Shown here one piece after another: positions 1 to 64,000 of a stretch of DNA of 64,000 nt. The stretch comes from Allosalinactinospora lopnorensis. Its GTDB lineage: Bacteria; Actinomycetota; Actinomycetes; Streptosporangiales; Streptosporangiaceae. The notes below the pieces were generated by a model. The model had not been told where the DNA came from, did no database searches, and was given only the letters and a program-made list of their open reading frames with translations. Where the stretch lies: positions 1-64,000 of the forward strand of contig NZ_LAJC01000008.1 in assembly GCF_000981225.1 (NCBI RefSeq), read 5' to 3'. The translations under genes were made by a program, and so were the position numbers. Each line of letters starts with the position of its first letter. The first letter of the stretch is position 1.

Positions 1-353
1 ACCTCGCGCCGGGCCAGCAGGTCGCGCACCAGCGGCGCCAACTCGGCGCGCAGATCGTCAAGACCATCGCCGTGGCGGAGCTCCCCGATCTCAACGGCTC
101 CCCGGTGCGCGCGATGCGCAGCACCGAGAACGTAGGGACGCACCAGCACCGCCCCAGCAGCGAACACCGGAGCATGCGGCCCATAGACGGCCAACTCCGG
201 CCACAACGGCCGCGCGGGAAGCCCCACTACCAGACGCGCCAACCGAGCCGAAACGCGCCGCGACCCGGCCATCCGGCCGCGCCCATGACGCCCAAGCCGG
301 GACGGCACCACCAGCGCCACAAACGGAAGCAGCAGCAGACACAGCAATCTCAT
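1..353 (-). CDS. small hypothetical actinomycete protein, 3' end beyond the window
   Basis: An open minus-strand frame starts at an ATG (353-351) and runs off the left edge, giving about 117 residues. A GAGGGG ribosome-binding site sits a few bases upstream of the ATG. The N-terminus is a short hydrophobic stretch (MRLLCLLLLPFVALVVP), followed by an Arg-rich segment and, near residue 70, the motif RPYVLGAAHR. Short proteins with an RPY-containing segment are common beside XRE/DUF397 genes in actinomycetes; their function is unknown. The gene is divergent from the XRE regulator at 510. The region between (354-509) is AT-rich for this genome and probably carries both promoters. Confidence 0.6.
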   Translation of the reverse strand, partial: MRLLCLLLLPFVALVVPSRLGRHGRGRMAGSRRVSARLARLVVGLPARPLWPELAVYGPHAPVFAAGAVLVRPYVLGAAHRAHRGAVEIGELRHGDGLDDLRAELAPLVRDLLARRE

Positions 354-509
354 GGAAACCCCTCAGGGGTCGGGGCCGGATGGGAGGTCCGGCAGGTCTG
401 TTCAGGTACCGCCATCGTGCCGCAGTGCGATAGATATTGCAATATTCACTCTTGATCGAGTGAATCAATCATCTCTGATTAGCTCAATGCGAACTGAACG
501 GTGCACTAA

Positions 510-1436
510 ATGTCAGAGAAATCACCCCGACGCGTAGAATCGCGCCACCGGAACCGATCCCGTTCAGCAAGGAACACCGAGTTGGCAGCCAGCCCCACAC
601 TCCGCCGCCGTCGGCTTGCCCGGCAGTTGCTGAAGCTGCGCGCGAACAAAGGGATGACCGTGGACGCCGTCGGAAAAGAGGCGAAGAAGCGGTCGCCGTC
701 TCGTCCCTGGTCAGCAGCTAAGGTCACCAGAATCGAGAACCGCCAGCTTCAGCATCTCCGCGAGGTCGATCTCCTCACGCTGCTGGACGTTTACGGCGTA
801 GACGGCACCGAGGAGCGCGCCGCCTACGTCAAGTTGGCCAAGGAAGCCAGCCAGAGCGGCTGGTGGTTCGGTTACCGAGACGTGCTCGGCTCTGGCGCCT
901 ACATCGACCTGGAGACCGAGGCGATTCGACTTCGCACCTACGAGGCGCTGTATGTTCCTGGCCTGCTGCAGACACCGGGTTATGCGGAGGCGATCATCCG
1001 CGGTAGCGGTGTGACCGACGAGCACGAGATTGCTCGGCGCGTTGAGGCACGGATGATGCGCCGGCAGATCATGGAGCGTCCCGACTCCCCACAACTGACC
1101 GCGTTGATCGACGAGGCTGCGCTCCGAAAGATCCCAGACGCGGTACTTGCTGACCAGTTGCGGCACCTCATCGCTATGCAACGCTCTAACCTGCGAATAC
1201 GTGTCGTTCTGGACTCTTCAGGGCCGCACCCGGCGATGAACGGCAGCTTTGTGCTGATGGAGTTCCCGCACGATCCACCAGTGGTCTACCTGGAACAGTC
1301 CGTAAGCGGGCTCTTCTTGGAAGAAGAGCGGGATCTGACCCACTATGAGCAAGTCTTCACGGCTGTGGAGGGTGCCGCCCTGTCTGCTGCCGATTCGGTG
1401 GCATTCTTGGAAGAGAACCTGAACAGATCCCCGTAG
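510..1436 (+). CDS. XRE-family regulator with DUF5753
   Basis: The 308-residue protein has an N-terminal helix-turn-helix (about residues 28-95, including the LRRRRLARQLLKLR segment). A C-terminal DUF5753 domain follows (about 120-300) with its usual features: YEALYVPGLLQTPGYA, a RRVEARMMRRQ segment and YLEQSVSGLFLEE. Members of this family are usually encoded just upstream of a DUF397 protein, as here (11-bp gap), and have been discussed as toxin-antitoxin-like or developmental regulators. The targets cannot be seen. No clear Shine-Dalgarno precedes the ATG at 510, so a slightly later start or leaderless translation is possible. Its GC content looks lower than that of neighbouring genes. Confidence 0.85.
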   Translation: MSEKSPRRVESRHRNRSRSARNTELAASPTLRRRRLARQLLKLRANKGMTVDAVGKEAKKRSPSRPWSAAKVTRIENRQLQHLREVDLLTLLDVYGVDGTEERAAYVKLAKEASQSGWWFGYRDVLGSGAYIDLETEAIRLRTYEALYVPGLLQTPGYAEAIIRGSGVTDEHEIARRVEARMMRRQIMERPDSPQLTALIDEAALRKIPDAVLADQLRHLIAMQRSNLRIRVVLDSSGPHPAMNGSFVLMEFPHDPPVVYLEQSVSGLFLEEERDLTHYEQVFTAVEGAALSAADSVAFLEENLNRSP

Positions 1437-1447
1437 GAGACCGCATC

Positions 1448-1642
1448 ATGCCTGAACAGCGCCCTCTGATCTTCCGTAAGAGCTCCTACAGCAGCGGCAA
1501 GGGACAGAACTGCGTTGAGGTTGCTGACACTGGCGCTGGCGCGGCTGTGCGCGACAACCAGAACCGCGAGCTCGGCCATATCGACTTCGGCTCCGCCGAG
1601 TGGCGCGCGTTCCTGGCCGACGTAAAGAGCGGCCGCCTATAG
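1448..1642 (+). CDS. DUF397 domain protein
   Basis: This 64-residue protein is typical of DUF397: an N-terminal FRKSSYSSGKGQNCVEVAD block, VRDNQNR in the middle and a C-terminal FGSAEWRAFLADVKSGRL. It is co-transcribed with the XRE/DUF5753 gene that ends 11 bp upstream, and a strong terminator follows directly. DUF397 proteins are found as partners of DUF5753 regulators in filamentous actinomycetes; the biochemical role is not established. Confidence 0.85.
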   Translation: MPEQRPLIFRKSSYSSGKGQNCVEVADTGAGAAVRDNQNRELGHIDFGSAEWRAFLADVKSGRL

Positions 1643-1651
1643 CCCACCCAC

Positions 1652-1688
1652 AGTGAAGGCCCCCGGTGTAACACCGGGGGCCTTCACT
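1652..1688. terminator. perfect 18-bp hairpin after the DUF397 gene
   Basis: Arms 1652-1669 and 1671-1688 are exact inverted repeats around a single base. It lies 10 bp after the DUF397 stop and ends the XRE-DUF397 transcript. Confidence 0.8.
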
Positions 1689-1759
1689 GCTGTTTACCTG
1701 AACAGATCCCGCCGCAAGCGTACCCCGCTGCGGGCCGGGCGACCAGGCTCCGGAACCGG

Positions 1760-1951
1760 TCAGGGACGACGCGCGGTGACGATGAGGGCTCCCAGTAGAT
1801 CCGGTGCAGGGGCTGGATAGACGCGGGGGTCGATGTGGGCGAAGCAGTGCTCGTGCAGGATGTTCAACCAGTCGGCCGAGTACGAGTGGGAGCAGCCGCG
1901 AACATCACGAGCTCCCGCTGGAGCACTAAGCGCGCGATGGGGCTGATTTTC
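1760..1951 (-). pseudogene. truncated coding remnant, no start codon
   Basis: On the minus strand this stop-to-stop frame encodes a protein-like tail (YSADWLNILHEHCFAHIDP, then a Pro-rich piece ending ALIVTARRP). It has no ATG or GTG and no ribosome-binding site. It reads like the C-terminus of a decayed enzyme, possibly a methyltransferase, but I cannot assign it. The rest of 1689-2457 holds no convincing gene. 1980-2250 is AT-rich and probably contains the promoter of the SulP gene. Confidence 0.3.
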
Positions 1952-2457
1952 TCAAGGCCAGTGGGGCCAAGGGCAGACCAGTGCGACGCGAAGCGGAAAA
2001 CATCGCTTTCTTTCACAATTCCCCTGCGCACTTTTGTGCGAAAAGTTTCCACATTTTCAGCACACGTGAACACAGTGAAATCATGATCACAAATAATCAC
2101 GCTGTGTTAGTCAACCCGAAGTGACGCCGCCACCGAGATCAAGCACTGTTATCTGGTGAAAAGGCGATTCTCTGATCTTTGTGAGAGTCACCTCAATCGC
2201 ACACCGTGACAGCAACTCTGACTAATCGGTAATATCTTGATTTGTTCACCGGTTGAGATCCTCACTGAGTCCACCGACTCCTCTCGGTCTTCCTGGCCGT
2301 TCCATGGGACGCGGTCAGGCAGGCGGCGATGAAGCCGCGACGGGCGCCGGCCCGACCACAGGGGCACCCCCTCCCGTGTCCGCACGCCGTCGCCGATCAC
2401 CAGACCTGACCATGAGCAGCCCCGCGGACGGAGGCTGCCCGAGACCGGACGGATTCC

Positions 2458-3951
2458 ATGAGCACCCCAGTGACAACCCGTTTCAGACGCCGGCTTCCCG
2501 CCGTCCCGAGCGCCGCGCAACTGCGTGCCGAGGTCATGGCCGGACTGGTCGTCGCGCTCGCCCTGATTCCCGAGGCGATCGCCTTCTCGATCGTCGCCGG
2601 GGTCGACCCCCGGATCGGGCTGTACGCCTCCTTCGTCATGGCCGTCTCCATCGCCTTCCTGGGCGGACGCCCCGCCATGATCTCCGCGGCCACCGGGGCG
2701 ATGGCCCTGGTCATGGCTCCCCTGTCGAAGGAGTACGGTGTCGACTACCTGATCGCCGCCACCATCCTGGCCGGGCTGATCCAGATCGCCCTGGGCCTGG
2801 CCGGAGTCGCCAGGCTGATGCGGTTCGTGCCGCCCAGCGTGATGACCGGCTTCATCAACGCCCTGGCCATTCTCATCTTCCTGGCCCAGCTGCCCCACCT
2901 GGCCGGGGCCGGCGTGCCGATCTATGTGATGGTCGCGGTCGGGCTGGGCATCATCTTCGGCCTGCCGCTGCTGACCCGGGCGGTTCCCGCTCCACTGGTG
3001 GCGATCGTGGTGCTCACGGCCGCGGCGGTCATGATGGACGTCCCCGCCCGCACCGTTGGGGACATGGGCGAGCTGCCCACCAGCGTCCCGGTCCCGTTCC
3101 TGCCCGATGTTCCACCGAACCTGGAGACACTGGCCCTGATCGCGCCGTACTCGATCACCCTGGCGCTGGTCGGGCTGATGGAGTCGCTGATGACCGCCAA
3201 GGTCGTCGACGACATCACCGAGACGTCCTCGGCGCACGGCCGGGAGGCACGGGGCCAGGGCATCGCCAACGTCCTGGTCGGCCTCTTCGGCGGGATGGCC
3301 TCCTGCGCGATGGTCGGCCAGACGATGATCAACGTCAAGTCCGGCGGCCGCACCCGGCTGTCCACCTTCCTGGCCGGTGTGTTCCTGCTGGTCCTGGTGG
3401 TCGTGCTGGGCGACGTCGTCGGCATGATCCCGATCGCCGCCCTCGTCGCGGTGATGGTCTTCGTGTCGATCGTCACCTTCGACTGGCACAGCATCGCCCC
3501 GAAGACGCTCAAGCGCATGCCCTGGTCGGAGACCCTGGTCATGGCCGTCACGGTCGCCGTGGTGGTCTACACGCACAACCTGGCGCTCGGCGTGATCGTC
3601 GGTGTGATCGTCTCGATGGTGATCTTCGCGCAGAAGGCCTCGGCGGCCGCCGACATCACGAGCGTGCTCGACCCCGAGGGCGGAACGCGGGTGTACTCGG
3701 TGCACGGCGAGTTCTTCTTCGCCTCCTCCAACGAGCTGGTCGGCCGGTTCGACTACGCCGAGGAGGGAGTGGAGAAGGTCGTGATCGACATGTCCGAGGC
3801 GCACGTGTGGGACTCCTCGGCGGTGGCGGCCCTGGACCACGTGTCCGAACACTTCCGCAAACACAGCGTTGAGGTCGAGATCACCGGGCTCAACGACTCC
3901 AGCGCCGAGCTGCACAAAGAGCTGTCGGGCACCCTTACCGGCGCCCATTGA
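2458..3951 (+). CDS. SulP-family inorganic anion transporter
   Basis: The 497-residue inner-membrane protein has the sulfate-permease-like core (about residues 25-390, ten or more hydrophobic segments). A C-terminal cytoplasmic STAS domain follows (about 400-490), with VIDMSEAHVWDSSAVAALDH as the conserved loop. Family markers include LIPEAIAFSIVAGVDPRIGLYA near the N-terminus. SulP members carry sulfate, bicarbonate or other anions; the short form with little sequence between the core and STAS fits bicarbonate- or sulfate-type bacterial members, but the substrate cannot be told. The gene stands alone and is followed by a hairpin terminator. A GGACGGA element precedes the ATG. Confidence 0.9.
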   Translation: MSTPVTTRFRRRLPAVPSAAQLRAEVMAGLVVALALIPEAIAFSIVAGVDPRIGLYASFVMAVSIAFLGGRPAMISAATGAMALVMAPLSKEYGVDYLIAATILAGLIQIALGLAGVARLMRFVPPSVMTGFINALAILIFLAQLPHLAGAGVPIYVMVAVGLGIIFGLPLLTRAVPAPLVAIVVLTAAAVMMDVPARTVGDMGELPTSVPVPFLPDVPPNLETLALIAPYSITLALVGLMESLMTAKVVDDITETSSAHGREARGQGIANVLVGLFGGMASCAMVGQTMINVKSGGRTRLSTFLAGVFLLVLVVVLGDVVGMIPIAALVAVMVFVSIVTFDWHSIAPKTLKRMPWSETLVMAVTVAVVVYTHNLALGVIVGVIVSMVIFAQKASAAADITSVLDPEGGTRVYSVHGEFFFASSNELVGRFDYAEEGVEKVVIDMSEAHVWDSSAVAALDHVSEHFRKHSVEVEITGLNDSSAELHKELSGTLTGAH

Positions 3952-4010
3952 TCCCGGGGCCGCGCGGCGGCGAGCGCCGGAGCGCACCGGGTGCGACAGA
4001 GTCCCCGACC

Positions 4011-4040
4011 ACGGGCCGCCGGTCTTCTCCGGCGGCCCGT
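4011..4040. terminator. hairpin terminator after the SulP gene
   Basis: Exact 12-bp arms (4011-4022 and 4029-4040) flank a TCTTCT loop. It is positioned 60 bp after the transporter stop codon. Confidence 0.75.
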
Positions 4041-4176
4041 TAGCTCTCCATCGTGCGGGGCCGCAGAGTTCGCTCGCGGAGACCCGACGGGCGCCCCAGT
4101 GCGGGAGCCTTCCGCCCCGGAACCGGTCCAGGCGGACCTCACTTTGGTCTGCGCCCCGGTACGCCGTCCCGCACGG

Positions 4177-4254
4177 CACCCGGGACCTGGCCTTCCTCCG
4201 CGTCGGAAGCGGCCACGACCGCGGAGTTGGCTACGGTGGGGTGCTGGTCGGCAC
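4177..4254 (-). pseudogene. gutted copy of the AMP-ligase gene
   Basis: About 75 bp here closely match 5601-5678, which lies inside the intact AMP-dependent ligase gene (same strand). The shared words include gggacctg, ccttcct, gcggccacgaccg and gagttggc. The match ends where the 5' end and upstream region of the ligase begin: 4252 onward corresponds to 6901 onward, including the GTG start and GGAGGG ribosome-binding site. This copy therefore lost most of the coding sequence but kept its divergent promoter region. Weaker similarity may extend left into 4068-4176. Confidence 0.7.
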
Positions 4255-4536
4255 GGTGCCCCCTCCATGTGCGTAGCCCTCTTCACCCTTATCCGGCAGC
4301 GTAGGAACGGGGAATGGGCCCGCTTAAGGGGACGAAGGTCCCGGTGCCTTAGGCGCTTTGGATGAACCGGGGCGGACCGGCATACGTGTTTCCAGTAGTT
4401 ACACCGCTCTACCAGCGAAAACGCTGAACTGTGATCTGACCGACGATTACACAGTGCGCCGTGCAGCGGTTCACAGCGCTCACGAGGCACGTAAGTCGCT
4501 TCGACCACCGACCCGCGCATAGGAGCTGGAGACCCC

Positions 4537-5010
4537 ATGTCACGTCTTGTCCTCGTTGCCCTGACCTGCGCCGGCGTCCTCGGCTTGGCCGCGTGCGGTC
4601 AGGACGAGGCCTCGACCGAGAGCAGTGAGCCCGCCGAGGAGGGGCAGGTGGAAGTCCCGGTCGAGGACGAAGGGCCCGCGGAAGAGAACGATGAGGCCGT
4701 CGGGACCGCCGACGAGACGATCAGCGTCGAGGCCGGTGACAACTACTTCGAGGGAATCCCCGACACGCTGCCGGCCGGCACGACCGAGATCCAGTTCGAG
4801 AACGTTGGTGACGCGCAGCACGACATCGTGATCGGGGAACTCGGCACCCTGCAGGTCGTCGCAAGCGAAGGCGGCAGGCTGCAGGTCGTCGTGAGCGACG
4901 GCGGCGGATCCGACTCCGGCCTGGTCGAGCTGGAACCGGGCGAGTACCTCTTCTACTGCTCGATTCCCGGCCACCGCCCGGACATGGAGAAGACCGTCAC
5001 CGTTGCGTAA
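4537..5010 (+). CDS. cupredoxin-like copper lipoprotein, copy 1
   Basis: The 157-residue secreted lipoprotein has a signal peptide with lipobox LAAC (Cys20), a Glu-rich linker (about 25-60), then a plastocyanin/azurin-like fold. All four type-1 copper ligands are visible: His95 (QHDIVI), Cys141, His146 and Met150 (YCSIPGHRPDM). A single-domain membrane-anchored blue copper protein is expected to shuttle electrons or bind copper outside the cell. It is a paralogue of the protein at 7187. Unlike that copy it carries a 10-residue tandem duplication (LQVVASEGGR / LQVVVSDGGG) before the Cys ligand. The start follows AGGAGCTGGAG. Confidence 0.85.
   Translation: MSRLVLVALTCAGVLGLAACGQDEASTESSEPAEEGQVEVPVEDEGPAEENDEAVGTADETISVEAGDNYFEGIPDTLPAGTTEIQFENVGDAQHDIVIGELGTLQVVASEGGRLQVVVSDGGGSDSGLVELEPGEYLFYCSIPGHRPDMEKTVTVA
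4849..4908 (+). repeat. 30-bp tandem duplication inside cupredoxin copy 1
   Basis: Units 4849-4878 and 4879-4908 are near identical and keep the reading frame. Copy 2 of the gene has only one unit, so this is a recent in-frame expansion in a loop between the first copper ligand and the C-terminal ligand cluster. Confidence 0.75.
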
Positions 5011-5430
5011 CCGGCCGCTTCTCCTCTTCGCCCGTGCAACGGCCGCCCGCCCGACAGGGCCAGGTCAGACACCCAATGTCGTTTGGTGTCAAGCGGCATG
5101 GAGGTGTGCATGGTGGGGCCAGGCGGTCGTTTCGTCGTAGCGGGAGTGCAGGGCGTTCCGGAAGGTACGCGGTCCCCATGTGGCAGGTGAAGACCCAAAT
5201 ACGAGGCGTGATCGCCGCACCCGGCCCACTCTCGCGCCTATCACCTGCTACGACGGATTAATGCGGTTTCCTGCAGTGATACTCTTGAGTTGGAAATTTT
5301 TCTACTTACCGAGCCCTCCGTCACGTGTGGCAAGCGTCTTTCGCCCTGCTCTCAGGGGTGAGACGGCAGCCGCAACGACCGCGTCGCCACTACCGGCGCA
5401 TCCGCGGCGCTGGTCGGCCCGCGTTCACTG
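5011..5430. other. gene-poor spacer between cupredoxin copy 1 and the ligase
   Basis: No supported gene. A minus-strand stretch (about 5090-5180) reads as protein-like (RTFRNALHSRYDETTAWPHH) with no start. It could be a scrap of a former gene or insertion element, which I cannot identify. Confidence 0.4.
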
Positions 5431-6903
5431 TCAGGCGGTCTCCTGCAGTTCGTGGTGCGCGATCTTCCCACTGGGGGTGAGCGGCAGCGCGTTGATGAAG
5501 TGGACGCGGCTGGGCAGCTTGTACTCGGCGATGCGCCCGCGCAGGAACGCCATCAGCTCCTCGGTCGAGAGCTCCTGCCCCTGCCGCAGGACCACGAAGG
5601 CCACCGGGACCTGCCCTTCCTTCGGGTCGGAGGCGGCCACGACCGCCGAGTTGGCCACGGCGGGATGCCGGTCGATCGCCGCCTCCACCTCTCCCGGGGT
5701 GATCTTCGACGTGCGCCGCACGATCAGGTCCTTGATGCGGCCCTCGAACCACCAGACCCCATCGGCGTCCTGCGAACCCAGGTCACCGGTTCGCAGCCAT
5801 CCCCTGGTCATCGAGTCCCGGGTGAGCGCCTCGTCCTCCCAGTACCCCGCCATCAGCATGGGGCCGCGCACCAGCAGCTCACCGGTATCCTCGTCCGCGC
5901 GCACCTCGGCGCTGTCGACGATCGTGCCCAGGCAGCCGTCCCGTTCGAGCCGGGCCTCGCGGTTCACCGTGAGCCAGATGGCCTCGGTCATGCCGTATCC
6001 GACGCCGATGGGCCTGCCCGCGATGTTCATGAAGTCGCGCTGCAATGCGGCGGGCACCGTGTCACCGCCGGTGTAGACGCCGCGCAGGGACGAGAACCAC
6101 TCGCGCCTGGCCCCCGGTTCCCGGGCGAGCTCGGCCAGGACGTCGATGTGGGTGCAGACCAGCGTCGGCCGGTGCTTGAGCAGTCCCGTGACGTACTCCT
6201 TCAGGTCGAACCCGTCGTACAGGGCGACCGTTCCGCCGGCCATCAAGGTGGTCAGCGTCTCGATGAAGCCGCTGACATGGACCAGCGGATCGCACACCTG
6301 CACCACGTCACCGGGCCCGACGGTGCCGAGCGCCTCGGACGTGCTGGTCAGCATGGCCAGGGCGGAACGCTGGGTGTGCAGCACGCCCTTGGGGATCCCG
6401 GTGGACCCCGAGGTGAAGAACATGACGGCCGGCCGGTCCGGGTCGGGCGGGATCATGGGAGATTCGGCATGGGAGGTCAGGAGGGGCGCGAACGGCTCGA
6501 AGCGGTCACTGCGGCCTACGGTCAGAACACGGACTCCGTCCAGAACCACCGGGTCGACACCGTCGAGCCGCTCCAACCGGCTCGCGTGGACGACCAGCCA
6601 GCGGGGTCGCGCACGCCGCAGGGCCCGCTCGACCTCCGGCGGCGCGTAACGGGTGTTCAGCGGCACGGCCATCGCGCCCGAACGGAAGCAGGCCAGATAG
6701 GTCAGCACCGCCTCCGGGCAGTTCGGCAGCATGAAGGCCACGCGCTCGCCGGCCATCCCGGTCATCTCCGCCGCCAGAGCACCGGCGGGGCCGGCCAGCT
6801 CGGCGTAGGTCCAGCGCCGACCCTCGTACACGAGAGCGGTCGACGCCGGCGGGTGGCTGTCGAGCAATCGACTGAGCCGGGGAAAATCGGATTCTGTTGA
6901 CAC
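5431..6903 (-). CDS. class I adenylate-forming enzyme (acyl-CoA synthetase/ligase family)
   Basis: The 490-residue AMP-binding protein has the P-loop-like FTSGSTGIPKGVLHTQ (about 175-190), YGMTEAIW (about 300), GWLRTGDLG (about 380), the hinge GRIKDLIVR and the catalytic-lysine tail LPLTPSGKIAHHEL at the C-terminus. Such enzymes activate a carboxylic acid as acyl-AMP and usually transfer it to CoA; the acid is unknown. The start is GTG at 6903, behind GGAGGGG, which lies inside the duplicated block shared with copy A. It is divergent from cupredoxin copy 2. A functional link between the ligase and the copper proteins is not evident. Confidence 0.85.
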   Translation of the reverse strand: MSTESDFPRLSRLLDSHPPASTALVYEGRRWTYAELAGPAGALAAEMTGMAGERVAFMLPNCPEAVLTYLACFRSGAMAVPLNTRYAPPEVERALRRARPRWLVVHASRLERLDGVDPVVLDGVRVLTVGRSDRFEPFAPLLTSHAESPMIPPDPDRPAVMFFTSGSTGIPKGVLHTQRSALAMLTSTSEALGTVGPGDVVQVCDPLVHVSGFIETLTTLMAGGTVALYDGFDLKEYVTGLLKHRPTLVCTHIDVLAELAREPGARREWFSSLRGVYTGGDTVPAALQRDFMNIAGRPIGVGYGMTEAIWLTVNREARLERDGCLGTIVDSAEVRADEDTGELLVRGPMLMAGYWEDEALTRDSMTRGWLRTGDLGSQDADGVWWFEGRIKDLIVRRTSKITPGEVEAAIDRHPAVANSAVVAASDPKEGQVPVAFVVLRQGQELSTEELMAFLRGRIAEYKLPSRVHFINALPLTPSGKIAHHELQETA

Positions 6904-7618
6904 GGTGCCCCTCCATGCGCATAGCCGTCTTCGCCCCTACCCAGCAGCGTAGGAACGGGGAATGGGCCCGTTGAAGGGGACGAAGGTCCCGGTGTCGTAG
7001 GCGCTTCGGATGAACCGGGGCGGACCGGCATACGTGTTTCCGGTAGTTGCACCGCTCTACCAGCGAAAACGCTGAACCGTGATCTGACCGACGACTACAG
7101 TGCGCCGTGCAGCGGTTCACACGGCGCTCACGAGGCACGTGAGTCGCTTCGACCACCGACCCGCGCATAGAAGCTGGAGACCCCCCATGTCACGTCTTGC
7201 CCTCGTCGCCCTGACCTGCGCCGGCGTTCTCGGCTTGGCCGCGTGCGGTCCGGACGAGGCCTCGACCGACAACAGTGAGCCCGTTGAGGAAGCCCCTGCC
7301 GAGGAGAACGGGGCCGCGGAAGAGAACGGCGATGCCGCCGAGACCGCCGACGAGACGATCAGCGTCGAGGCCGGTGACAACTACTTCGAGGGAATCCCCG
7401 ACACGCTGCCGGCCGGCACGATCGAGATCCAGTTCGAGAACGTTGGCAATATGCAGCACGACATCGTGATCGAGGAACTCGACAACATGCAGGTCGTCGA
7501 GAGCGACGGCGGCGGGTCCGACGCCGGCGTGGTCGAGCTGGAACCGGGCGAGTACACACTCTACTGCTCGGTTCCCGGCCACCGCCCGGACATGGAGGAG
7601 ACCGTCACCGTCGAGTAA
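6901..7618 (+). repeat. segmental duplication, copy B
   Basis: This is the second copy of the block described at 4252-5010. It is bounded on the left by the intact ligase start codon and ends with the second cupredoxin gene. Confidence 0.85.
7187..7618 (+). CDS. cupredoxin-like copper lipoprotein, copy 2
   Basis: The 143-residue paralogue of the protein at 4537 has the same lipobox (Cys20), a shorter acidic linker and the complete type-1 copper site: His91, Cys127, His132 and Met136. An upstream in-frame ATG at 7100 exists, but the start at 7187 is preferred. It matches copy 1, gives a clean lipoprotein signal peptide and has AAGCTGGAG upstream. The acidic linker is the fastest-changing part between the two copies; the copper-site segments are nearly unchanged, suggesting selection on both genes. 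Confidence 0.85.
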   Translation: MSRLALVALTCAGVLGLAACGPDEASTDNSEPVEEAPAEENGAAEENGDAAETADETISVEAGDNYFEGIPDTLPAGTIEIQFENVGNMQHDIVIEELDNMQVVESDGGGSDAGVVELEPGEYTLYCSVPGHRPDMEETVTVE

Positions 7619-7705
7619 TCGGCCGCCTTTCCTCTTCTCCCCCTCCTCGTCCGCGCGACAACCGGCCGGTTCCCAGGGGCCGCCCGGTCATCGACCGCAC
7701 CAGAC

Positions 7706-7747
7706 GGCCGTCCCCCGGTCCACCGACGCCCGGACCGGGGGGCGGCC
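7706..7747. terminator. bidirectional hairpin terminator
   Basis: Arms 7706-7721 and 7732-7747 pair over 16 bp with one G-U. It lies between the convergent cupredoxin copy 2 and aminotransferase genes. Confidence 0.75.
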
Positions 7748-7774
7748 ACGCTCATTGGGAAGAGCGCGATCACG

Positions 7775-8983
7775 CTACTGCCGGTAGCCGTTCAGGAAGC
7801 GGCCGATGCGGTGGATCGCCGTTTCCAGTTCGTCGGCGTGCGGGAGCGTGAGAATCCGGAAGTGGTCCGGACGCGGCCAGTTGAAGCCGGTACCTTGGAC
7901 GATGTGGATCTTCTCCTGTAGCAGCAGGTCCAGGACGAACTTCTCGTCGTCGTGGATGCGGTGCACCGCGGGGTCCAGACGCGCGAACGCGTACAGGGCC
8001 CCCTTCGGCTTGACGCAGGAGACGCCCGGGATCGCGTTCAGCGCCTCCCATGCGAGGTCGCGCTGCGCGGTGAGCCGCCCGCCCGGCAGGACCAGGTCCT
8101 CGATGCTCTGCCGCCCGCCCAGGGCGGCCTGGATCGCGTACTGGGCCGGAACGTTGGGGCACAGCCGCATGCCCGCCAGCATGGTCAGCCCTTCGAGGTA
8201 GCCGGCGGCGTGCTTCTTCGGGCCTGACACGACGAGCCAGCCGGAGCGGAAGCCGGCGATGCGGTAGGCCTTCGACAGGCCGCTGAACGTCAGGCACAGC
8301 ACGTCGGGGGCGAGCACAGCGGCGTTGTGGTGGACCTCGCCGTCATAGAGGATCCGGTCGTAGATCTCGTCGGCGAAGACCACCAGGTTGTGCCGGCGCG
8401 CATGGTCCAGGATCCCTTCAAGCACCTCGCGCGAGTAGACGGCACCCGTGGGGTTGTTCGGGTTGACGATGACGATCGCCTTGGTGCGGTCGGTCGTCTT
8501 GGCGGTGATGTCGTCCAGGTCGGGCTGCCAGTCGGCGGACTCGTCGCACGTGTAGTGCACGGCCGTTCCCCCCGCGAGCGTGGTGACCGCGCTCCACAGC
8601 GGGAAGTCGGGCGCGGGGATCAGTATCTCGTCACCGTCGTCGACCAGGGCCTGGACCGCCATCGTGACGAGTTCGGAAACCCCGTTGCCAAGGAAGACGT
8701 CGTCCACGTCGGCGTCGATCCCCTGGCTGCGGTAGTGCTGGGCGACCGCTCGCCGGGCCGGGAGGATGCCGCGCGCGTCGCTGTACCCGTGCGCCTGGGG
8801 AAGATTTCGGATGACGTCCTGCAGGATCTCCTCGGGAGCGTCGAAGCCGAACATCGCGGGGTTGCCGGTGTTGAGGCGCAGCACACTGTGACCGGCCTCC
8901 TCCAGGGCGTTGGCGTGCTCGATCACGGGCCCGCGGATCTCGTAGCAGACTCCCGACAGCTTGCTCGACTGCTTGAACTCCAT
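7775..8983 (-). CDS. class I/II PLP aminotransferase (AlaA-like)
   Basis: The 402-residue fold-type I aminotransferase carries the NTGNPAMFGFDAPEEILQDV segment near the N-terminus, VNPNNPTGAVYS (about 160), FADEIYDRILYDG (about 195) and the PLP-lysine motif FSGLSKAYRIAGFRSGW (about 235). The N-terminus resembles the AlaA family of glutamate-pyruvate aminotransferases, which make alanine; valine-pyruvate activity is another possibility. It is divergent from an HxlR regulator, which may control it through the palindrome at 9025-9041. Confidence 0.85.
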   Translation of the reverse strand: MEFKQSSKLSGVCYEIRGPVIEHANALEEAGHSVLRLNTGNPAMFGFDAPEEILQDVIRNLPQAHGYSDARGILPARRAVAQHYRSQGIDADVDDVFLGNGVSELVTMAVQALVDDGDEILIPAPDFPLWSAVTTLAGGTAVHYTCDESADWQPDLDDITAKTTDRTKAIVIVNPNNPTGAVYSREVLEGILDHARRHNLVVFADEIYDRILYDGEVHHNAAVLAPDVLCLTFSGLSKAYRIAGFRSGWLVVSGPKKHAAGYLEGLTMLAGMRLCPNVPAQYAIQAALGGRQSIEDLVLPGGRLTAQRDLAWEALNAIPGVSCVKPKGALYAFARLDPAVHRIHDDEKFVLDLLLQEKIHIVQGTGFNWPRPDHFRILTLPHADELETAIHRIGRFLNGYRQ

Positions 8984-9024
8984 CAGACGCCTTCCCCGGG
9001 TCGTTCCACCTTCACGGCGATGGT

Positions 9025-9041
9025 ACTTGGTTCTACCAAGT
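9025..9041. promoter_or_regulatory. candidate HxlR operator
   Basis: ACTTGGT-TCT-ACCAAGT is a perfect 7-bp-arm inverted repeat in the 98-bp divergent region between the aminotransferase and hxlR genes. A weaker related element (cacttggaaagtccaacaag) follows at about 9045-9064. Assignment to the HxlR protein is by position. Confidence 0.5.
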
Positions 9042-9081
9042 AGGCACTTGGAAAGTCCAACAAGGTGGTTAAACTTTCGGT

Positions 9082-9750
9082 ATGCCGCGACGAAGCTACG
9101 ACCAGTTCTGCGCTGTGGCCCGCGCCCTGGACGCCGTGGGGGAGCGCTGGACTCTCCTCATCGTCCGGGAGCTGCTCGCGGGCCCCCGCCGATACACCGA
9201 TCTGCACGCCGACCTTCCGGGCGTGAGTACCGACGTCCTCGCCGCGCGGCTCAAGGAGATGGAGGGCGACGGACTGGTCGAGCGCCGACGGCTGCCCCGT
9301 CCCGCCACCGGCAGCGTCTACGAACTCACCCGGCACGGGCGCGGTCTGCTCCCGGTGCTGTCCGCGCTGGCCGAATGGGCCGGAGACTCTCTGGAGGAGC
9401 GCCGCCCCAACGACGCGTTCCGCGCCCACTGGTTCGCGATCCCGCTGATGGCCGTGCTCGGGCGATGCGCCGGTACGGTGGCCGGGATCGTCGAGGTGCG
9501 GATCAACGACGGCACGTTCCGGCTGCGCCTCGACCCCTCGGGCGGGCCCGCGCACACCGACGACCCGGCGGAGGTGCCCTCCGCCAAGGTGAGCATGGAC
9601 GCCGCGACGGCTTCCTCGCTCGTCTCCGGGCGGATCTCACCGGCCGAGGCCGTCAAGGACGGCGCAATGGAGGTGCGCGGCGACAGCCGGCTGGCGGAGG
9701 CGCTGCGCACCGCCCAGGTCCCCGCGGAGACGGACAGCGCCAGGTGCTGA
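9082..9750 (+). CDS. HxlR-family transcriptional regulator with C-terminal SCP2-like domain
   Basis: The 222-residue protein has an N-terminal HxlR winged helix (about 1-100: CAVARALDAVGERWTLLIVR, LPGVSTDVLAARLKEME). A C-terminal segment (about 120-215) with MDAATASSLVSGRISPAEAV resembles the sterol-carrier/SCP2-like region attached to many actinobacterial HxlR regulators. That part may sense a small hydrophobic ligand. It is divergent from the aminotransferase. Confidence 0.85.
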   Translation: MPRRSYDQFCAVARALDAVGERWTLLIVRELLAGPRRYTDLHADLPGVSTDVLAARLKEMEGDGLVERRRLPRPATGSVYELTRHGRGLLPVLSALAEWAGDSLEERRPNDAFRAHWFAIPLMAVLGRCAGTVAGIVEVRINDGTFRLRLDPSGGPAHTDDPAEVPSAKVSMDAATASSLVSGRISPAEAVKDGAMEVRGDSRLAEALRTAQVPAETDSARC

Positions 9751-9783
9751 GCGCCGCGCAAGCGCCGGCGGGCCCGTCACCGG

Positions 9784-10359
9784 TCACGAGGGCGTCCCCG
9801 CTCCCACCCCCTGCGCTTCGAGCAGCGGCACCTGCTGTGCGGCCCACGGGCTGATCGCCCACGGCGCCGCGTCCGCCAGGGCGACGAAGCGGCTCCACGG
9901 CGCCCACTCCCACTCGGCGATCTCGGAGGGGTCGGGGTCGGGGTCGTCATGCGTCACCGCCGTGTACACAGGGCAGAACTCGTTCTCCACGATGCCCTCG
10001 GCCGATCGCGCCCGGTAGCGGAAGTCCGGAAGTACCGGCTCCAGGCCGTGCAGCTTCACCCCCAACTCCTCGCGCACCCGCCGGCGAACCGCCTGCTGGG
10101 CGTCCTCCCCCGGTCGGGGATGGCCGCAGCAGCTGTTCGTCCAGACACCGGGCCAAGTCGTCTTGGACAGGGCGCGCCTGGTGACGAGGACACGGTCGCG
10201 CCCGTCGAAGATGTAGCAGGAGAAAGCGAGATGCAGGGGCGTGTCGGGTCCGTGTACCGCGTGGCGGTTCGCCGTACCGATCGGGCTGAGGTCCGCACCG
10301 AGCAGCACAACGAGGTCGTTGGAGGCGCTGGTGACGTCGTCGCAGTGTGGCTGTGTCAT
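9784..10359 (-). CDS. idi: isopentenyl-diphosphate delta-isomerase, type I
   Basis: The 191-residue Nudix-fold enzyme interconverts IPP and DMAPP for isoprenoid synthesis. Visible motifs are the catalytic cysteine region TNSCCGHPRPGE, the Nudix helix AVRRRVREELG and the glutamate motif GIVENEFCPVY. A longer open frame reaches 10578, but the start at 10359 (MTQPHCDD) has GGAGGGA immediately upstream and fits the family length. No other isoprenoid gene is adjacent. Confidence 0.9.
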   Translation of the reverse strand: MTQPHCDDVTSASNDLVVLLGADLSPIGTANRHAVHGPDTPLHLAFSCYIFDGRDRVLVTRRALSKTTWPGVWTNSCCGHPRPGEDAQQAVRRRVREELGVKLHGLEPVLPDFRYRARSAEGIVENEFCPVYTAVTHDDPDPDPSEIAEWEWAPWSRFVALADAAPWAISPWAAQQVPLLEAQGVGAGTPS

Positions 10360-10610
10360 TCCCTCCAAACTAATCCGCCGGTGCCCGGCCGCGCCCGGAA
10401 GAACCGAAGATCGACACGAGAGTCGTGAGGCACGCCGATGGTCCGACCGTTTTCCGGGTTTTCGAGATGACCGGAACCGGCGCATGAACCCGGGCGAACT
10501 CGGTGTTTCCGCACACCCGAGGTCGGCGTTCGGCCTAGTCGCGAGGCTGTTGGATTTCGCTCTAGATACGTTCGGCAACGAAAAGTAACTACTAGTGATT
10601 GGAGTCGTAC

Positions 10611-10916
10611 ATGAAGTACGCAGCCATCGCCGCTACCGCCTTCGCGCTGGCCCTCAGTGTCGCCGGCCCGGCCGCGGCCGCCCAGGGCCACATCCACTGG
10701 ACCCACGACGGCGAGCACTGGTTCACCCAACCCAGCCCCAAGGCGGGCTGCCACACCGTCGCCCAGGAGGACGAGGAGCCGGCGCGGCTCCTGCGCAACG
10801 AGACGAACAGCCCCATCTACGCGTACGCGGAGGCGGACTGCAAGGGTTCCGCGACCCTCATGTACCCGAAGGACCACACCTTCGAGGAGGTCCGGAGCTA
10901 CCACGTGGCCTTCTGA
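10611..10916 (+). CDS. small secreted protein, unknown function
   Basis: The 101-residue protein has a clear Sec signal peptide (MKYAAIAATAFALALSVAGP, cleavage near AAAA-Q). The mature part of about 77 residues has two cysteines and several His/Trp residues near its start (HIHWTHDGEHWF). An upstream TTG at 10599 is part of the ribosome-binding site TTGGAG rather than the start. I do not recognise a family. A terminator follows at 10986. Confidence 0.7.
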   Translation: MKYAAIAATAFALALSVAGPAAAAQGHIHWTHDGEHWFTQPSPKAGCHTVAQEDEEPARLLRNETNSPIYAYAEADCKGSATLMYPKDHTFEEVRSYHVAF

Positions 10917-10985
10917 GGCCGGGGCGCTCCCCTCTCCGACCGGGCGCGAAGGAGCACACGGCGCCGCGGAACGCGCCCGTACCCG

Positions 10986-11017
10986 GGGGTGGGGACGGCG
11001 GTCGCCGTCCCCACCCC
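10986..11017. terminator. bidirectional hairpin terminator
   Basis: Exact 15-bp arms (10986-11000 and 11003-11017) lie between the convergent small secreted protein gene and the end of the Entner-Doudoroff operon. Confidence 0.8.
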
Positions 11018-11037
11018 GTCTGGTCGAGCCCCGCCAC

Positions 11038-11685
11038 TCAGCCGTTCGGGCGCAGGGCGGCGGCTTCGCCGGCGAGGGCGCTGATCCGCTCCCAGTCACC
11101 GGTCTCGACGGCGTCGGCGGGCGTAAGCCACGAACCGCCGACGCAGCCGACGTTGGGCAGGCTCAGGTAGTCGGGAGCGTTGGCGGCGGTGATGCCCCCG
11201 GTCGGGCAGAACCGTGCCCGCGGCAGCGGGCTCGCCAGTGACTTCAGGTAGCCGGCGCCGCCCGCCGCGGAGGCGGGGAAGAACTTCAGTTCGGTCACCC
11301 CCCGTTCGAGCATGGCGAGCGCCTCGGACACGGTGGCGACCCCGGGCAGGTAGGGCAGTCCGGTCTCCGCCATCGCACCGTGCAGCCGTTCGGTGCATCC
11401 CGGACTGACCAGGAAAGCCGCCCCCGCCCGTGCCGCATCGCGGGCCTGTTCCGCAGTGGTGACCGTCCCGGCGCCGACCACGGCATCCGGGACCTCGGCG
11501 GCGATCCGTTCGATCGCCGGAAGGGCGGCTTCGGTGCGCAGGGTGATCTCGATGGCCGCCAGCCCGCCCTTCACCAGGGCTCGGGCCAGGGGCACCGCGG
11601 AACCGGAATCGGAGAGCACGACAACCGGAATGACCGGTGCCACGCTGAGGATTCCGGGGGTGGCACCATTGTCCAGGGCGTTCAT
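11038..11685 (-). CDS. eda: KDPG aldolase (2-dehydro-3-deoxyphosphogluconate aldolase)
   Basis: The 215-residue class I aldolase splits KDPG into pyruvate and glyceraldehyde-3-phosphate, the last Entner-Doudoroff step. Motifs seen: an [10 protein letters not shown] segment with the catalytic glutamate, VVGAGTV, FLVSPG, the Schiff-base lysine in ELKFFPAS, and the phosphate-binding PTGGI. It is the last gene of the zwf-edd-glk-eda operon; its ATG overlaps the glk stop by 4 bp (ATGA). Confidence 0.93.
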
Positions 11686-12665
11686 TCCTGCTCCAAACGC
11701 TGCTCCAGCCGGGCCGCCGCGCCGAGCAGCGCGGGGGTGGGCGCCACGATGAGCGACGTGGCGATGTCCTTCACATAGTCGATCATGCGGTGCTTCTCTT
11801 CGAAACGGCGGCGAAAGCCACTGCGCAGCAGCGTGCCTCTCATCCGCGGCAGGATGCCGCCGCCCAGGAACACGCCCCCGGTCGCCCCCATGGTGAGGGC
11901 CACGTTGCCGGCGAACCCACCGAGCAGCCCGCAGAAGACCTCCAGCGTCTCAGCGCAGAGGGGGTCGTCCTGCGCCGCGCAGATGTCCGCCGCCGCCGGC
12001 CCGCCGCCCGGAACCCCGCGCAGCCGCGCGAGGGCGCCGTACAGCCGGGTGAGACCCGGCCCCGAGAGGAGGCACTCCGCGCTGACCGTCCCCTGTTCCC
12101 CCTGGAGCAGCCGGACGATGTCGGACTCGCGGTCGTCAGCGGCGGGTACGTCGACATGGCCGCCCTCGCCCGAGATGGGTGTCCATCCCACGGGGGTGGG
12201 CAGCAGCCCGGCCACGCCCAGACCGGTCCCCGGGCCGAGCACCGCCATGGGCCCGTCGGCTCCCGGGGCGGGACCGCCGAGGTGGAGCACGTCGTCCGCG
12301 CCGAGGCGCGGCAGCGCAAGGGCCAGAGCCGCGAAGTCGTTGAGGACGTCGAGATGGGCGAGGCCGAGGCGATCGCGGGTGCCGTAAGCGGAGCAGTCCC
12401 AGCGCGCGTTGGTCAGCCGGATCCGGTCACCGGTCACCGGACCGGCGATGGCCACACAGGCGGCGCCCGGCCGGACCCCGCCGTCGACCTGCCGCAGGTA
12501 GTCCTCGGCGGCCGCCGCGAGACCGGGATAGTCGGCGCAGTTGCGGCCCAGCACGTGCGCGGGCCGGGCGCCCGGAGCCTCGACGAGACCGAAGCGGGCG
12601 TTGGTCCCGCCGATGTCCGCCACCAGCCACGGCCGCTCCGGCGCGGGCGGCGGAACCGTCCTCAC
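11682..12665 (-). CDS. glk: glucokinase (Glk family)
   Basis: The 327-residue protein belongs to the ATP-dependent hexokinase-like Glk family rather than the ROK glucokinases usual in actinomycetes. It has the phosphate-1 motif [13 protein letters not shown] at the N-terminus, FAALALALP (about 120), the adenosine-site piece [15 protein letters not shown] and [12 protein letters not shown] near the C-terminus. It supplies glucose-6-phosphate to the zwf/edd/eda enzymes encoded around it. Start and stop overlap edd and eda by ATGA. Confidence 0.9.
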
Positions 12666-14476
12666 AGCACCCCTCCGAATACTCCTGCCCCCTGCTCTGC
12701 CGGGCCGGCCGCGTTCCGGAAGGCCGCGAAGAGCTCGCGGCCGGTCCCGGTGGTGGAGTCGACGGACGCGGCGGCCGGCTCGCGCTCCATCAGGTCCGGG
12801 ACGAGCACGTCGAGCGTGCCCGCGTCGGCGTCGAGCCGCACCGGGTCGCCGTCGTCCACCCGGGCCAGCGGCCCGCCGACGGCCGCCTCCGGGGAGACGT
12901 GGATGGCGGCCGGCACCTTCCCGGAGGCTCCGGACATCCGGCCGTCGGTGACGAGGGCGACCTTGTGGCCGCGGTCCTGCAGCACTCCGAGGGCGGGCGT
13001 GAGCTTGTGCAGCTCCGGCATGCCGTTGGCCCTCGGCCCCTGGAAGCGGACGATCGCGACCACGTCACCGTCAAGCTCACCCGCCTTGAAGGCGTCCTGC
13101 AGCGCCGCCTGGTCGTCGAAGACGCGGGCGGGCGCCTCGACGACGCGGTGCTCGGACGCCACCGCCGACACCTTGATGACCGACCGGCCGAGGTTGCCCG
13201 ACACCATGCGCAGCCCGCCATCGGCGGCGAAGGGGTCGGCTGCGCTCCGCAGCACGCTCTTGTCTCCGCTCTCCTCGGGCTCGTCCTGCCAGACGACACC
13301 GTCCTCGCGCAGTTCGGGCCGCCGGCGGTAACGGGCGAGACCGGGGCCCGCCACGGTCGCCACGTCCTCGTGCAGCAGGCCGGCGTCGAGGAGCTCGCCG
13401 ATGAGGTAGGCCATCCCCCCGGCTTCGTGGAACTGGTTCACGTCGGCCGAACCGTTCGGGTACATCCGGGTGAGCGACGGGACCACATCGGACAGCGAAG
13501 CGAAGTCGTCCCAGGCCAGCTCGATCCCGGCGGCCGCGGCGATGGCGACCAGGTGCAGCGTGTGGTTGGTCGAGCCACCCGTGGCGAGCAGCGCCACCAC
13601 GGCGTTGGCGATCGCCCGCTCGTCGATCGCCTCGCCGATGGGCGTGTACCGTTCACCCAGCGCGGTCAGGCCGGTCACCGCCCGCCCGGCCTCGGCGGTG
13701 AGCGCGTCCCGAATCGGTGTGCCGGGGGCCTCGAAGCTCGCACCCGGCAGGTGCAGCCCCATGACCTCCATGAGCATCTGGTTGGAGTTGGCGGTCCCGT
13801 AGAAGGTGCAGGTGCCGGGGGAGTGATAGGCCGCGGACTCCGCCTGGAGGAGCTCCTTGCGCCCGGCCTTGCCCTCGGTGTAGAGCTGGCGGACCTTCGC
13901 CTTCTCGGAGTTGGGCAGCCCGGAGGGCATCGGTCCGGCGGGGACGAACACCACCGGCAGGTGCCCGAACGACAGCGAGCCGATCAGCAGGCCGGGGACG
14001 ATCTTGTCGCAGACGCCGAGCATCAGCGCGCCGTCGAACATGTCGTGGGAGAGCGCCACGGCGGTGGCCATCGCGATCACGTCCCTGCTGAACAGGGACA
14101 GCTCCATTCCGGCACGCCCCTGGGTGATGCCGTCGCACATCGCCGGGACACCGCCGGCGAACTGGGCGACCCCGCCCGCGCCGGCGACCGCCTTCTTGAG
14201 CAGTGCCGGATAGGACTCCAGCGGCTGGTGCGCCGAGAGCATGTCGTTGTAGGCCGAAACGATCGCGATATTGGGCTTGACCGATTCACGCAGCGAGAGC
14301 TTGTCGGCCACCGAGCACGCCGCGAACCCGTGCGCCAGGTTGGTGCACCCCAGGCCGGAGCGGGCCGGCCCCTCCGCCGCGGCGGCGCGGATCCGGGCGA
14401 GGTAGGCGGTCCGCGATTCCGCGCTGCGGGCCGCGATCCGTTCGGTGACTTCGGCAACGGTCGAATGCAACGTCAT
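12662..14476 (-). CDS. edd: 6-phosphogluconate dehydratase
   Basis: The 604-residue IlvD/Edd-family Fe-S enzyme converts 6-phosphogluconate to KDPG, the committed Entner-Doudoroff step. Recognisable are [47 protein letters not shown] and [19 protein letters not shown], carrying the conserved cysteines. The start at 14476 is chosen because GAGGAGGAGC precedes it and it overlaps the zwf stop (ATGA). A longer frame extends into zwf and is not used. Length and motifs favour Edd over dihydroxy-acid dehydratase, as does the context. Confidence 0.92.
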
Positions 14477-15972
14477 CGGGGAAGCTCCTCCTCGTGCCAG
14501 GTCCGGCTGGTACGGCCGATGAGACTGTCGGCGCCGGCCGGGCCGGCGCTTCCTGCGGGATAGGGCTCGGGCGCCGGCCCCGACGCATCCCACACCCCGA
14601 TGATCGGGTCGATCCACCGCCAGGCGGCCTCGACCTCGTCGCGCCGCATGAACAGGGTCGGGTTGCCCGCCAGTACGTCCATGATCAAGCGTTCGTAGGC
14701 GTCCGGAGAGCGCTCGGCGAAGGTCTCGGCGAAGCTGAGCTGGAGCGGTGCGGGCCGCAGTTCCAGCTCCCCCGCTCCCGGTTTCTTGGCCAGCATGTGC
14801 AGGTGGATGGTCTCCTCCGGCTGCAGCCGGATCACCATCTGGTTCGGCGCCGAGACCGGGTCAACCGACTGACCGGGGAAGATCGGGTGGGGGACGTCGC
14901 GGAACCGCACCACGATCTCCGTACCGTGCCGGGCCAGCCGCTTGCCGGTGCGCAGGTAGAACGGCACGCCGCCCCAGCGCCAGTTGGCGACCTCGGCCTG
15001 CAGCGCGACGAAGGTCTCGGTACTGCTCGGCCCGTTGCCGCCGGGTTCGTCGAGGTATCCGGGGACCTCCGTACCGTCCACTCGGCCCGCCGTGTACTGC
15101 CCGCGGGCGGTCCGGGCGGCCACCTCGTTCCCGCGCAGCGGCCGCAGCGCCTGCAGCACCTTGACCTTCTCGTCACGGACCGCCTCGCGGCCGAAGCTCG
15201 CCGGGGGTTCCATCGCGATGAGGCAGAGCAGTTGCAGCAGGTGGTTCTGAACCATGTCGCGCAGCGCGCCCGACCCGTCGTAGTAGTCGCGGCGCCCGCC
15301 CACCCCGACCGTCTCGGCGGCCGTGATCTGCACGTGGTCCACCCACCGGGAGTTCCAGACCGGCTCGAGGAACATGTTGGCGAAGCGCAGCACCAGCAGG
15401 TTCTGCACGGTCTCCTTGCCCAGGTAATGGTCGATCCGGAAGATCTGCGCCTCGTCGAAGATCTCCCCGACCTCGTCGTTGATGGCGCCGGCCGAGGGCA
15501 GATCGCGGCCGAGGGGCTTCTCCAGAACCACCCGGGAGGTGCCGGTGACCAGGCCGGCGGTGCTGAGACCGCGGCAGATGCGGCCGAAGATCATCGGCGG
15601 GACAGCGAGGTAGAAGACCCGGGAGCGCTCCTCGCGGCCGGCCAGCATGGCGGCGAGCGCCTCCCAGCCGGGGTCGTCTTCGCCGACGTCGAGGCTGATG
15701 TGGTGCAGCCGGGACAGGAAGCGCCCCTGTGTCGGGACCGGAGTGCCGGCGCCGCGCGACGCGGGGTGCTCGCGGATCGCCGACTCGGCCTTGGCCCGGT
15801 AGTCGGCGTCGTCCAGACCGTCGCGCGAGACCGCGATGATCCGGGTGTCGCCGGCAAGGCCGTTGTCGCGGTCGCACAGGTTGAGCGCAGGGAGCAGCTT
15901 GCGCATGGCCAGGTCACCGGTGCCACCGAACACGATGATGTCAGTCGGCTGCGGCTCCGAAAGCTGAGGCAT
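14473..15972 (-). CDS. zwf: glucose-6-phosphate dehydrogenase
   Basis: The 499-residue enzyme oxidises glucose-6-phosphate to 6-phosphogluconolactone. It has the nucleotide-binding [16 protein letters not shown] at the N-terminus and the active-site signature [13 protein letters not shown] (about residue 180). As first gene of the operon it feeds edd. No 6-phosphogluconolactonase or 6-phosphogluconate dehydrogenase gene accompanies it, so hydrolysis of the lactone must be spontaneous or encoded elsewhere. Transcription starts in the AT-rich divergent region shared with the ROK gene. Confidence 0.93.
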
Positions 15973-16043
15973 CGGTTCGCTCCACGTGCCATAGAAGGGG
16001 ATTCATAGCCAACGTAGTAGAACTTCAGAAGCCAAACAATAAC

Positions 16044-16070
16044 ACTTATGAACTTTATATTACATAAGTT
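16044..16070. promoter_or_regulatory. candidate ROK operator between zwf and the ROK gene
   Basis: Nested inverted repeats: ACTTATG (16044-16050) with CATAAGT (16063-16069), and AACTT (16051-16055) with AAGTT (16066-16070). They sit in the AT-rich 143-bp divergent spacer. AACTT/AAGTT-type half sites are familiar in ROK regulator operators; assignment is by position. Confidence 0.5.
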
Positions 16071-16115
16071 CCCATCTTCGCCCCACGAACCCGGCAGAAT
16101 CTGATTCAATGAAGC

Positions 16116-17327
16116 ATGCCCCGACGCACGGCCCAGTCCCCGCCCGGCGCTTCCAGCGGCCACGTGCTGCAGCTCATCCGCACGGGGGAGGCGGCAACCC
16201 GGACCGAGATCGGTCGCCTCACCGGCCTGTCCCGGCCCGCTGTCGCGCTCCGCATCACCGAACTGGCGGAGCACGGCCTGGTCACCGAGGGCTCGGTCGG
16301 CCCTTCCAGCGGTGGCCGCCCGCCGAGCCGGCTGGAGTTCAACGCGGCCGGCGGGGTCGTCCTCACCGCCGCGCTGGGAATCTCGCGCAGTCAGATCGCC
16401 GTGTACGACCTGGCGGGCCGCGTCCTCGCGCAGACCACCGGCGCCCCGCGGATGGAACCCGGGCCGGACGTCACCCTGCCCTGGCTGCTCGACACCTGGG
16501 AGGACCTGCTCGCCAAGGCGGGGCATACCTCGACCGCCGTGCGCGGGGTGGGGATCGGTGTTCCCGGCACCGTCGAGTTCGCCGCCGGCCGCGCGGAGAG
16601 CCCGCCGGTCCTCGCCAGTTGGGGCGGGGTGGAGATCCAGCCGCTCGTCGCCGAGCGGTTCCCCGTTCCGGTACTCCTCGACAACGATGTCAACGTCATG
16701 GCCTTGGGCGAGCACTGGGCCTCCTACCGCGGCGTCACCGACGACATGATCTTCGTCAAGGTGTCGACCGGTATCGGCGCCGGCATCATCTCCGCGGGCA
16801 GGCTGCTGCGCGGCTCCCTGGGGGCCGCGGGAGAGATCGGACATGTTCCGGTCCGCGACGGAGGCGGTACCCCGTGCAGGTGCGGGAACATCGACTGCCT
16901 GGAGACCGTCGCGGGCGGTACGGCACTCGTCGAACGGCTCGCCGAACGAGGCCGGCAGGTAGCGGACCCGCAGGGACTGGTCTCCCTCGTCCAGAACGGC
17001 GACCCCATTGCCGTGACCCTGGTCAGGGATGCCGGCCGGCGAATCGGGGAAGTACTCGCCGGGGCGGTCAACCTGCTCAACCCCGAAGTCATCGTCCTGG
17101 GCGGCGACCTCGCCCGCGGCCACGACCATCTCGTCGCGGGGGTTCGCGAGGTCGTGTTCCAGCGCTGCACCGCGCTGGCCACTCGGCAGCTCCGGATCGT
17201 CCCGAACGGCCTGAAGGACAACGCCGGCTCGCTGGGCTGCGCGGTCATGGTGCTCGACCGGATCCTCGCCCCCGAAGCGGTGAACCGGATGATCGCGGAG
17301 GGCGGCCACGCGGCGAGTCTCCGCTGA
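16116..17327 (+). CDS. ROK-family transcriptional regulator
   Basis: The 403-residue protein has an N-terminal winged helix (about 15-75: TRTEIGRLTGLSRPAVALRI) and a ROK domain. The ROK domain includes GIGVPGTVEF, DNDVNVMALGEHW, the VSTGIGAGIISAGRLLRGS segment, GEIGHVPV and the zinc motif CRCGNIDCLE. ROK repressors bind sugars or sugar phosphates. The divergent position to zwf-edd-glk-eda suggests control of glucose entry into the Entner-Doudoroff route, with glucose or a phosphorylated intermediate as likely effector. Confidence 0.88.
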   Translation: MPRRTAQSPPGASSGHVLQLIRTGEAATRTEIGRLTGLSRPAVALRITELAEHGLVTEGSVGPSSGGRPPSRLEFNAAGGVVLTAALGISRSQIAVYDLAGRVLAQTTGAPRMEPGPDVTLPWLLDTWEDLLAKAGHTSTAVRGVGIGVPGTVEFAAGRAESPPVLASWGGVEIQPLVAERFPVPVLLDNDVNVMALGEHWASYRGVTDDMIFVKVSTGIGAGIISAGRLLRGSLGAAGEIGHVPVRDGGGTPCRCGNIDCLETVAGGTALVERLAERGRQVADPQGLVSLVQNGDPIAVTLVRDAGRRIGEVLAGAVNLLNPEVIVLGGDLARGHDHLVAGVREVVFQRCTALATRQLRIVPNGLKDNAGSLGCAVMVLDRILAPEAVNRMIAEGGHAASLR

Positions 17328-17354
17328 ACGCGCACCCGGCCGCTCCGAGCGGCC

Positions 17355-17987
17355 TCCCCCTTCTCCGCGCCGGCGTTCCGGGAAGGGCGGACCCGCCCTC
17401 CCGCGGGTGACTCCTCACGCCACGCCGTGCCGCCTCCGGATTACTCCAGCGGGAGACATTCTGTCCCGGTCCTTTACCTCGGGGCGAAGCAGTTTACCGT
17501 TGGTTCAACGATCCCCCGACTTTGTGCGGCACTCGGCGGAGGCATGCGCCGACCAGAACTCCGCCGACTTTCCTGCCCGCATCGGGCGTCAGCGGAATTG
17601 CGCCTTCAATCGCACCGCAGGGGGGCGGCGCGATGGTGGTCTGGTAGCGCGTTCCAGCTCTTGCAGCGCGCCCCCGGCTACTCCCCAGGGTGCTCCGACC
17701 TCCGCAAGAACGCGCGAGGAACACGGCCGCCCCGTTTAGCACTTTGGCGCAGCGAATCACACAAATAAAATATTAAACCAAAATTTTCCGATTCCCAGCG
17801 TTCCACTTTAACTTTCACCTCCTTCGCTTCACCCCCCTCCACCCGACTCGCCACACCTCGTTGACGACCACTGTCGATCAGAGTAGTTTCACAACAAATG
17901 CACCATCAGCGCAGTTCACAGAGCCGAATTAACAGAACACCGGATCACAGGAACTACAGACGAGCAGAAACAAAAGCAGGCAACCAT
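17355..17987. other. intergenic region upstream of the amide operon
   Basis: No supported gene. A small hairpin at 17338-17354 (GGCCGCT-CCG-AGCGGCC) probably ends the ROK transcript. 17740-17980 is unusually AT-rich (runs such as aaataaaatattaaacc) and most likely contains the promoter of the fmdB-formamidase operon. Confidence 0.5.
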
Positions 17988-18325
17988 ATGCCATATACGA
18001 ATACGAGTGCAGTAAATGCGCACTCATCGAAAGGCGGTACCCGATCGGATCCGCCCCAGGTACGGACAAATGTCCGACTTGCGGAAAAGAGGCGCGGAGG
18101 GTTTATTCACCACCCTACCTCAACCGCACGTCGCGTCCGGTTGCGACGGCACTCGAACAATCGTACAAAAGCGCCCACGATCCGGAGGTGGTCAAGCGGG
18201 ACACCTCCGGGACTCAGCAGGGTGAACAACGGCCCGCGGTGAACCCTGAAGTCAAGAAACTGGTGGGCGAAAAGGCCTGGAAGAACGTCCGGGAAGCGCG
18301 TCATCCGGCCGCGCCCGCCAACTAG
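17988..18325 (+). pseudogene. fmdB: FmdB-type zinc-ribbon protein, frameshifted at codon 2-3
   Basis: From 17990 one frame encodes about 111 residues beginning AIYEYECSKCALIERRYPIG. Paired CxxC motifs follow (CSKC, CPTCG), then SPPYLNR and a charged tail ending HPAAPAN. This is the FmdB putative regulator family, normally encoded with formamidase. That frame has no start codon. The ATG at 17988 is one base out of frame; adding one base after ATGCC would give the family-typical MPIYEYEC. Either the gene is inactivated by a 1-bp deletion or the sequence has an error. The formamidase gene follows 59 bp downstream. Confidence 0.75.
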
Positions 18326-18384
18326 TCGGGACAGCAGACCTCGGCAGCCGACAGAAAAGACCACCAGCGACGGTTGGAGACACT

Positions 18385-19638
18385 ATGCCTGATGTCGTAT
18401 TCAAAGTAGACCAGTCACGGTCGATGTGGGACCAGGACGTACCCGGACACAACCGCTGGCATCCCGACATCCCCGCCGTAACCGAGGTGCAGCCCGGCGA
18501 CGAGTTCCGGGTGGAATGCCTCGAGTGGACGGACAGGCAGATCCGCAACGACGACTCCGCCAACGACGTCCGCGATGTGGTGCTCGATCGCTGCCACGTG
18601 CTCAGCGGGCCGATCGCGGTCCGGGGAGCCGAGCCCGGCGACCTGCTCGTGATCGACATCCTGGACCTCGGCCCCGTGCCCCAGGAGGTGGGGGACGTAG
18701 CGGGTCAGGGCTGGGGATACACCGGGGTCTTCGCCCGAGAGAACGGCGGCGGCTTCCTGACCGACTACTTCCCCGACTCGTTGAAGGCGATCTGGGACTT
18801 CCACGGCCAGCAGGCCACGTCGCGCCACCTGCCCGGGATCCGGTACACCGGGATCACACACCCGGGGCTGTTCGGGACGGCGCCCTCCGCTGAGCTCCTC
18901 TCAAGATGGAACGAACGGGAGCGCGCGCTCATCTCCACCGACCCGAACCGCGTGCCGCCGCTGGCTCTGCCACCGAACCCAAACGAGGCCCTGGCCGGAA
19001 CACTGAGCCAGGGATCGCCGGAGCTCGACAGGGTGGCGAACGAGGGCGCCCGCACCGTTCCCGCCCGCGAGCAGGGTGGAAACCACGACATCAAGAACTT
19101 CACCCGTGGGAGCAGGGTCTTCTACCCGGTGTTCGTCCCCGGCGGGAACTTCTCTGGAGGTGATCTCCACTTCAGCCAGGGCGACGGCGAGATCACGTTC
19201 TGCGGCGCCATCGAGATGGGCGGCTACATCGACTTCGGCGTCAACCTCATCAAGGGCGGCATGCAGAAGTACGGGATCACCAAGAACCCCGTGTTCATGC
19301 CGGGCAATGTCGAGCCCAGGTACTCGGAGTTCATGTCGTTCATCGGTGTCTCGGTGGACCACGAGGCGAACACCAACTACTACATGGACGCCACAATCGC
19401 CTACCGGAACGCCTGCCTCAACGCCATCGACTACCTGAAGCAGTTCGGGTACACGGGCGAGCAGGCGTACCTGCTGCTCGGTTCAGCGCCGATCGAAGGC
19501 CGTATCAGCGGCATCGTCGACATCCCGAACGCCTGCTGCTCCCTGTACCTGCCGACGGAGATCTTCGACTTCGACATCCGGCCGGGAGCGGAGGCCCCGA
19601 CGAAGGCGGACCGCGGACAGGCCGCGGTGGCCTCCTAG
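18385..19638 (+). CDS. fmdA: formamidase (acetamidase/formamidase family)
   Basis: The 417-residue FmdA/AmdA-family enzyme hydrolyses formamide to formate and ammonia. Typical stretches include MPDVVFKVDQSRSMWDQDVPG-like N-terminal sequence, HNRWHPDIP, GPIAVRGAEPGDLLVIDILD, GGNHDIKNFTRGS, GGDLHFSQGDGEI and CAIDYL-region residues near the C-terminus. The full family length is present. It sits between the FmdB-like gene and an AmiS/UreI channel, forming a classical amide-uptake and hydrolysis operon. Formate produced could be assimilated by the formate-THF ligase encoded at 39600. Confidence 0.92.
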   Translation: MPDVVFKVDQSRSMWDQDVPGHNRWHPDIPAVTEVQPGDEFRVECLEWTDRQIRNDDSANDVRDVVLDRCHVLSGPIAVRGAEPGDLLVIDILDLGPVPQEVGDVAGQGWGYTGVFARENGGGFLTDYFPDSLKAIWDFHGQQATSRHLPGIRYTGITHPGLFGTAPSAELLSRWNERERALISTDPNRVPPLALPPNPNEALAGTLSQGSPELDRVANEGARTVPAREQGGNHDIKNFTRGSRVFYPVFVPGGNFSGGDLHFSQGDGEITFCGAIEMGGYIDFGVNLIKGGMQKYGITKNPVFMPGNVEPRYSEFMSFIGVSVDHEANTNYYMDATIAYRNACLNAIDYLKQFGYTGEQAYLLLGSAPIEGRISGIVDIPNACCSLYLPTEIFDFDIRPGAEAPTKADRGQAAVAS

Positions 19639-19652
19639 ACGAGGAGGAAGGG

Positions 19653-19703
19653 GCGGAAACAGTGGGAAGGGACCATCGCCGTGCCCCCTTCTCACTGTTC
19701 CGC
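19653..19703. terminator. intra-operon hairpin / partial terminator
   Basis: Imperfect arms of about 18 bp (19653-19671 and 19686-19703, one bulge and one G-U) lie between fmdA and amiS. It may lower amiS transcription or stabilise the fmdA message. Confidence 0.5.
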
Positions 19704-19872
19704 TTATGGGGCAACGAGTACGGAACGGCACATGGGCCTCTGAGAAGCGTCCGGCGGTCCCGGCGGCCACAGCGTTCCGACGCACGCCGCGAGCCGAACA
19801 GCACGATCGCCTGGGCGGTCGCAGGGCGGCCAACGAACGTAGTGAACAACGACGGACTGAAGGAGATACGCC

Positions 19873-20406
19873 ATGCTGGGGCTCGTGCTGCTCTACGTCG
19901 GGGCCGTCCTCGTGCTCAACGGAATCTGGCTCCTGGGGCACATCGGAGACCGGGAAATCGGTGTCATGAACATCTTCACCGGGGGTGTCGGGTTCATCGC
20001 CGCGATAATCGCCGCGACGCTGGGGGTACTCCGCGGTGAACTCACCTTCGTCGCGCTGGGAGCCTTCGTCCTCCTCTTCGCGTTCACCTACCTCTGGGTG
20101 GCGATCAACCGCTACCTGAACCCCGATGGCCGGGGGCTCGGGTGGTACTGCCTCTTCGTCGCCATCACCGCTGCGCCCACAGCCATAATCACGCTGGTCG
20201 ATTCGGGTGGTGACACGTGGCTGGTGTGGCTGGGGCTCAACTGGGCGGCGTGGGCCGTTCTCTGGTTCGTGTACTTCCTGCTGCTGGCCGTGGGGCTCAA
20301 CATCACCAGGTTCTCCGGATACCTGACCTTCGTCATAGGGGTCCTGACGGCCTGGCTTCCCGGATACCTGCTGATCACCGGTTTCCTCCAGGCCCCCGTC
20401 ATCTGA
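19873..20406 (+). CDS. amiS: AmiS/UreI family amide or urea channel
   Basis: The 177-residue integral membrane protein has six or so hydrophobic segments filling nearly the whole length. It carries the family's N-terminal GLVLLYVGAVLVLNGIWLLG, FAFTYLWVAINRY in the middle and GYLTFVIGVLTAWLPGYLL at the C-terminus. AmiS/UreI proteins pass short-chain amides or urea across the membrane. Placed 234 bp after formamidase, it most likely admits formamide or acetamide. Confidence 0.9.
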   Translation: MLGLVLLYVGAVLVLNGIWLLGHIGDREIGVMNIFTGGVGFIAAIIAATLGVLRGELTFVALGAFVLLFAFTYLWVAINRYLNPDGRGLGWYCLFVAITAAPTAIITLVDSGGDTWLVWLGLNWAAWAVLWFVYFLLLAVGLNITRFSGYLTFVIGVLTAWLPGYLLITGFLQAPVI

Positions 20407-20484
20407 ACCGCGCGGCTGAGAGGTGCGGTCCCGGGAGGACCACCGCCGCGCCCCGGGGAAAGCCATGAGCGGGACGTGCCCGGC

Positions 20485-20805
20485 CTAGTCGCAGGGGCGG
20501 CGGGTCTGCTGGGCCTGGTCGGCCTGACCGGCCAGCCCCGTGATGGCCTCGGCGAGCTCGCGGAGTCTCTCCGGGCGCAGCCGGTAGTAGGTGAAGCGCC
20601 CGTAGGGCTCGGCGGCGACAAAGCCCGCCTCGCGCAGAATCTTCAGGTGGTGGCTGATCGTGGGTTGGCGCGCCCCGGTCTCGTCGATGAGATGGCAGGT
20701 GCACATCTGCTCCCGCGCGAGCAGCCGGACGATACGGGCCCGCAGCGGATCCCCCAGGAGCTTGACCGCGGCTCCCTCGACGGAGTCCTCGGACGACATC
20801 AGCAT
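20485..20805 (-). CDS. arsR: ArsR-family metalloregulator (arsenite sensor)
   Basis: The roughly 106-residue winged helix protein has the As(III)-sensing CTC pair in REQMCTCHLIDETGARQPT, followed by the recognition helix ISHHLKILREAGFV and YGRFTYYRLRPE. Start codons are ambiguous. An ATG at 20844 is directly preceded by a hairpin, and 20805 or 20799 fits the family length better; 20805 is chosen. It is the last gene of the acr3-arsC-arsR operon and should repress it until arsenite or antimonite binds the cysteines. Confidence 0.85.
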   Translation of the reverse strand: MLMSSEDSVEGAAVKLLGDPLRARIVRLLAREQMCTCHLIDETGARQPTISHHLKILREAGFVAAEPYGRFTYYRLRPERLRELAEAITGLAGQADQAQQTRRPCD

Positions 20806-20845
20806 GGCTGGATACCACCACTTCTCTACGGGACCGTCAATCATC

Positions 20846-20863
20846 CGGCGCGTTTTCGCGCCG
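20846..20863. other. small perfect hairpin between arsC and arsR
   Basis: CGGCGCG-TTTT-CGCGCCG lies just before the arsR start region. It may act as an attenuator or set the arsR:arsC ratio. Confidence 0.4.
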
Positions 20864-20899
20864 TTCCGGGCGGAGCGCCCGGCCGCCCGCGCGCCGCCC

Positions 20900-21313
20900 T
20901 CAGGCCCGCGCGGGCACCTCCAGCTCCCGAAGCAGTCCCTCGACGCGGCCTCTGATCTCGTCACGCACCAGGCGGACATTGTCGATGGACTGGCCGGCGG
21001 GGTCGTCGAGCTCCCAGTCCAGGTAGCGCTTGCCGGGGAAGACCGGGCAGCTGTCGCCGCACCCCATCGTGATGACGACGTCACTGCTCTCGACGGCGTC
21101 GGTGGTGAGGATCTTGGGCTGCTCCCCGGAGATGTCGATTCCCACTTCCCGCATCGCCTCGACGGCGACCGGGTTGACCGCGTCGCCCGGCGCGGAGCCG
21201 GCGGAGCGCACCTCGACGGCGCCCCCGCCGAGATGGGCGAGGAAACCCGCCGCCATCTGGGAGCGGCCGGCGTTGTGCACGCACACGAAGAGCACGCTGG
21301 GCTTGTCCGTCAT
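20900..21313 (-). CDS. arsC: arsenate reductase, low-molecular-weight phosphatase family
   Basis: The 137-residue protein begins VLFVCVHNAGRSQMAAGF, the C-x5-R anion-binding loop (Cys11, Arg17). It carries TMGCGDSCPVFPGKRYLDWEL near the middle, the pattern of actinobacterial mycothiol/mycoredoxin-linked reductases such as C. glutamicum ArsC1/2. It reduces arsenate to arsenite for export by the Acr3 encoded 60 bp upstream. The mycothiol dependence is inferred from the taxon and motif. Confidence 0.9.
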   Translation of the reverse strand: MTDKPSVLFVCVHNAGRSQMAAGFLAHLGGGAVEVRSAGSAPGDAVNPVAVEAMREVGIDISGEQPKILTTDAVESSDVVITMGCGDSCPVFPGKRYLDWELDDPAGQSIDNVRLVRDEIRGRVEGLLRELEVPARA

Positions 21314-21373
21314 GGGGAACCTTTCGCAGCAGGGACACGGACCGGCGCTGGCAGTACCAGTTACCGATACTAA

Positions 21374-22498
21374 TCAGGGTCGGTCAATACGTTCGGCCGC
21401 CGGGCGCGCTCCGGTCGCGTCCGGGCGCTCGCGGCCGACGAAGAACCGGCGCGCCCACAGCGAGACGTAGACCAGCGCCACCAGCACCGGAACCTCGATG
21501 AGCGGCCCGACCACCCCGGCGAGCGCCTGACCGGAGGCCACCCCGAACACCCCGATCGCGACGGCGATCGCCAGCTCGAAGTTGTTGCCCGCGGCGGTGA
21601 ACGCCAGTGTCGTGGAACGCTCGTAGCTGAGCTTGACGGCCCAGCCGAGCAGCATCGACAGACCCCACATCAGGGTGAAGTAGACCAGCAGCGGGATCGC
21701 GATGCGGGCCACGTCGAGCGGCTGCGACGTGATCGCCTCCCCCTGGAACGCGAACAGCATCACGATGGTGAACAGCAGTCCGTAGAGAGCGACCGGGCCG
21801 ATCCTGGGCAGGAAGCGGTTCTCGTACCAGTCGCGCCCCCGTGAGCGCTCGCCGAAGGTACGGGTGAGGTACCCGGCGACCAGCGGAATACCGAGGAAGA
21901 TCAGGACACTCTTGGCGATCTCCCAGGCGGAGACCTCGATGCCGGACCGGGCGAGCCCCAGCCATCCCGGGAGCAGGTCGAGGTAGAACCAGCCCAGGGC
22001 GCCGAACAGCAGCACCTGGAAGACGGAGTTGAGCGCGACGAGGACGGCCGCGGCCTCGCGGTCACCGCAGGCGAGGTCGTTCCAGATGATGACCATCGCG
22101 ATACAGCGGGCCAGCCCGACGATGATCAGACCGGTGCGGTACTCTGGCAGGTCGGCGAGGAAGACCCAGGCCAGGGCGAACATCAGCGCCGGTCCCACGA
22201 GCCAGTTCAGCACCAGCGAGGGGACGAGGGTCCGGTAGTCGCGGGTCACCGTGTCGAGCCGGTCGTACCGCACCTTGGCCAGCACCGGATACATCATCAG
22301 CAGCAGGCCGAGTGCGATCGGCAGCGACACCCCGTCGACCTGGACGGCGTTCAGCGCCGACTGCATCCCCGGAACCCAGCGGCCCAGGAGCAGCCCGGCC
22401 GCCATGGCCAGTCCGATCCACAACGGCAGGAAACGGTCCAGCGTCGACAGCCGCGCGGCGGCCGGCCTCGCCGCGTCTGTATCGGTATCCGGCACCAC
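21374..22498 (-). CDS. acr3: Acr3-type arsenite efflux transporter
   Basis: The 374-residue membrane protein of the bile-acid/arsenite permease superfamily has ten predicted spans. Acr3 hallmarks include RCIAMVIIWNDLACGDREAAAVLVA with the conserved cysteine, and TLAFTAAGNNFELAIAVAIGVFG near the C-terminus. It exports arsenite made by ArsC. First gene of the ars operon; an ArsR-like operator lies 65 bp upstream of the start. Confidence 0.92.
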   Translation of the reverse strand: MVPDTDTDAARPAAARLSTLDRFLPLWIGLAMAAGLLLGRWVPGMQSALNAVQVDGVSLPIALGLLLMMYPVLAKVRYDRLDTVTRDYRTLVPSLVLNWLVGPALMFALAWVFLADLPEYRTGLIIVGLARCIAMVIIWNDLACGDREAAAVLVALNSVFQVLLFGALGWFYLDLLPGWLGLARSGIEVSAWEIAKSVLIFLGIPLVAGYLTRTFGERSRGRDWYENRFLPRIGPVALYGLLFTIVMLFAFQGEAITSQPLDVARIAIPLLVYFTLMWGLSMLLGWAVKLSYERSTTLAFTAAGNNFELAIAVAIGVFGVASGQALAGVVGPLIEVPVLVALVYVSLWARRFFVGRERPDATGARPAAERIDRP

Positions 22499-22562
22499 GA
22501 AAGCACCCTCCCCATACGAGTGGGGCAGGGATCACCCCGCCCCGCGACATCAAAGAAGACTG

Positions 22563-22582
22563 ATATCAATTCCGCTCGATAT
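22563..22582. promoter_or_regulatory. candidate ArsR operator
   Basis: ATATCAA-TTCCGC-TCGATAT is an inverted repeat with one mismatch, upstream of acr3. It resembles the ATCAA/TTGAT-type sites of actinobacterial ArsR proteins. The rest of 22499-22822 has no gene. Confidence 0.55.
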
Positions 22583-22822
22583 GTTAAGGCCCGTGGTGAA
22601 CAGGGGCAACCGGAGACCCGCCCCCATGCGGAACCGGGCCCGCCCGCGGCGCGCTGTCGGGGAGAGCCGGCCACGCGCACCCGGATTCGGGACGCCCCGA
22701 TCCCCTCGCGTGAGGCCGGGCATACTCAGCCGAACTTGACAATTCACCCGATATTCACCAATGCTCGCGAGGTCAGCGAAGAGGCTGGGCCCGCGGACCA
22801 TCTCCCCCATCAGGAGGCCCCA

Positions 22823-23512
22823 GTGAACGATTTCCTGCTCGTCCTGACGGGCGCCGGAATAAGCCTGGTAACCAGCACAGCTGTCACATGGTTGCAGGCC
22901 AGGAACCTGCGAAGGACCGAACTGCGTGCCTCGGCCCGGGATTCCACCCGGCAGCTCACCGCTGTGTTCATCGCCGAGCGCGACAGCAACACCGACCCCT
23001 CGGCGAAGGAACCGTCCCAGAACCTCGCCGAGGCGGAGATGCTGTCTGCCGCGCTCGCCGACCGCCGCACCCGTGAACGCATCCGCGTCCTCGTCCGGCT
23101 GCTCCGGGAACTCCGGCTGCCGGAACTCCAGCAGTTGAGCGGAGTGAAGGCGGAACGCACCCGGGAACTGCTGTGCGACCACGCTCTGGAGGTGCTGGGC
23201 GCGCACTTCCGCACGGAGCGCGTGCCCGCCCTTCCAGAGACCGTGCAGAAGATGCTCGATGTCGAGGACGAAGCGCTGAACATCCACGCCGGCGGCGCCT
23301 CGAAGTCAACCGGTGCCTCGAAGTCGACCGGCGCCGACACGTCGGACTCCTCAGCGGCCTCCAGCTCCTCTGCGGATTCCTCCGCGAGTTCCTCCAGTCC
23401 CATCCGCAAGCCCCGGCGCAAGCCCCGGACCACCCAGACCAACGGCAAGAACACCGACAAGAAGGACGAGGTGGACGAGGCCATCGAGAACAGCGGCTTC
23501 TGGAAGGACTGA
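22823..23512 (+). CDS. membrane-anchored hypothetical protein with basic Ser-rich tail
   Basis: The 229-residue protein starts at GTG (22823) five bases after a perfect AGGAGG; longer in-frame starts lack such a site. One N-terminal transmembrane segment (about 2-22) is followed by a charged helical domain (about 25-150) with many Arg/Glu/Leu heptads. After that come a repeat STGASKSTGA, a Ser/Asp-rich linker and a strongly basic tail (IRKPRRKPRTTQTNGKN). The tail could contact nucleic acid or phospholipid. No family recognised. Confidence 0.6.
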   Translation: MNDFLLVLTGAGISLVTSTAVTWLQARNLRRTELRASARDSTRQLTAVFIAERDSNTDPSAKEPSQNLAEAEMLSAALADRRTRERIRVLVRLLRELRLPELQQLSGVKAERTRELLCDHALEVLGAHFRTERVPALPETVQKMLDVEDEALNIHAGGASKSTGASKSTGADTSDSSAASSSSADSSASSSSPIRKPRRKPRTTQTNGKNTDKKDEVDEAIENSGFWKD

Positions 23513-23560
23513 GGCGCACCTCCCGCGACACGGAGGAGGCGGCCGCCACGCACGCAGGCG

Positions 23561-23591
23561 ACGGCCCCGGAGCAGAGCGCTCCGGGGCCGT
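23561..23591. terminator. bidirectional hairpin terminator
   Basis: Exact 13-bp arms (23561-23573 and 23579-23591) lie between convergent genes. Confidence 0.75.
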
Positions 23592-23648
23592 CCGTTCGGT
23601 CATGCCCCTTCCGGTGCCGTGCGGCCGCCGGAAAGGGCGCTCACCCGG

Positions 23649-24787
23649 TCAGCCGGTGAGCAGGGTCAGGTTCCACTGGTCCAGGATCGGGTTCACCGGC
23701 TGGTAGAACGTCGTACCGCCGAAGAAGCAGTTGCCGGAGCCTCCGGAGGTCACGCCCTGGGCCTGGTTACCGGTGATGTAGGAGCCACCGGAGTCGCCCG
23801 GCTCGGCGCAGACCGTCGTGCGGGTCATGCCGTGCACGGTGCCCTGGGGATAGGTGACGGACTGGTTCTTGGCCTCGATCGTTCCGCAGTGCCACCCGGT
23901 GGTGGAGCCGGAACGGCAGACCGAGGAACCGATGCTGGCCTCGTTCGAGCCCGCGACCGCCTGGGAGCTGCCGCGGACGTACGGCGTGGGGGTCCAGTTC
24001 GAGGTGTTGCCGACGTAGGCCATGTCACTGCCGGGGAAGATCGAACCGAGGAAGGTCCCGCTGCCGCCTCCTTGACCCGTGGCGCTCGCGCCTGGGAGCC
24101 GCAGTGCCCGGCCGTCACGAACCCGCCCTCGACACCGAAGCCGATCGAGCAGCGGGCCTGGTCGTTGATGAAGTAGGGGTCGCCGCCGACGATGTCCTCG
24201 TAGGTACGCGGTGATTCGTCGCTCTCCTCGATGGTCACGGCCTCGGCGTCGACACCGGCATCCGCGACGACCTCCTCCGCGACCGCGGTCGAGCCCTCCT
24301 CGACGGTCATCACGACCGTGTCGTCCGCGACGTCGGCGTACCAGCCGGTCACACCGTCCACACCATCGCCGATGTGGTCGTTCAGGTCGGCCACGACATC
24401 GTCGAGGGTGTCCTCGCCGTAGGTGACGACCTCGGCTTCCGCACCGGCCTCGCGGACGGTTTCGGCAGCGTCGGCGTCGGTGACGGAGACCATCAGGGTG
24501 CCGGACTCGGCGTCGAACACCGCACCGCCGAAGTCCGCGCCGAGGGTGTCGCGAAGCTCCGATTCCGTGGTGCGGGCGTCGTCCTGCTGCTCGAGCAGCC
24601 GGACGGCTTCGCCCTGCGTCAGGCCGATGTCGCGCTGCATCGCCTGCAACTGTTCGGGGGATGCGTCCGTCGGTTCGGGGTCGGCCGAAGCAGCGGGGGC
24701 GGCACTCACGACCAGGGCCGCGGCCAGAGCGGTGCCACCCAACGCTCGGACGAGGGGGGCAGCGGGGATACGGGGGGATATTCGCAT
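23649..24787 (-). pseudogene. streptogrisin-like S1E serine protease, one frameshift
   Basis: The precursor has a signal peptide, an alpha-lytic-protease propeptide (about residues 40-180) and a chymotrypsin-like S1E domain. Catalytic residues are present: His in FVTAGHCG, Asp in GSDMAYVG and Ser in EPGDSGGS. The N-terminal half (to TAGHCGSQA) and the C-terminal half lie in different frames. A single missing base near 24091 (cag-ggc-gcg expected) restores a continuous protein of about 380 codons. The start at 24787 has AAGGAG upstream. An extracellular protease if the frameshift is a sequence error. Confidence 0.8.
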
Positions 24788-25464
24788 ATGCCTTGCTCCT
24801 TGAGCGGGGGTGAACAAGGGATCGGCGACGCCCGGAATGGCTTCCCGGGCGGTTGCCCCGACGGCACGGGCCTTGTGGGCCCGCTATCGCCGGCATCCAT
24901 CCGGCGTGCGGATGAATGGTTCGGAACCTTAGGCGAAGCCAACGGAAATCGACAGACCCGTTACACACAGCGAATTCCGGACACCCGGCACATCGGATCC
25001 GGCGGGCGGACGGGAACGACCGGTCCGGTACCGGCCGGCTGCCGCTTCGACGACGCGTTTTACCGACCGGTAACAACCAACCGGTAATCCGGCGATCACG
25101 CCGTCCGGCCGTTCCTGTGGCCGGATCCGGCCACGGACCCAGCACGGCCGACCCCGCCGGCGATCCGGGAAGGGCCGGCGGAGCGGCGAGCGACCGGCTG
25201 CCGCGACTCGCGGATCCGCGCCCCCCCACAGCGGGGATTCCGGCGGGAGCCGCGCCCCCGTATTGCACGCCGGCACCGAACAGCGGGCGAGATCGTGATC
25301 TTCCAACGTCCCAGACACACGATTTCGTCGTTAATCTCGTAGGATCCCCTTACATCCCGACAGGTAGCACTCGCTACCGCGTCTCCCCCTTTTTTTGAGA
25401 TTCTCCGGCCGACACGTCGGCCGCGCCGGCCCCTGCATGCCTCCTCGTCGAGAAACGCCGACCT
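24788..25464. other. 677-bp intergenic region
   Basis: No supported gene. It holds the divergent promoters of the protease and the LCP gene. A repeated word, accggtaa (about 25066-25090, three related copies), may be a regulator binding site. Confidence 0.4.
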
Positions 25465-26691
25465 ATGCCTGAAGCCACCCCTGCCTCCTCCGACACCGAG
25501 AACACCGGCTCACCCTCGGCTCACCCCGCTCCCTCACGGCGCTGGAAACGTGTGACCGCATGGCTATCGGTGATCGTGGCCGCCCTACTGATCATCGGGA
25601 TCGGCACCGCGTACGGCTATTACCGCTCACTGCGCGGGAACATGGCGCAGCACGACCTCGATTCGGCGCTGGAGGAGAAGCACCGCCCACCCAAGATCGG
25701 AGACGATGTCACCATCCTGTTCATCGGCTCCGACGGCAGGGAGGCGGGGAACTCCAAGTACGGCGGCAGGGACTTCGAAGGCGAACGCTCCGATGCCCTG
25801 ATGCTGGCGCGGATCTCCCCCGACAGCAGCGTGACGGTGATCAGCTTCCCCCGGGACTCCCTGGTCCGGCTGCCCGAGTGCGCCCCCTATGGGAAGGCCG
25901 ATGGCACCGGCGGCTACCAAGGGATGATCAACTCCGCCCTGTTCCACGGCGGCCCGCCCTGCGTGGTCAAGACGGTCGAATCCCTCACCGGGATCCGCGT
26001 CGACCACTTCGCGCATCTCAGCTTCGTCGGCTTCCGCGACATGGTGGACGCCGTCGGCGGGGTGGAGATGTGCATCCCCAAGCCGCTGCGCGACGAACGT
26101 GCCAAGCTCGACCTCGAGGCCGGCGAGCAGACGCTCGAAGGCGAGGAGGCACTCGCCTTCGTGCGCGCCCGCTACGAGATCGGCAACGGCGGCGACATCG
26201 GACGCATCGACCGGCAGCAGATGTTCCTCGGCGCGCTCGCCGACCAGGTCACCGCGAGCGACACCCTCAGCAGTCCCGGCCGGATGGACGGCCTGCTGAC
26301 CGCGATCTCCGAACACACGGCCACCGACAAGGAGTTCGACCTGAACACCATGGTCTCCCTCGGATCGACGCTCGCGGACGCCGATATGGACGAGATCGCC
26401 TTCTACACCGTGCCGTGGCACCAGGCCCCCTACAATCCCAACCGGGTGATATGGGACGAGGAGAAGGCCCGGGAGCTCTTCGAGGCGGTCAACTCCGGTG
26501 CGCCGGTGAGCGCCGGCGCACTGGAGACGGGAAGCCCCGAGGCGTCGGAAAGTCCCGAGGCCACCCCCGGGAGCAGCCCCTCGCCGGACGGCGGCGCGGG
26601 CGATGACGCCCTCGCGGAGCGCCTCGAAGGGCGCGACGCCACGAGCGACCCCTGCGTCAACGGCCTGGGCGAAGGCACCGGCGACAAGTGA
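25465..26691 (+). CDS. LytR-CpsA-Psr (LCP) family protein
   Basis: The 408-residue protein has a short cytoplasmic N-terminus, one transmembrane helix (about 35-55) and an extracytoplasmic LCP domain (about 75-330). Motifs: ILFIGSDGREAG, ERSDALMLARISP, SFPRDSLV, INSALFHGG, VDHFAHLSFVGF and ALAFVRARYE with IGRIDRQQMF. LCP enzymes transfer polyprenyl-linked glycopolymers onto peptidoglycan. The C-terminal 60 residues are a Pro/Ser/Glu-rich low-complexity tail. Confidence 0.9.
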   Translation: MPEATPASSDTENTGSPSAHPAPSRRWKRVTAWLSVIVAALLIIGIGTAYGYYRSLRGNMAQHDLDSALEEKHRPPKIGDDVTILFIGSDGREAGNSKYGGRDFEGERSDALMLARISPDSSVTVISFPRDSLVRLPECAPYGKADGTGGYQGMINSALFHGGPPCVVKTVESLTGIRVDHFAHLSFVGFRDMVDAVGGVEMCIPKPLRDERAKLDLEAGEQTLEGEEALAFVRARYEIGNGGDIGRIDRQQMFLGALADQVTASDTLSSPGRMDGLLTAISEHTATDKEFDLNTMVSLGSTLADADMDEIAFYTVPWHQAPYNPNRVIWDEEKARELFEAVNSGAPVSAGALETGSPEASESPEATPGSSPSPDGGAGDDALAERLEGRDATSDPCVNGLGEGTGDK

Positions 26692-26949
26692 GCGGCGGGA
26701 TTCGGTGCCCGCTGAGGACAAGGGTGGAGTGCTGCGAGGCGCGCCGGCGCCGCCTTTCAGCGGCGGTTCGCCGCCGGGTGCACACGCCGGATCCGTTCCT
26801 GGATGTGTCCTGCCGGCGGTGCGTATCATCCCGGCTATGACCAGCGTGTTCCCTTCCGGCCGGGCACCGGCCGCCTCCACCCGGCCCGAGGGCTCTCGCG
26901 CAATCCGAGCGGGGGATCGTGAACCCCGATGACTTCGGCGAGGGCCGCG

Positions 26950-27529
26950 ATGAGGAAGATCGTCCTGTTCATGTCGGTGTCCCTTGACTGGTTCATCGAA
27001 GGGCCGGACCGCCGGATCGACTGGCACCTGGTCGACGACGAGCTGCACAGCCACTTCAACGAGCAGCTCGGGGCGATGGGCGCCTTCCTGCAGGGACGCG
27101 TCGCCTACGAGCTCATGGCCAGGGTCTGGCCGACCGCCGACACCGACCCCTCAAGTGCCGGATCCATGGTGGAGTTCGCCCGCATCTGGCGGGAGATGCC
27201 CAAGATCGTGTTCTCCCGGACCCTGGAGCGGGCCGACTGGAACACCACCATCATGCGGGACGTCGTCGCCGAGGAGATCATGGCGCTCAAGGCGCGGCCC
27301 GGCGGGGATCTGGTGCTCGACGGCGCCGACCTCGCCGCGGCTTTCATGCGGCACGACCTGGTCGACGAGTACCGCCTCTATGTCCATCCGGTCCTCATCG
27401 GACAGGGCAAGCCCCTGATTCCGGGCATCGGAGGCCACGATCGGCCTCCGGCTCACCGAGACCCGGACCTTCGGCAACGGGATCGTCCTCCTCCGGTACC
27501 AGCGTGCTGAGGCTCCCCCACCGAAATGA
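26950..27529 (+). pseudogene. RibD/dihydrofolate-reductase-fold protein, one frameshift near the end
   Basis: This reductase-fold protein of about 193 residues has MRKIVLFMSVSLDWFIEG at the N-terminus, GRVAYELMARVWPTAD, FSRTLERADWNT and DEYRLYVHPVLIGQGKPL. The last part (IGLRLTETRTFGNGIVLLRY) is in another frame. One extra G in ggg at 27423-27425 explains it (LIPASEATIGL after correction). The start at 26950 has CGAGGG upstream and matches the family N-terminus better than the ATG at 26929. The usual VSLDGF glycine is a Trp here. Confidence 0.75.
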
Positions 27530-27654
27530 TCCTCGCGGAGTGGGATCGGCTCCGTTGTCCGCACCGTCCCCGCCTCGGCGGGTGATGGAAACGACCCGGA
27601 AGGTCTCGGAGAAGGCCCGGTGAGCGGCGGGAGCCGGACTCGTCGCGGCGGGAA

Positions 27655-27694
27655 AGGGTCGGGGTTCGCACCGCGCGGTGCGAACCCCGACCCT
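27655..27694. terminator. 40-bp perfect palindrome terminator
   Basis: Exact 20-bp arms 27655-27674 and 27675-27694, between the reductase gene and the convergent surface-protein gene. The remainder of 27530-27937 shows no gene. Confidence 0.75.
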
Positions 27695-27937
27695 CCCTGA
27701 TAAGGACCGTTCTGGTCTCGGCCCTGCTCTCCTCCGCAATGAGTACTGGATCCCCGGATTCCGCCCTGAGTGTGGCCCAAGGCCCTGGGCGGGGGTACGG
27801 CCGCCTCCGGTTCATCTCCGCTCCGGGAACCCCCACAGTTCCCAGAACGCCCCGCTCTCCGGAGGCGGGAACGTCCCCGCCCAGGACCGGCGTACCCCCA
27901 CCACGGACGGACCAGTGGGAGCACGGTCTATGGTGCG

Positions 27938-28867
27938 TTACAGCACGGGCACCGACGGGGTGTCGACCTCGGGCAGGTCGCCAACGGTGTCCTCGGCGTC
28001 GACGTCCTCGACGTCGACATCCTCAACGGCCTCGGTCGCCTCGACGGCGCCGGTGTCGGCCTCGGGCAGCTCGACGGCCGCGTCCTCCTGGACCTGATCC
28101 GCCGCGCCCTCGACGGCGCCGGTGTCGGCCTCGGGCAGCTCGACGGCCGCGTCCTCCTGGACCTGATCCGCCTTGCTCTCGACAGCGCCGGTGTCGGCCT
28201 CGGGGGTCTCGGCCTCGGGAACCCCGGCCTCGGGCAGCTCACCGCCGAGCTCGTCGGTCTGGGGCACCAGCGGCCCGGCGACACCGGTGACGGAGCCCTT
28301 CAGGTCGGCCAGCGCGAACTCGGGCGCATCGAGGACCCCGGACCCGGGAACCCCGGCCTCGGGGATCTCGGCTTCGGGAACCTCAGCCTGGGGGACCTCG
28401 TCGTTCAGCGCAGTGAGGTCGCCCGCGCCGGCCTTGGCGTTCGACACCTCGTTCAGGCTCTTGTGCACGGTGCCGTTCGTGCCCTCGGGCAGCACCCCGT
28501 TGGGCACCGAGTTCACCGTCTTGTGGGCGAGACCGTGCGCCTTCGGAACGGCGGTCTGCTGCACCTCATCATCCAGCTCAGCGGTGCGCTGGACGGTGTA
28601 GAGCGTGTTTTCGGCCTCCGACGTCAGGTGCGCCGCGCTGGCGGGAGCCGGCAGCGTGTGCGCCACGTGCGGCGCCTCGGCGTCCCGCTGCACCTGGTCC
28701 GCCTTGGCGGTCAGACCCGCAACAGTGGGGGCCGCGGACGGCGGGTTAACCACGTTCGTCGCGCCGAGGGCGTCAGCCGAGGCGACACCCGCGCCGAGGG
28801 CGACGAATCCGGCGGTACCGGCCGCCACCAGTACGGCCTTGGCGGAGGTGCGAGCGAACTGGAACAT
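27938..28867 (-). CDS. secreted acidic repeat protein
   Basis: The 309-residue protein has an alanine-rich signal peptide (SAKAVLVAAGTAGFVALGAG, cleavage after ASA). The mature protein is acidic and repetitive. A stretch of Pro/Glu/Val repeats (EVPQAEVPEAEIPEAGVPG) is followed by a 23-residue repeat, ELPEADTGAVEGAADQVQED plus AAV, present two to three times. An Asp/Glu/Val-rich tail ends in PSVPVL. No sorting signal or transmembrane tail is visible. AAGGAC precedes the ATG. Function unknown; probably an extracellular structural or adhesive protein. It neighbours another secreted acidic protein at 29273. Confidence 0.7.
   Translation of the reverse strand: MFQFARTSAKAVLVAAGTAGFVALGAGVASADALGATNVVNPPSAAPTVAGLTAKADQVQRDAEAPHVAHTLPAPASAAHLTSEAENTLYTVQRTAELDDEVQQTAVPKAHGLAHKTVNSVPNGVLPEGTNGTVHKSLNEVSNAKAGAGDLTALNDEVPQAEVPEAEIPEAGVPGSGVLDAPEFALADLKGSVTGVAGPLVPQTDELGGELPEAGVPEAETPEADTGAVESKADQVQEDAAVELPEADTGAVEGAADQVQEDAAVELPEADTGAVEATEAVEDVDVEDVDAEDTVGDLPEVDTPSVPVL
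28052..28250 (-). repeat. 69-bp in-frame tandem repeats
   Basis: Unit starts at 28052, 28121 and 28190 are exactly 69 bp apart. The first two units are nearly identical and the third diverges after about 20 bp. They encode the 23-residue repeat of the secreted protein. Confidence 0.85.
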
Positions 28868-29062
28868 CGAAACGTCCTTCCGGATCGTATGCTTCTCGAT
28901 TGTCGTCTTGAGCGGGGCGGAATCGCCCGCTCCTTCCCACGAGGCGCCCTGGCCAAAGGCACCGTTCCGCGGATTTCGGTTGTTCTCCGGCGTCTCCGCC
29001 TCCGCGCTTGGCGGGCACGGACCGCGGATGCCGGGATCAGTCGGAGAGTTTGGCGAACCCCC

Positions 29063-29109
29063 GGCTGACGTGGGCCCCGTGATTCGGGGGCACGGGACCC
29101 ACGTCAGCC
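29063..29109. terminator. long hairpin terminator
   Basis: Nineteen-bp arms (29063-29081 and 29091-29109, one mismatch) lie between the two secreted-protein genes, which are both on the minus strand. The rest of 28868-29272 shows no gene. Confidence 0.75.
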
Positions 29110-29272
29110 CCCAGGGCTGGGTCCGGCACTGGGCTCGGGGTCGGCGAGGGAGGGTGACGAGCGCGGAACCGCGGATCGGGTCCGGTTCTGCCACCGGTGT
29201 CCGGGGCCGGGCCGGCTGGGGCCGGCGTCACCCCGATCAGAACAGGGGTGATCTCCCGGAGAGGACGACGAG

Positions 29273-30241
29273 CTAGTCGGGCGAGAAGGTCGGCTCGTCG
29301 ACGGGGTTCTGCGGCACTATGGCGAGCGCGTGCCGGGCGGCGTTGTGCAGGCCGGGAATGGGCAGCACGATCGACGTCGACGGGAGGTCGCCGGCGTACA
29401 CCGCCATGGCGGCGCAGGAATGCGACTGCACAGCGGATTTGAGCAGCAGGTTGGTCGGAGTGCCGTCCTCCTGCGCCGGGCCCTCGGAGTGGGCGTCCGC
29501 CTCGGACTCCTGAGCACCGTGCGTTCCGCCGACCTCCCAGGCCGGCACATCGGCGCTCTCCTCCTGGGCGGCGGGCCGCACCTCGAAGCGCTGCTCCGCG
29601 GTGAGAGGCCCGCCGGGCCGGGGACCGGCCTCCTCCGCCACGTCCGCACGGCCGACCGTCTCCCGGTCGGATCCGGCGCGGTCGCCGCCGACGGAGCCGG
29701 TGACCTGCTGGGCGATCTTCGTCCCCGTGTCGCCGACCCTGTCGACGACCTCGGACACATCGGCGGCCTTCCGGCCGTCGGCGTTCCCCGCCGAGGGTAG
29801 TTCGGGGCGGGGGCCCTCTGTCTCAGCGTCCCCGATCCTGGAGGGGACCTGCTCGGCGGCCTCCGCGGCGGAGGAATCGCCGGAGTCGGAGCGCCCGACC
29901 GGCGCGGTGTGTTCGACGGTTTCGGCAGCGGAACGGCCGACCGACTCGACCTGCTGTTCCGTCTGCTCAGCCGCATCGGCGGCCGAGGCGGTGTCATCGC
30001 CGCCGGCCACATCGGCGGTCTCTGCCGCCTCAGAGTCCGCGGCGCTTTCGGCGACCGCCTCACCCGCCGCCGGGACGTCCGCACCGCCGATCTCCTCGGC
30101 ACTCGCCGAAGCGGAGCCGAGCACCCACGCGGCCGCGACGAAGCCGCCGATGAGCAGCAGGCGCCGTAGCGTACTCCCCCCGACGGCGCACACGGCCGAG
30201 GCGACGCGTGAGACGCGTCCCGCCCGGCCACTACGCAACAC
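29273..30241 (-). CDS. secreted Ala/Glu-rich hypothetical protein
   Basis: The 322-residue protein starts at GTG (30241) after GAGGAAG. The signal peptide spans about residues 25-48 (RRLLLIGGFVAAAWVLGSAS), with a basic n-region. The mature part is low-complexity, rich in Ala, Glu, Asp and Ser (about 50-240). It ends in a more ordered C-terminal domain of about 65 residues with one Cys (QSHSCAAMAVYAGDLPSTSI, LHNAARHALAIVPQ). No family recognised. Probably a cell-surface protein with a disordered spacer. Confidence 0.65.
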   Translation of the reverse strand: MLRSGRAGRVSRVASAVCAVGGSTLRRLLLIGGFVAAAWVLGSASASAEEIGGADVPAAGEAVAESAADSEAAETADVAGGDDTASAADAAEQTEQQVESVGRSAAETVEHTAPVGRSDSGDSSAAEAAEQVPSRIGDAETEGPRPELPSAGNADGRKAADVSEVVDRVGDTGTKIAQQVTGSVGGDRAGSDRETVGRADVAEEAGPRPGGPLTAEQRFEVRPAAQEESADVPAWEVGGTHGAQESEADAHSEGPAQEDGTPTNLLLKSAVQSHSCAAMAVYAGDLPSTSIVLPIPGLHNAARHALAIVPQNPVDEPTFSPD

Positions 30242-30664
30242 GGGGGCTTCCTCTCGTCAACGGCGAAAAGATTTGGAGATAGGAGGGGGAACCGCGCGAC
30301 GATCGCGCGGGCGACGCGGCTCCTGAGGAACCTTTTCCGTCCCCTCGATCCAGAGGCGACCGTAGCATGCTCATTCGTGGTGACAAGGAGATCATTGATG
30401 ATTCATGGGAATCTTTCGATCTTTTCGAAGGAAACAGCAGGTCAACGGGGGAACAGGCAATATTTGTCGCGTTCTTCGCAAACAACGCATACCTCGTATA
30501 GCGCACTCCCGTGTGCTCCACTCGCGTCACTCCCTCCTCAACGGCGGGCCCGGATCACATGCGGCCCCCGCACGGGTATAGACGTCGAGAGGCCGCGGGT
30601 TGTCCGGATTCCGACCACGTAACGGTTCCCACCGAGATACCGTGTGCGGCGGAGGTATCGAGAC
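30242..30664. other. AT-enriched divergent promoter region
   Basis: No gene supported. About 30360-30500 is AT-rich relative to the window and lies between the divergent secreted-protein and sensor-kinase genes. Confidence 0.45.
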
Positions 30665-32394
30665 GTGCCCGATCTCCCCGACCGCCCACTACTGCCCCAG
30701 ATGCGGCTCGACGAGCTTCTCTCCGAACTCCACGCCCGCCTGGAGGCAGCGCTGTCGACGCGCGACCGCGTGCACTCGCTGCTCGATGCGGTGCTCTCCA
30801 TCGGCAGCGACCTCGACCTGGCGACGGTGCTGCGCCGGCTGGCCGAAGCGGCCGCGAACCTCGTTGACGCCAGGTACGCCGGGCTCGGCGTCATCGGCGA
30901 GAACGACCGGTTCGCCGAGTTCATCCCGGTCGGGCTGAGCGAGGAGCAGGCGCGGCTACTGGCGAAGTTCCCGTACGGCAAAGGCCTGCTCGCGGTCCCC
31001 TCACGCGAGCGCCGCGCACTGCGCCTGAACGATCTGCAGAACCACTGCAGCTTCCACGGCTTCCCCGAAGGCCATCCCCCGATGAAGACGTTCCTCGGGG
31101 TACCCATACAGGTGCGCGACGAGGTCTTCGGAAACCTCTACCTCACCGAGAAGAACGGCGGCGGGGACTTCGACGAGGACGACGAGACCACCGTGACCGC
31201 ACTGGCCACGGCGGCCGGGGTCGCGATCGAGAACGCGCGGCTGTACGAGGAGACCCGGCTGCGCGAACGCTGGCTGGCCGCGTCGACCGAGATCACCACG
31301 CGGCTGCTGTCCGGCGACGCCGCCGAGGAGGTCCTGGGATACCTGGCGCAGCAGGCCCGGGAAATGGCGGAGGCCGATATCGCGGTCGTGCTGCTGCCCG
31401 AGCCACAGAACCGGGAGCTCATCGCCCAGATCGCCGACGGCCCGCTGGCCAAGGAGGTCATCAAGACCCCGGTAGCATCGCCGAGACACAGTGCGGCCTG
31501 GTGTACCGCAACGGTGAGGCCGTGAGCATCCCCGACCTCCGGTACGCCGACTGCCCAATGCTCAGCCACCACGGGTTCCGCCCGGGGCTGCTGGTACCGC
31601 TGGGGACACCCGCGCGCACCCGCGGCGTCCTGCTGCTGGGCAAGGTCGGCGCACGCTCCCCGTTCAACGAAGCCACCCGGCGGATGCTCGACGCCTTCTC
31701 GGGGCAGGCGGCGGTGGCGCTGGAGCTGGCCGAGGCGCAGCAGGACGCCGAGCGGCTGGTGGTGCTGGAAGACCGCGACCGCATCGCCAAAGATCTGCAT
31801 GATGTGGTGATCCAGCGGCTCTTCGCCTCCGCCATGACCCTGATGAGCACGCTTCGGCTGATCGACAGCGCTGAGGCGGGCGAACGGGTGCAGCGCACCA
31901 TCGACGACCTCGATGACACGATCCGGGAGATCCGCTCCACGGTGTTCGCCCTGCAGCACCCGAACATCCCCGGTTCCACATCGCTGCGCGGGCGCGTCCT
32001 GGCGTCAGTGGAGAGCGCGATACACGCCCTGGGCTTCCAGCCGAGGGTCTGCCTCGACGGCCCGATCGATGCCGCGGTTCCAGAGGAGGTCGGCGACCAG
32101 CTCCTCGCTGTCCTCGGTGAGGGCCTGGCCAACGTCGCCCGGCACGCTCAGGCGTCGGAGGCGCAGGTCTCGGTGTACGCCGGCGCCCGGCTGACGCTGC
32201 TCATCACCGACGACGGGATCGGCATCGCCGGGTACCACCGCAGCAGCGGACTGCGGAACCTGGCCGGGCGCGCGGAGGCCCTGGGCGGGGAGTTCACCGC
32301 GGAACCCGGCGCCACCGGCGGTACCGTGCTCCGCTGGAGCGTCCCGCTGCGCCGGGACGACGAGGAGCAGAGCCACGGGGCCGACCTCACCTGA
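30665..32394 (+). pseudogene. devS: DevS/DosT-like GAF sensor histidine kinase, one frameshift
   Basis: The protein of about 576 residues has two GAF domains, a HisKA_3 dimerisation domain with the phospho-His in RIAKDLHDVVIQRLFA and an HATPase domain (ADDGIGIAG-like, SGLRNLAGRAEALGGEF). The first GAF resembles the haem GAF of mycobacterial DosS, including the GHPPM-KTFLGVPI segment whose His is the proximal haem ligand in DosS. The frame breaks near 31474: after EVIKTPV the sequence continues in frame +2 as IAETQCGLVYRNGEA. One missing base explains it. The start is GTG 30665 after GGAGG. The pair with the DevR-like regulator suggests hypoxia, NO or redox sensing. Confidence 0.82.
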
Positions 32395-33052
32395 CGCCCT
32401 TGCTCCGCAGCTCGGTGACGAGGACCGCCGCCTGCGTCCGGCGTTTCAGGTCGAGCTTGGACAGCAGAATCGACACGTAGTTCTTTACCGTCTTCTCCGC
32501 CAGGTACAGCCGCTCCCCGATTTGGCGGTTGGTGAGCCCTTCTCCGATGAGATCGAGGATCTGCCGCTCCTGCGGGCTCAGTTCGGCCAGCGGCCCCGGC
32601 TCCGCGGATTCCTGGCGCAACCGGTCGAGCATCCGGCCGGTGTTGGCGGAGTCCAGCAGCCAACCGCCGGTGGCCACCGTACGGACCGCGCTCACCAGGT
32701 CGGCCCCGTGGATCTGCTTCAGGACGTAGCCGGCCGCCCCTGCCATGACAGCGTCGTAGAGCGCTTCGTCATCGGCGAACGAGGTCAGGATGAGGCAGGC
32801 CGTCTCCGGCCGCTTCGACCTGACCTCCCGGCACACGGCGACACCGGAGTCGTCGGGCAGCCGGACGTCCAGGATCGCCACGTCCGGGCTGACCGTGGGG
32901 ATGCGGGCGAGCGCCTGCTCCGCGGTGCCCGCCTCGCCCACGATCCGGATGTCGCTCTCCCCTTCGAGGAGAGCGGCGACTCCGCGCCGCACGACCTCGT
33001 GGTCGTCCAGGAGGAAGACGGAGATCTGGTCCGGTGCCGCCGTCTCAGCCAT
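32387..33052 (-). CDS. devR: DevR/NarL-type response regulator
   Basis: The 221-residue protein has a receiver domain (about 10-125; phospho-acceptor Asp62 in AILDVRLPDDSG, conserved Lys in GYVLKQIHG) and a LuxR-type DNA-binding domain (about 150-215; LSPQERQILDLIGEGLTNRQ, EKTVKNYVSILLSKL). The close resemblance to DevR/DosR and the facing DevS-like kinase suggest a two-component pair. Their 3' ends overlap by 8 bp, so transcripts are antisense at the tails and no terminator separates them. Confidence 0.9.
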   Translation of the reverse strand: MAETAAPDQISVFLLDDHEVVRRGVAALLEGESDIRIVGEAGTAEQALARIPTVSPDVAILDVRLPDDSGVAVCREVRSKRPETACLILTSFADDEALYDAVMAGAAGYVLKQIHGADLVSAVRTVATGGWLLDSANTGRMLDRLRQESAEPGPLAELSPQERQILDLIGEGLTNRQIGERLYLAEKTVKNYVSILLSKLDLKRRTQAAVLVTELRSKGVR

Positions 33053-33169
33053 CGGCGCTCCCTTGGGTAACGTCGCACGTGTCGTTTACGACGTTAACGC
33101 CCGGAACCGCTCATTGACGCACGGGACTCCGGTGGAAGGGTGAACGCCGGAGTCGCGGCCGGAACGGAG

Positions 33170-34600
33170 TCACGGCCAGATATGCGCCCACGGCCGGACC
33201 TGCTCGAAAGCGCGACTCGCCGCCATGACCAGGGCGTCCGAGTGCCGAGGGCCGACGATCTGCAACCCCACGGGCAGCCCCGCCTCGGTGAATCCGCAGG
33301 GCACGCTGGCGGCCGGCTGCTGGGTCATGTTGAACGGGTAGCAGAACCCGGCCCAGCTCGTCCAGCGGCGCTCGGTGGAGTCCGGCGGCACCTCCAGACC
33401 GACCTCGAAGGCCGGGATGGGCATGGCCGGGGTGAGCAGGAGGTCGTACTGCTGATGGAACAGCCCCATGCGCAGACCGAGTTCCATGCGGGTGGCCATA
33501 GCCGTGAGGTAGTCCTGGGCGGAGTAGCTCAGGCCCTCCTCGATGATCTCGCGCAGACCGGGGTCGAGCAGCTCCCGCTGCTCGCCGGTGAGCTTCTCGG
33601 TGGCCTTGGCGGCACCGGTGAACCAGAGGACGTGGAAGTCCTCCAGGCACTCGAAGATCCCCGGATCGGTCTCGTCGACGTGCGCGCCGAGCTCCTCGAA
33701 GGCCCGCACCGCGGCGGCGGTGATGCGCGCCACCTCCGGATCGACCGATACGTGCCCAAGGGTGGGGCTGAAGGCGATGCGCAGGTCCTTGACCGGCCGG
33801 TCCAGCGCCTCGGTGAAGCTGACGGCCGGCGGCGCGAGCGCCCCCCAGTCGCGCGGGTCGGCTCCCGTGATGACGTCGAGCATCAGCGCGGCATCGGCGA
33901 CGGTGCGCGTCATCGGTCCGGAGTGGGCCAGACTCCCGAACGCGCTCGCCGGATAGTGCGGGACCAGCCCCCACGTCGGCTTGATGGAGAAGATGCCGGT
34001 GAAGCTGGCCGGGATCCGGACGGACCCGCCGGCATCGGTCCCTGTCGCCAACGGGGCCATACCCGCGGCGACCGCGGCCGACGCCCCGCCGCTGGAACCG
34101 CCGGGCGTCTTGGACAGGTCCCACGGATTCCGGGTGATCCCGGCGAGCGGGCTGTCGGTGACGCCCTTCCAGGCGAACTCGGGAGTCGTCGTCTTGCCCA
34201 CGAAGACCGATCCGTGTTCGCGCAGCCGGGCGACCACGGGAGAGTCCTCCAGCCACTGCTGGTTCCGGTCGGCCGTGAGGGAGCCCTTCAGTGTGGGCCA
34301 GCCCTGCGTGAGCATCATGTCCTTGATGGAGGCGGGAATCCCGTCGAGCCGCCCTTGGGGCTCGCCGCGCCGCCAGCGCTCCTCGGAGGCCCGCGCCGCC
34401 TTTCGCGCGTCGTCCGGCTCGACCAAGCAGAACGCGTTGAGCGCGGGGTTCTCCCGCTCGATGCGCTCCAGAACGGCGTCGGTGGCCTCCACCGGGGACA
34501 GATCGCCGCGCGCGTAGCCGGCGAGAAGTTCGGTCGCGGACAACGTAGCGGGCGAGTCGGCCGCCCCACTTCCCGGAGACCCCGGCCGCGGTGCGGGCAT
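33170..34600 (-). CDS. amidase-signature family hydrolase
   Basis: The roughly 476-residue enzyme has the Ser-cisSer-Lys triad: Lys93 (PASIKDMM), Ser170 (TPGGSSGGAS) and Ser193 (GTDAGGSVRIP). Its substrate is an unknown amide. Start choice: ATG 34600 (GGGGGAC upstream); TTG 34642 is possible. It ends a two-gene unit with the 2-hydroxyacid dehydrogenase. Together with the divergent DUF3830/isomerase genes, it may remove an amide nitrogen during catabolism of an amide or cyclic imide. Confidence 0.88.
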   Translation of the reverse strand: MPAPRPGSPGSGAADSPATLSATELLAGYARGDLSPVEATDAVLERIERENPALNAFCLVEPDDARKAARASEERWRRGEPQGRLDGIPASIKDMMLTQGWPTLKGSLTADRNQQWLEDSPVVARLREHGSVFVGKTTTPEFAWKGVTDSPLAGITRNPWDLSKTPGGSSGGASAAVAAGMAPLATGTDAGGSVRIPASFTGIFSIKPTWGLVPHYPASAFGSLAHSGPMTRTVADAALMLDVITGADPRDWGALAPPAVSFTEALDRPVKDLRIAFSPTLGHVSVDPEVARITAAAVRAFEELGAHVDETDPGIFECLEDFHVLWFTGAAKATEKLTGEQRELLDPGLREIIEEGLSYSAQDYLTAMATRMELGLRMGLFHQQYDLLLTPAMPIPAFEVGLEVPPDSTERRWTSWAGFCYPFNMTQQPAASVPCGFTEAGLPVGLQIVGPRHSDALVMAASRAFEQVRPWAHIWP

Positions 34601-34694
34601 CCGCTCGTCCCCCCGGTCCGTCCCCTCGAACTTGGTACTCAACTTTTCCGCCTCTTTTCCGGTCTTCGGTGGTGGCCAGGAGAGAAGGAACGCC

Positions 34695-35702
34695 TCAGGA
34701 TCCGGCGACGTAGCCGCGCCGCTTGTCGACGACATTGCGCAGCTCGCGCCCTTCAAGGAAACGATCGAGGTTGTCGCGGAACAGGTCGACCAGCGACGCG
34801 CGCCAGCCGACGACGTCGCCCGACATGTGCGGCGAGACGATCACCCCGGGCAGGTCCCACAGCGGAGACGTCTCGGGCAGCGGCTCGGACTCGAAGACGT
34901 CCAGCGCGGCACCGGCGATCGTGCCCTCCCGGAGGGCCTCCACCAGGTCGTCCTCCACGACGAGCTGTCCGCGGGCGACGTTGATCAGCCGGGCGGTGGG
35001 TTTCATCCGCGACAGCGCTTCGGCTCCGACCAGGCCGCGAGTCGCGGCGGTGAGCGGGGCGGCGACGACGACATAGTCGGCGCGGGGCAGCGCGTCCCCC
35101 AGGTCCGGGGCCGCCCCGGCGTCCAGGGAGGCCTGGACCACGGCGCCGAAGTCGGTATCGGACGCGCGCGCCGTGCGGCCGGCCCCTTCGACGCTCATCC
35201 CGATCGCGCTGAGCTGGCGGGCGATGGCGCGGCCAATGGGACCGGTGCCGATGACGAGAGCGTGCCGCCCGCCGACACGTTCGGTCTCGCGATGCCGCCA
35301 CACCCTGTTCCGCTGCAGTTCCTGGCTTCCGGGGAAGTCCTTGGCGAAGCTCAGCACCAGGCCGAGCACGTACTCGGCCATGGGCTGGTCGAAGACTCCG
35401 CGGGAGTTGGTGACCGCGACATCGCTGTCCACCAGGCCGCGGAACATGAGGTTGTCGACGCCGGCCGTGGCGGCGTGCACCCACCGCAGGGCGTCGGCCT
35501 TCGGCCACGCGGCGGCGACCGCCTCAGAGAACAGGTCCCAGACGAATAGCGCCTGCGCACCGGGCAGCGCCTCGGGCAACCGGTCGGCCGTGGCGTAGCG
35601 GACCGACGCGAGCCGGGGGTCGGCGTCGATCCTCTCGTGGCCGGGCGGAAGATCCTTCCCGTGCAGGACGACAAGATGCGGCTGCTGCGGCTGGGTGGTC
35701 AC
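34695..35702 (-). CDS. D-isomer-specific 2-hydroxyacid dehydrogenase
   Basis: The roughly 335-residue NAD(P)-dependent oxidoreductase has a Rossmann motif VIGTGPIGRAIARQL (about 150), the catalytic Arg in INVARGQLV, Glu in DVFESEPLP and His in VSPHMSGD. It interconverts a 2-keto acid and a D-2-hydroxy acid. The start is GTG 35702 with GGGAG upstream; an ATG at 35828 would add an unlikely basic extension. A copy of the GATTGT-CA-ACAATC palindrome lies 224 bp upstream. Confidence 0.85.
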   Translation of the reverse strand: MTTQPQQPHLVVLHGKDLPPGHERIDADPRLASVRYATADRLPEALPGAQALFVWDLFSEAVAAAWPKADALRWVHAATAGVDNLMFRGLVDSDVAVTNSRGVFDQPMAEYVLGLVLSFAKDFPGSQELQRNRVWRHRETERVGGRHALVIGTGPIGRAIARQLSAIGMSVEGAGRTARASDTDFGAVVQASLDAGAAPDLGDALPRADYVVVAAPLTAATRGLVGAEALSRMKPTARLINVARGQLVVEDDLVEALREGTIAGAALDVFESEPLPETSPLWDLPGVIVSPHMSGDVVGWRASLVDLFRDNLDRFLEGRELRNVVDKRRGYVAGS

Positions 35703-35925
35703 GGAGGCGGCTCCCTGCTGCACAACGTGGGTGGTCGGGTTCTCGTGTCGGTGCTTCCCCTGCTTGGAGTCGCCATATCCACTCGCCGCGTTTTTCCTCC
35801 GCCGACGGGCACCGACCGGGGATTCCAAAGACGGGATCGCCGCTCATGGCGCCCCCACTGGCTGTCACAGCCCCATGACCGAACGGGGGCTCCATGGCCA
35901 ATGCCAAGCTAGGGAGCACTGGTAG

Positions 35926-35939
35926 GATTGTCAACAATC
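35926..35939. promoter_or_regulatory. GntR-type palindrome, site 1
   Basis: GATTGTCAACAATC (arms GATTGT/ACAATC, 2-bp spacer), identical to sites at 36120 and 43041. It lies upstream of the hydroxyacid dehydrogenase-amidase unit. The 35703-36364 interval otherwise shows no gene. Confidence 0.7.
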
Positions 35940-36119
35940 TCACTTGAGGAGAACCCCCTCTTCAGGGCGAGCGAGAGCACGGGCCTTGTTGCCGCTCCTC
36001 ACGGCGGCCCGACCGCAGAACGACCCCGCATACTCTGAGCCCAGAGTCGGATACGCCGCAGGCCGCCGCATCCGGAGCGGGGCGGGGGGCCATTGAAGAG
36101 CCCGCCAACGCGCTCCTAT

Positions 36120-36133
36120 GATTGTCAACAATC
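36120..36133. promoter_or_regulatory. GntR-type palindrome, site 2
   Basis: Same 14-bp sequence as site 1, upstream of the DUF3830-isomerase-GntR genes (start 36365). Confidence 0.7.
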
Positions 36134-36364
36134 CGCGACCCCAGCGTCTGTCGTGGAGGAAGTCGACATCGTTAACCCTGTTCTCGGATAACTCCGTTCT
36201 CAGCACATTGTCCACTTCACCCGGGCCCGGTCGGTCCTGCCCAGGGACCGCGACCGGGCCGGTGAATCCGCAGACTTCCGAAGACTCCGGGAGCGCGGGC
36301 CTCCGCGGGCAGCGGTCGCCGCGCTCCAACACCCCAGCCCCACACCGAAAGGGCCGAGCCGACG

Positions 36365-36856
36365 ATGCCCAGGTACATGACCATCAGCTTGGAGAAGCGC
36401 GGTGTTTCCTGCGTGGCGGAGCTCCTCGACAAGGACGCGCCGCGCACGTGTGACGTGGTCTGGAACGCACTGCCGCAGGGCGGCGACATCTACCACGCGA
36501 AATACGCCCGCAACGAGGTCTACGCGATGGTGCCCCGGTTCGCCGCTGAGGAGCCGGGGCGGGAGAACCCCACCGTCACCCCCATACCCGGCGATGTCGT
36601 GTACTTCTCTTTCGACGGCGGCATGCTCGACCGCCGGTTCAAGGAAGAGAAGAGCATCGACCACCTGCCCGGCGTCATCGACCTCGCCATCTTCTACGGC
36701 CGCAACAACCTCCTCCTCAACGGTGACGTGGGCTGGGTGCCTGGCAACGTCTACGCCACCATCGTCGAGGGGCTCGACCGCATGGCCGAGGCGTGCAACG
36801 ACGTCTGGCGTTCCGGGAGCATCGGCGAGCGCCTGACCTACCGGCGCAAGGAGTAA
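36365..36856 (+). CDS. DUF3830 family protein
   Basis: The 163-residue protein is of the DUF3830 (cyclophilin-like fold) family. Landmarks are MTISLEKRGVSCVAELLDKDAPRTCDVVWNALP-type opening, GDIYHAKYARNEVYAMVP, PIPGDVVYFSF and IDLAIFYGRNNLLLNGD. Function unknown; members are often encoded beside Asp/Glu-racemase-superfamily and amidase genes. Here it is first in a row with two maleate-isomerase-like genes and a GntR regulator, with the shared palindrome 230 bp upstream. Confidence 0.85.
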   Translation: MPRYMTISLEKRGVSCVAELLDKDAPRTCDVVWNALPQGGDIYHAKYARNEVYAMVPRFAAEEPGRENPTVTPIPGDVVYFSFDGGMLDRRFKEEKSIDHLPGVIDLAIFYGRNNLLLNGDVGWVPGNVYATIVEGLDRMAEACNDVWRSGSIGERLTYRRKE

Positions 36857-36962
36857 CGGCGGGCACCGCGGGTTCCCCCGCCCGGCCCCGGTGCGGGACC
36901 GGGCGGGAACCGGCCAGGAAACACGACCGGAAAAGACGAGAAGAGAAGGGGGTGAATGACCA

Positions 36963-37862
36963 ATGCGGCCCGATCGGCTCGCCGGTGAAGCGGCGCACGG
37001 TGCTGAAAAGGAAGAGCGGGTCATCCTCGACCAGACGGGGGCGGCCACGCCCCTGCACGGCCACCGCGCCACGGATTCCGAACAGGACACCGCGGATTCG
37101 CTGCACAACGTCGTCGAGATCTCGGCTCTGCAGGAGACCCCGTGGCAGTCCGGCGTGGGGATCGTCGCGCCCTACGACTTCGCGCTCGACCGCGAACTGT
37201 GGCGCTGGGCGCCCGACGACATCTCCCTGTACGTCACGAGGCTGCCCTTCGTCCGGGTCCCGGTCACCGTGGACCAGGCCTCGGCCCTCAGCGACGCCGA
37301 GAACGTGGCGCGGGCGACCCGCGACCTGCTCGCGCCGGAACCGCTGGTGGTCGGGTACGCATGCGCGTCGGGCAGCTTCGTGCACGGGCTGGAGGGCGAG
37401 GATCGGCTGCGCCGGAGCATCCTCGACGCGGGGGCGCCGAGCGCGGTCACCACCTCCGGTGCGCTCATCCGGGCGCTCGACACGCTAGAGGCGCGCCGGA
37501 TCGCGGTGGTCACCCCCTACGTCGACAGCGTCACCGAGCGCCTGGTCAGCTACCTCGCCGAACACGAGGTGGAGACGGTTTCGAGCGTGGGTCTGGGGCT
37601 ACTCAGCCACATCTGGAAGGTCGCCTACTCCGAGGTGGTGCAGGCGGTCCGCGAGGCCGACCGCCCCGAGGCCGAAGCCATCTTCATCAGCTGCACCAAC
37701 GTGCTCACCTACGACATCATCGCCCCCTTGGAGCGCATGCTCGGCAAGCCGGTCATCGCCGCCAACCAGGTGACCATGTGGGCCGCGCTCCACGCCATCG
37801 GACGGCAGGCGGTGGCCCACGGGCAGCATCTCGTCGACACCACCGGCCTGACAGCCGCATGA
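36963..37862 (+). CDS. maleate isomerase / arylmalonate decarboxylase family protein, paralogue 1
   Basis: The 299-residue member of the Asp/Glu racemase superfamily has both catalytic-type cysteines: Cys134 (GYACASGSF) and Cys244 (FISCTNVLTYD). The closing motif is LGKPVIAANQVTMWAALHAIG. This pattern fits cis-trans isomerases of maleate-like acids, or a decarboxylase/racemase of a substituted malonate. The N-terminal 50 residues are unlike the family, so a later start is possible. It is followed after 37 bp by a second, shorter paralogue. Confidence 0.85.
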   Translation: MRPDRLAGEAAHGAEKEERVILDQTGAATPLHGHRATDSEQDTADSLHNVVEISALQETPWQSGVGIVAPYDFALDRELWRWAPDDISLYVTRLPFVRVPVTVDQASALSDAENVARATRDLLAPEPLVVGYACASGSFVHGLEGEDRLRRSILDAGAPSAVTTSGALIRALDTLEARRIAVVTPYVDSVTERLVSYLAEHEVETVSSVGLGLLSHIWKVAYSEVVQAVREADRPEAEAIFISCTNVLTYDIIAPLERMLGKPVIAANQVTMWAALHAIGRQAVAHGQHLVDTTGLTAA

Positions 37863-37899
37863 GACCGGGCCGCACATTCGCGAAGGGAGACCAAGCCCA

Positions 37900-38643
37900 A
37901 TGACCACCACGGGCTTCCTGTACCCGGGATACAGTGCCGAAGACGATTACCCCGTGTTCTCGGAGCGGCTCGGCCCCGACGTCACCCTGCACGTCGCGCA
38001 CACCCTGATGCGTGAGGACGCGCACCGTGTCGACGCGCTGCTGGACGTCGGCGGCGCGGACGTCCTCGCTGACGGCGCCCGCGAGTTGCGCGGCCTCGGC
38101 GTGGAATCAGTCGTGTGGGCATGCACCAGCGGCAGCTTCGTGTTCGGCTGGGACGGCGCGAAGAAGCAGGTCGACGGGGTGCACGGCGTCGCCGGTGTGC
38201 CGGCGTCCAGTACGTCGTTCGCGTTCGTCAACGCCGTCCGGCACCTGGGCCTGCGCCGCGTGGCGATCGCCGCCAGCTACCCGGACGACGTGACACTGCG
38301 GTTCGTGGAGTTCCTGCGCGACGGCGGAATCGAGGTGGTGGCGACCGCCAGCCGCGACATCATCACCGCGGCCGAGGTGGGGACGCTCGCCCCGGCCGAG
38401 GTACTGGACTTCGTGGCCCTCAACGACCACGAGGACGCCGAGGCGGTTCTGGTTCCCGACACCGCGCTGCACACCGTGCGGATCCTGGATGATCTGGAGC
38501 GGCGACTGGGTAAACCGGTACTGACCGCCAACCAGGTGAGCGTGTGGGAAGGACTCCGGCTGGCCAGGGCGGACGCGCCCCGCGATGGCCTGGGTTCCCT
38601 GTTCCGCGCGGACGCGGAGGTGCCGACCGCCGCCGATGACTGA
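37900..38643 (+). CDS. maleate isomerase-like protein, paralogue 2, lacking the second cysteine
   Basis: The 247-residue paralogue of the preceding gene keeps the first cysteine (Cys75 in WACTSGSF) and the end motif LGKPVLTANQVSVWEGLRLA. Where the family has SCTN it reads VPDTALHT, so Asp187 takes the place of the second cysteine. Either it works with a one-cysteine mechanism or it forms a heteromer with paralogue 1. A GGGAGACC element precedes the ATG. Confidence 0.82.
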   Translation: MTTTGFLYPGYSAEDDYPVFSERLGPDVTLHVAHTLMREDAHRVDALLDVGGADVLADGARELRGLGVESVVWACTSGSFVFGWDGAKKQVDGVHGVAGVPASSTSFAFVNAVRHLGLRRVAIAASYPDDVTLRFVEFLRDGGIEVVATASRDIITAAEVGTLAPAEVLDFVALNDHEDAEAVLVPDTALHTVRILDDLERRLGKPVLTANQVSVWEGLRLARADAPRDGLGSLFRADAEVPTAADD

Positions 38644-38727
38644 CAGTAGTAAGGGAAAATGGGGCGGTCAGGAGTAGAACCCACTCCTGGCCGCCCTGTC
38701 CGTTCGACAGAGAGGTGCGCGGATGCG

Positions 38728-39474
38728 ATGAGTATCCCAGGCCAGCTCGAACCCGTACCCCGCAAATCCACCGCCGCCGTCATCGCCGACCAGCTCCGGT
38801 CCGCGATCATGTACGGCGCCCTGACTCCGGGCGACCAACTGGGAGAAACCGACCTCGCCGGGCAACTGGGAGTGAGCCGCGGCCCCCTGCGGGAGGCCAT
38901 GCAGCGGCTGGTGCAGGAGGGCCTGCTGCGCAGCGAGCGGCACCGAGGCCTGTTCGTCCGCGAACTCACAGCGGAGGACGTCCGCGACATCTACGTCTCC
39001 CGGCTCGCCATCGAACGCGCCGCATGTGAACTGATCATGCGCGGCAACCGCGGAGAGGCACTGGCCCGGCTGACAGCCGTGCTCCAGGACCTGGTGCGGG
39101 CGGCGGACTCCCGCGACCGTGTGGCGATGAGCGATGCCGACCAGGCGTTCCACCAGGCCCTTGTGAGCTGCTCGGGCAATTCCCGGCTGGAGCGCATGAC
39201 CCAGACCCTGCTCGTGGAGACCCGCATGTGCCTGACGGTCATGCAGGAGGTCTATCCCGAGCCCACCGAGCTCGTGGAGGAGCACCAGAAGCTGGTCGAC
39301 GCCATCGCCGACGGCGACGAGAAACTCCTGCTGCACCTCATCGAGTCGCACATGCTCGAAACGGTCGCCCGGATCAACGATCCGGACGGCACCGGCCGGC
39401 CGCCTCCCGCAGGGAGGGGCCGAACAGCGGAAAGACACGCCACAGTATTGCGTAATGCCCAACCCTTTGCGTAA
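38728..39474 (+). CDS. GntR-family regulator, FCD/FadR subfamily
   Basis: The 248-residue protein has an N-terminal winged helix (about 10-75: GALTPGDQLGETDLAGQLGV, SRGPLREAMQRLVQEGLLR) and an all-alpha FCD domain (about 85-220). The FCD domain carries the metal-ligand-like pattern DADQAFHQALV, EHQKLVDAI and LIESHM. Such regulators bind carboxylic acids. It is the best local candidate for the GATTGT-CA-ACAATC sites. The start at 38728 is preferred to 38659, which lacks family-like sequence. Confidence 0.85.
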   Translation: MSIPGQLEPVPRKSTAAVIADQLRSAIMYGALTPGDQLGETDLAGQLGVSRGPLREAMQRLVQEGLLRSERHRGLFVRELTAEDVRDIYVSRLAIERAACELIMRGNRGEALARLTAVLQDLVRAADSRDRVAMSDADQAFHQALVSCSGNSRLERMTQTLLVETRMCLTVMQEVYPEPTELVEEHQKLVDAIADGDEKLLLHLIESHMLETVARINDPDGTGRPPPAGRGRTAERHATVLRNAQPFA

Positions 39475-39482
39475 TACCCAAC
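39448..39482 (+). repeat. two 16-bp direct repeats at the end of the GntR gene
   Basis: TTGCGTAATGCCCAAC (39448-39463) and TTGCGTAATACCCAAC (39467-39482) are spaced 19 bp start to start. They overlap the GntR stop codon and precede the formate-THF ligase gene by 120 bp, so they may be its regulatory element. Confidence 0.6.
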
Positions 39483-39599
39483 ACACCCTGACAATGGAAG
39501 GTGGGAGTTCCTCCGCCACACTCGTTGACGGTCCTCCCACAGCCATAGGCACGTTCCACGCAGAGGGTTCCCCGAACGCGACACGCCAGGGGTGGTGGC

Positions 39600-41297
39600 A
39601 TGCAAATTCCCAGTGACTTGGAGATCGCCCGTGAGGCGGCACTGAAGCCTCTCACCAGCATTGCTGAGAGGATGGGCATCAGATCGGATCTCCTGGAGCA
39701 GTACGGCGAGAGCGTGGTGAAGGTGCGGCTGGAGGCCGCCGACGAACTCGCCGAGCGGCCGCGGGCGCGCTACGTGGTCGTGACCGCCGTGACCCCGACC
39801 CCGCTCGGCGAGGGCAAGACCACGACCACGGTGGGGCTCGGCGACGGGCTCAACCGCATCGGCAAGCAGACCACCGTGGCGATCCGCCAACCCTCCATGG
39901 GACCGGTCTTCGGCATCAAAGGCGGAGCGGCCGGGGGCGGCTACAGCCAGGTCGTCCCCATGGAGACACTCAACCTGCATCTCACCGGGGACATCCACGC
40001 GGTCGGTGCCGCGCACAACCTGCTGGCCGCGATGCTGGACAACCACCTCTACCAGGGCAACACCCTCGAAATCGACCCGCACAGCATCACGTGGCGCCGG
40101 GTGCTGGACGTCAACGACCGCTCACTGCGCAACATCATCACCGGCCTGGGGGGACGCACCGACGGAACGCCGAGGCAGACCGGCTTCGACATCACCGCGG
40201 CGTCGGAGGTGATGGCTCTGCTGTCGCTGAGCACATCACTGCGCGACCTGCGCAGCAGGCTCGGCCGGATCATCGTCGGCAACACCCGTTCCGGGAAGCC
40301 GGTGACCGCGGAGCAGTTGGGCGCGGCCGGTGCGATGGCGGCGCTGCTCCGCGACGCGATCAAACCGAACCTGCTGCAGACCCTGGAGCACACACCGGTA
40401 CTGGTGCACACCGGTCCGTTCGGCAACATCGCCACCGGCAACTCCTCCGTGGTCGCCGACCTCATCGGTCTGCGGTCAGGGGACTTCCTGGTCACCGAGG
40501 CCGGGTTCGGCGCCGACATGGGTGCGGAGCGCTTCTTCAACATCAAGTGCCGGATCTCCGGCAACGCGCCCGACGCCGCCGTCGTCGTGGCGACCGTGCG
40601 CGCGCTGAAGACGCACTCCGGCAGGCACAAGGTGGTGGCGGGCCGCCCGCTCCCCGAGGAGATCCTCGCCGAGAACCCCGACGATGTCCGGGCCGGCGCG
40701 GCCAACCTGCGCAAGCAGATCGAGAACTGCCGGCTGCACGGGGTCTCGCCGGTGGTCGCGGTCAACGCGTTCCCCACCGATCACCCCTCGGAGCTTGAGG
40801 AGGTGCGACGGATCGCCACCGAGGCGGGGGCCCGCAGCGCGGTGTGCACGAACGTCCCCGACGGCGGCCGGGGAGCGGAGGAGTTGGCGGCGACCGTGGC
40901 CGAGGCGGCAGAGGAGTCCAGCGACTTCACCCTGCTCTACCCGGACCACGCGCCCCTGCGGGAGAAGGTCGAGTCGGTGGCCCGCAACGTATACGGAGCC
41001 GACGGGGTCGAGTACAGCAAGCTCGCCGCCCAGCAGATCGACTCCTGCGAACGCAACGGCCTGGGCACCCTTCCCGTGTGCATCGCCAAAACCCACCTGT
41101 CGATCTCCGCGGACCCGCAACTCCGGGGGGCGCCGACCGGCTGGACGCTGCCGGTCCGGGAGGTCCGGGCGTCAGCGGGCGCCGGATTCGTGTATCTGAT
41201 CTGCGGGACGATGCAGACGATGCCCGGCCTGAGCGGGTCGCCCGCCGCGTTCCACATCGACCTCGACGACGAAGGCCGGATCAGCGGCCTCTCGTAA
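39600..41297 (+). CDS. fhs: formate-tetrahydrofolate ligase
   Basis: The 565-residue enzyme makes 10-formyl-THF from formate, THF and ATP. The P-loop TPLGEGKTTTTVGLGDGL (about 63) and RQPSMGPVFGIKGGAAGGGY (about 97) are typical. The full family length is present. It follows the GntR gene and is closed by a strong terminator. In this context it probably recycles formate released by catabolism, or supports growth on one-carbon fragments; formamidase at 18385 is another formate source. Confidence 0.93.
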   Translation: MQIPSDLEIAREAALKPLTSIAERMGIRSDLLEQYGESVVKVRLEAADELAERPRARYVVVTAVTPTPLGEGKTTTTVGLGDGLNRIGKQTTVAIRQPSMGPVFGIKGGAAGGGYSQVVPMETLNLHLTGDIHAVGAAHNLLAAMLDNHLYQGNTLEIDPHSITWRRVLDVNDRSLRNIITGLGGRTDGTPRQTGFDITAASEVMALLSLSTSLRDLRSRLGRIIVGNTRSGKPVTAEQLGAAGAMAALLRDAIKPNLLQTLEHTPVLVHTGPFGNIATGNSSVVADLIGLRSGDFLVTEAGFGADMGAERFFNIKCRISGNAPDAAVVVATVRALKTHSGRHKVVAGRPLPEEILAENPDDVRAGAANLRKQIENCRLHGVSPVVAVNAFPTDHPSELEEVRRIATEAGARSAVCTNVPDGGRGAEELAATVAEAAEESSDFTLLYPDHAPLREKVESVARNVYGADGVEYSKLAAQQIDSCERNGLGTLPVCIAKTHLSISADPQLRGAPTGWTLPVREVRASAGAGFVYLICGTMQTMPGLSGSPAAFHIDLDDEGRISGLS

Positions 41298-41313
41298 CCG
41301 CGCAGAGGCACCG

Positions 41314-41355
41314 GCCGTCCCCGGGTGGAATGCCGGCATTCCACCCGGGGACGGC
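41314..41355. terminator. 42-bp perfect palindrome terminator
   Basis: Exact 21-bp arms between convergent fhs and gabD. Confidence 0.85.
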
Positions 41356-41366
41356 GGCCGCACGGC

Positions 41367-42836
41367 TCAGACCCCGCCGATACCGACGTACTTGGTCTCC
41401 AGGAACTCGTCGATGCCGACCTGGCCGCCCTCGCGGCCGAGCCCCGAGTGCTTGACGCCGCCGAACGGTGCGGCCGGGTTGGAGACGATGCCCTGGTTCA
41501 GCCCGACCATCCCGGTCTCCAGTCCCTCCGAGACCCGGAACGCGCGGTTCAGGTCACGCGTGTACACGTAACTGACCAGGCCGTACTCGGTGTCGTTGGC
41601 GTCGGCGAGGGCCTCCTCCTCGGTCTCGAACGTGATGATCGGCGCCACCGGTCCGAAGATCTCGGTGCTGGAGAGCTCGCTCTCCTGCGGGACGTCGGCG
41701 AGCACCGTGGGGCGGTAGAAGTACCCGGCGCCTTCGTCGGGTCCGCCGCCGACCATGACCCGGGCACCCCGGTTCACGGCGTCGTCCACCAGGTGCTGCA
41801 CCTTCTCCCGCGCCTTGCCGTCGATCAGCGGGCCGACCTGGACGCCCTCCTCGGTGCCGCGTCCGACCGTGAGCGCGCCCATCCGCTCGCTGAGCCGTTC
41901 GGCGAACCGGGGCGCGATGCCCGCCTGGACATAGATCCGGTTCGCCGCGGTGCACGCCTCACCGATGTTGCGCATCTTGGCCTGCATCGCGCCGTCGACC
42001 GCCGCGTCCAGGTCGGCGTCGTCGAACACCAGGAACGGAGCGTTCCCGCCCAGTTCCATGGACGTCCGCAGCACCTGGTCGGCGCTCTGCTCCAACAGCT
42101 TGCGGCCGACCGTCGTGGATCCGGTGAAGGACACCTTGCGGATCCGGCCGTCCCGCAGCAGCGGCTCGGTGACACCACCGGCGTCGGTCGTGGGGAGCAC
42201 GCTCAGCACACCCTCGGGCAGTCCCGCCTCGCGCAGGATGTCGGCCAGCGCGAGCGCCGACAGAGGCGTCTGCTGGGCCGGTTTGAGGATCGACGTGCAG
42301 CCGGCGGCGATGGCCGGGCCGATCTTGCGCGTGCCCATGGCCATGGGGAAGTTCCACGGCGTGATGAGCATGGACGGCCCCACCGGCTGCTGCATGATGA
42401 GGAACCGGGCCTGGCCGTTGGGCGAGATGGAGAAGCCCCCTTCGATGCGCACGGCCTCCTCGGAGAACCAGCGCAGGAAGTCGGCGGCGTAGGCGATCTC
42501 CCCCTTCGCCTCGGCCAGCGGTTTGCCCATTTCCAGCGTCATGAGGAGGGCGAGGTCCTCCTGGCGCTGCATCAGCAGTTCATAGGCGCGCCGCAGGATC
42601 TCCCCGCGTTCGCGCGGCGCGTGCTTGGCCCAGGTGGGCTGGATCCGTACCGCGGCGTCCAGAGCAGCGAAGGCGTCGTCGGTCCCGGCGTTGGCGACCT
42701 CGCACAGCACCGATCCGGTAGAGGGGTCCTCGACCTTGAACGTCCCGCCGGAGGCGGCGTCGCGCCATTCTCCCCCGATGAACAGCCGCTTGGCGACCTG
42801 TTCGACGACTCGTTCCTCGTGACCTGCCAAGACCAT
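41367..42836 (-). CDS. gabD: succinate-semialdehyde dehydrogenase family protein
   Basis: The 489-residue aldehyde dehydrogenase has PWNFPMAMGTRKIGPAIAAG (about 150), FTGSTTVGRKLL, the catalytic Glu in MELGGNAPF and Cys in GEACTAANR, and PFGGVKHSGLGREG at the end. Divergent from a GabT-type transaminase, it probably oxidises succinate semialdehyde to succinate; other semialdehydes are possible. The start at 42836 has GGAAG upstream. The shared palindrome (43041) lies in the divergent promoter. Confidence 0.88.
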   Translation of the reverse strand: MVLAGHEERVVEQVAKRLFIGGEWRDAASGGTFKVEDPSTGSVLCEVANAGTDDAFAALDAAVRIQPTWAKHAPRERGEILRRAYELLMQRQEDLALLMTLEMGKPLAEAKGEIAYAADFLRWFSEEAVRIEGGFSISPNGQARFLIMQQPVGPSMLITPWNFPMAMGTRKIGPAIAAGCTSILKPAQQTPLSALALADILREAGLPEGVLSVLPTTDAGGVTEPLLRDGRIRKVSFTGSTTVGRKLLEQSADQVLRTSMELGGNAPFLVFDDADLDAAVDGAMQAKMRNIGEACTAANRIYVQAGIAPRFAERLSERMGALTVGRGTEEGVQVGPLIDGKAREKVQHLVDDAVNRGARVMVGGGPDEGAGYFYRPTVLADVPQESELSSTEIFGPVAPIITFETEEEALADANDTEYGLVSYVYTRDLNRAFRVSEGLETGMVGLNQGIVSNPAAPFGGVKHSGLGREGGQVGIDEFLETKYVGIGGV

Positions 42837-43040
42837 GATCTTCCACGTCCCTTCCGGGCTGGAGCGTCGTCTGGTGTTCCTGCCTCGGTCACCCGCGCGC
42901 GTGCGCGCCCGAACAGCGGAACCCCATTGGTACGCCTTCCCCATCTCGGCGTTCGCTAACGGTGTCCCCGGGGTAAGCAGGGGAAGGATGCGAGCTGGCA
43001 ATGGACACCGCCACATGGCGGATGATTCCATAGCGCCGTC

Positions 43041-43054
43041 GATTGTCAACAATC
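43041..43054. promoter_or_regulatory. GntR-type palindrome, site 3
   Basis: GATTGTCAACAATC, identical to 35926 and 36120, sits 21 bp before the gabT start and 205 bp before gabD. Confidence 0.75.
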
Positions 43055-43074
43055 CTACGGAATGAGGTCAGAGA

Positions 43075-44340
43075 ATGGCTGAGCAGCCGGCCGGGCTCTC
43101 CCCGATCCTGAAGCAGGCGACGCCGGTTCTCGCCGCTCGGGGTGAGGGCGTCTACATCTACGACGAGGAGGACCGCCGCTATCTCGACTTCACCGCTGGG
43201 ATCGGCGTCACCAGTACGGGCCACTGCCACCCCAAAGTGGTCGAGGCGGCGCAGCGCCAGGTCGGGACGCTGGTCCACGGCCAGTACACGACCGTGATGC
43301 ACCGGCCGCTGCTCCGACTCACCGAGCGACTGGGATCGGTGCTGCCCGAAGGGATCGACCGGCTCTTCTACGTCAACTCCGGAAGCGAGGCCGTGGAGGC
43401 GTCGCTGCGCCTCGCGCGCCAGGCCACGGGACGGCAGAACGCCATCGTGTTCCAGGGGTCGTTCCATGGACGGACCATGGCGGCGGCCTCGCTGACCACC
43501 TCCGGGGTGAAGATCCGCGCCGGCATCGGACCGCTGATGCCCGGCGTCGCGGTCTCCCCCTTCCCCTACGCCTACCGGCTGGGCATGACCGAGGCCGAGG
43601 CCACCCGGTACGCCCTCCAGGAGCTGGACTACCTGCTGGCCACCGTCAGCTCCCCCAAGGACACCGCGGCGATCTTCATCGAACCGGTGCTCGGCGAGGG
43701 CGGCTACGTTCCCGCGCCGCCGGCCTTCCTCGAAGGACTCCGCGAGCACGCCGACAAGCACGGCATCCTGCTCGTCGCGGACGAGGTGCAGACCGGGTTC
43801 GGCCGCACCGGGAGGTTCTGGGGCCACGACCACGCCGGGATCCGGCCCGACATCGTGATCACCGCCAAAGGCCTGGCCAGCGGATTCCCGCTGTCGGCGA
43901 TCGCCGCGCCGCACGAGCTGATGGAGAAGGCGTGGCCGGGCTCCCAGGGAGGCACCTACGGCGGCAACGCCGTCGCCTGCGCGGCCGCCCTGGCCACCCT
44001 GGACGTCATCCAGGAGGAGGGCCTCGTGGAGAACGCGGCCCAGATGGGCGAACGGCTGCAGAAGGGACTGCGCCAGATCGCCGACTCCCATGAGGTGATC
44101 GGCGACGTGCGCGGGCTGGGCCTGATGCTCGGCAACGAGTTCACCGCCCGCGACGGCTCCCCCGACGTCGACACCGCCACCCGCGCGCACAAGGCCGCCG
44201 CGGACATGGGGCTGCTCCTGCTCACCTGCGGCCCGCACGGCAACATCGTGCGGATGATCCCGCCGCTGATCGTGACAGCGGAGCAGATCGACGCCGCCCT
44301 GGAACTCTGGTCGGACGCCGTCGCCGAGGCCACCAACTGA
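43075..44340 (+). CDS. gabT: 4-aminobutyrate aminotransferase family protein
   Basis: The 421-residue class III PLP aminotransferase has YVNSGSEAVEASLRLARQATG (about 100), VADEVQTGFGRTG (about 240) and the PLP lysine in ITAKGLASGFPLSAI (about 265). It probably converts GABA or another omega-amino acid to a semialdehyde for the divergent GabD. A GAGGTCAGAG ribosome-binding site precedes the ATG. Confidence 0.9.
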   Translation: MAEQPAGLSPILKQATPVLAARGEGVYIYDEEDRRYLDFTAGIGVTSTGHCHPKVVEAAQRQVGTLVHGQYTTVMHRPLLRLTERLGSVLPEGIDRLFYVNSGSEAVEASLRLARQATGRQNAIVFQGSFHGRTMAAASLTTSGVKIRAGIGPLMPGVAVSPFPYAYRLGMTEAEATRYALQELDYLLATVSSPKDTAAIFIEPVLGEGGYVPAPPAFLEGLREHADKHGILLVADEVQTGFGRTGRFWGHDHAGIRPDIVITAKGLASGFPLSAIAAPHELMEKAWPGSQGGTYGGNAVACAAALATLDVIQEEGLVENAAQMGERLQKGLRQIADSHEVIGDVRGLGLMLGNEFTARDGSPDVDTATRAHKAAADMGLLLLTCGPHGNIVRMIPPLIVTAEQIDAALELWSDAVAEATN

Positions 44341-44343
44341 CGA

Positions 44344-44381
44344 CGCCGGGGGACACGCCCTGTTCGGCGTGTCCCCCGGCG
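44344..44381. terminator. hairpin terminator after gabT
   Basis: Exact 16-bp arms around a CTGTTC-type loop, between convergent gabT and the lactate permease gene. Confidence 0.8.
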
Positions 44382-44447
44382 CTCCGCGCCGCCGCCCGGG
44401 GAGGAAGGGGGGAGGCGGCGGCCGGGGCCATTCAGCGGCCGCCCTGG

Positions 44448-46243
44448 CTACCGCTCCGTGTAGGTCACCGACTGCGGGACCTCGTCACGGCGCCGCCAGA
44501 AGTAGACGGCGAGCAGCAGCAGGATCACCAGCACGGTCGCCAGCCCGATCGAGCCGACGTTGAAGCCGAGCCCGAAGCTGAGCACGTAGCGAGCATGCCG
44601 GCGGTCAGGCAGTAGTAGACCATCGGGATGATGGTCTTGCGGATGAGCGCGCCTTCGCGGTCAACCAGGCCGACCGTCGCGCACGCCGCGACGACGTTGT
44701 GCACGGTGATCATATTGCCCGCCGCGCCGCCGACCGCCTGCGCGCCCACGACGATGTTGGTCGGCGCGCCGATCTGCTCGGCCGTGGAGAACTGGAACAG
44801 CGAGAACATCAGGTTGCTCACGGTGTTGCTCCCGGCCGCGAACGCCCCCAGGGCGCCGATCCACGGGGCGAACACCGGCCAGGACTCCCCTGCCAGCGCC
44901 GACGCTCCCGCGGCCAGCGACAGCGGCATGCTCTCCAGGTCGGAGGTGTTGAAATTGGCACCGGAGTTGATGAAGACCCGGACCATCGGCACGGCGCAGA
45001 GCAGCGCGACGGCGGCGATCCCGATCTGCGTGCCGGCCGTCATGAGGGACTGGCTGATCTGGCGCGGGGACATGCGGTGGATCAGGTAGGTCAGCACGAC
45101 CGCCACGAGGAACACGAAGCCGGGCGACCACACCGGAGCGAAGTCCGCGCCGGCGTCCGTGCCGAAGATGTTGGCCCACTCCAGCGTCACGGCCTGCAGC
45201 GGCTCGGCGAACAGCAGGCGCGTCAGGAGCAGCAGTACCGCGACGAGCACGTAGGGGGTCCAGGCCCGGACGATCCCCATGTCCTCGCTGGTGACCTCGC
45301 GGGTGTCCGGGACCAGCCGGCCCATCCACTCGGGCGCCCAGCTCTTGCGGGGGGCGAAGTCCCACGGCTGGGAGGGCACGAGGAACCCGCGCTGCGCAGC
45401 GAACACCACGACCATGAGCCCGATGAGACCGCCGAGCAGCGCCGGGAACTCCGGCCCCAGCAGCCAGGCGACGAGCACGTAGGGGATCGTCATGGCGAAC
45501 GCCGCGAACAGCGCGAACGGCGCGACCTTCAGGCCGTCGGCGACGCTGCGCCGCTCCCCGAAGAAGAAGGTGAGCATGCAGACCATGAACAGCGGGATCA
45601 GGGTCCCCACTGTGGCGTGCATGCCCGCGACGGCGATCGTGACATCGCCGGTGACGTAGGCGGTCAGGTCCGTTCCCGCGGCATCCAGGCTCTGCTGGAC
45701 GTTCGGCGCACCCGCGAGGCCGTCGTGCACCCCGACCAGGATGGGGGTCCCGACCGCGCCGAAGCTCACCGGTGTGCTCTGGATGATCAGACCGACCATC
45801 ACCGCGGCCATCGCGGGGAAGCCCAGGGCGAGCAGCAGCGGCGCGGCCACGGCGGCCGGGGTCCCGAAGCCCGAGGCGCCCTCGATGAAGCTGCCGAACA
45901 GCCAGGCGATGATCACCGCCTGCACCCGGCGGTCGGGGCTGATGCGCGTGAACGCCGCGCGGATCGACCGGATCGCCCCGCTGGCGTTCAGCGTCGACAG
46001 CAGCAGTAGTGCACCGAAGACGATGTAGAGCAGACCGAGGGCGATGATGAAGCCCTCGATGGTCGACGCCGCGATCTCCAGCCACCCCACCTGCCAGACG
46101 AAGGCGGCGATGAGCACGACGACGACGTACCCCACGGGCATTGCGTACTTCGCGGGCCATCGCAGGCCTACCAGCAGCACACCGATCGTGATGATCGGCA
46201 GCAGCGCCAATAGGCTCAGGACCGCCAGATTGTCGGTCAGCAT
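44448..46243 (-). pseudogene. lldP: L-lactate permease, one frameshift near the C-terminus
   Basis: The LctP-family carrier of about 598 residues has 12 or more transmembrane spans. Typical pieces are [19 protein letters not shown] (about 125), [20 protein letters not shown]-type sequence ([16 protein letters not shown]) and [17 protein letters not shown]. After GMLA the frame breaks at about 44589; one missing base lets it continue as [20 protein letters not shown] and a final membrane helix, ending TYTER at 44448. It would import lactate for the LutABC complex encoded divergently. The start has GAGAGGAAC upstream. Confidence 0.82.
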
Positions 46244-46284
46244 GGTGTTCCTCTCCGGGCGCGCGACACGCCACCACTAGCGCG

Positions 46285-47010
46285 TCACGGGTGTCCTTCT
46301 TCTGTCGGGGATCGACCGCTTTGCGACCACAACCTGGCGGCTCCGGCACGCATGACCGCCTCGGACGCGGCGAGGTGTTTTTCCAGCGCGGCGCACGCAC
46401 GATCGCAGTCGCCGTTCTGCAGCGCTTCCAGCACGGCCCGGTGCTCGCCCGATTTCGCGGCGACCGTCGGATCGTGCCGCTGCACCCAGCCGATCACCAG
46501 CCGGACCTGGTCGGCCTGCATGTCCCAGGCGGCCAGCAGCCGACCGTTGCCCGCTATCGAGGCGATGTTGCGATGGAAAGCCAGGTCGGCTTCGGTGGCC
46601 GAGGAACGGTCACCCTCGTCCAGAGCCATCTCAAGGGCGTCGAGGTCCTCGCTGAGCTCGGGAAGCATCGCGCGCACGTCCTCGTGATCAGCGGTCTGAA
46701 GCGAAAGCCGTTCGAGCACGCTACGCACCGTGTAGATCTCCGCTACGTCCTTGGTCGTGAGGGATACGACCCGGGCGCTGCGCCGGGAGCTCAGTTCCAC
46801 GAGCCCCACCCGCGCGAGCTCTGACAGAGCCGTCCGGACGGGGCCACGGCTCACTCCCAACCGCTGGGCGAGATCGGCCTCGACCAGACGCTGGCCGGGA
46901 ACCAGCTCGCCGAGCACGATGAGCTTGCGTAGCTCGGCGAAGACCTCCGCCCATAGCTCGGAGTGCTGCGGACCAATGAGTCGCATGCTCGCGACCTTTC
47001 GCTTCGTCAT
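46285..47010 (-). CDS. GntR-family regulator, FCD subfamily (lactate-utilisation context)
   Basis: The 241-residue protein has a winged helix (about 15-80: PGQRLVEADLAQRLGVSRGP) and an FCD domain (ADLAFHRNIASIAGNGRL, EHRAVLEAL, EKHLAAS). It lies 42 bp upstream of lldP and divergent from lutABC, the position of a lactate-responsive LutR/LldR-type regulator. An alternative start at 46986 (MRLIGPQ) has an AAAGG element and is possible. Confidence 0.85.
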   Translation of the reverse strand: MTKRKVASMRLIGPQHSELWAEVFAELRKLIVLGELVPGQRLVEADLAQRLGVSRGPVRTALSELARVGLVELSSRRSARVVSLTTKDVAEIYTVRSVLERLSLQTADHEDVRAMLPELSEDLDALEMALDEGDRSSATEADLAFHRNIASIAGNGRLLAAWDMQADQVRLVIGWVQRHDPTVAAKSGEHRAVLEALQNGDCDRACAALEKHLAASEAVMRAGAARLWSQSGRSPTEEGHP

Positions 47011-47166
47011 TTATCTCTGGGTGTGTATGATCTGTGCCACGCTAGAACTTGTCAACGGAGATCAGTTCTCAGATTTCGGTTAACTGTTTACCGGACCGAG
47101 GCGGCCCGAGGATGGATCACTCTCCCGGACCGCACTCGAACTCGCCGGCTGGAAGGGAGACCGGGC

Positions 47167-47907
47167 ATGCGCATCGCGCTGTTCGTCACCTGTCTCAACG
47201 ACACCCTGTTCCCGGACACGGGGCGGGCGGTGGTGCGGCTGCTGGAGCGGCTGGGGCACGAGGTGGTCTTCCCCCGCGCGCAGACGTGCTGCGGGCAGAT
47301 GCACTACAACACCGGCTACCGCCGGGAGGCCCAGCGCCTCGCGGCCCGGTTCGTCGAGACCTTCGAGGAGGCCGACGCGGTACTGGTGCCCTCCGGGTCG
47401 TGCGCGGCGATGGTGCGCGACAACTACCCCCGGCTGGGCACCGAGGGCAGCCTGCCGGAACGCGAGACCGCGGAGCTGGTACCGCGGGTGTACGACCTCT
47501 CGGAACTACTGGTGGACGTACTCGAGGTGGTCGATGTCGGGGCCTACTTCCCGCACACCGTCACCTACCACCCCACCTGCCACGGGCTGCGCCTGCTCGG
47601 CCTCGGGGACCGCCCCTACCGGCTGCTGCGGGCGGTCCGGGGCCTGGAACTGCTGGAGCTGGGCGGGGCGGCCGAGTGCTGCGGCTTCGGCGGCACCTTC
47701 GCGATGAAGAACGCCGACGTGTCGTCCGCCATGGGATGGGACAAGGCACGACAGGTGGCCCAGACCGGAGCGGAGGTGCTGTGCGCGGTGGACAACTCCT
47801 GCCTGATGCACATCGGCGGCACACTGAACCGCCAGCACTCCGGGGTACGCGCGATGCACCTGGCCGAGATCCTGGCCAGCACTGAGAAGGAGCCCGCACG
47901 CATATGA
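47167..47907 (+). CDS. lutA: lactate utilisation protein LutA-type (CCG-domain protein)
   Basis: The 246-residue protein has two cysteine-rich CCG domains: QTCCGQMHYNTGYR (about 40), PSGSCAAMVRDNYP, and AAECCGFGGTFAMKN (about 180) with DNSCLMHIGG. Together with LutB and LutC it forms the L-lactate-oxidising complex known from Bacillus. The start at 47167 follows AAGGGAGA; longer open frames lack family sequence. It overlaps lutB by ATGA. Confidence 0.92.
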   Translation: MRIALFVTCLNDTLFPDTGRAVVRLLERLGHEVVFPRAQTCCGQMHYNTGYRREAQRLAARFVETFEEADAVLVPSGSCAAMVRDNYPRLGTEGSLPERETAELVPRVYDLSELLVDVLEVVDVGAYFPHTVTYHPTCHGLRLLGLGDRPYRLLRAVRGLELLELGGAAECCGFGGTFAMKNADVSSAMGWDKARQVAQTGAEVLCAVDNSCLMHIGGTLNRQHSGVRAMHLAEILASTEKEPARI

Positions 47908-49361
47908 GCAGAACCTTTATCGGGATGCCCGCCTTCCCCGCCGCCGCCACGGACGCCCTCCGCGACTCCCAACTGCGGCACAACCTGCGCAAGGCCACGC
48001 ACACCATCCGCGACAAGCGGGACGGCGCCGTAGGCGAGCTCGATGACTGGGCGCAGATGCGCGCCGCCGGAAAGGCGATCAAGGACCGCACGCTGCGCCA
48101 CCTCGACGTGTACCTGGAACGGCTGGAGGAGGCGGTCACCGCGGCCGGGGGAACCGTGCACTGGGCCGCCGACGCCGAGGAGGCCAACGCCATCGTCACC
48201 GGCCTGATCCAGGACACGGGCGAGCGCGAGGTGGTCAAGGTCAAGTCGATGGCCACCCAGGAGATCGAGCTGAACAACGCCCTGGAGCGGGCCGGGATCA
48301 GCGCCTACGAGACCGATCTCGCCGAGCTGATCGTCCAGCTCGGCGACGACCTGCCGTCCCACATCCTGGTCCCGGCCATCCACCGCAACCGGGCCGAGAT
48401 CCGCGAGATCTTCCTGCGGAAGATGGGCGAGTGGGGCGTGCCCGCCCCCGAGAACCTGAGCGACCAGCCGGACGCGCTGGCCGAGGCCGCACGGGTGCAC
48501 CTGCGCCAGAAGTTCCTGGACGCCAAGGTGGCGATCTCCGGGGCGAACTTCGCGGTGGCCGAGACCGGGACCCTGGTGGTCCTGGAGTCCGAGGGCAACG
48601 GGCGGATGTGCCTCACCCTGCCCGAGACGCTGATCTCCGTGGTCGGCATCGAGAAGATCGTCCCCACCTGGTCGGATCTCGAGGTGTTCCTGCAACTGCT
48701 GCCCCGCTCCTCCACCGGCGAGCGGATGAACCCCTACACCTCCACCTGGACCGGCCCCACCCCGGGTGACGGTCCACAGGAGTTCCACCTCGTCCTGCTG
48801 GACAACGGGCGCAGCGACGTCCTCGCCGACAAGGTGGGCCGCCAGGCGCTGCGCTGTATCCGCTGCTCGGCCTGCCTGAACATCTGCCCGGTGTACGAGC
48901 GCACCGGCGGCCACGCCTACGGTTCGGTCTACCCCGGCCCTATCGGCGCCATCCTCAACCCGCAACTGCACGGGACCTCCGGTGAGGTGGACGCCTCGCT
49001 GCCGTACGCGTCCTCGTTGTGCGGGGCCTGCTACGAGGTGTGCCCCGTGGCCATCGACATCCCGGAGGTGCTGGTGCACCTGCGCGAGAAGGTCGCCTCC
49101 GGGCCCGGACACCGAACGGAGAAGGCCGCGATGAGCGCCACCGGGTGGATGTTCGGCGGCGACCGGCGGCTCGGCCTGGCCCAACGGGTGCTGTCGGCGA
49201 CGCGCGCCCTGGCGCCCAAACGGATGCCCGGCCCGGCCTCGGCCTGGACCGATACCCGCGACCTGCCCGACATCCCCAAGGAGTCGTTCCGCCAGTGGTG
49301 GCGGGCGCGGGAGAAGGAGAGACAGCGGCGAGACGACGGTAAGGGAGGTGAGCGGCCATGA
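47904..49361 (+). CDS. lutB: lactate utilisation iron-sulfur protein LutB
   Basis: The 485-residue protein has an N-terminal LUD domain (about 70-290) and a ferredoxin-like 4Fe-4S region (RCIRCSACLNICPVYERTGG about 310, CGACYEVCPVAIDIP about 370). A C-terminal segment follows (AATGWMFGGDRRL-like). It is the electron-transfer subunit of the LutABC lactate oxidase complex. Stop and start codons overlap those of lutA and lutC by 4 bp. Confidence 0.92.
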   Translation: MSRTFIGMPAFPAAATDALRDSQLRHNLRKATHTIRDKRDGAVGELDDWAQMRAAGKAIKDRTLRHLDVYLERLEEAVTAAGGTVHWAADAEEANAIVTGLIQDTGEREVVKVKSMATQEIELNNALERAGISAYETDLAELIVQLGDDLPSHILVPAIHRNRAEIREIFLRKMGEWGVPAPENLSDQPDALAEAARVHLRQKFLDAKVAISGANFAVAETGTLVVLESEGNGRMCLTLPETLISVVGIEKIVPTWSDLEVFLQLLPRSSTGERMNPYTSTWTGPTPGDGPQEFHLVLLDNGRSDVLADKVGRQALRCIRCSACLNICPVYERTGGHAYGSVYPGPIGAILNPQLHGTSGEVDASLPYASSLCGACYEVCPVAIDIPEVLVHLREKVASGPGHRTEKAAMSATGWMFGGDRRLGLAQRVLSATRALAPKRMPGPASAWTDTRDLPDIPKESFRQWWRAREKERQRRDDGKGGERP

Positions 49362-49987
49362 CCGGCTCGCGCGAGAAGGTCCTGGGCAAGATCCGTGCGG
49401 CGCTGGCCGACGTGCCGCGCGAGGAGCGGCCTGAAGACGTGGACGTGCCACGCGGTTACGCCCCCTCGCACAGCGACGACACGATCCCGCTCCTGACCGA
49501 CCGGCTTGAGGACTACAAGGCGGTCGTGCACCAGGTCTCGGCCGGCGACCTGCCGGACGCGATCGCCACGGCCCTGAAGCGCCGCTCACTCGAACGGATC
49601 GCCGTCCCGCCGGACCTGCCCGCCGAGTGGACGGCATCAGCCCCGGTGACGCTCGTGCGCGACGACGGGTTGAGCATCCCCCAACTCGACTCGGTCGACG
49701 GCGTCATCACCGGTTGCGCCGTGGCCATCGCCGAAACCGGGACCATCGTCCTGGACGCCGGTGCCGCGCAGGGCCGGCGCGCAATCTCACTCGTCCCCGA
49801 CTACCACCTGTGCGTCGTACGCGCCGACCAGGTCGTCAACGGCGTCCCGGAGGCCATCTCCCGCCTCGATCCGCAGCGCCCGCTGACCTGGATCAGCGGG
49901 CCGTCGGCCACCAGCGACATCGAACTGGACCGGGTGGAGGGCGTACACGGCCCGCGCACCCTCGAAGTCCTCGTCGAGGAGGCCTGA
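49358..49987 (+). CDS. lutC: lactate utilisation protein LutC
   Basis: The 209-residue LUD-domain protein has GCAVAIAETGTIVLDAGAAQGRR-type core sequence, LVPDYHLCVVRADQVV, and the terminal WISGPSATSDIELDRVEGVH. Third gene of the translationally coupled lutABC operon; completes the complex converting L-lactate to pyruvate. Confidence 0.92.
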   Translation: MTGSREKVLGKIRAALADVPREERPEDVDVPRGYAPSHSDDTIPLLTDRLEDYKAVVHQVSAGDLPDAIATALKRRSLERIAVPPDLPAEWTASAPVTLVRDDGLSIPQLDSVDGVITGCAVAIAETGTIVLDAGAAQGRRAISLVPDYHLCVVRADQVVNGVPEAISRLDPQRPLTWISGPSATSDIELDRVEGVHGPRTLEVLVEEA

Positions 49988-49995
49988 CAGGAATA

Positions 49996-50011
49996 CCGCC
50001 CGGCAGGGCGG
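49996..50011. terminator. short hairpin after lutC
   Basis: CCGCCC-GGCA-GGGCGG, starting 9 bp after the lutC stop. Confidence 0.5.
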
Positions 50012-50201
50012 CCATTGGCCGTCACAGCGGCCCACCGAGGGGGCCGCGCGGGGGCCCGCGTCGCCGCGTCGCCGCCCTGTCGGCCCCTGTCGGCTCCCTC
50101 ACCCCGCCCGGATAAGACGGTGAAAGCGCTCCATTCTGCGTGGTAGAGTCTTACTCGGCCAGCGGGGGCGGCACACATCCCGAGGCCGGACAACCGAACC
50201 A

Positions 50202-50274
50202 GCGCTCGTAGCTCAATGGATAGAGCATCTGACTACGGATCAGAAGGTTGGGGGTTCGAATCCTCCCGAGCGCG
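50202..50274 (+). tRNA. tRNA-Arg (ACG)
   Basis: A 73-nt cloverleaf: acceptor GCGCTCG pairs with CGAGCGC, discriminator G, no encoded CCA. The D-arm contains AGCTCAATGGATAGAGC. The anticodon arm TCTGA-CTACGGA-TCAGA has anticodon ACG, and the T-loop is GGTTCGAATCC. It is the attachment target of the integrative element: its 3' 42 bases form most of attL and are repeated at 60156. Confidence 0.95.
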
Positions 50275-50276
50275 CC
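50233..50276 (+). repeat. attL (44-bp att core within tRNA-Arg)
   Basis: Identical to 60156-60199. It covers the anticodon loop through the tRNA 3' end plus two bases. Confidence 0.93.
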
Positions 50277-50295
50277 GCCTTGAGACAGCGAAGAT

Positions 50296-50327
50296 AAGGC
50301 CCGACCTGCGAAAACAGGCCGGGCCTT
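50296..50327. terminator. hairpin after tRNA-Arg, element side
   Basis: Thirteen-bp arms with one mismatch around CGAAAA, followed by TTC. It can end both the tRNA and int transcripts. Confidence 0.65.
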
Positions 50328-50391
50328 TTCTTGTGTGGACCGGTCCCGATCGCGGAACCGGGCTTTCTGCTAACAGGCTTGCTAACACGCG

Positions 50392-51645
50392 CTACCCGGC
50401 GTTCCGGAGGATGCCCGCGAAGGTCTCGGCCACCGACGCCGCCTGCTCGTCGATCACGTGGGCGTAGACCCGCAGCGTGATCGACGGATCCCCGTGCCCG
50501 AATCGGGCCGCCACCACGTGGACCGGAACCCCGGCGAGGAGCAGCGTGGTCGCGTGGATGTGCCGAAGGTCGTGCAGCCGGGCACGCGGAAGCGGTTCGG
50601 CCGGCTTGGGCCCCTTGGCCGGTTCGTTGTAGCGCCGGAGCATGGTGGACATGAGCGAGGACACCGTGTCCGGGTGCACCGGCTCGCCCCACCCGGTGGT
50701 AAACACGTAGTCCTCTGTCCCGCGCCACTCCTCCCCCACCGCCAGCCGGTCCTCGATCTGCCGCTGCCGGTGCGCCTTCAGCACGGCCACGGTGTCGGGG
50801 TCGATGCTCACCACCCGGGAACGGCCGCTCTTGGTCGTGCCCTCGACCCGCTTGCCGTCGATGAACGACGCCGTTCCGGTAATGCGGATCTCGCTCGCCT
50901 CCAGGTCGACATCGAACCAGCGCAGGTTGAGCAGTTCGCCGCGGCGAGCCCCCGTGTAGGCGGCCACGTGGAAGAAAGCGTGCAGCCGGTGACGGCTCGC
51001 CACCTCGGTGAGGAATTGCCGAAGCTGCGCCGGTGTCCACACCGATCCTGGTTCTTTGGACTGCTTGCGCGGACGCTTCGCGCGTTCGACCGGATTGGAC
51101 GCGATGAGCTGTTCGACCTCAACCGCGTCCCGGAACGCCCGGCGCAGCACGGCGTGAACGTACTCCACCGTGCGCGGTGAGAGCCCCTTACCGTCGCGTC
51201 CACCGGTTGCCGAAAGCTCGCGGTAGAACTTCGTGATGGTGGCGGGACGGACCGCCTGGATCCGATGCTCACCGAGACGCGGAAGCACGTACCGGTTGAT
51301 CAGGAAGCGGTACATGTACAGCGTCTTCGGCTTGATCTCGACCCCATGTGTCTCGATCCACTCTTCGAGGTATTCGGCCACCGTGACGCGGTTGCGGTCG
51401 ATGTACTCGCCCCGGCGGGCCTTGACCCGGGCTTCGTCGCGCGCCGCTTTGGCCTCCTCCTCCGTGGGGAACCCGCCGACCCACTTCGGCTTGCTCACGC
51501 CGGTTTCGGGGTCGGTGACGCGGATGACGTAGGACCAGGTGTTCCCCCTCTTCATCACGCCGTCGCGGAGCTTCGGCCGCTTCTTTCCGCTACCGGTTCC
51601 GTTGTCCTCCGGCCCGTCCGGAGTCGCGATCGCCGTCTTCGCCAT
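50392..51645 (-). CDS. int: tyrosine recombinase (AICE integrase)
   Basis: The 417-residue phage-type integrase has an N-terminal Arm-binding domain (GGFPTEEEAKAARDEARVKA), a SAM-like core (about 70-160) and a catalytic domain with YTGARRGELLNLRW (Arg), HDLRHIHATTLLLAG (His-x-x-Arg), GHGDPSITLRVY and the nucleophile Tyr in YAHVIDEQA. It integrates and excises the element at tRNA-Arg. Its ATG shares a base with the xis stop (TGATG). Confidence 0.93.
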   Translation of the reverse strand: MAKTAIATPDGPEDNGTGSGKKRPKLRDGVMKRGNTWSYVIRVTDPETGVSKPKWVGGFPTEEEAKAARDEARVKARRGEYIDRNRVTVAEYLEEWIETHGVEIKPKTLYMYRFLINRYVLPRLGEHRIQAVRPATITKFYRELSATGGRDGKGLSPRTVEYVHAVLRRAFRDAVEVEQLIASNPVERAKRPRKQSKEPGSVWTPAQLRQFLTEVASRHRLHAFFHVAAYTGARRGELLNLRWFDVDLEASEIRITGTASFIDGKRVEGTTKSGRSRVVSIDPDTVAVLKAHRQRQIEDRLAVGEEWRGTEDYVFTTGWGEPVHPDTVSSLMSTMLRRYNEPAKGPKPAEPLPRARLHDLRHIHATTLLLAGVPVHVVAARFGHGDPSITLRVYAHVIDEQAASVAETFAGILRNAG

Positions 51646-51839
51646 CAGGCCGCGACCTCCTCAGCGTCCAGGCGCGAGGAGATGTAGACATCCAGCGCTT
51701 CGACCGGGACACGTCGAGAGCCGTCGATCTTCAGCGAACGCACGACGCCGACAGCGATCAGCTCATAGAGCTTGCTCCGGGAGATCGCCAGCGCCCGAGC
51801 TGCTTCCGGGACGGTCAACAGCAGTCGTGAGGGGGTCAT
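51645..51839 (-). CDS. xis: excisionase / MerR-like helix-turn-helix protein
   Basis: The 64-residue protein (LLLTVPEAARALAISRSKLY, GSRRVPVEALDVYI) is of the excisionase DNA-binding family. Lying between repSA and int, it corresponds to Xis of pSAM2 and should direct excision. Overlaps repSA by ATGA and int by TGATG, indicating one polycistron. Confidence 0.9.
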   Translation of the reverse strand: MTPSRLLLTVPEAARALAISRSKLYELIAVGVVRSLKIDGSRRVPVEALDVYISSRLDAEEVAA

Positions 51840-53517
51840 GCTGCTTCTCCAATTGCCGAGTGTTGGTGTTGCCGAGCGGTGTCGAGTTGCGCGCGCCGTT
51901 GTAAGGCCTCACCCACGGCGCGTAGTAGGCGTTGCTCGCGGGGAGGCACATCGGGATCCGTGGGGCGAGCCAGCTCCCAGACCTCATTGCCGGACGGAAC
52001 GCGCAAAGGGACGGCGGCGGCCTGGTCCTGGTCGTGCTCGGTGTCGCCGTCGGGGTTGACGCCGAGTTGTTCGAGAACCCAGGTCAGCCGGTCGGCTTTG
52101 TGGTCGGCGAGGGTTTTGTTGGACCACTTGCGCGAGACCAGCACGCGGCGCCCGGCGTAGCGAGGTGTTCGCGTTTGTGGGCTTTGGAGCGGCAGAAGCC
52201 GGGGCGCAGGCCCTCTTTGGGCTCTTGGGGTTGGATGCCGTAGCGCAGCCAGTTGGAGCACCGGGGCGAGCAGGGTTCGAACCGCAGCGCCTCGGTCAGC
52301 CGGTCCACGTGGTGCTGTTGGGCATTCGTCTTGATCTCGTGGCATTCGGCGATGTCCTTGGTCAGGTACTTCGCCAGGTAGCGCACACACCGGTCCGCAT
52401 CCTCCGAACCCGCAAGGACGCCCTTTGCGTCCACCTGGGGTCCGAAGCGCACCACGTGCATGGGTTCGGCGTCCGGATCGGCGTCGAGGGCGTCCAGGGC
52501 CTCATCCCAGGTGGGCAACACCTCACCGGTTGCCGGGTCGACATAGTTCCCCGTTGCCTCATCAAAGACCGGAACGTGTGAACCCTCGTACTTCACCTCT
52601 TCCGCCTTGGGCCACCACACCTGGTGGTAGGTCGCCGCCGCGATCTGCCGGAGTTCGGCCCGGGGGAGGGTGCCCCTCGTTGCCATGTGCAGGTGCGGGG
52701 CCAGCCGGCGTTGCGGCTCCACCGAGGCGAAGTACTGCACGTCGAAGCCGGCCACCCGCCGCAAATTCTGCACGAACCGGTCCACCAGCTTGGCGAAGTG
52801 CAGCGCATCCCGGGCGGCACGCCGGTAGTCATAGGTCGCCGGATCCACCGGGGTGCCATCGCTTTTCACCCGCCCGTAGGAGTTCAGGGTCAGCGTGAGG
52901 AACAGCGAAGGGCGGAACACCTTGCCCGAGGCGGGATCCTCGAAGGCGCGGCCCACGGTGCGCCGGACCATGGGTCGTTTGGGAAGATCCGGGGCATCCT
53001 GGCGCCGTTTGGTGGAGCGCACCCGCCGCGGCTTGGACGAGCCCGCCGAGGAGGAGCCCGGAGCCACCGAACCGCGCAACCCCGAGGCCGAGATCTCCTC
53101 GTCCAGGTCAGCAATGACCGCATCCAGCGCCGCGAGCTGGTCAGGGTCAGCGGCACCGGAGGCGGCGAGCTGGTCGCGTTGGGCGGTGACCATGGCGCGC
53201 TGTTCCACCCAGGAGCGCTGCACCTCGGAGGGGTCGTCCGGTTCGCTCACCGGTTCTTCGGCCAGGTGCCAGCCCTCCTCGCACTGGCTGCGCCGAATCG
53301 AGCGCTTACGCTTGGCACAGGCCGGACACCGCGACTCCAGCGTCGAGCCGCACGGCACGTCCACGATCTCGGAGGCCCCGGTTTCGGTGTCGGTGCGCCG
53401 CAGCGACACCGGCCGGATGCACACCCCCTTGTCGGTGGCCACTTGTTCGGCCACCTCGCGGGCGAGGGGTTGCGCCTGGCGTTCGGCCCGGGTGCTCTTG
53501 CCGGTCGGGGTGGGCAT
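51836..53517 (-). pseudogene. repSA: RepSA-type rolling-circle replication initiator, one frameshift
   Basis: The protein of about 560 codons has an HUH-type endonuclease region (RLAPHLHMATRGTLPRA about 260; RYLAKYLTKDI about 395) and cysteine pairs (RCPACAKRKR; PCSPRCSNWLRYG). The C-terminal portion YAGRRVLVSRKWSNKTLADH, characteristic of RepSA, is in a different frame. The break at about 52160 (ctc-gctacg) is repaired by one base. The start at 53517 shares a base with the traSA stop. Required for AICE replication. Confidence 0.85.
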
Positions 53518-54956
53518 CAGGCAACCCCCTCCCCCGACACCGAACACAGCCGGCGCGGTCCGTACTCGTCTGCCATCGCCTCGATGTCGGTATCGGCGAC
53601 GTAGGCGGCGCGTACCCGCACCGGCACCGGGGATCCCTCCAGGCGCACGAAGGCCACACCGGGAACCTCAGGGGCGATCAGGTGGGCGTTGGCGCCGCGA
53701 TCACGCGCATCCTCGCCGAGCACCATGTCCACCTGGGAAGCCTCGTCCAGGCGAAGGGCTACCTTGTCGGGGAAGAGGTTGCGCAGGTTCATCACCTCCT
53801 TGCGCGGATCCTGCAACGCCGCCAGCACCGCGAACCCGACCGAACGGCCTTGAGAGGTGAGTGTGGCGATGGCGTTCTCCGCGCGGCGGCGGATGTCGCG
53901 ATCGGGGTGGTAGGCGGTCAGGAAGGCCACCTCATCGAGCACCACCGCCACGAACGGATCATCCGTGGTGGGAGTGTGCGTGCGCTGTTTCCCGGCGTAG
54001 CGCGCGGCCCGCTCCTGCATCTCCGCTACAGCGGTTTCGAGCAGGGCCACCGCCGCCTCAGCGGTGTCGGCATAGCGGGCGAACAGGGAACGGCCGTAGG
54101 ACAGCTCCATGCGCTTGGGATCGATCGCCCACACCTGCGCCGTCCCATCAGCCAGAGCCGGGAGCATCGCCCGAATCGCCGACCAGATCACCGAGCCCTT
54201 ACCGGCCCCGGTCACCCCGACCGTGAGCACGTGCGTGCCGTGCAGCCGCATCCGCCACGTCTGGCCGTCTTCCCGCAGCCCCATCGGCAGCGCCGTCAGA
54301 TCCACTTCCTCAGGCACGGGCAGCGCATCGAGGGGGTCGGCCAGGGTGTCACGCCGAGGAAACTCCAACACCACCTCACGCGGCCCCAGCACCGTCACCC
54401 GGCACGACGGGGCGGCGAAGCCGTGCGCCAGCTCGACCACCCGCTGTTCAAAGTCGGCCGGGGCGGTACCGGCCACCAGCTTCACCCGGACCCGATCCGC
54501 CCACTCGGTGCAGGTGACCTTCCTGATCTGGGGCAGGTATTGGCGTTCCTGATAGGACTCGGCCAACCCCGCCACGACGAGCACCGGTTGCCAGTGCCGC
54601 CGGTAATTCCAGAACCACCGCCAGGCGGCCAACACCCGCAACACCACCAGGGACCGGAACGTGTGCGGCCAGCGCCACCGCCACCCGATCAGCCCCGCAC
54701 CGGCCAGCGTGGCCAGGATGGCCAGCGGCACCCAGCCGAGATGGGAGGCGACGAGCACGGCCAATGTCGCCGAGGCGACCGCGATGGGGAACCGGAAGGG
54801 CAGCAGCGCCACCAGCCGCAGGAGTCGGTAGATCCACCGGATAAGGATCAGAATGCCCGGCGTCTCCACGACCGGTGTCCTGAAACGGATGCTCTGCGCC
54901 GGAACCGGAGTGGTGGGCTGCACCTGAGTGGCCCCGGCGTTCCTGTCACGCAACAT
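53517..54956 (-). CDS. traSA: TraSA/TraB FtsK-SpoIIIE-like DNA translocase
   Basis: The 479-residue protein has N-terminal membrane segments (about 45-95), Walker A in GVTGAGKGSVIWS (about 235) and Walker B in FVAVVLDEVAFLTAYH (about 330). In Streptomyces-type elements this single protein moves double-stranded DNA between mycelia. Positioned directly upstream of repSA, as in pSAM2. Confidence 0.92.
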   Translation of the reverse strand: MLRDRNAGATQVQPTTPVPAQSIRFRTPVVETPGILILIRWIYRLLRLVALLPFRFPIAVASATLAVLVASHLGWVPLAILATLAGAGLIGWRWRWPHTFRSLVVLRVLAAWRWFWNYRRHWQPVLVVAGLAESYQERQYLPQIRKVTCTEWADRVRVKLVAGTAPADFEQRVVELAHGFAAPSCRVTVLGPREVVLEFPRRDTLADPLDALPVPEEVDLTALPMGLREDGQTWRMRLHGTHVLTVGVTGAGKGSVIWSAIRAMLPALADGTAQVWAIDPKRMELSYGRSLFARYADTAEAAVALLETAVAEMQERAARYAGKQRTHTPTTDDPFVAVVLDEVAFLTAYHPDRDIRRRAENAIATLTSQGRSVGFAVLAALQDPRKEVMNLRNLFPDKVALRLDEASQVDMVLGEDARDRGANAHLIAPEVPGVAFVRLEGSPVPVRVRAAYVADTDIEAMADEYGPRRLCSVSGEGVA

Positions 54957-55056
54957 AAGCTGAACACACCTCTTCCACGGTCTTTAGCGAGGTTCGGGAG
55001 GGGGTAAGGGGCGGCCGAAGGTGTTGGCGCACCAGGCCGCCCCGCCTGTCAGTCGG

Positions 55057-55365
55057 TCAGGCCGCGCCGGTATCTCCCTCGGCGGCGGTGCGCGCGTGCA
55101 GCTCTTCCAGCGCGGCCAGGAAGTGCTTCGCCTGCGAGGCCAGCTCGCCAGCGAACGCCAGATCCTCCGCTGTCACCGCGCCGTCGTGGTCGCGGCAGGT
55201 CACCGAGACATAGATCCCGCGCGAGGCCAGGGCCAAAATCGGCTTACTGTCGGCGTAGGTGTGGCAGTAGACCGCCACATCGGAGCGACACGCAAGCCCA
55301 GCGATCCCCGCGAGGCCTCCGGCCCGCCCGGAGCCGCAGCCGTCCAGCGCCCACCCATCAGGCAC
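55057..55365 (-). CDS. small AICE hypothetical protein
   Basis: The roughly 102-residue frame starts at GTG 55365, overlapping the pra-like gene by 8 bp. It contains VAVYCHTYADSKPILALASRG, VTCRDHDGAV and a C-terminal helix (FAGELASQAKHFLAALEELH). Not recognised; its location suggests a transfer or replication accessory role. Confidence 0.55.
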   Translation of the reverse strand: MPDGWALDGCGSGRAGGLAGIAGLACRSDVAVYCHTYADSKPILALASRGIYVSVTCRDHDGAVTAEDLAFAGELASQAKHFLAALEELHARTAAEGDTGAA

Positions 55366-55780
55366 CGTCCTTGGCCGCACCGGATGCGGCGGCCGCAGCC
55401 TTGCGCGAGCCACCACCGCCAGGAGCCTTGATCCCACGGGCGCGCAGCGAGTAGGCCACCCTCGGGCGGCGCCCGTTGTCATCGACATAGGGCATCACCG
55501 ACATGGACTCGAACTCGATCGGGCGAAACGGCAACCCCGGCACCTCATCGGGCAAGGTCGGACACACCTCAGCGGCCACCTTGACCTTCACCGACTTGGC
55601 CTTACCGCGCGCTTCCGGGTCGGCGTCGATCACATCCACCGCCCACAACGGCAGGCCCGTCTCCTTGTCCATCTGGGGCCGCTTGGTCTCAAAATCGGTG
55701 ATCGCCTCCACCCCAAGGGCGTAGGCCCCATGCGGGAACACCGTGCCGAACTCCACCGGCAACGCACCCTGAATCGCCAT
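55358..55780 (-). CDS. pra: Pra-like replication/excision activator
   Basis: The 140-residue protein opens with MAIQGALPVEFGTVFPHGAY and has TGLPLWAVDVIDADPEARGK, LPFRPIEFESMSVMPYVDD and a basic tail. This matches the Pra-type activators of pSAM2-like elements. A KorSA-type operator lies about 73 bp upstream, consistent with repression of pra by KorSA keeping the element integrated. Confidence 0.8.
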   Translation of the reverse strand: MAIQGALPVEFGTVFPHGAYALGVEAITDFETKRPQMDKETGLPLWAVDVIDADPEARGKAKSVKVKVAAEVCPTLPDEVPGLPFRPIEFESMSVMPYVDDNGRRPRVAYSLRARGIKAPGGGGSRKAAAAASGAAKDGA

Positions 55781-55852
55781 TAGTGATCCTCTCCAGATAA
55801 CTTAATTGCCTGGTCACCTGACTGACCAAGTTGCTCCACAGTAAAAAACCCC

Positions 55853-55867
55853 ACTTGCTCTGTCAAG
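55853..55867. promoter_or_regulatory. candidate KorSA operator upstream of pra
   Basis: ACTTGCTCTGTCAAG, matched at 14 of 15 bases by the site at 56644. It is embedded in a larger palindrome (CTTGCTC...GAGCAAG, 55854-55875). Confidence 0.65.
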
Positions 55868-55896
55868 TGAGCAAGCGGGGTTCTTGGGGTTCGTCT

Positions 55897-56628
55897 CTAC
55901 GCCAGGGAGTACGCGTCTTCCAACTCGTGACGATCCGCGGGCAGCACTACGCAAAGGGCGGCGACGGGCTGGCCTGAGTGTTCGCGGAACGAGGCGTAGA
56001 CCACCAGCACGGGGGCGTCTGCGGGCATCGTGAGCGTTCGCGCCTCGTCGGGGGTCGGGTTCCGCGCCGTGATCTGTTCCACAACGTGGTCGAACTTGAC
56101 CCCTCGTCTGGTCTCCAGGTGCCGGCGCAGACTCTCACTCAGCGGCTCTTGGGCCTCAAGGTCGGTACCGGCCGCGTAGTCAACCGGGACCCACGTCGAG
56201 AGCAGTTCCAGCGGTTCCCCCTCGTGGTGGACGAGAACCCGCCGATGCAGCGCGGACACGTTCTCGTCCAGCCCCAGCAGTACGCGCAGCCGATTGGGCG
56301 GAACCTCGCGTTCGACGCTCAAAACCTGTTCAGTGTCCCGCGGATCCCGGTTGATCGCTTCGGCACCTGTCCGGCCCGCCGAATCCGCCTGCTCCAGCGC
56401 CGGTTGTCCCCGGACGAACCGCCCTTTGCCTTGCTGGCTCTCGATCCATCCGTCTTGGCGCAGTACATGCAGCGCACGGACCACGGTAGGCCGCGCCACA
56501 TCGAACTCCTCAGTGAGTTGGGCCTCACTGGGCAAAAGCGTGCCCGGTTGATACTCACCTGAGGCGATACGCCGTTGAAGCTCTGCCACAACACGGGCGT
56601 ATTTCGGCGGCGTGTACTCGAACGGCAT
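55897..56628 (-). CDS. korSA: KorSA-like GntR repressor (HutC/UTRA subfamily)
   Basis: The 243-residue protein has an N-terminal winged helix (about 5-70: YQPGTLLPSEAQLTEEFDV, RPTVVRALHVLRQDGWIESQ) and a UTRA ligand-binding domain (about 90-235). AICE GntR proteins of this type repress pra and themselves. One operator-like sequence lies 16 bp before its start and one upstream of pra. The start at 56628 is chosen by motif and the upstream GGGAGCTGAGG. Confidence 0.87.
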   Translation of the reverse strand: MPFEYTPPKYARVVAELQRRIASGEYQPGTLLPSEAQLTEEFDVARPTVVRALHVLRQDGWIESQQGKGRFVRGQPALEQADSAGRTGAEAINRDPRDTEQVLSVEREVPPNRLRVLLGLDENVSALHRRVLVHHEGEPLELLSTWVPVDYAAGTDLEAQEPLSESLRRHLETRRGVKFDHVVEQITARNPTPDEARTLTMPADAPVLVVYASFREHSGQPVAALCVVLPADRHELEDAYSLA

Positions 56629-56643
56629 CCTCAGCTCCCTAAG

Positions 56644-56658
56644 ACTTGCCCTGTCAAG
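56644..56658. promoter_or_regulatory. candidate KorSA autoregulatory operator
   Basis: ACTTGCCCTGTCAAG, 16 bp upstream of the GntR start; one mismatch to 55853-55867. Confidence 0.65.
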
Positions 56659-56734
56659 CAGGCTAGCGCTTAACCAGTTCTCTTGCCAGGGCACATAGTC
56701 ATTGTTCCTTTGGTCAGGCCCGTCCGGCGTGCGG

Positions 56735-57178
56735 TCAGAGGCGGGAAGGCACACGCCGAACGGGAGTTTTCGCGAAGGGAGACAGAGGCCACAGCGTCAA
56801 CGTGGTGCCCTCAGAATCCAGGTAGACCTCGATCGAGCCGTCATGATGCTCCCGAGCACGCCCATCACCGCTGCTCATGATCCGTAAGAGCCCGTACGGA
56901 TCGGCCACGACCACATCGCCCAACGCCGTGAGGTGGTCGACCCCGGCCAGACGGGCGAGCCGCTGCGCGGTGTCGAAACACCCGGCGTGGCCATACAGCA
57001 GCCGGTCAACTCCCCAGCGCAGGTCGACGCCAAGCGGCTCCGGATCCCACATCTCACCGTTTGTGTCCTGGTGCTGCCCGCAGTGGGCCAACAGGCGAAC
57101 GCACGGCCGTTCAGAGGATGCCCTGTCAGGTCGACGCACCCCGCAGAAGGTGTGATCGGAGCCGCGCCTCGCGCTCAT
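56735..57178 (-). CDS. AICE cargo protein, unknown
   Basis: The 147-residue protein starts at ATG 57178, overlapping the upstream stop by ATGA. It contains MWDPEPLGVDLRWGVDRLLYG, HAGCFDTAQRLARLAGVDHL and VYLDSEGTTLTLWPLSP. No family recognised. The translational coupling argues that it is real. Confidence 0.55.
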   Translation of the reverse strand: MSARRGSDHTFCGVRRPDRASSERPCVRLLAHCGQHQDTNGEMWDPEPLGVDLRWGVDRLLYGHAGCFDTAQRLARLAGVDHLTALGDVVVADPYGLLRIMSSGDGRAREHHDGSIEVYLDSEGTTLTLWPLSPFAKTPVRRVPSRL

Positions 57179-57564
57179 GCGACCACCGCCAGCGGTTGCG
57201 TCTGGATCAGGTTCGGGTTGGCCGGACCCGTCGCGACCGGCGGGGGCGTCGGCGCTTTGCGTGGACGTGCCGAACGCCGGGTCGAGAACGCGGCGGCGAA
57301 TCCGCTCGTGTGGGGCTGAGGGCACCGGCCGCCGGCGTGAAGAGAGAGGGGAGCCACCGGGCTTGATGAAAGCGTTTCGTTCGCCCCGAGCTTGGCGAGC
57401 CCGTTCGCTACCCGCTCAAGCGTGGTTCGGTGGGTACGCGCCTGCTCGCGTTCGAACGCGAGCAGGTATGGCCGCACGCGCGATGCTCGGAGGCGGCCGG
57501 ACAACTGGCGCGATTCCGCTGATATGACAGCGGCGCGCGGTACTGGCATGGTACGGGGTGTCAT
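57175..57564 (-). CDS. small AICE hypothetical with RPY motif
   Basis: The 129-residue frame starts at ATG 57564 directly behind AGGAGGACTG. It has a basic N-terminus, then RPYLLAFEREQARTHRTTLE, which resembles the RPY segment in the edge gene at 1-353 and other small actinomycete proteins. It ends with a Pro/Thr-rich tail. Function unknown. Confidence 0.55.
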   Translation of the reverse strand: MTPRTMPVPRAAVISAESRQLSGRLRASRVRPYLLAFEREQARTHRTTLERVANGLAKLGANETLSSSPVAPLSLHAGGRCPQPHTSGFAAAFSTRRSARPRKAPTPPPVATGPANPNLIQTQPLAVVA

Positions 57565-57602
57565 CAGTCCTCCTGCGACTGGTGGCCATGCCCCGGGAGT
57601 CC

Positions 57603-57740
57603 TCACACGACTCGCCGGGGTCGCTCGTGGGCGTGCCGTGGTGCACGCCCGTGTTGACCTTCGCCCGCCCTGGGGGCGCCATGGCTACGTGTGGCGGCGA
57701 GCGCGCCGACCAGCCACAGCACCAACAGCCATGGGCGCAT
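57603..57740 (-). CDS. possible 45-residue membrane microprotein
   Basis: The frame MRPWLLVLWLVGALAATRSH... has one hydrophobic helix and an Arg/His-rich tail, and ends 38 bp before the next gene's start. It resembles small hydrophobic-leader proteins of this region, but the ribosome-binding site is weak (GTGAGC). Confidence 0.35.
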   Translation of the reverse strand: MRPWLLVLWLVGALAATRSHGAPRAGEGQHGRAPRHAHERPRRVV

Positions 57741-57776
57741 CGCTGCTCACGGTCCCCCAGCGCAGAAACCCCGCGT

Positions 57777-57971
57777 TCAGCTCGCATGCCGGTTAGGCAC
57801 CAGGGAGCCGGCTCCGTCGCAGTCAAGGCACTCTTCCCATGACCACGCTTGTTCTCCGTGCATCACCTGAGCGGCAACGCCACGCCGCGGAGTCCGAAGC
57901 TTGGTACCTGTGCCCCGGCAGGAAGCACACGCCCGGACCAGGTAACGGACATCAGGCGGAATCGAGGACAA
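57777..57971 (-). CDS. small zinc-finger-like protein
   Basis: About 64 residues from a TTG start (57971) behind AGGAGG. Two CxxCxGxG units are present (CASCRGTGTK and CLDCDGAGSL), as in DnaJ-type zinc fingers, separated by a linker. AICEs often encode such short zinc proteins. Function unknown. Confidence 0.6.
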   Translation of the reverse strand: MSSIPPDVRYLVRACASCRGTGTKLRTPRRGVAAQVMHGEQAWSWEECLDCDGAGSLVPNRHAS

Positions 57972-58130
57972 GGGGAGCCTCCTCGCGGTGCCCGCGCACC
58001 GCCTTTGAACGGGGTTGCGTAAGGTCGTAGGGAGAGCCAACCAAGGAAGGCCCCGGCGAAGGGACCCCGAACAGCTCCCCCGACAACCCCCCTTCAGGCC
58101 CCGTCCACACCTCTTTTTCGGCGGTGGTGA

Positions 58131-59414
58131 ATGAGCGAGAGAACGCCCAACCTTCGGCTACGTTCCTGGCGCGACGCCAAGAACTGGACCCGTGCGGAGA
58201 TGGCAGAAGCGCTCAATCGAGCGGCCCAGCAAACCGGCGAATCGATCACCTGCGACGCCGAGCGCATCCGACGTTGGGAAGTGGGAGAGACCCGTTGGCC
58301 CCAGGCTCCCTACCGGCGGATCCTTGAGCAGGTCACCGGGGAACGAATGGACGAGCTCGGTTTCACCCGCCCCGGCTCCGGCGGCGATACGGATTCCGCC
58401 CGCCCGCTCGCCCCGGAGAGACCAGACGTACTGGTCGCCGAGTCCGAGCTGTTCGACACGATGGAACTCGCCCGGATGGCGGGCATGTCCGACCTGGGCG
58501 CCGGAGCCGTCGAGGGTCTCCACGAGGCGGTGGAACTGCTCTGCCGCGCCTACGCCACCACGCCCACAACCGCGCTGAAAGCGCGCACCAAGCAGCGCCT
58601 ACACAACGTGATCCGGATGCTGTCGGGCCGCCTCACCCTGGCCCAGCACCGCGAACTCCTCGTCTCGGCCGGCTGGCTTTCCGCTCTCCTCGGGTGCCTG
58701 CACTACGACGCAGGCGAACGCGAACAAGCCGAAATCGCCCGGCAAGCCGCCTTCCAGATGGCCAAAGAGGCAGGCCACAGCGAAATCATGGCCTGGACCC
58801 GCGAAATGGCGGCCTGGTTCGCCATCGTGGAACACCGCTTCGAAGAGGCCGCACTGCACGCCCAAACAGGCCAAGACATGCTCAAGAACCCCACCAGCGC
58901 CACCGTGCAGCTCATCCTCAAACAGGCCCAGTCACTGGCACGCGCCGGCGACCGGCCCGGAGCCAGCGACGCCCTCGCCCGCGCCGCGAAGACCCTGGAC
59001 CAGGTGCCCCACCCCGAACACCCCGAACACCATTTCGTGTTCGACCGCTCCAAATGGCTGATGTACGCCTCAACCTGCTACGTCTGGCTCGGAGACGACG
59101 AACGCTCAGAAGAGACCGCACACGAACTCATCGACCAGCACACCCGCCCCGACGGCAGCGTCCGATCCCCCATGCGGGTCGCCAACGCCTACATGGACCT
59201 CGGGATCGTCCACGCCCGTAGAGGCGACCTTGACGCCGCCATCCAACACGGGGCAAACGCGCTGTCCTGGGAGCGGAAGAGCAACATCGACCTGTTGGAC
59301 CGCGCAGAGGACCTCAGCCAGGTACTACGCCAGTACTACCCCGGCGAAGCATCCATCCGCGACTTCGACGAGCGAGCCAGCACCATCCGGCGAACCATCG
59401 AAAACGGCAGCTAA
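58131..59414 (+). CDS. HTH regulator with TPR-like C-terminal domain
   Basis: The 427-residue protein has an N-terminal XRE-like region (about 8-75: LRLRSWRDAKNWTRAEMAEA, CDAERIRRWEVGETRWP) and an all-helical tetratricopeptide-like domain (about 125-420). It is the only large plus-strand gene of the AICE, near attR, and is likely cargo or an element regulator. Similar HTH-TPR proteins respond to peptides or partner proteins in actinomycetes. Confidence 0.78.
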   Translation: MSERTPNLRLRSWRDAKNWTRAEMAEALNRAAQQTGESITCDAERIRRWEVGETRWPQAPYRRILEQVTGERMDELGFTRPGSGGDTDSARPLAPERPDVLVAESELFDTMELARMAGMSDLGAGAVEGLHEAVELLCRAYATTPTTALKARTKQRLHNVIRMLSGRLTLAQHRELLVSAGWLSALLGCLHYDAGEREQAEIARQAAFQMAKEAGHSEIMAWTREMAAWFAIVEHRFEEAALHAQTGQDMLKNPTSATVQLILKQAQSLARAGDRPGASDALARAAKTLDQVPHPEHPEHHFVFDRSKWLMYASTCYVWLGDDERSEETAHELIDQHTRPDGSVRSPMRVANAYMDLGIVHARRGDLDAAIQHGANALSWERKSNIDLLDRAEDLSQVLRQYYPGEASIRDFDERASTIRRTIENGS

Positions 59415-59490
59415 AACCGCGCCGCCAGCTCCACACGTCCGGTCCCATGTCTAGTCCCAGCACTGCCGAATCCGGCTGTATGAGATCAAG

Positions 59491-59513
59491 GCGACGGCGC
59501 GTAGCGCCGTCGC
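59491..59513. terminator. hairpin after the HTH-TPR gene
   Basis: GCGACGGCGC-GTA-GCGCCGTCGC, exact 10-bp arms. A second larger hairpin follows at about 59522-59570. Confidence 0.65.
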
Positions 59514-59628
59514 GCCTGCCGTGGGTGGGTGCTCGGGCTGCGGGCTGCCGCCCGGTCCCGAGCACCACCCACGCGCACGCCGACAGTCCCTGCCGTATCG
59601 CCAGTTTGACGCGCCGAGGGGACGATCC

Positions 59629-59847
59629 GTGGACATTCCAACAAACCCGGTCACGGACGTTCTAAATCCCGAGGTACTCGATCGCGCGACTCTGCCTGTC
59701 TTCGGCTCTGTGTCCAGCGCGATCGAGCACCTCGCTCGAAAACCGCGGTTACGCGCCGCTCGTGGTTGCTGGGTCGCATCGCTACGCCGGCTCACAGGTT
59801 TCCCGCCGCTGTGGCGGGCCGCCTCCTACCGTCCGTTGGTCGGGTGA
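59629..59847 (+). CDS. small AICE hypothetical protein
   Basis: A 72-residue frame from GTG 59629 with GAGGGGA upstream: VDIPTNPVTDVLNPEVLDRA at the start, then a basic helical part (ARKPRLRAARGCWVASLRRL). No family recognised. The interval 59848-60155 before attR shows no gene. Confidence 0.45.
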   Translation: MDIPTNPVTDVLNPEVLDRATLPVFGSVSSAIEHLARKPRLRAARGCWVASLRRLTGFPPLWRAASYRPLVG

Positions 59848-60155
59848 TCTGACCACAGGCAGCTACTTAAGCACCGTGCCAGATCCGTGCCAGATTGAGC
59901 GGGCACTCATGGGGAATCACGGGGATTCAGCGGAAGATCAGTTGCATTCGCGTAGGGTATAGAAACGGCAGGTCAGCGAAGACCCCTCTTCTTTGCTTCC
60001 TAAGCTGGGAATGACGGTACGGCGCATCCTGCTAACGCGGACGCTAACAACGGCTGTGGACAGGGCCGGATGGACGCGGAATCAGCGGGTCGAGAAGTCG
60101 ACTTGGCACCAGGTCAACACGCATCCTTGGACACCGCCGGACAAACCCACGCTTG

Positions 60156-60199
60156 CTACGGATCAGAAGGTTGGGGGTTCGAATCCTCCCGAGCGCGCC
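60156..60199 (+). repeat. attR (44-bp att core)
   Basis: Identical to attL at 50233-50276; a partial tRNA-Arg 3' half with no 5' half. Confidence 0.93.
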
Positions 60200-60205
60200 C
60201 AGGTC

Positions 60206-60237
60206 AAAGGCCGGTTCCGATCACGGAACCGGCCTTT
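60206..60237. terminator. original tRNA-Arg terminator displaced to attR
   Basis: Exact 14-bp arms AAAGGCCGGTTCCG/CGGAACCGGCCTTT around ATCA. Placed 6 bp after attR, it is presumably the chromosomal terminator of the tRNA before integration. Confidence 0.75.
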
Positions 60238-60314
60238 GCTCACTCGTGTACCCCAGAGAAGTACGGCAACGTCGCTCCGAAGGGTCATCCGCTATCGACT
60301 CGCCCCTGCAGGGA

Positions 60315-60342
60315 GGACCATCCCCGCGTGCGCGGGGAGCAC
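60315..60342 (-). CRISPR. orphan type I-E CRISPR repeat
   Basis: On the minus strand 28 bases read GTGCTCCCCGCGCACGCG then GGGATGGTCC, the classical type I-E repeat of actinomycetes. It appears once only, with no second repeat 60-62 bp on either side and no cas gene in the window. Likely a relic or array-end fragment. Confidence 0.7.
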
Positions 60343-60419
60343 GCTCTACCTGGCCCTGATGAGCCTGGCCCCCAAGGGCACCGGCCGCCACACCTCGGAA
60401 AGTGGCGATCAGGCCGAGG

Positions 60420-61570
60420 TCACAGGCTGGTGCGGAACGGGCCGGTGACTTCGTAGGTGATGCCGCCGCTGCTGGAGCCGGTGGTGCCGCGCTGGGAGGA
60501 GAAGTACATGCGGTTTCCGGCGGGGTTGAACCAGACACCGCACAGCTCGGACCTGTCCTGCCCGGTGACGCGAAGGAACGGGGCGATGATGTCGTCGGGG
60601 GTGATGATGCAGACCTCCATGTTGCCGCCGTCTTCGGCGACGTAGAGGTCGCCGACGGTGGCACCGGTGATGTTGTCCACGCCGGTCAGCGGCGGGTTGG
60701 AAGTGAGGTCGTCGTCGTAGGCGATGTGCAGCTTGTTGTTGACCGCGTCGTAGGCCCACACCCGGTTGTCGCCCTTGGTGGTGAAGTAGCAGTAACCGTT
60801 GCGGTAGAAGGCTCCTTCACCGCCGTTGAACTGCTTGGCGCCCGCGACCTGGTAGCGGGTGGCGGTGGGGCTGCCATCCGGGTCGGGTACGTTCTCCCAG
60901 GACAGGGTGGTGCCGTCTTCGACGAGTACCTGAAGGGTGCCGGCCGACAGGTCGCCCCAGGTGGTGGGGATGAACCGGTAGAAACAGCCATCACTGGTGT
61001 CCTCGGTCTGATAGATGACCTTGCGGTCGGGGTCGCAGGCAGCGGCCTCGTGCTTGAACCGGCCCATCGCATCGCGCCGAACGGCGGCCTCGGCACCCCA
61101 CGGGTCGGTTTCCCACGTATAGCCGTCATCGGTCTCCTCGCAGGACAGCCAGGTATTCCACGGGGTGGGCCCACCAGCACAGTTGCGGGTGGTGCCCGAC
61201 AGTATCCGGTAGCGCCGGTGATGTTGGCGTTGCTGTCGAACTTGACGGCGCTGACGCCACCGCCACCGCTGCTCATCTCGGAGTTGGACACGTAGATCCA
61301 GCCGGTGTCGTCGGCGAAACACGCACCGCCGTCCGGCGCGCTGTGCCAGCTGTAGCCGGTGTTGGCGACGGCCTGAGTGGAGCGGGCGATCACGCGACTG
61401 GTGAAGTCGGCCGGCAGTTCGATGCCATTGGCATCAGCGGCCTGTAGGGGACCGTAGGGGCTGGGACCGGTGTGGGCGGGGAAGGCGAAGGCTTCCCGGG
61501 TGACGCTGAAGCCCAGAGTCACCACGGTGCCACCGACCACGGCAGCGCGGAGGAAATTCCGTCTGTCCAC
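60420..61570 (-). pseudogene. PhoX-like (DUF839) Tat-exported phosphatase, one frameshift
   Basis: The protein of about 383 codons has a twin-arginine signal (DRRNFLRAAVVGGTVV) and a DUF839/PhoX beta-propeller (SEMSSGGGGVSAVKFD, NCAGGPTPWNTWLSCEET, EGAFYRNGYCYFTTKGDN, VAEDGGNMEVCII). The N-terminal part to ANITGA and the rest are in different frames. One missing base at about 61212 gives GAYRILSGTTRN, continuous and family-like. The start is GTG 61570 after GAGGGAG. PhoX-type enzymes release phosphate outside the cell; substrate here unproven. Confidence 0.8.
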
Positions 61571-61783
61571 GGTTCTCTCCCTCTCAAGGAGCGGAAACAG
61601 GTTGGCCTGCGGTCGAAACCGGCTGTCGGCCATCGGGAAATATAGAGGCGCGACCGGTGTCGGATCAGTGCCGCGGCCATGAACTCTTCACGACCGAGGG
61701 GTGATCGCAAGAAACCTGTCCTGTTACCAGGGATATTCCCTCCCGGCGAAACGACTCCGAGGTGGTGCGCTTCCCCTGAGATC

Positions 61784-61905
61784 ATGGAGACCGATGATTC
61801 GGAGTTTCGGGCGGGAGCGGTGCGCATCGTGGAGGAGACCGGTAAGCCGGTTGCCCATGTGGCGCGTGAGTTGGGGACCAACGAGTACACGCTGCCGGGG
61901 GTTCC
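61784..61905 (+). mobile_element. IS3-family OrfA remnant
   Basis: Encodes METDDSEFRAGAVRIVEETG and KPVAHVARELGTNEYTL, the helix-turn-helix start of IS3-type OrfA transposases. It breaks off after about 40 residues. No OrfB or terminal repeats seen nearby. Confidence 0.7.
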
Positions 61906-61967
61906 CCTGCCCCTCGATCCCGATGGGCCTACGAGATCCTCCGCCCGCCCCCACCGAGATAGGGCCC

Positions 61968-62147
61968 ATGGCAGCCGGTGACCAGATTCGCGAGGTCTTC
62001 CCGGAGATCGTCGTGGACGCCCGCGCCGTCCGGGCGTTCCTCATTCGCGTTGTGACCTATCTGGCCGGCGAGGCCGGAAGCCGCCAGTTCCTCGACACCG
62101 GCGCCCCCCCGGTGGACGACTTCGGCGCGGTGGGGTGTAAGCCCTGA
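61968..62147 (+). pseudogene. truncated DUF574/SAM-methyltransferase remnant
   Basis: About 60 residues (AAGDQIREVFPEIVVDARAV, FLIRVVTYLAGEAGSRQFLD) match the segment AAGDEFSAIFPGVFNHARTG to RYLASEAGIRQ of the gene at 63752. Both the N-terminus and the catalytic remainder are missing. It lies directly after the IS3 scar, so the insertion and deletion probably destroyed a paralogue. Confidence 0.7.
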
Positions 62148-62238
62148 CCCTCTTCCTCGCCTCGCGGCGCCGCGGCCTGTGACCGGCCTGATATGGCGTG
62201 GAAGGCACGTGGAGGCGTTCACACGGTGCGGGTGCCGC

Positions 62239-63144
62239 TCAGGCGAGGTCGTTGTAGAACGCGGTCAGTAGGGCTGGCGTGGCTGAGGGAGGCGGGGCCT
62301 GGATGCACAACTGCTCCATGATTTCCAGGTACCGGTGGGTCTCCGCACGCTTGTCGAGGTAGAGGGCGCTGTGGAGCTGTTCCAGGTAGACCACGTCGGA
62401 CAGCTGGGGCGCGGTGAAGCGCAGGAGGCTGAACGGGCCGCCCGCCGCGGGATGCCCGCCGTGCGCGAACGGCAGGACCTGCAGGGTGACATTGGGCAAC
62501 TCCGCGATCGTGAGCAGGTGCTCGATCTGGGCGCGCAGCACCTTCGTACCCCCGTAGGGCCGACGCAGCGCCGCCTCATCCACAACCGCCCAGAACCGCA
62601 GCGGTTCCGGGCCGATGAGACGCTGCTGGCGCCGCATCCGCATGGCGACGCGCCGGTCGATCTCGGCGGTGGGGGAGGCGGCAACGCAGGAGAGTTGGAT
62701 GACAGCGCGGGCGTAGTCCTCGGTCTGCAGCAGGCCGGGAACGAACTGCAGCTCATAGGAGCGGATGATGGAGGCACCCTCCTCCAACCCGATGTAGGCC
62801 TCGAACCAGTCGGGCAGGACGTCCTCGTAGTCCTGCCACCAGCCTGGGACGTTGGCGCACTCGGCCAGTGTCAGCATCGTGGCCCGCTCCTGGAGGTCGC
62901 CCACCCCGTAGAGGGTGAGCAGGTCGGCCACGTCGCGGGTTTTGAACCGGACCTGGCCCAGCTCCATTCGGCTGATCTTGGCCCGGGAGGCCCGGATCGC
63001 ATACCCGGCGTCCTCCCGGGAGATGCCTTTGGCGGTTCGCAGCCGGCGCAGCTGGGTCCCCAGCAGGATTCGCACGACCGTCGAACCGCCCTGCGCATCC
63101 CTGTGGAGCCGACCGGCGACCGCACTATCTTCCACCGGGATCAT
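62239..63144 (-). CDS. XRE-family regulator with DUF5753
   Basis: The 301-residue protein has a helix-turn-helix (about 25-85: LRRLRTAKGISREDAGYAIR, ASRAKISRMELGQV) and DUF5753 (YELQFVPGLLQTEDYARAVI, RVAMRMRRQQRL, VVYLEQLHSALYLD). The start at 63144 follows GGGAGGGCGC. No DUF397 gene follows it here, unlike the pair at 510-1642; instead it is divergent from a DUF574-type methyltransferase gene. Confidence 0.88.
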   Translation of the reverse strand: MIPVEDSAVAGRLHRDAQGGSTVVRILLGTQLRRLRTAKGISREDAGYAIRASRAKISRMELGQVRFKTRDVADLLTLYGVGDLQERATMLTLAECANVPGWWQDYEDVLPDWFEAYIGLEEGASIIRSYELQFVPGLLQTEDYARAVIQLSCVAASPTAEIDRRVAMRMRRQQRLIGPEPLRFWAVVDEAALRRPYGGTKVLRAQIEHLLTIAELPNVTLQVLPFAHGGHPAAGGPFSLLRFTAPQLSDVVYLEQLHSALYLDKRAETHRYLEIMEQLCIQAPPPSATPALLTAFYNDLA

Positions 63145-63751
63145 GCGCCCTCCCGATAGCAGACTTCTCACGAATAGTCGCCAGGATAGCGAGAAACCCG
63201 TGATGGTGCATGCTTGGCGGTTTTTGAATGTTTCACAGGCGTCCGCATCCACATCTCCTCACTTTGCGCACCACCACACGAACAATCTGTTGACCGACCC
63301 GATGTGAGAATCCGTAATTACCTGGAACACGGGGAGCGGCATCGCGACATACGCGTCAATTTCCTAAGGTACCGATGTTTCCTCACTCTGAGAAATCGGA
63401 CAGACGCGCAGTATGGGCCGGAAAATCGGGTGTACGCGAACGCTCCTCCCCGGTACGGACGGTGCGGTACCTGCACGCGCCGCCGCTGGAGTTTCCGCGC
63501 GAGGACTTTGGCGGCTGCCCGTCGCCCCTGGGAAACCTTCCCAGGAAGAGCAGGCGGGTTTCCCGTGCCATCGGGCATGGGGTTCCCCTTGCCAGGAGTC
63601 GAGTGCGCCAGCAACCACTTGGCCGTTGGTGAGGTCGCCGCCCTCGTTCCAGCCATCTCACTCCTGGTTCAGCCATTCAGCGCACGTACCTATGGGCCTG
63701 GTCTCCACCTGTAATATGTGCGCTGGCCCCTAACGCGCAGGAGGTCTCCCC
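63145..63751. other. 607-bp divergent intergenic region
   Basis: No supported gene. Minus-strand frames at 63318-63656 have no ribosome-binding site or family likeness. The region is AT-richer at 63180-63400. Confidence 0.4.
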
Positions 63752-64000
63752 ATGGCGGACTCCCCGAACTCCTCCGGCCGCGAGGAGCAGCCACCGCCTC
63801 CCAGGATCGATACCACCGTCCCGCACTCGGCTCGGATCTGGAACTACTGGCTGGGCGGCAAGGACAACTACCCCGTCGACCAGGCGGCCGGCGACGAGTT
63901 CAGTGCGATTTTCCCGGGAGTCTTCAACCACGCCCGCACCGGCCGGTACTACCTCGTGCGGGTTGTCCGCTACCTGGCCAGTGAGGCGGGAATCCGCCAG
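63752..64000 (+). CDS. DUF574/SAF-type SAM-dependent methyltransferase, 5' part only
   Basis: 83 residues are visible from the ATG behind AGGAGG: a Pro-rich start, then PHSARIWNYWLGGKDNYPVD and VRVVRYLASEAGIRQ, hallmarks of the actinomycete DUF574 (Methyltransf_19) family. The gene runs off the right edge. Often neighbours XRE/DUF5753 genes. Substrate unknown. Confidence 0.85.
   Translation, partial: MADSPNSSGREEQPPPPRIDTTVPHSARIWNYWLGGKDNYPVDQAAGDEFSAIFPGVFNHARTGRYYLVRVVRYLASEAGIRQ

Follow-up and report, generated by a model that had tools for sequence, protein, structure and literature searches.

A conserved palindromic operator and a DUF3830-containing gene core point to a probable actinomycete regulon for the breakdown of ectoine and/or 5-hydroxyectoine

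In the 64,000-nucleotide stretch of Allosalinactinospora lopnorensis DNA analyzed here (the window), three identical copies of a 14-bp palindrome, GATTGTNNACAATC, lie among genes for catabolic enzymes and a GntR-type regulator, raising the questions of whether the palindrome marks a single regulon and which compound the encoded enzymes consume. A first-pass annotation had placed the copies at 35926, 36120, and 43041, upstream of three gene units. All three were recovered at those positions, gene positions agreed at each of them, and every domain named there was found (amidase, 2-Hacid_dh, DUF3830, two of the Amdase family, GntR plus FCD, Aldedh, class III aminotransferase, and Fhs). The features are as follows.

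33170..34600, minus strand: amidase-signature enzyme, PRK06169 family (763.8 over 506 bits); start codon inferred
34695..35702, minus strand: D-2-hydroxyacid dehydrogenase family protein (HADH), 2-Hacid_dh domain; start codon inferred
35926..35939, strand not applicable: operator O1, exact GATTGTNNACAATC, upstream of the hydroxyacid dehydrogenase-amidase unit
36120..36133, strand not applicable: operator O2, exact GATTGTNNACAATC, 232 bp upstream of DUF3830
36365..36856, plus strand: DUF3830 protein, cyclophilin-like fold
36963..37862, plus strand: AmdA, AMDase/EutA family, cysteines at both catalytic positions
37900..38643, plus strand: AmdB, AMDase/EutA family, first Cys kept, invariant Asp replacing the second
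38659..39474, plus strand: GntR/FCD regulator with GntR and FCD domains, Asp-His3 site kept
39600..41297, plus strand: formate--tetrahydrofolate ligase Fhs, a neighbour outside the conserved core
41367..42836, minus strand: aldehyde dehydrogenase (SSADH-like), Aldedh domain; start codon inferred
43041..43054, strand not applicable: operator O3, exact GATTGTNNACAATC, in the gap between the aldehyde dehydrogenase gene and the divergent aminotransferase gene, 21 bp ahead of the start of the latter
43075..44340, plus strand: class III aminotransferase, class III aminotransferase domain

For the exact palindrome, a motif scan of all 5,892,467 bases of the genome returned 4 sites and its reversed control 0, base composition predicting 0.03 per genome and 0.0003 per window. 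The fourth site is on another contig and precedes, by 248 bp, the gene for a BCCT (betaine-type) transporter, so that the regulon extends beyond 33170-44340. Allowing one mismatch added 5 sites genome-wide, against 1 in the reversed control. Window shuffles, which allowed two mismatches and did not cover exact sites, gave a mean of 0.81 sites, with 2 of 100 shuffles reaching 3.

Across 19 genomes there are 50 exact sites, 47 of which have a regulon-type gene no more than 450 bp downstream, and the same genes keep the operator in relatives even when they are placed on different contigs. The pattern TTGTNNACAA gave 198 sites when scanned over the 80 named loci, which are the best 80 of 561 relatives. 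It is present in 79 of these loci, and all but one of the sites (197) precede regulon genes; the reversed control gave 1. Within the same family and order, the exact operator is present in 19 of 20 DUF3830-positive genomes versus 5 of 48 DUF3830-negative ones. The genome-wide scan and the sites in relatives showed no spread over many unrelated promoters, which bears out the earlier suggestion that the palindrome marks one regulon. LctP (44525-46243) and a second GntR gene (46285-47010) were considered as further members and rejected, as no palindrome was found there even when two mismatches were allowed; because LutA-like and LutB genes follow, these two look like a separate lactate unit.

On the minus strand of O1, a -35 box TTGACA (35934-35929) is contained within the operator, and TAGCTT (35911-35906) stands at 17 nt as a -10 box; together these form the predicted promoter of the hydroxyacid dehydrogenase-amidase genes. 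Of 90 sites in relatives, 78 carry TG as the spacer on the HADH strand, which completes TTGACA; a conserved TAGCGT follows 17 nt further on. The CA spacer of the palindrome is therefore not arbitrary, because the complementary strand then reads as a -35 box. Co-occurrence with the palindrome genes is what makes the GntR/FCD protein at 38659-39474 their likely regulator. Its residues D161, H165, H209, and H231, the Asp-His3 site of FCD-type GntR regulators, are invariant in 84 of 84 aligned sequences.

The conserved core comprises five genes, encoding DUF3830, HADH, the amidase, and the two AMDase/EutA-like proteins AmdA and AmdB. Nocardiopsis alba (locus L128) is one of the actinomycetes that have it. 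In the amidase, K128, S204, and S228, the Lys-Ser-Ser triad of the amidase signature family, are kept in 94 of 94 aligned sequences. The Cys/Cys pair of AmdA and the Cys/Asp pair of AmdB are each kept in 99 of 99. Both proteins score above the Pfam Amdase cut-off; neither reaches the NCBIfam AMDase cut-off, nor the 318 bits required for EutA (TIGR02990; AmdA 109.9 and AmdB 87 bits). For DUF3830, the fold neighbours with known function are the Pictet-Spenglerases McbB and KslB (134 residues superposed at 2.0–2.2 Å, Z 18.5–18.6; E 0.13 against McbB by sequence), and because of this resemblance DUF3830 is a candidate for a ring step. Residues H44, Y47, E51, and E67 of DUF3830 are invariant. A DUF3830 structure, 3KOP, was released in 2009 labelled as an uncharacterized protein. 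Open-access literature searches returned no paper containing 'DUF3830' and no title or abstract start describing this gene set. No match was seen when plasmid records were searched with DUF3830, and a Bacillota DUF3830 (L148, 66% identical) has no comparable cluster around it.

The substrate was approached through the genes that accompany the core in relatives. In one genus (f20/g80, probably Streptomyces), DUF3830 is found in 67 of 121 sampled genomes. All 67 also encode the ectoine/hydroxyectoine binding protein EhuB above its equivalog cut-off, in 64 cases within 3.6 kb of DUF3830 (median 255 bp). The co-occurrence is significant (Fisher p 9e-9), although 34 EhuB-positive genomes of the genus without DUF3830 count against the link. 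At one f20 locus (L199), each of EhuB, C, D, and A scores above its curated cut-off, and EhuB matches the ectoine-binding EhuB structure 2q88 at 4e-52, the next chain following at 3e-22. All 12 f20 loci read carry the five core genes together with EhuBCDA, and no match to the aminotransferase/aldehyde dehydrogenase pair was found in these clusters. The exact operator was seen in 0 of 15 f20 genomes scanned, and an IclR gene is present in 11 of 12 f20 loci; the f20 link to the core is therefore one of gene neighbourhood alone. In the two scanned sets of genomes taken together, 26 of 43 DUF3830-positive genomes have the exact operator.

Carriers and hydrolases elsewhere point in the same direction. 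ProP-like carriers adjoin the core or follow the operator in f3, f5, f6, and f21 genomes, and a BCCT gene stands behind the operator in two genomes. ProP-like and BCCT carriers are broad and can take other zwitterions, and the ProP-like protein that was scored reached 396.7 of the 544 bits required for ProP. In an Arthrobacter-like genome (G066), a relative of DoeA (416 of 613 bits) and an M20 deacylase are both encoded behind operator-like sites; against solved structures, the former matches DoeA at 3.5e-104, with 352 bits versus 78 for the next family. Since this genome keeps both besides the amidase, the core does not simply take their place. Plasmid neighbourhoods of HADH relatives were also inspected (nine read, of 105 records): one, from Mesorhizobium sp. 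AR02, has an annotated doeA, two further ones encode an Asp/Glu racemase together with a member of the M24 peptidase family, and L209, which has no annotation, gave no match when searched for DoeA. These neighbourhoods were set aside as independent proof of substrate, the family being too broad and doeA appearing in 1 of 9. Homarine was likewise dropped as a substrate, a literature search having given only papers on other solutes.

From what was computed directly, namely the conserved operator, its genes, the -35 overlap, and the association with Ehu, DoeA, ProP-like, and BCCT genes, we infer an actinomycete catabolic regulon for ectoine and/or 5-hydroxyectoine that operates without EutD/DoeA in nearly all genomes examined. 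Ectoine is a natural compound that protects cells from salt stress. The substrate is deduced by association, and we put the probability of this reading at roughly two in three. The GntR/FCD protein would repress the promoters by binding GATTGTNNACAATC where it overlaps or adjoins them, and would be released by a pathway intermediate. In the genome of the window, the BCCT carrier would import the solute, which DUF3830, the hydroxyacid dehydrogenase, the amidase, AmdA, and AmdB would open, deacylate, and process. The known pathway ends by converting diaminobutyrate through aspartate semialdehyde to aspartate, and the class III aminotransferase and aldehyde dehydrogenase may finish in the same way. 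As for single steps, our guess is that DUF3830 acts on the ring, the amidase in deacetylation, and AmdA, AmdB, and the dehydrogenase on the hydroxyl of 5-hydroxyectoine. A bolder version, in our eyes doubtful, is a second, independently built ectoine route in actinomycetes, in which DUF3830 would open the ring, a Pictet-Spenglerase fold working in the breaking direction, and the Cys/Cys and Cys/Asp couple would handle the hydroxyl with the hydroxyacid dehydrogenase, replacing EutABC.

Another zwitterionic or N-heterocyclic solute sharing ectoine carriers (proline betaine, carnitine, a lactam, or a cyclic imide) could be the substrate instead, the Ehu and DoeA relatives having shifted in specificity. 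The breadth of the BCCT and ProP-like carriers, the sub-threshold ProP-like and DoeA-like scores, and the EutA cut-off missed by AmdA and AmdB all fit this reading. Yet the four Ehu components of L199 pass their curated cut-offs, with EhuB nearest to an ectoine-binding structure, and among solved structures it is DoeA that comes closest to the G066 hydrolase. The three types of carrier indicate the same solute class as this hydrolase does, and we regard a different solute as unlikely.

Much less probable still is the proposal of the first-pass annotation, breakdown of an amide, imide, or nicotinate-like compound to a semialdehyde with formate assimilated by Fhs, for which the amidase, the maleate-isomerase-like folds, and Fhs itself could be cited. 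Apart from the window's genome, just one relative (G006, 1 of 80 named loci) was seen to have Fhs beside the cluster; the gene is not conserved with the cluster, and formate assimilation as a pathway step is not supported. The linked carriers are of osmolyte type, and no ring oxygenase is present among the identified regulon genes, leaving maleamate/nicotinate or cyclic-imide substrates unsupported. A formamidase gene lies about 14 kb away, and is a further point that this proposal can claim. A GABA shunt or beta-amino-acid catabolism with accessory genes is similarly improbable. In general scans the aminotransferase and aldehyde dehydrogenase do come out close to GabT and GabD, but the names gabT and gabD given earlier could not be kept: the aminotransferase missed the curated GABA transaminase cut-off (380 of 506.65 bits) and the dehydrogenase those of the SSADH models (590.9 of 828 and 584.8 of 646 bits). 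The pair is, moreover, the part without a match in the 12 f20 clusters, which carry the five core genes and Ehu.

Should the ectoine reading hold, the DUF3830 family, including 3KOP, would gain a testable role, a defined operator-regulator pair would be on offer, and DUF3830 would serve as core marker, present in over half (67 of 121) of the sampled genomes of one large genus. The ectoine-consumer surveys of PMC5924519 and PMC13188858 take EutD as marker; under the same reading, they would overlook a group of actinomycete consumers that is widespread.

The closest known systems are the EutABCDE/DoeABCD clusters of Pseudomonadota (Ruegeria, Sinorhizobium, Halomonas). Shared with them are an ectoine-class transporter, an Asp/Glu-racemase-superfamily protein, GntR-superfamily control, a class III aminotransferase, and an SSADH-like dehydrogenase; the last two match the canonical enzymes in kind, here as a divergent pair with its own operator. 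PMC5924519 also describes a hydroxyacid dehydrogenase gene of undefined role, hdhD, in some clusters. The present regulon differs in its extra components (the amidase, DUF3830, and a second Amd protein) and in its regulator, which has GntR and FCD domains only, no MocR-type EnuR being found at the cluster. It differs also in EutD/DoeA (TIGR02993, 613 bits), above cut-off in 0 of 44 genomes (best 416, in G066; 173.8 bits in the window's genome), and the canonical EutD pathway was rejected on this count. Searches with EutD and EutB queries have turned up putative clusters in Bacillota and Actinomycetota (PMC13188858, 2026). They resemble the present ones in their Gram-positive hosts and in nearby BCCT, MFS, or Ehu carriers, but are EutD-based, whereas the present core has no EutD above cut-off in those 44 genomes.

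At the level of single proteins, DUF3830 is like McbB and KslB in fold, at 22% identity and without a second domain. AmdA and AmdB belong by Pfam Amdase to the arylmalonate decarboxylase/EutA/maleate isomerase family, and depart with Cys/Cys and Cys/Asp from the Gly74/Cys188 pair given for AMDase proper in PMC4996985. The regulator shares with the FCD subfamily of the GntR family its two domains, the Asp-His3 site, and a short palindromic operator, and is set apart by its target genes.

The 14-bp inverted repeat that the first-pass annotation had placed at three positions in the window (GATTGT and ACAATC arms, 2-bp spacer) was recovered as an exact match at each of them. The sites and the proposed regulator are as follows:

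35926 and 36120, operators between the divergent 2-hydroxyacid dehydrogenase (HADH)-amidase genes and DUF3830-AmdA-AmdB-GntR
43041, operator between the divergent aldehyde dehydrogenase and aminotransferase genes
38659-39474, GntR/FCD protein, likely the regulator of the regulon

In the whole genome (5,892,467 bases, 220 contigs), one further exact copy was found, at position 9313 of contig C37; the reversed control sequence gave no exact match in the same bases, and about 0.03 exact palindromes per genome are expected from base composition. Allowing one mismatch added five sites, versus one control site. The fourth copy lies 248 bp upstream of a BCCT-family transporter gene, a layout shared by a relative, G006, whose BCCT protein is 81% identical.

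The operator and its genes were then followed across relatives. A survey of 100 genomes, counting that of the window, found DUF3830 in 20, and 19 of these 20 carry exact palindromes, 50 sites in total; among 48 of the 80 DUF3830-negative genomes, drawn from the same family and order, the exact palindrome occurs in 5, one of which (G064) has regulon genes at its sites. By a scripted count, 47 of the 50 exact sites have a regulon-type gene no more than 450 bp downstream. Two of the three exceptions are in G062 (L071 5720-8690), where they flank a second group of ProP-like, GntR-like and AmdA-like genes; the third has a TA spacer and is part of an unrelated unit. This form, GATTGTTAACAATC, adjoins a DUF6282-family gene in two genomes (L070 5463-7169; L074 544-2055), one of which also encodes an adjacent FCD-domain protein, and such sites possibly mark another FCD regulon whose operator is nearly the same. 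In G052 (L079 61-1473), the gene next to an exact palindrome encodes a GntR-FCD protein with a fused RraA-like domain.

The named loci are mostly close relatives, since they are the best 80 of 561, 56 of the 80 being longer than 20 kb. Within these best 80, DUF3830 (the query) was present in 80, AmdA and AmdB in 79 each, GntR in 77, amidase in 75, HADH in 74, aminotransferase in 63, aldehyde dehydrogenase in 31, and Fhs in just 1; they hold 198 TTGTNNACAA sites, 197 of them upstream of regulon genes, versus one reversed-control site. In four genomes (G007, G008, G059, and G063) the aldehyde dehydrogenase/aminotransferase pair keeps its operator though on a contig apart from the core. G153 divides the regulon between two contigs, with the palindrome at a ProP-like gene, an amino-acid dehydrogenase, and DUF3830 on one, and at HADH-amidase, AmdA, AmdB-GntR, and the pair on the other; the sites preceding the amino-acid dehydrogenase and AmdB are one-base variants. 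A second sample of 23 DUF3830-positive genomes was mixed, with exact sites in 6 of 7 from family f6, 1 of 1 from f21, and 0 of 15 from f20. The regulon is very likely real and conserved.

On the HADH strand, the spacer is TG at 78 of 90 sites, and the palindrome therefore includes TTGACA, followed 17 nt later by a conserved TAGCGT (TAGCTT in the window). The aldehyde dehydrogenase side has a TG spacer at 25 of 31 sites, and for the aminotransferase the median distance between site and start codon is 17 bp. Judged from sequence, such an arrangement is what would be expected of a repressor covering the promoter or transcript start.

Other features of the window are listed here:

44525-49361, consecutive genes for an LctP-type permease, a second GntR/FCD regulator, and LutA-like and LutB proteins; probably a unit for lactate utilisation, distinct from the palindrome regulon (permease and regulator kept together in G006)
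18385-19638, formamidase FmdA (651 bits; cut-off 500), which might supply formate; Fhs is encoded in this window too
50202-51645, tRNA-Arg(acg), then a tyrosine-recombinase-like ORF (71.6 bits, under its cut-off), a possible integration site

The substrate was approached through neighbouring genes. In genus f20/g80, probably Streptomyces, 15 DUF3830-positive genomes were found, and the five core genes adjoin EhuB, C, D, and A in 12 of 12 loci read. At L199, the one locus scored, all four exceed the NCBIfam curated cut-offs (EhuB, 272.4 over 190.9; EhuC, 228.9 over 196.95; EhuD, 265.8 over 205.2; EhuA, 359.9 over 345.4), and its EhuB has EhuB 2q88 as nearest solved structure. The solved EhuB binds ectoine and 5-hydroxyectoine, according to the portion available of PMC5924519. 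Across 121 genomes of the genus, EhuB was over cut-off in 101 and DUF3830 present in 67, all among those 101; the two lie within 3.6 kb in 64 of the 67 (median 255 bp) and on separate contigs in the other 3. Of the 12 loci (L193-L204), 11 contain an IclR gene, and in 9 a luciferase-like (LLM) oxidoreductase gene adjoins AmdB.

Genomes of f3, f5, f6, and f21 have ProP-like carriers alongside the core or its operator; the one protein scored reached 396.7 of 544, under the ProP cut-off. The DUF3830 of G066, compared by eye, is almost the same as 3KOP (Arthrobacter sp. FB24). In that genome, one-base palindrome variants precede a row in which HADH leads on to a DoeA relative, a PLP enzyme, and an M20 deacylase. 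This DoeA relative scores 416 bits and has DoeA as its closest solved structure (3.5e-104); G066 is the sole genome of 44 above 200 bits in the EutD search. EutD was over cut-off in 0 of the 44 (41 with DUF3830), and the best match in the window's genome was a distant M24 protein at 173.8 of 613 bits. From three carrier families and one hydrolase, found across several lineages, we infer a probable ectoine-class substrate (about 0.7). Counting against it are EhuB without DUF3830 in 34 f20/g80 genomes, the lack of exact palindromes in all 15 f20 genomes, a lone Bacillota DUF3830, and the plasmid-borne HADH relatives, whose neighbourhoods (9 records read of 105) mostly show no ectoine genes. On plasmid pMspAR02c of Mesorhizobium sp. 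AR02 (L210), an annotated doeA lies near an LLM flavin oxidoreductase and an HADH relative; an SSADH-like gene at this locus spans two reading frames.

The predicted DUF3830 model (pLDDT 90.6) matched 3KOP best (Z 28.0), followed by McbB (18.6) and KslB (18.5), with TM1367 (14.5) and cyclophilins (12.3-12.9) lower; at the sequence level, McbB is a weak match (E 0.13). Ring closure by McbB and KslB proceeds via imines. As ectoine is a cyclic amidine, DUF3830 is a plausible candidate for opening the ring; in a rival reading, it would act on a cyclic imine further down the path.

As far as the accessible text of PMC5924519 goes, the known pathway runs through EutD, EutE, Atf, and Ssd, and EutABC are the proposed enzymes for the hydroxyl group; that 2018 review describes gene content as variable, lists a hydroxyacid dehydrogenase without assigned role, and holds ectoine consumers to be Proteobacteria only. 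Putative Gram-positive clusters were reported in 2026 from EutD and EutB queries (PMC13188858, in part). The present gene set was not found described in the available portions of either paper.

Conservation was scored over 101 loci at residues we take to be catalytic, loci without an alignable match at a position being left out of that count. Retained were the amidase Lys-Ser-Ser (94 of 94), HADH Arg and His (93 of 93), GntR Asp-His3 (84 of 84), and both AmdA cysteines (99 of 99). AmdB has Cys75 and Asp187 in 99 of 99 (register from the alignment), a pair that differs from that of the racemases and from the Gly74/Cys188 given for AMDase in the accessible part of PMC4996985.
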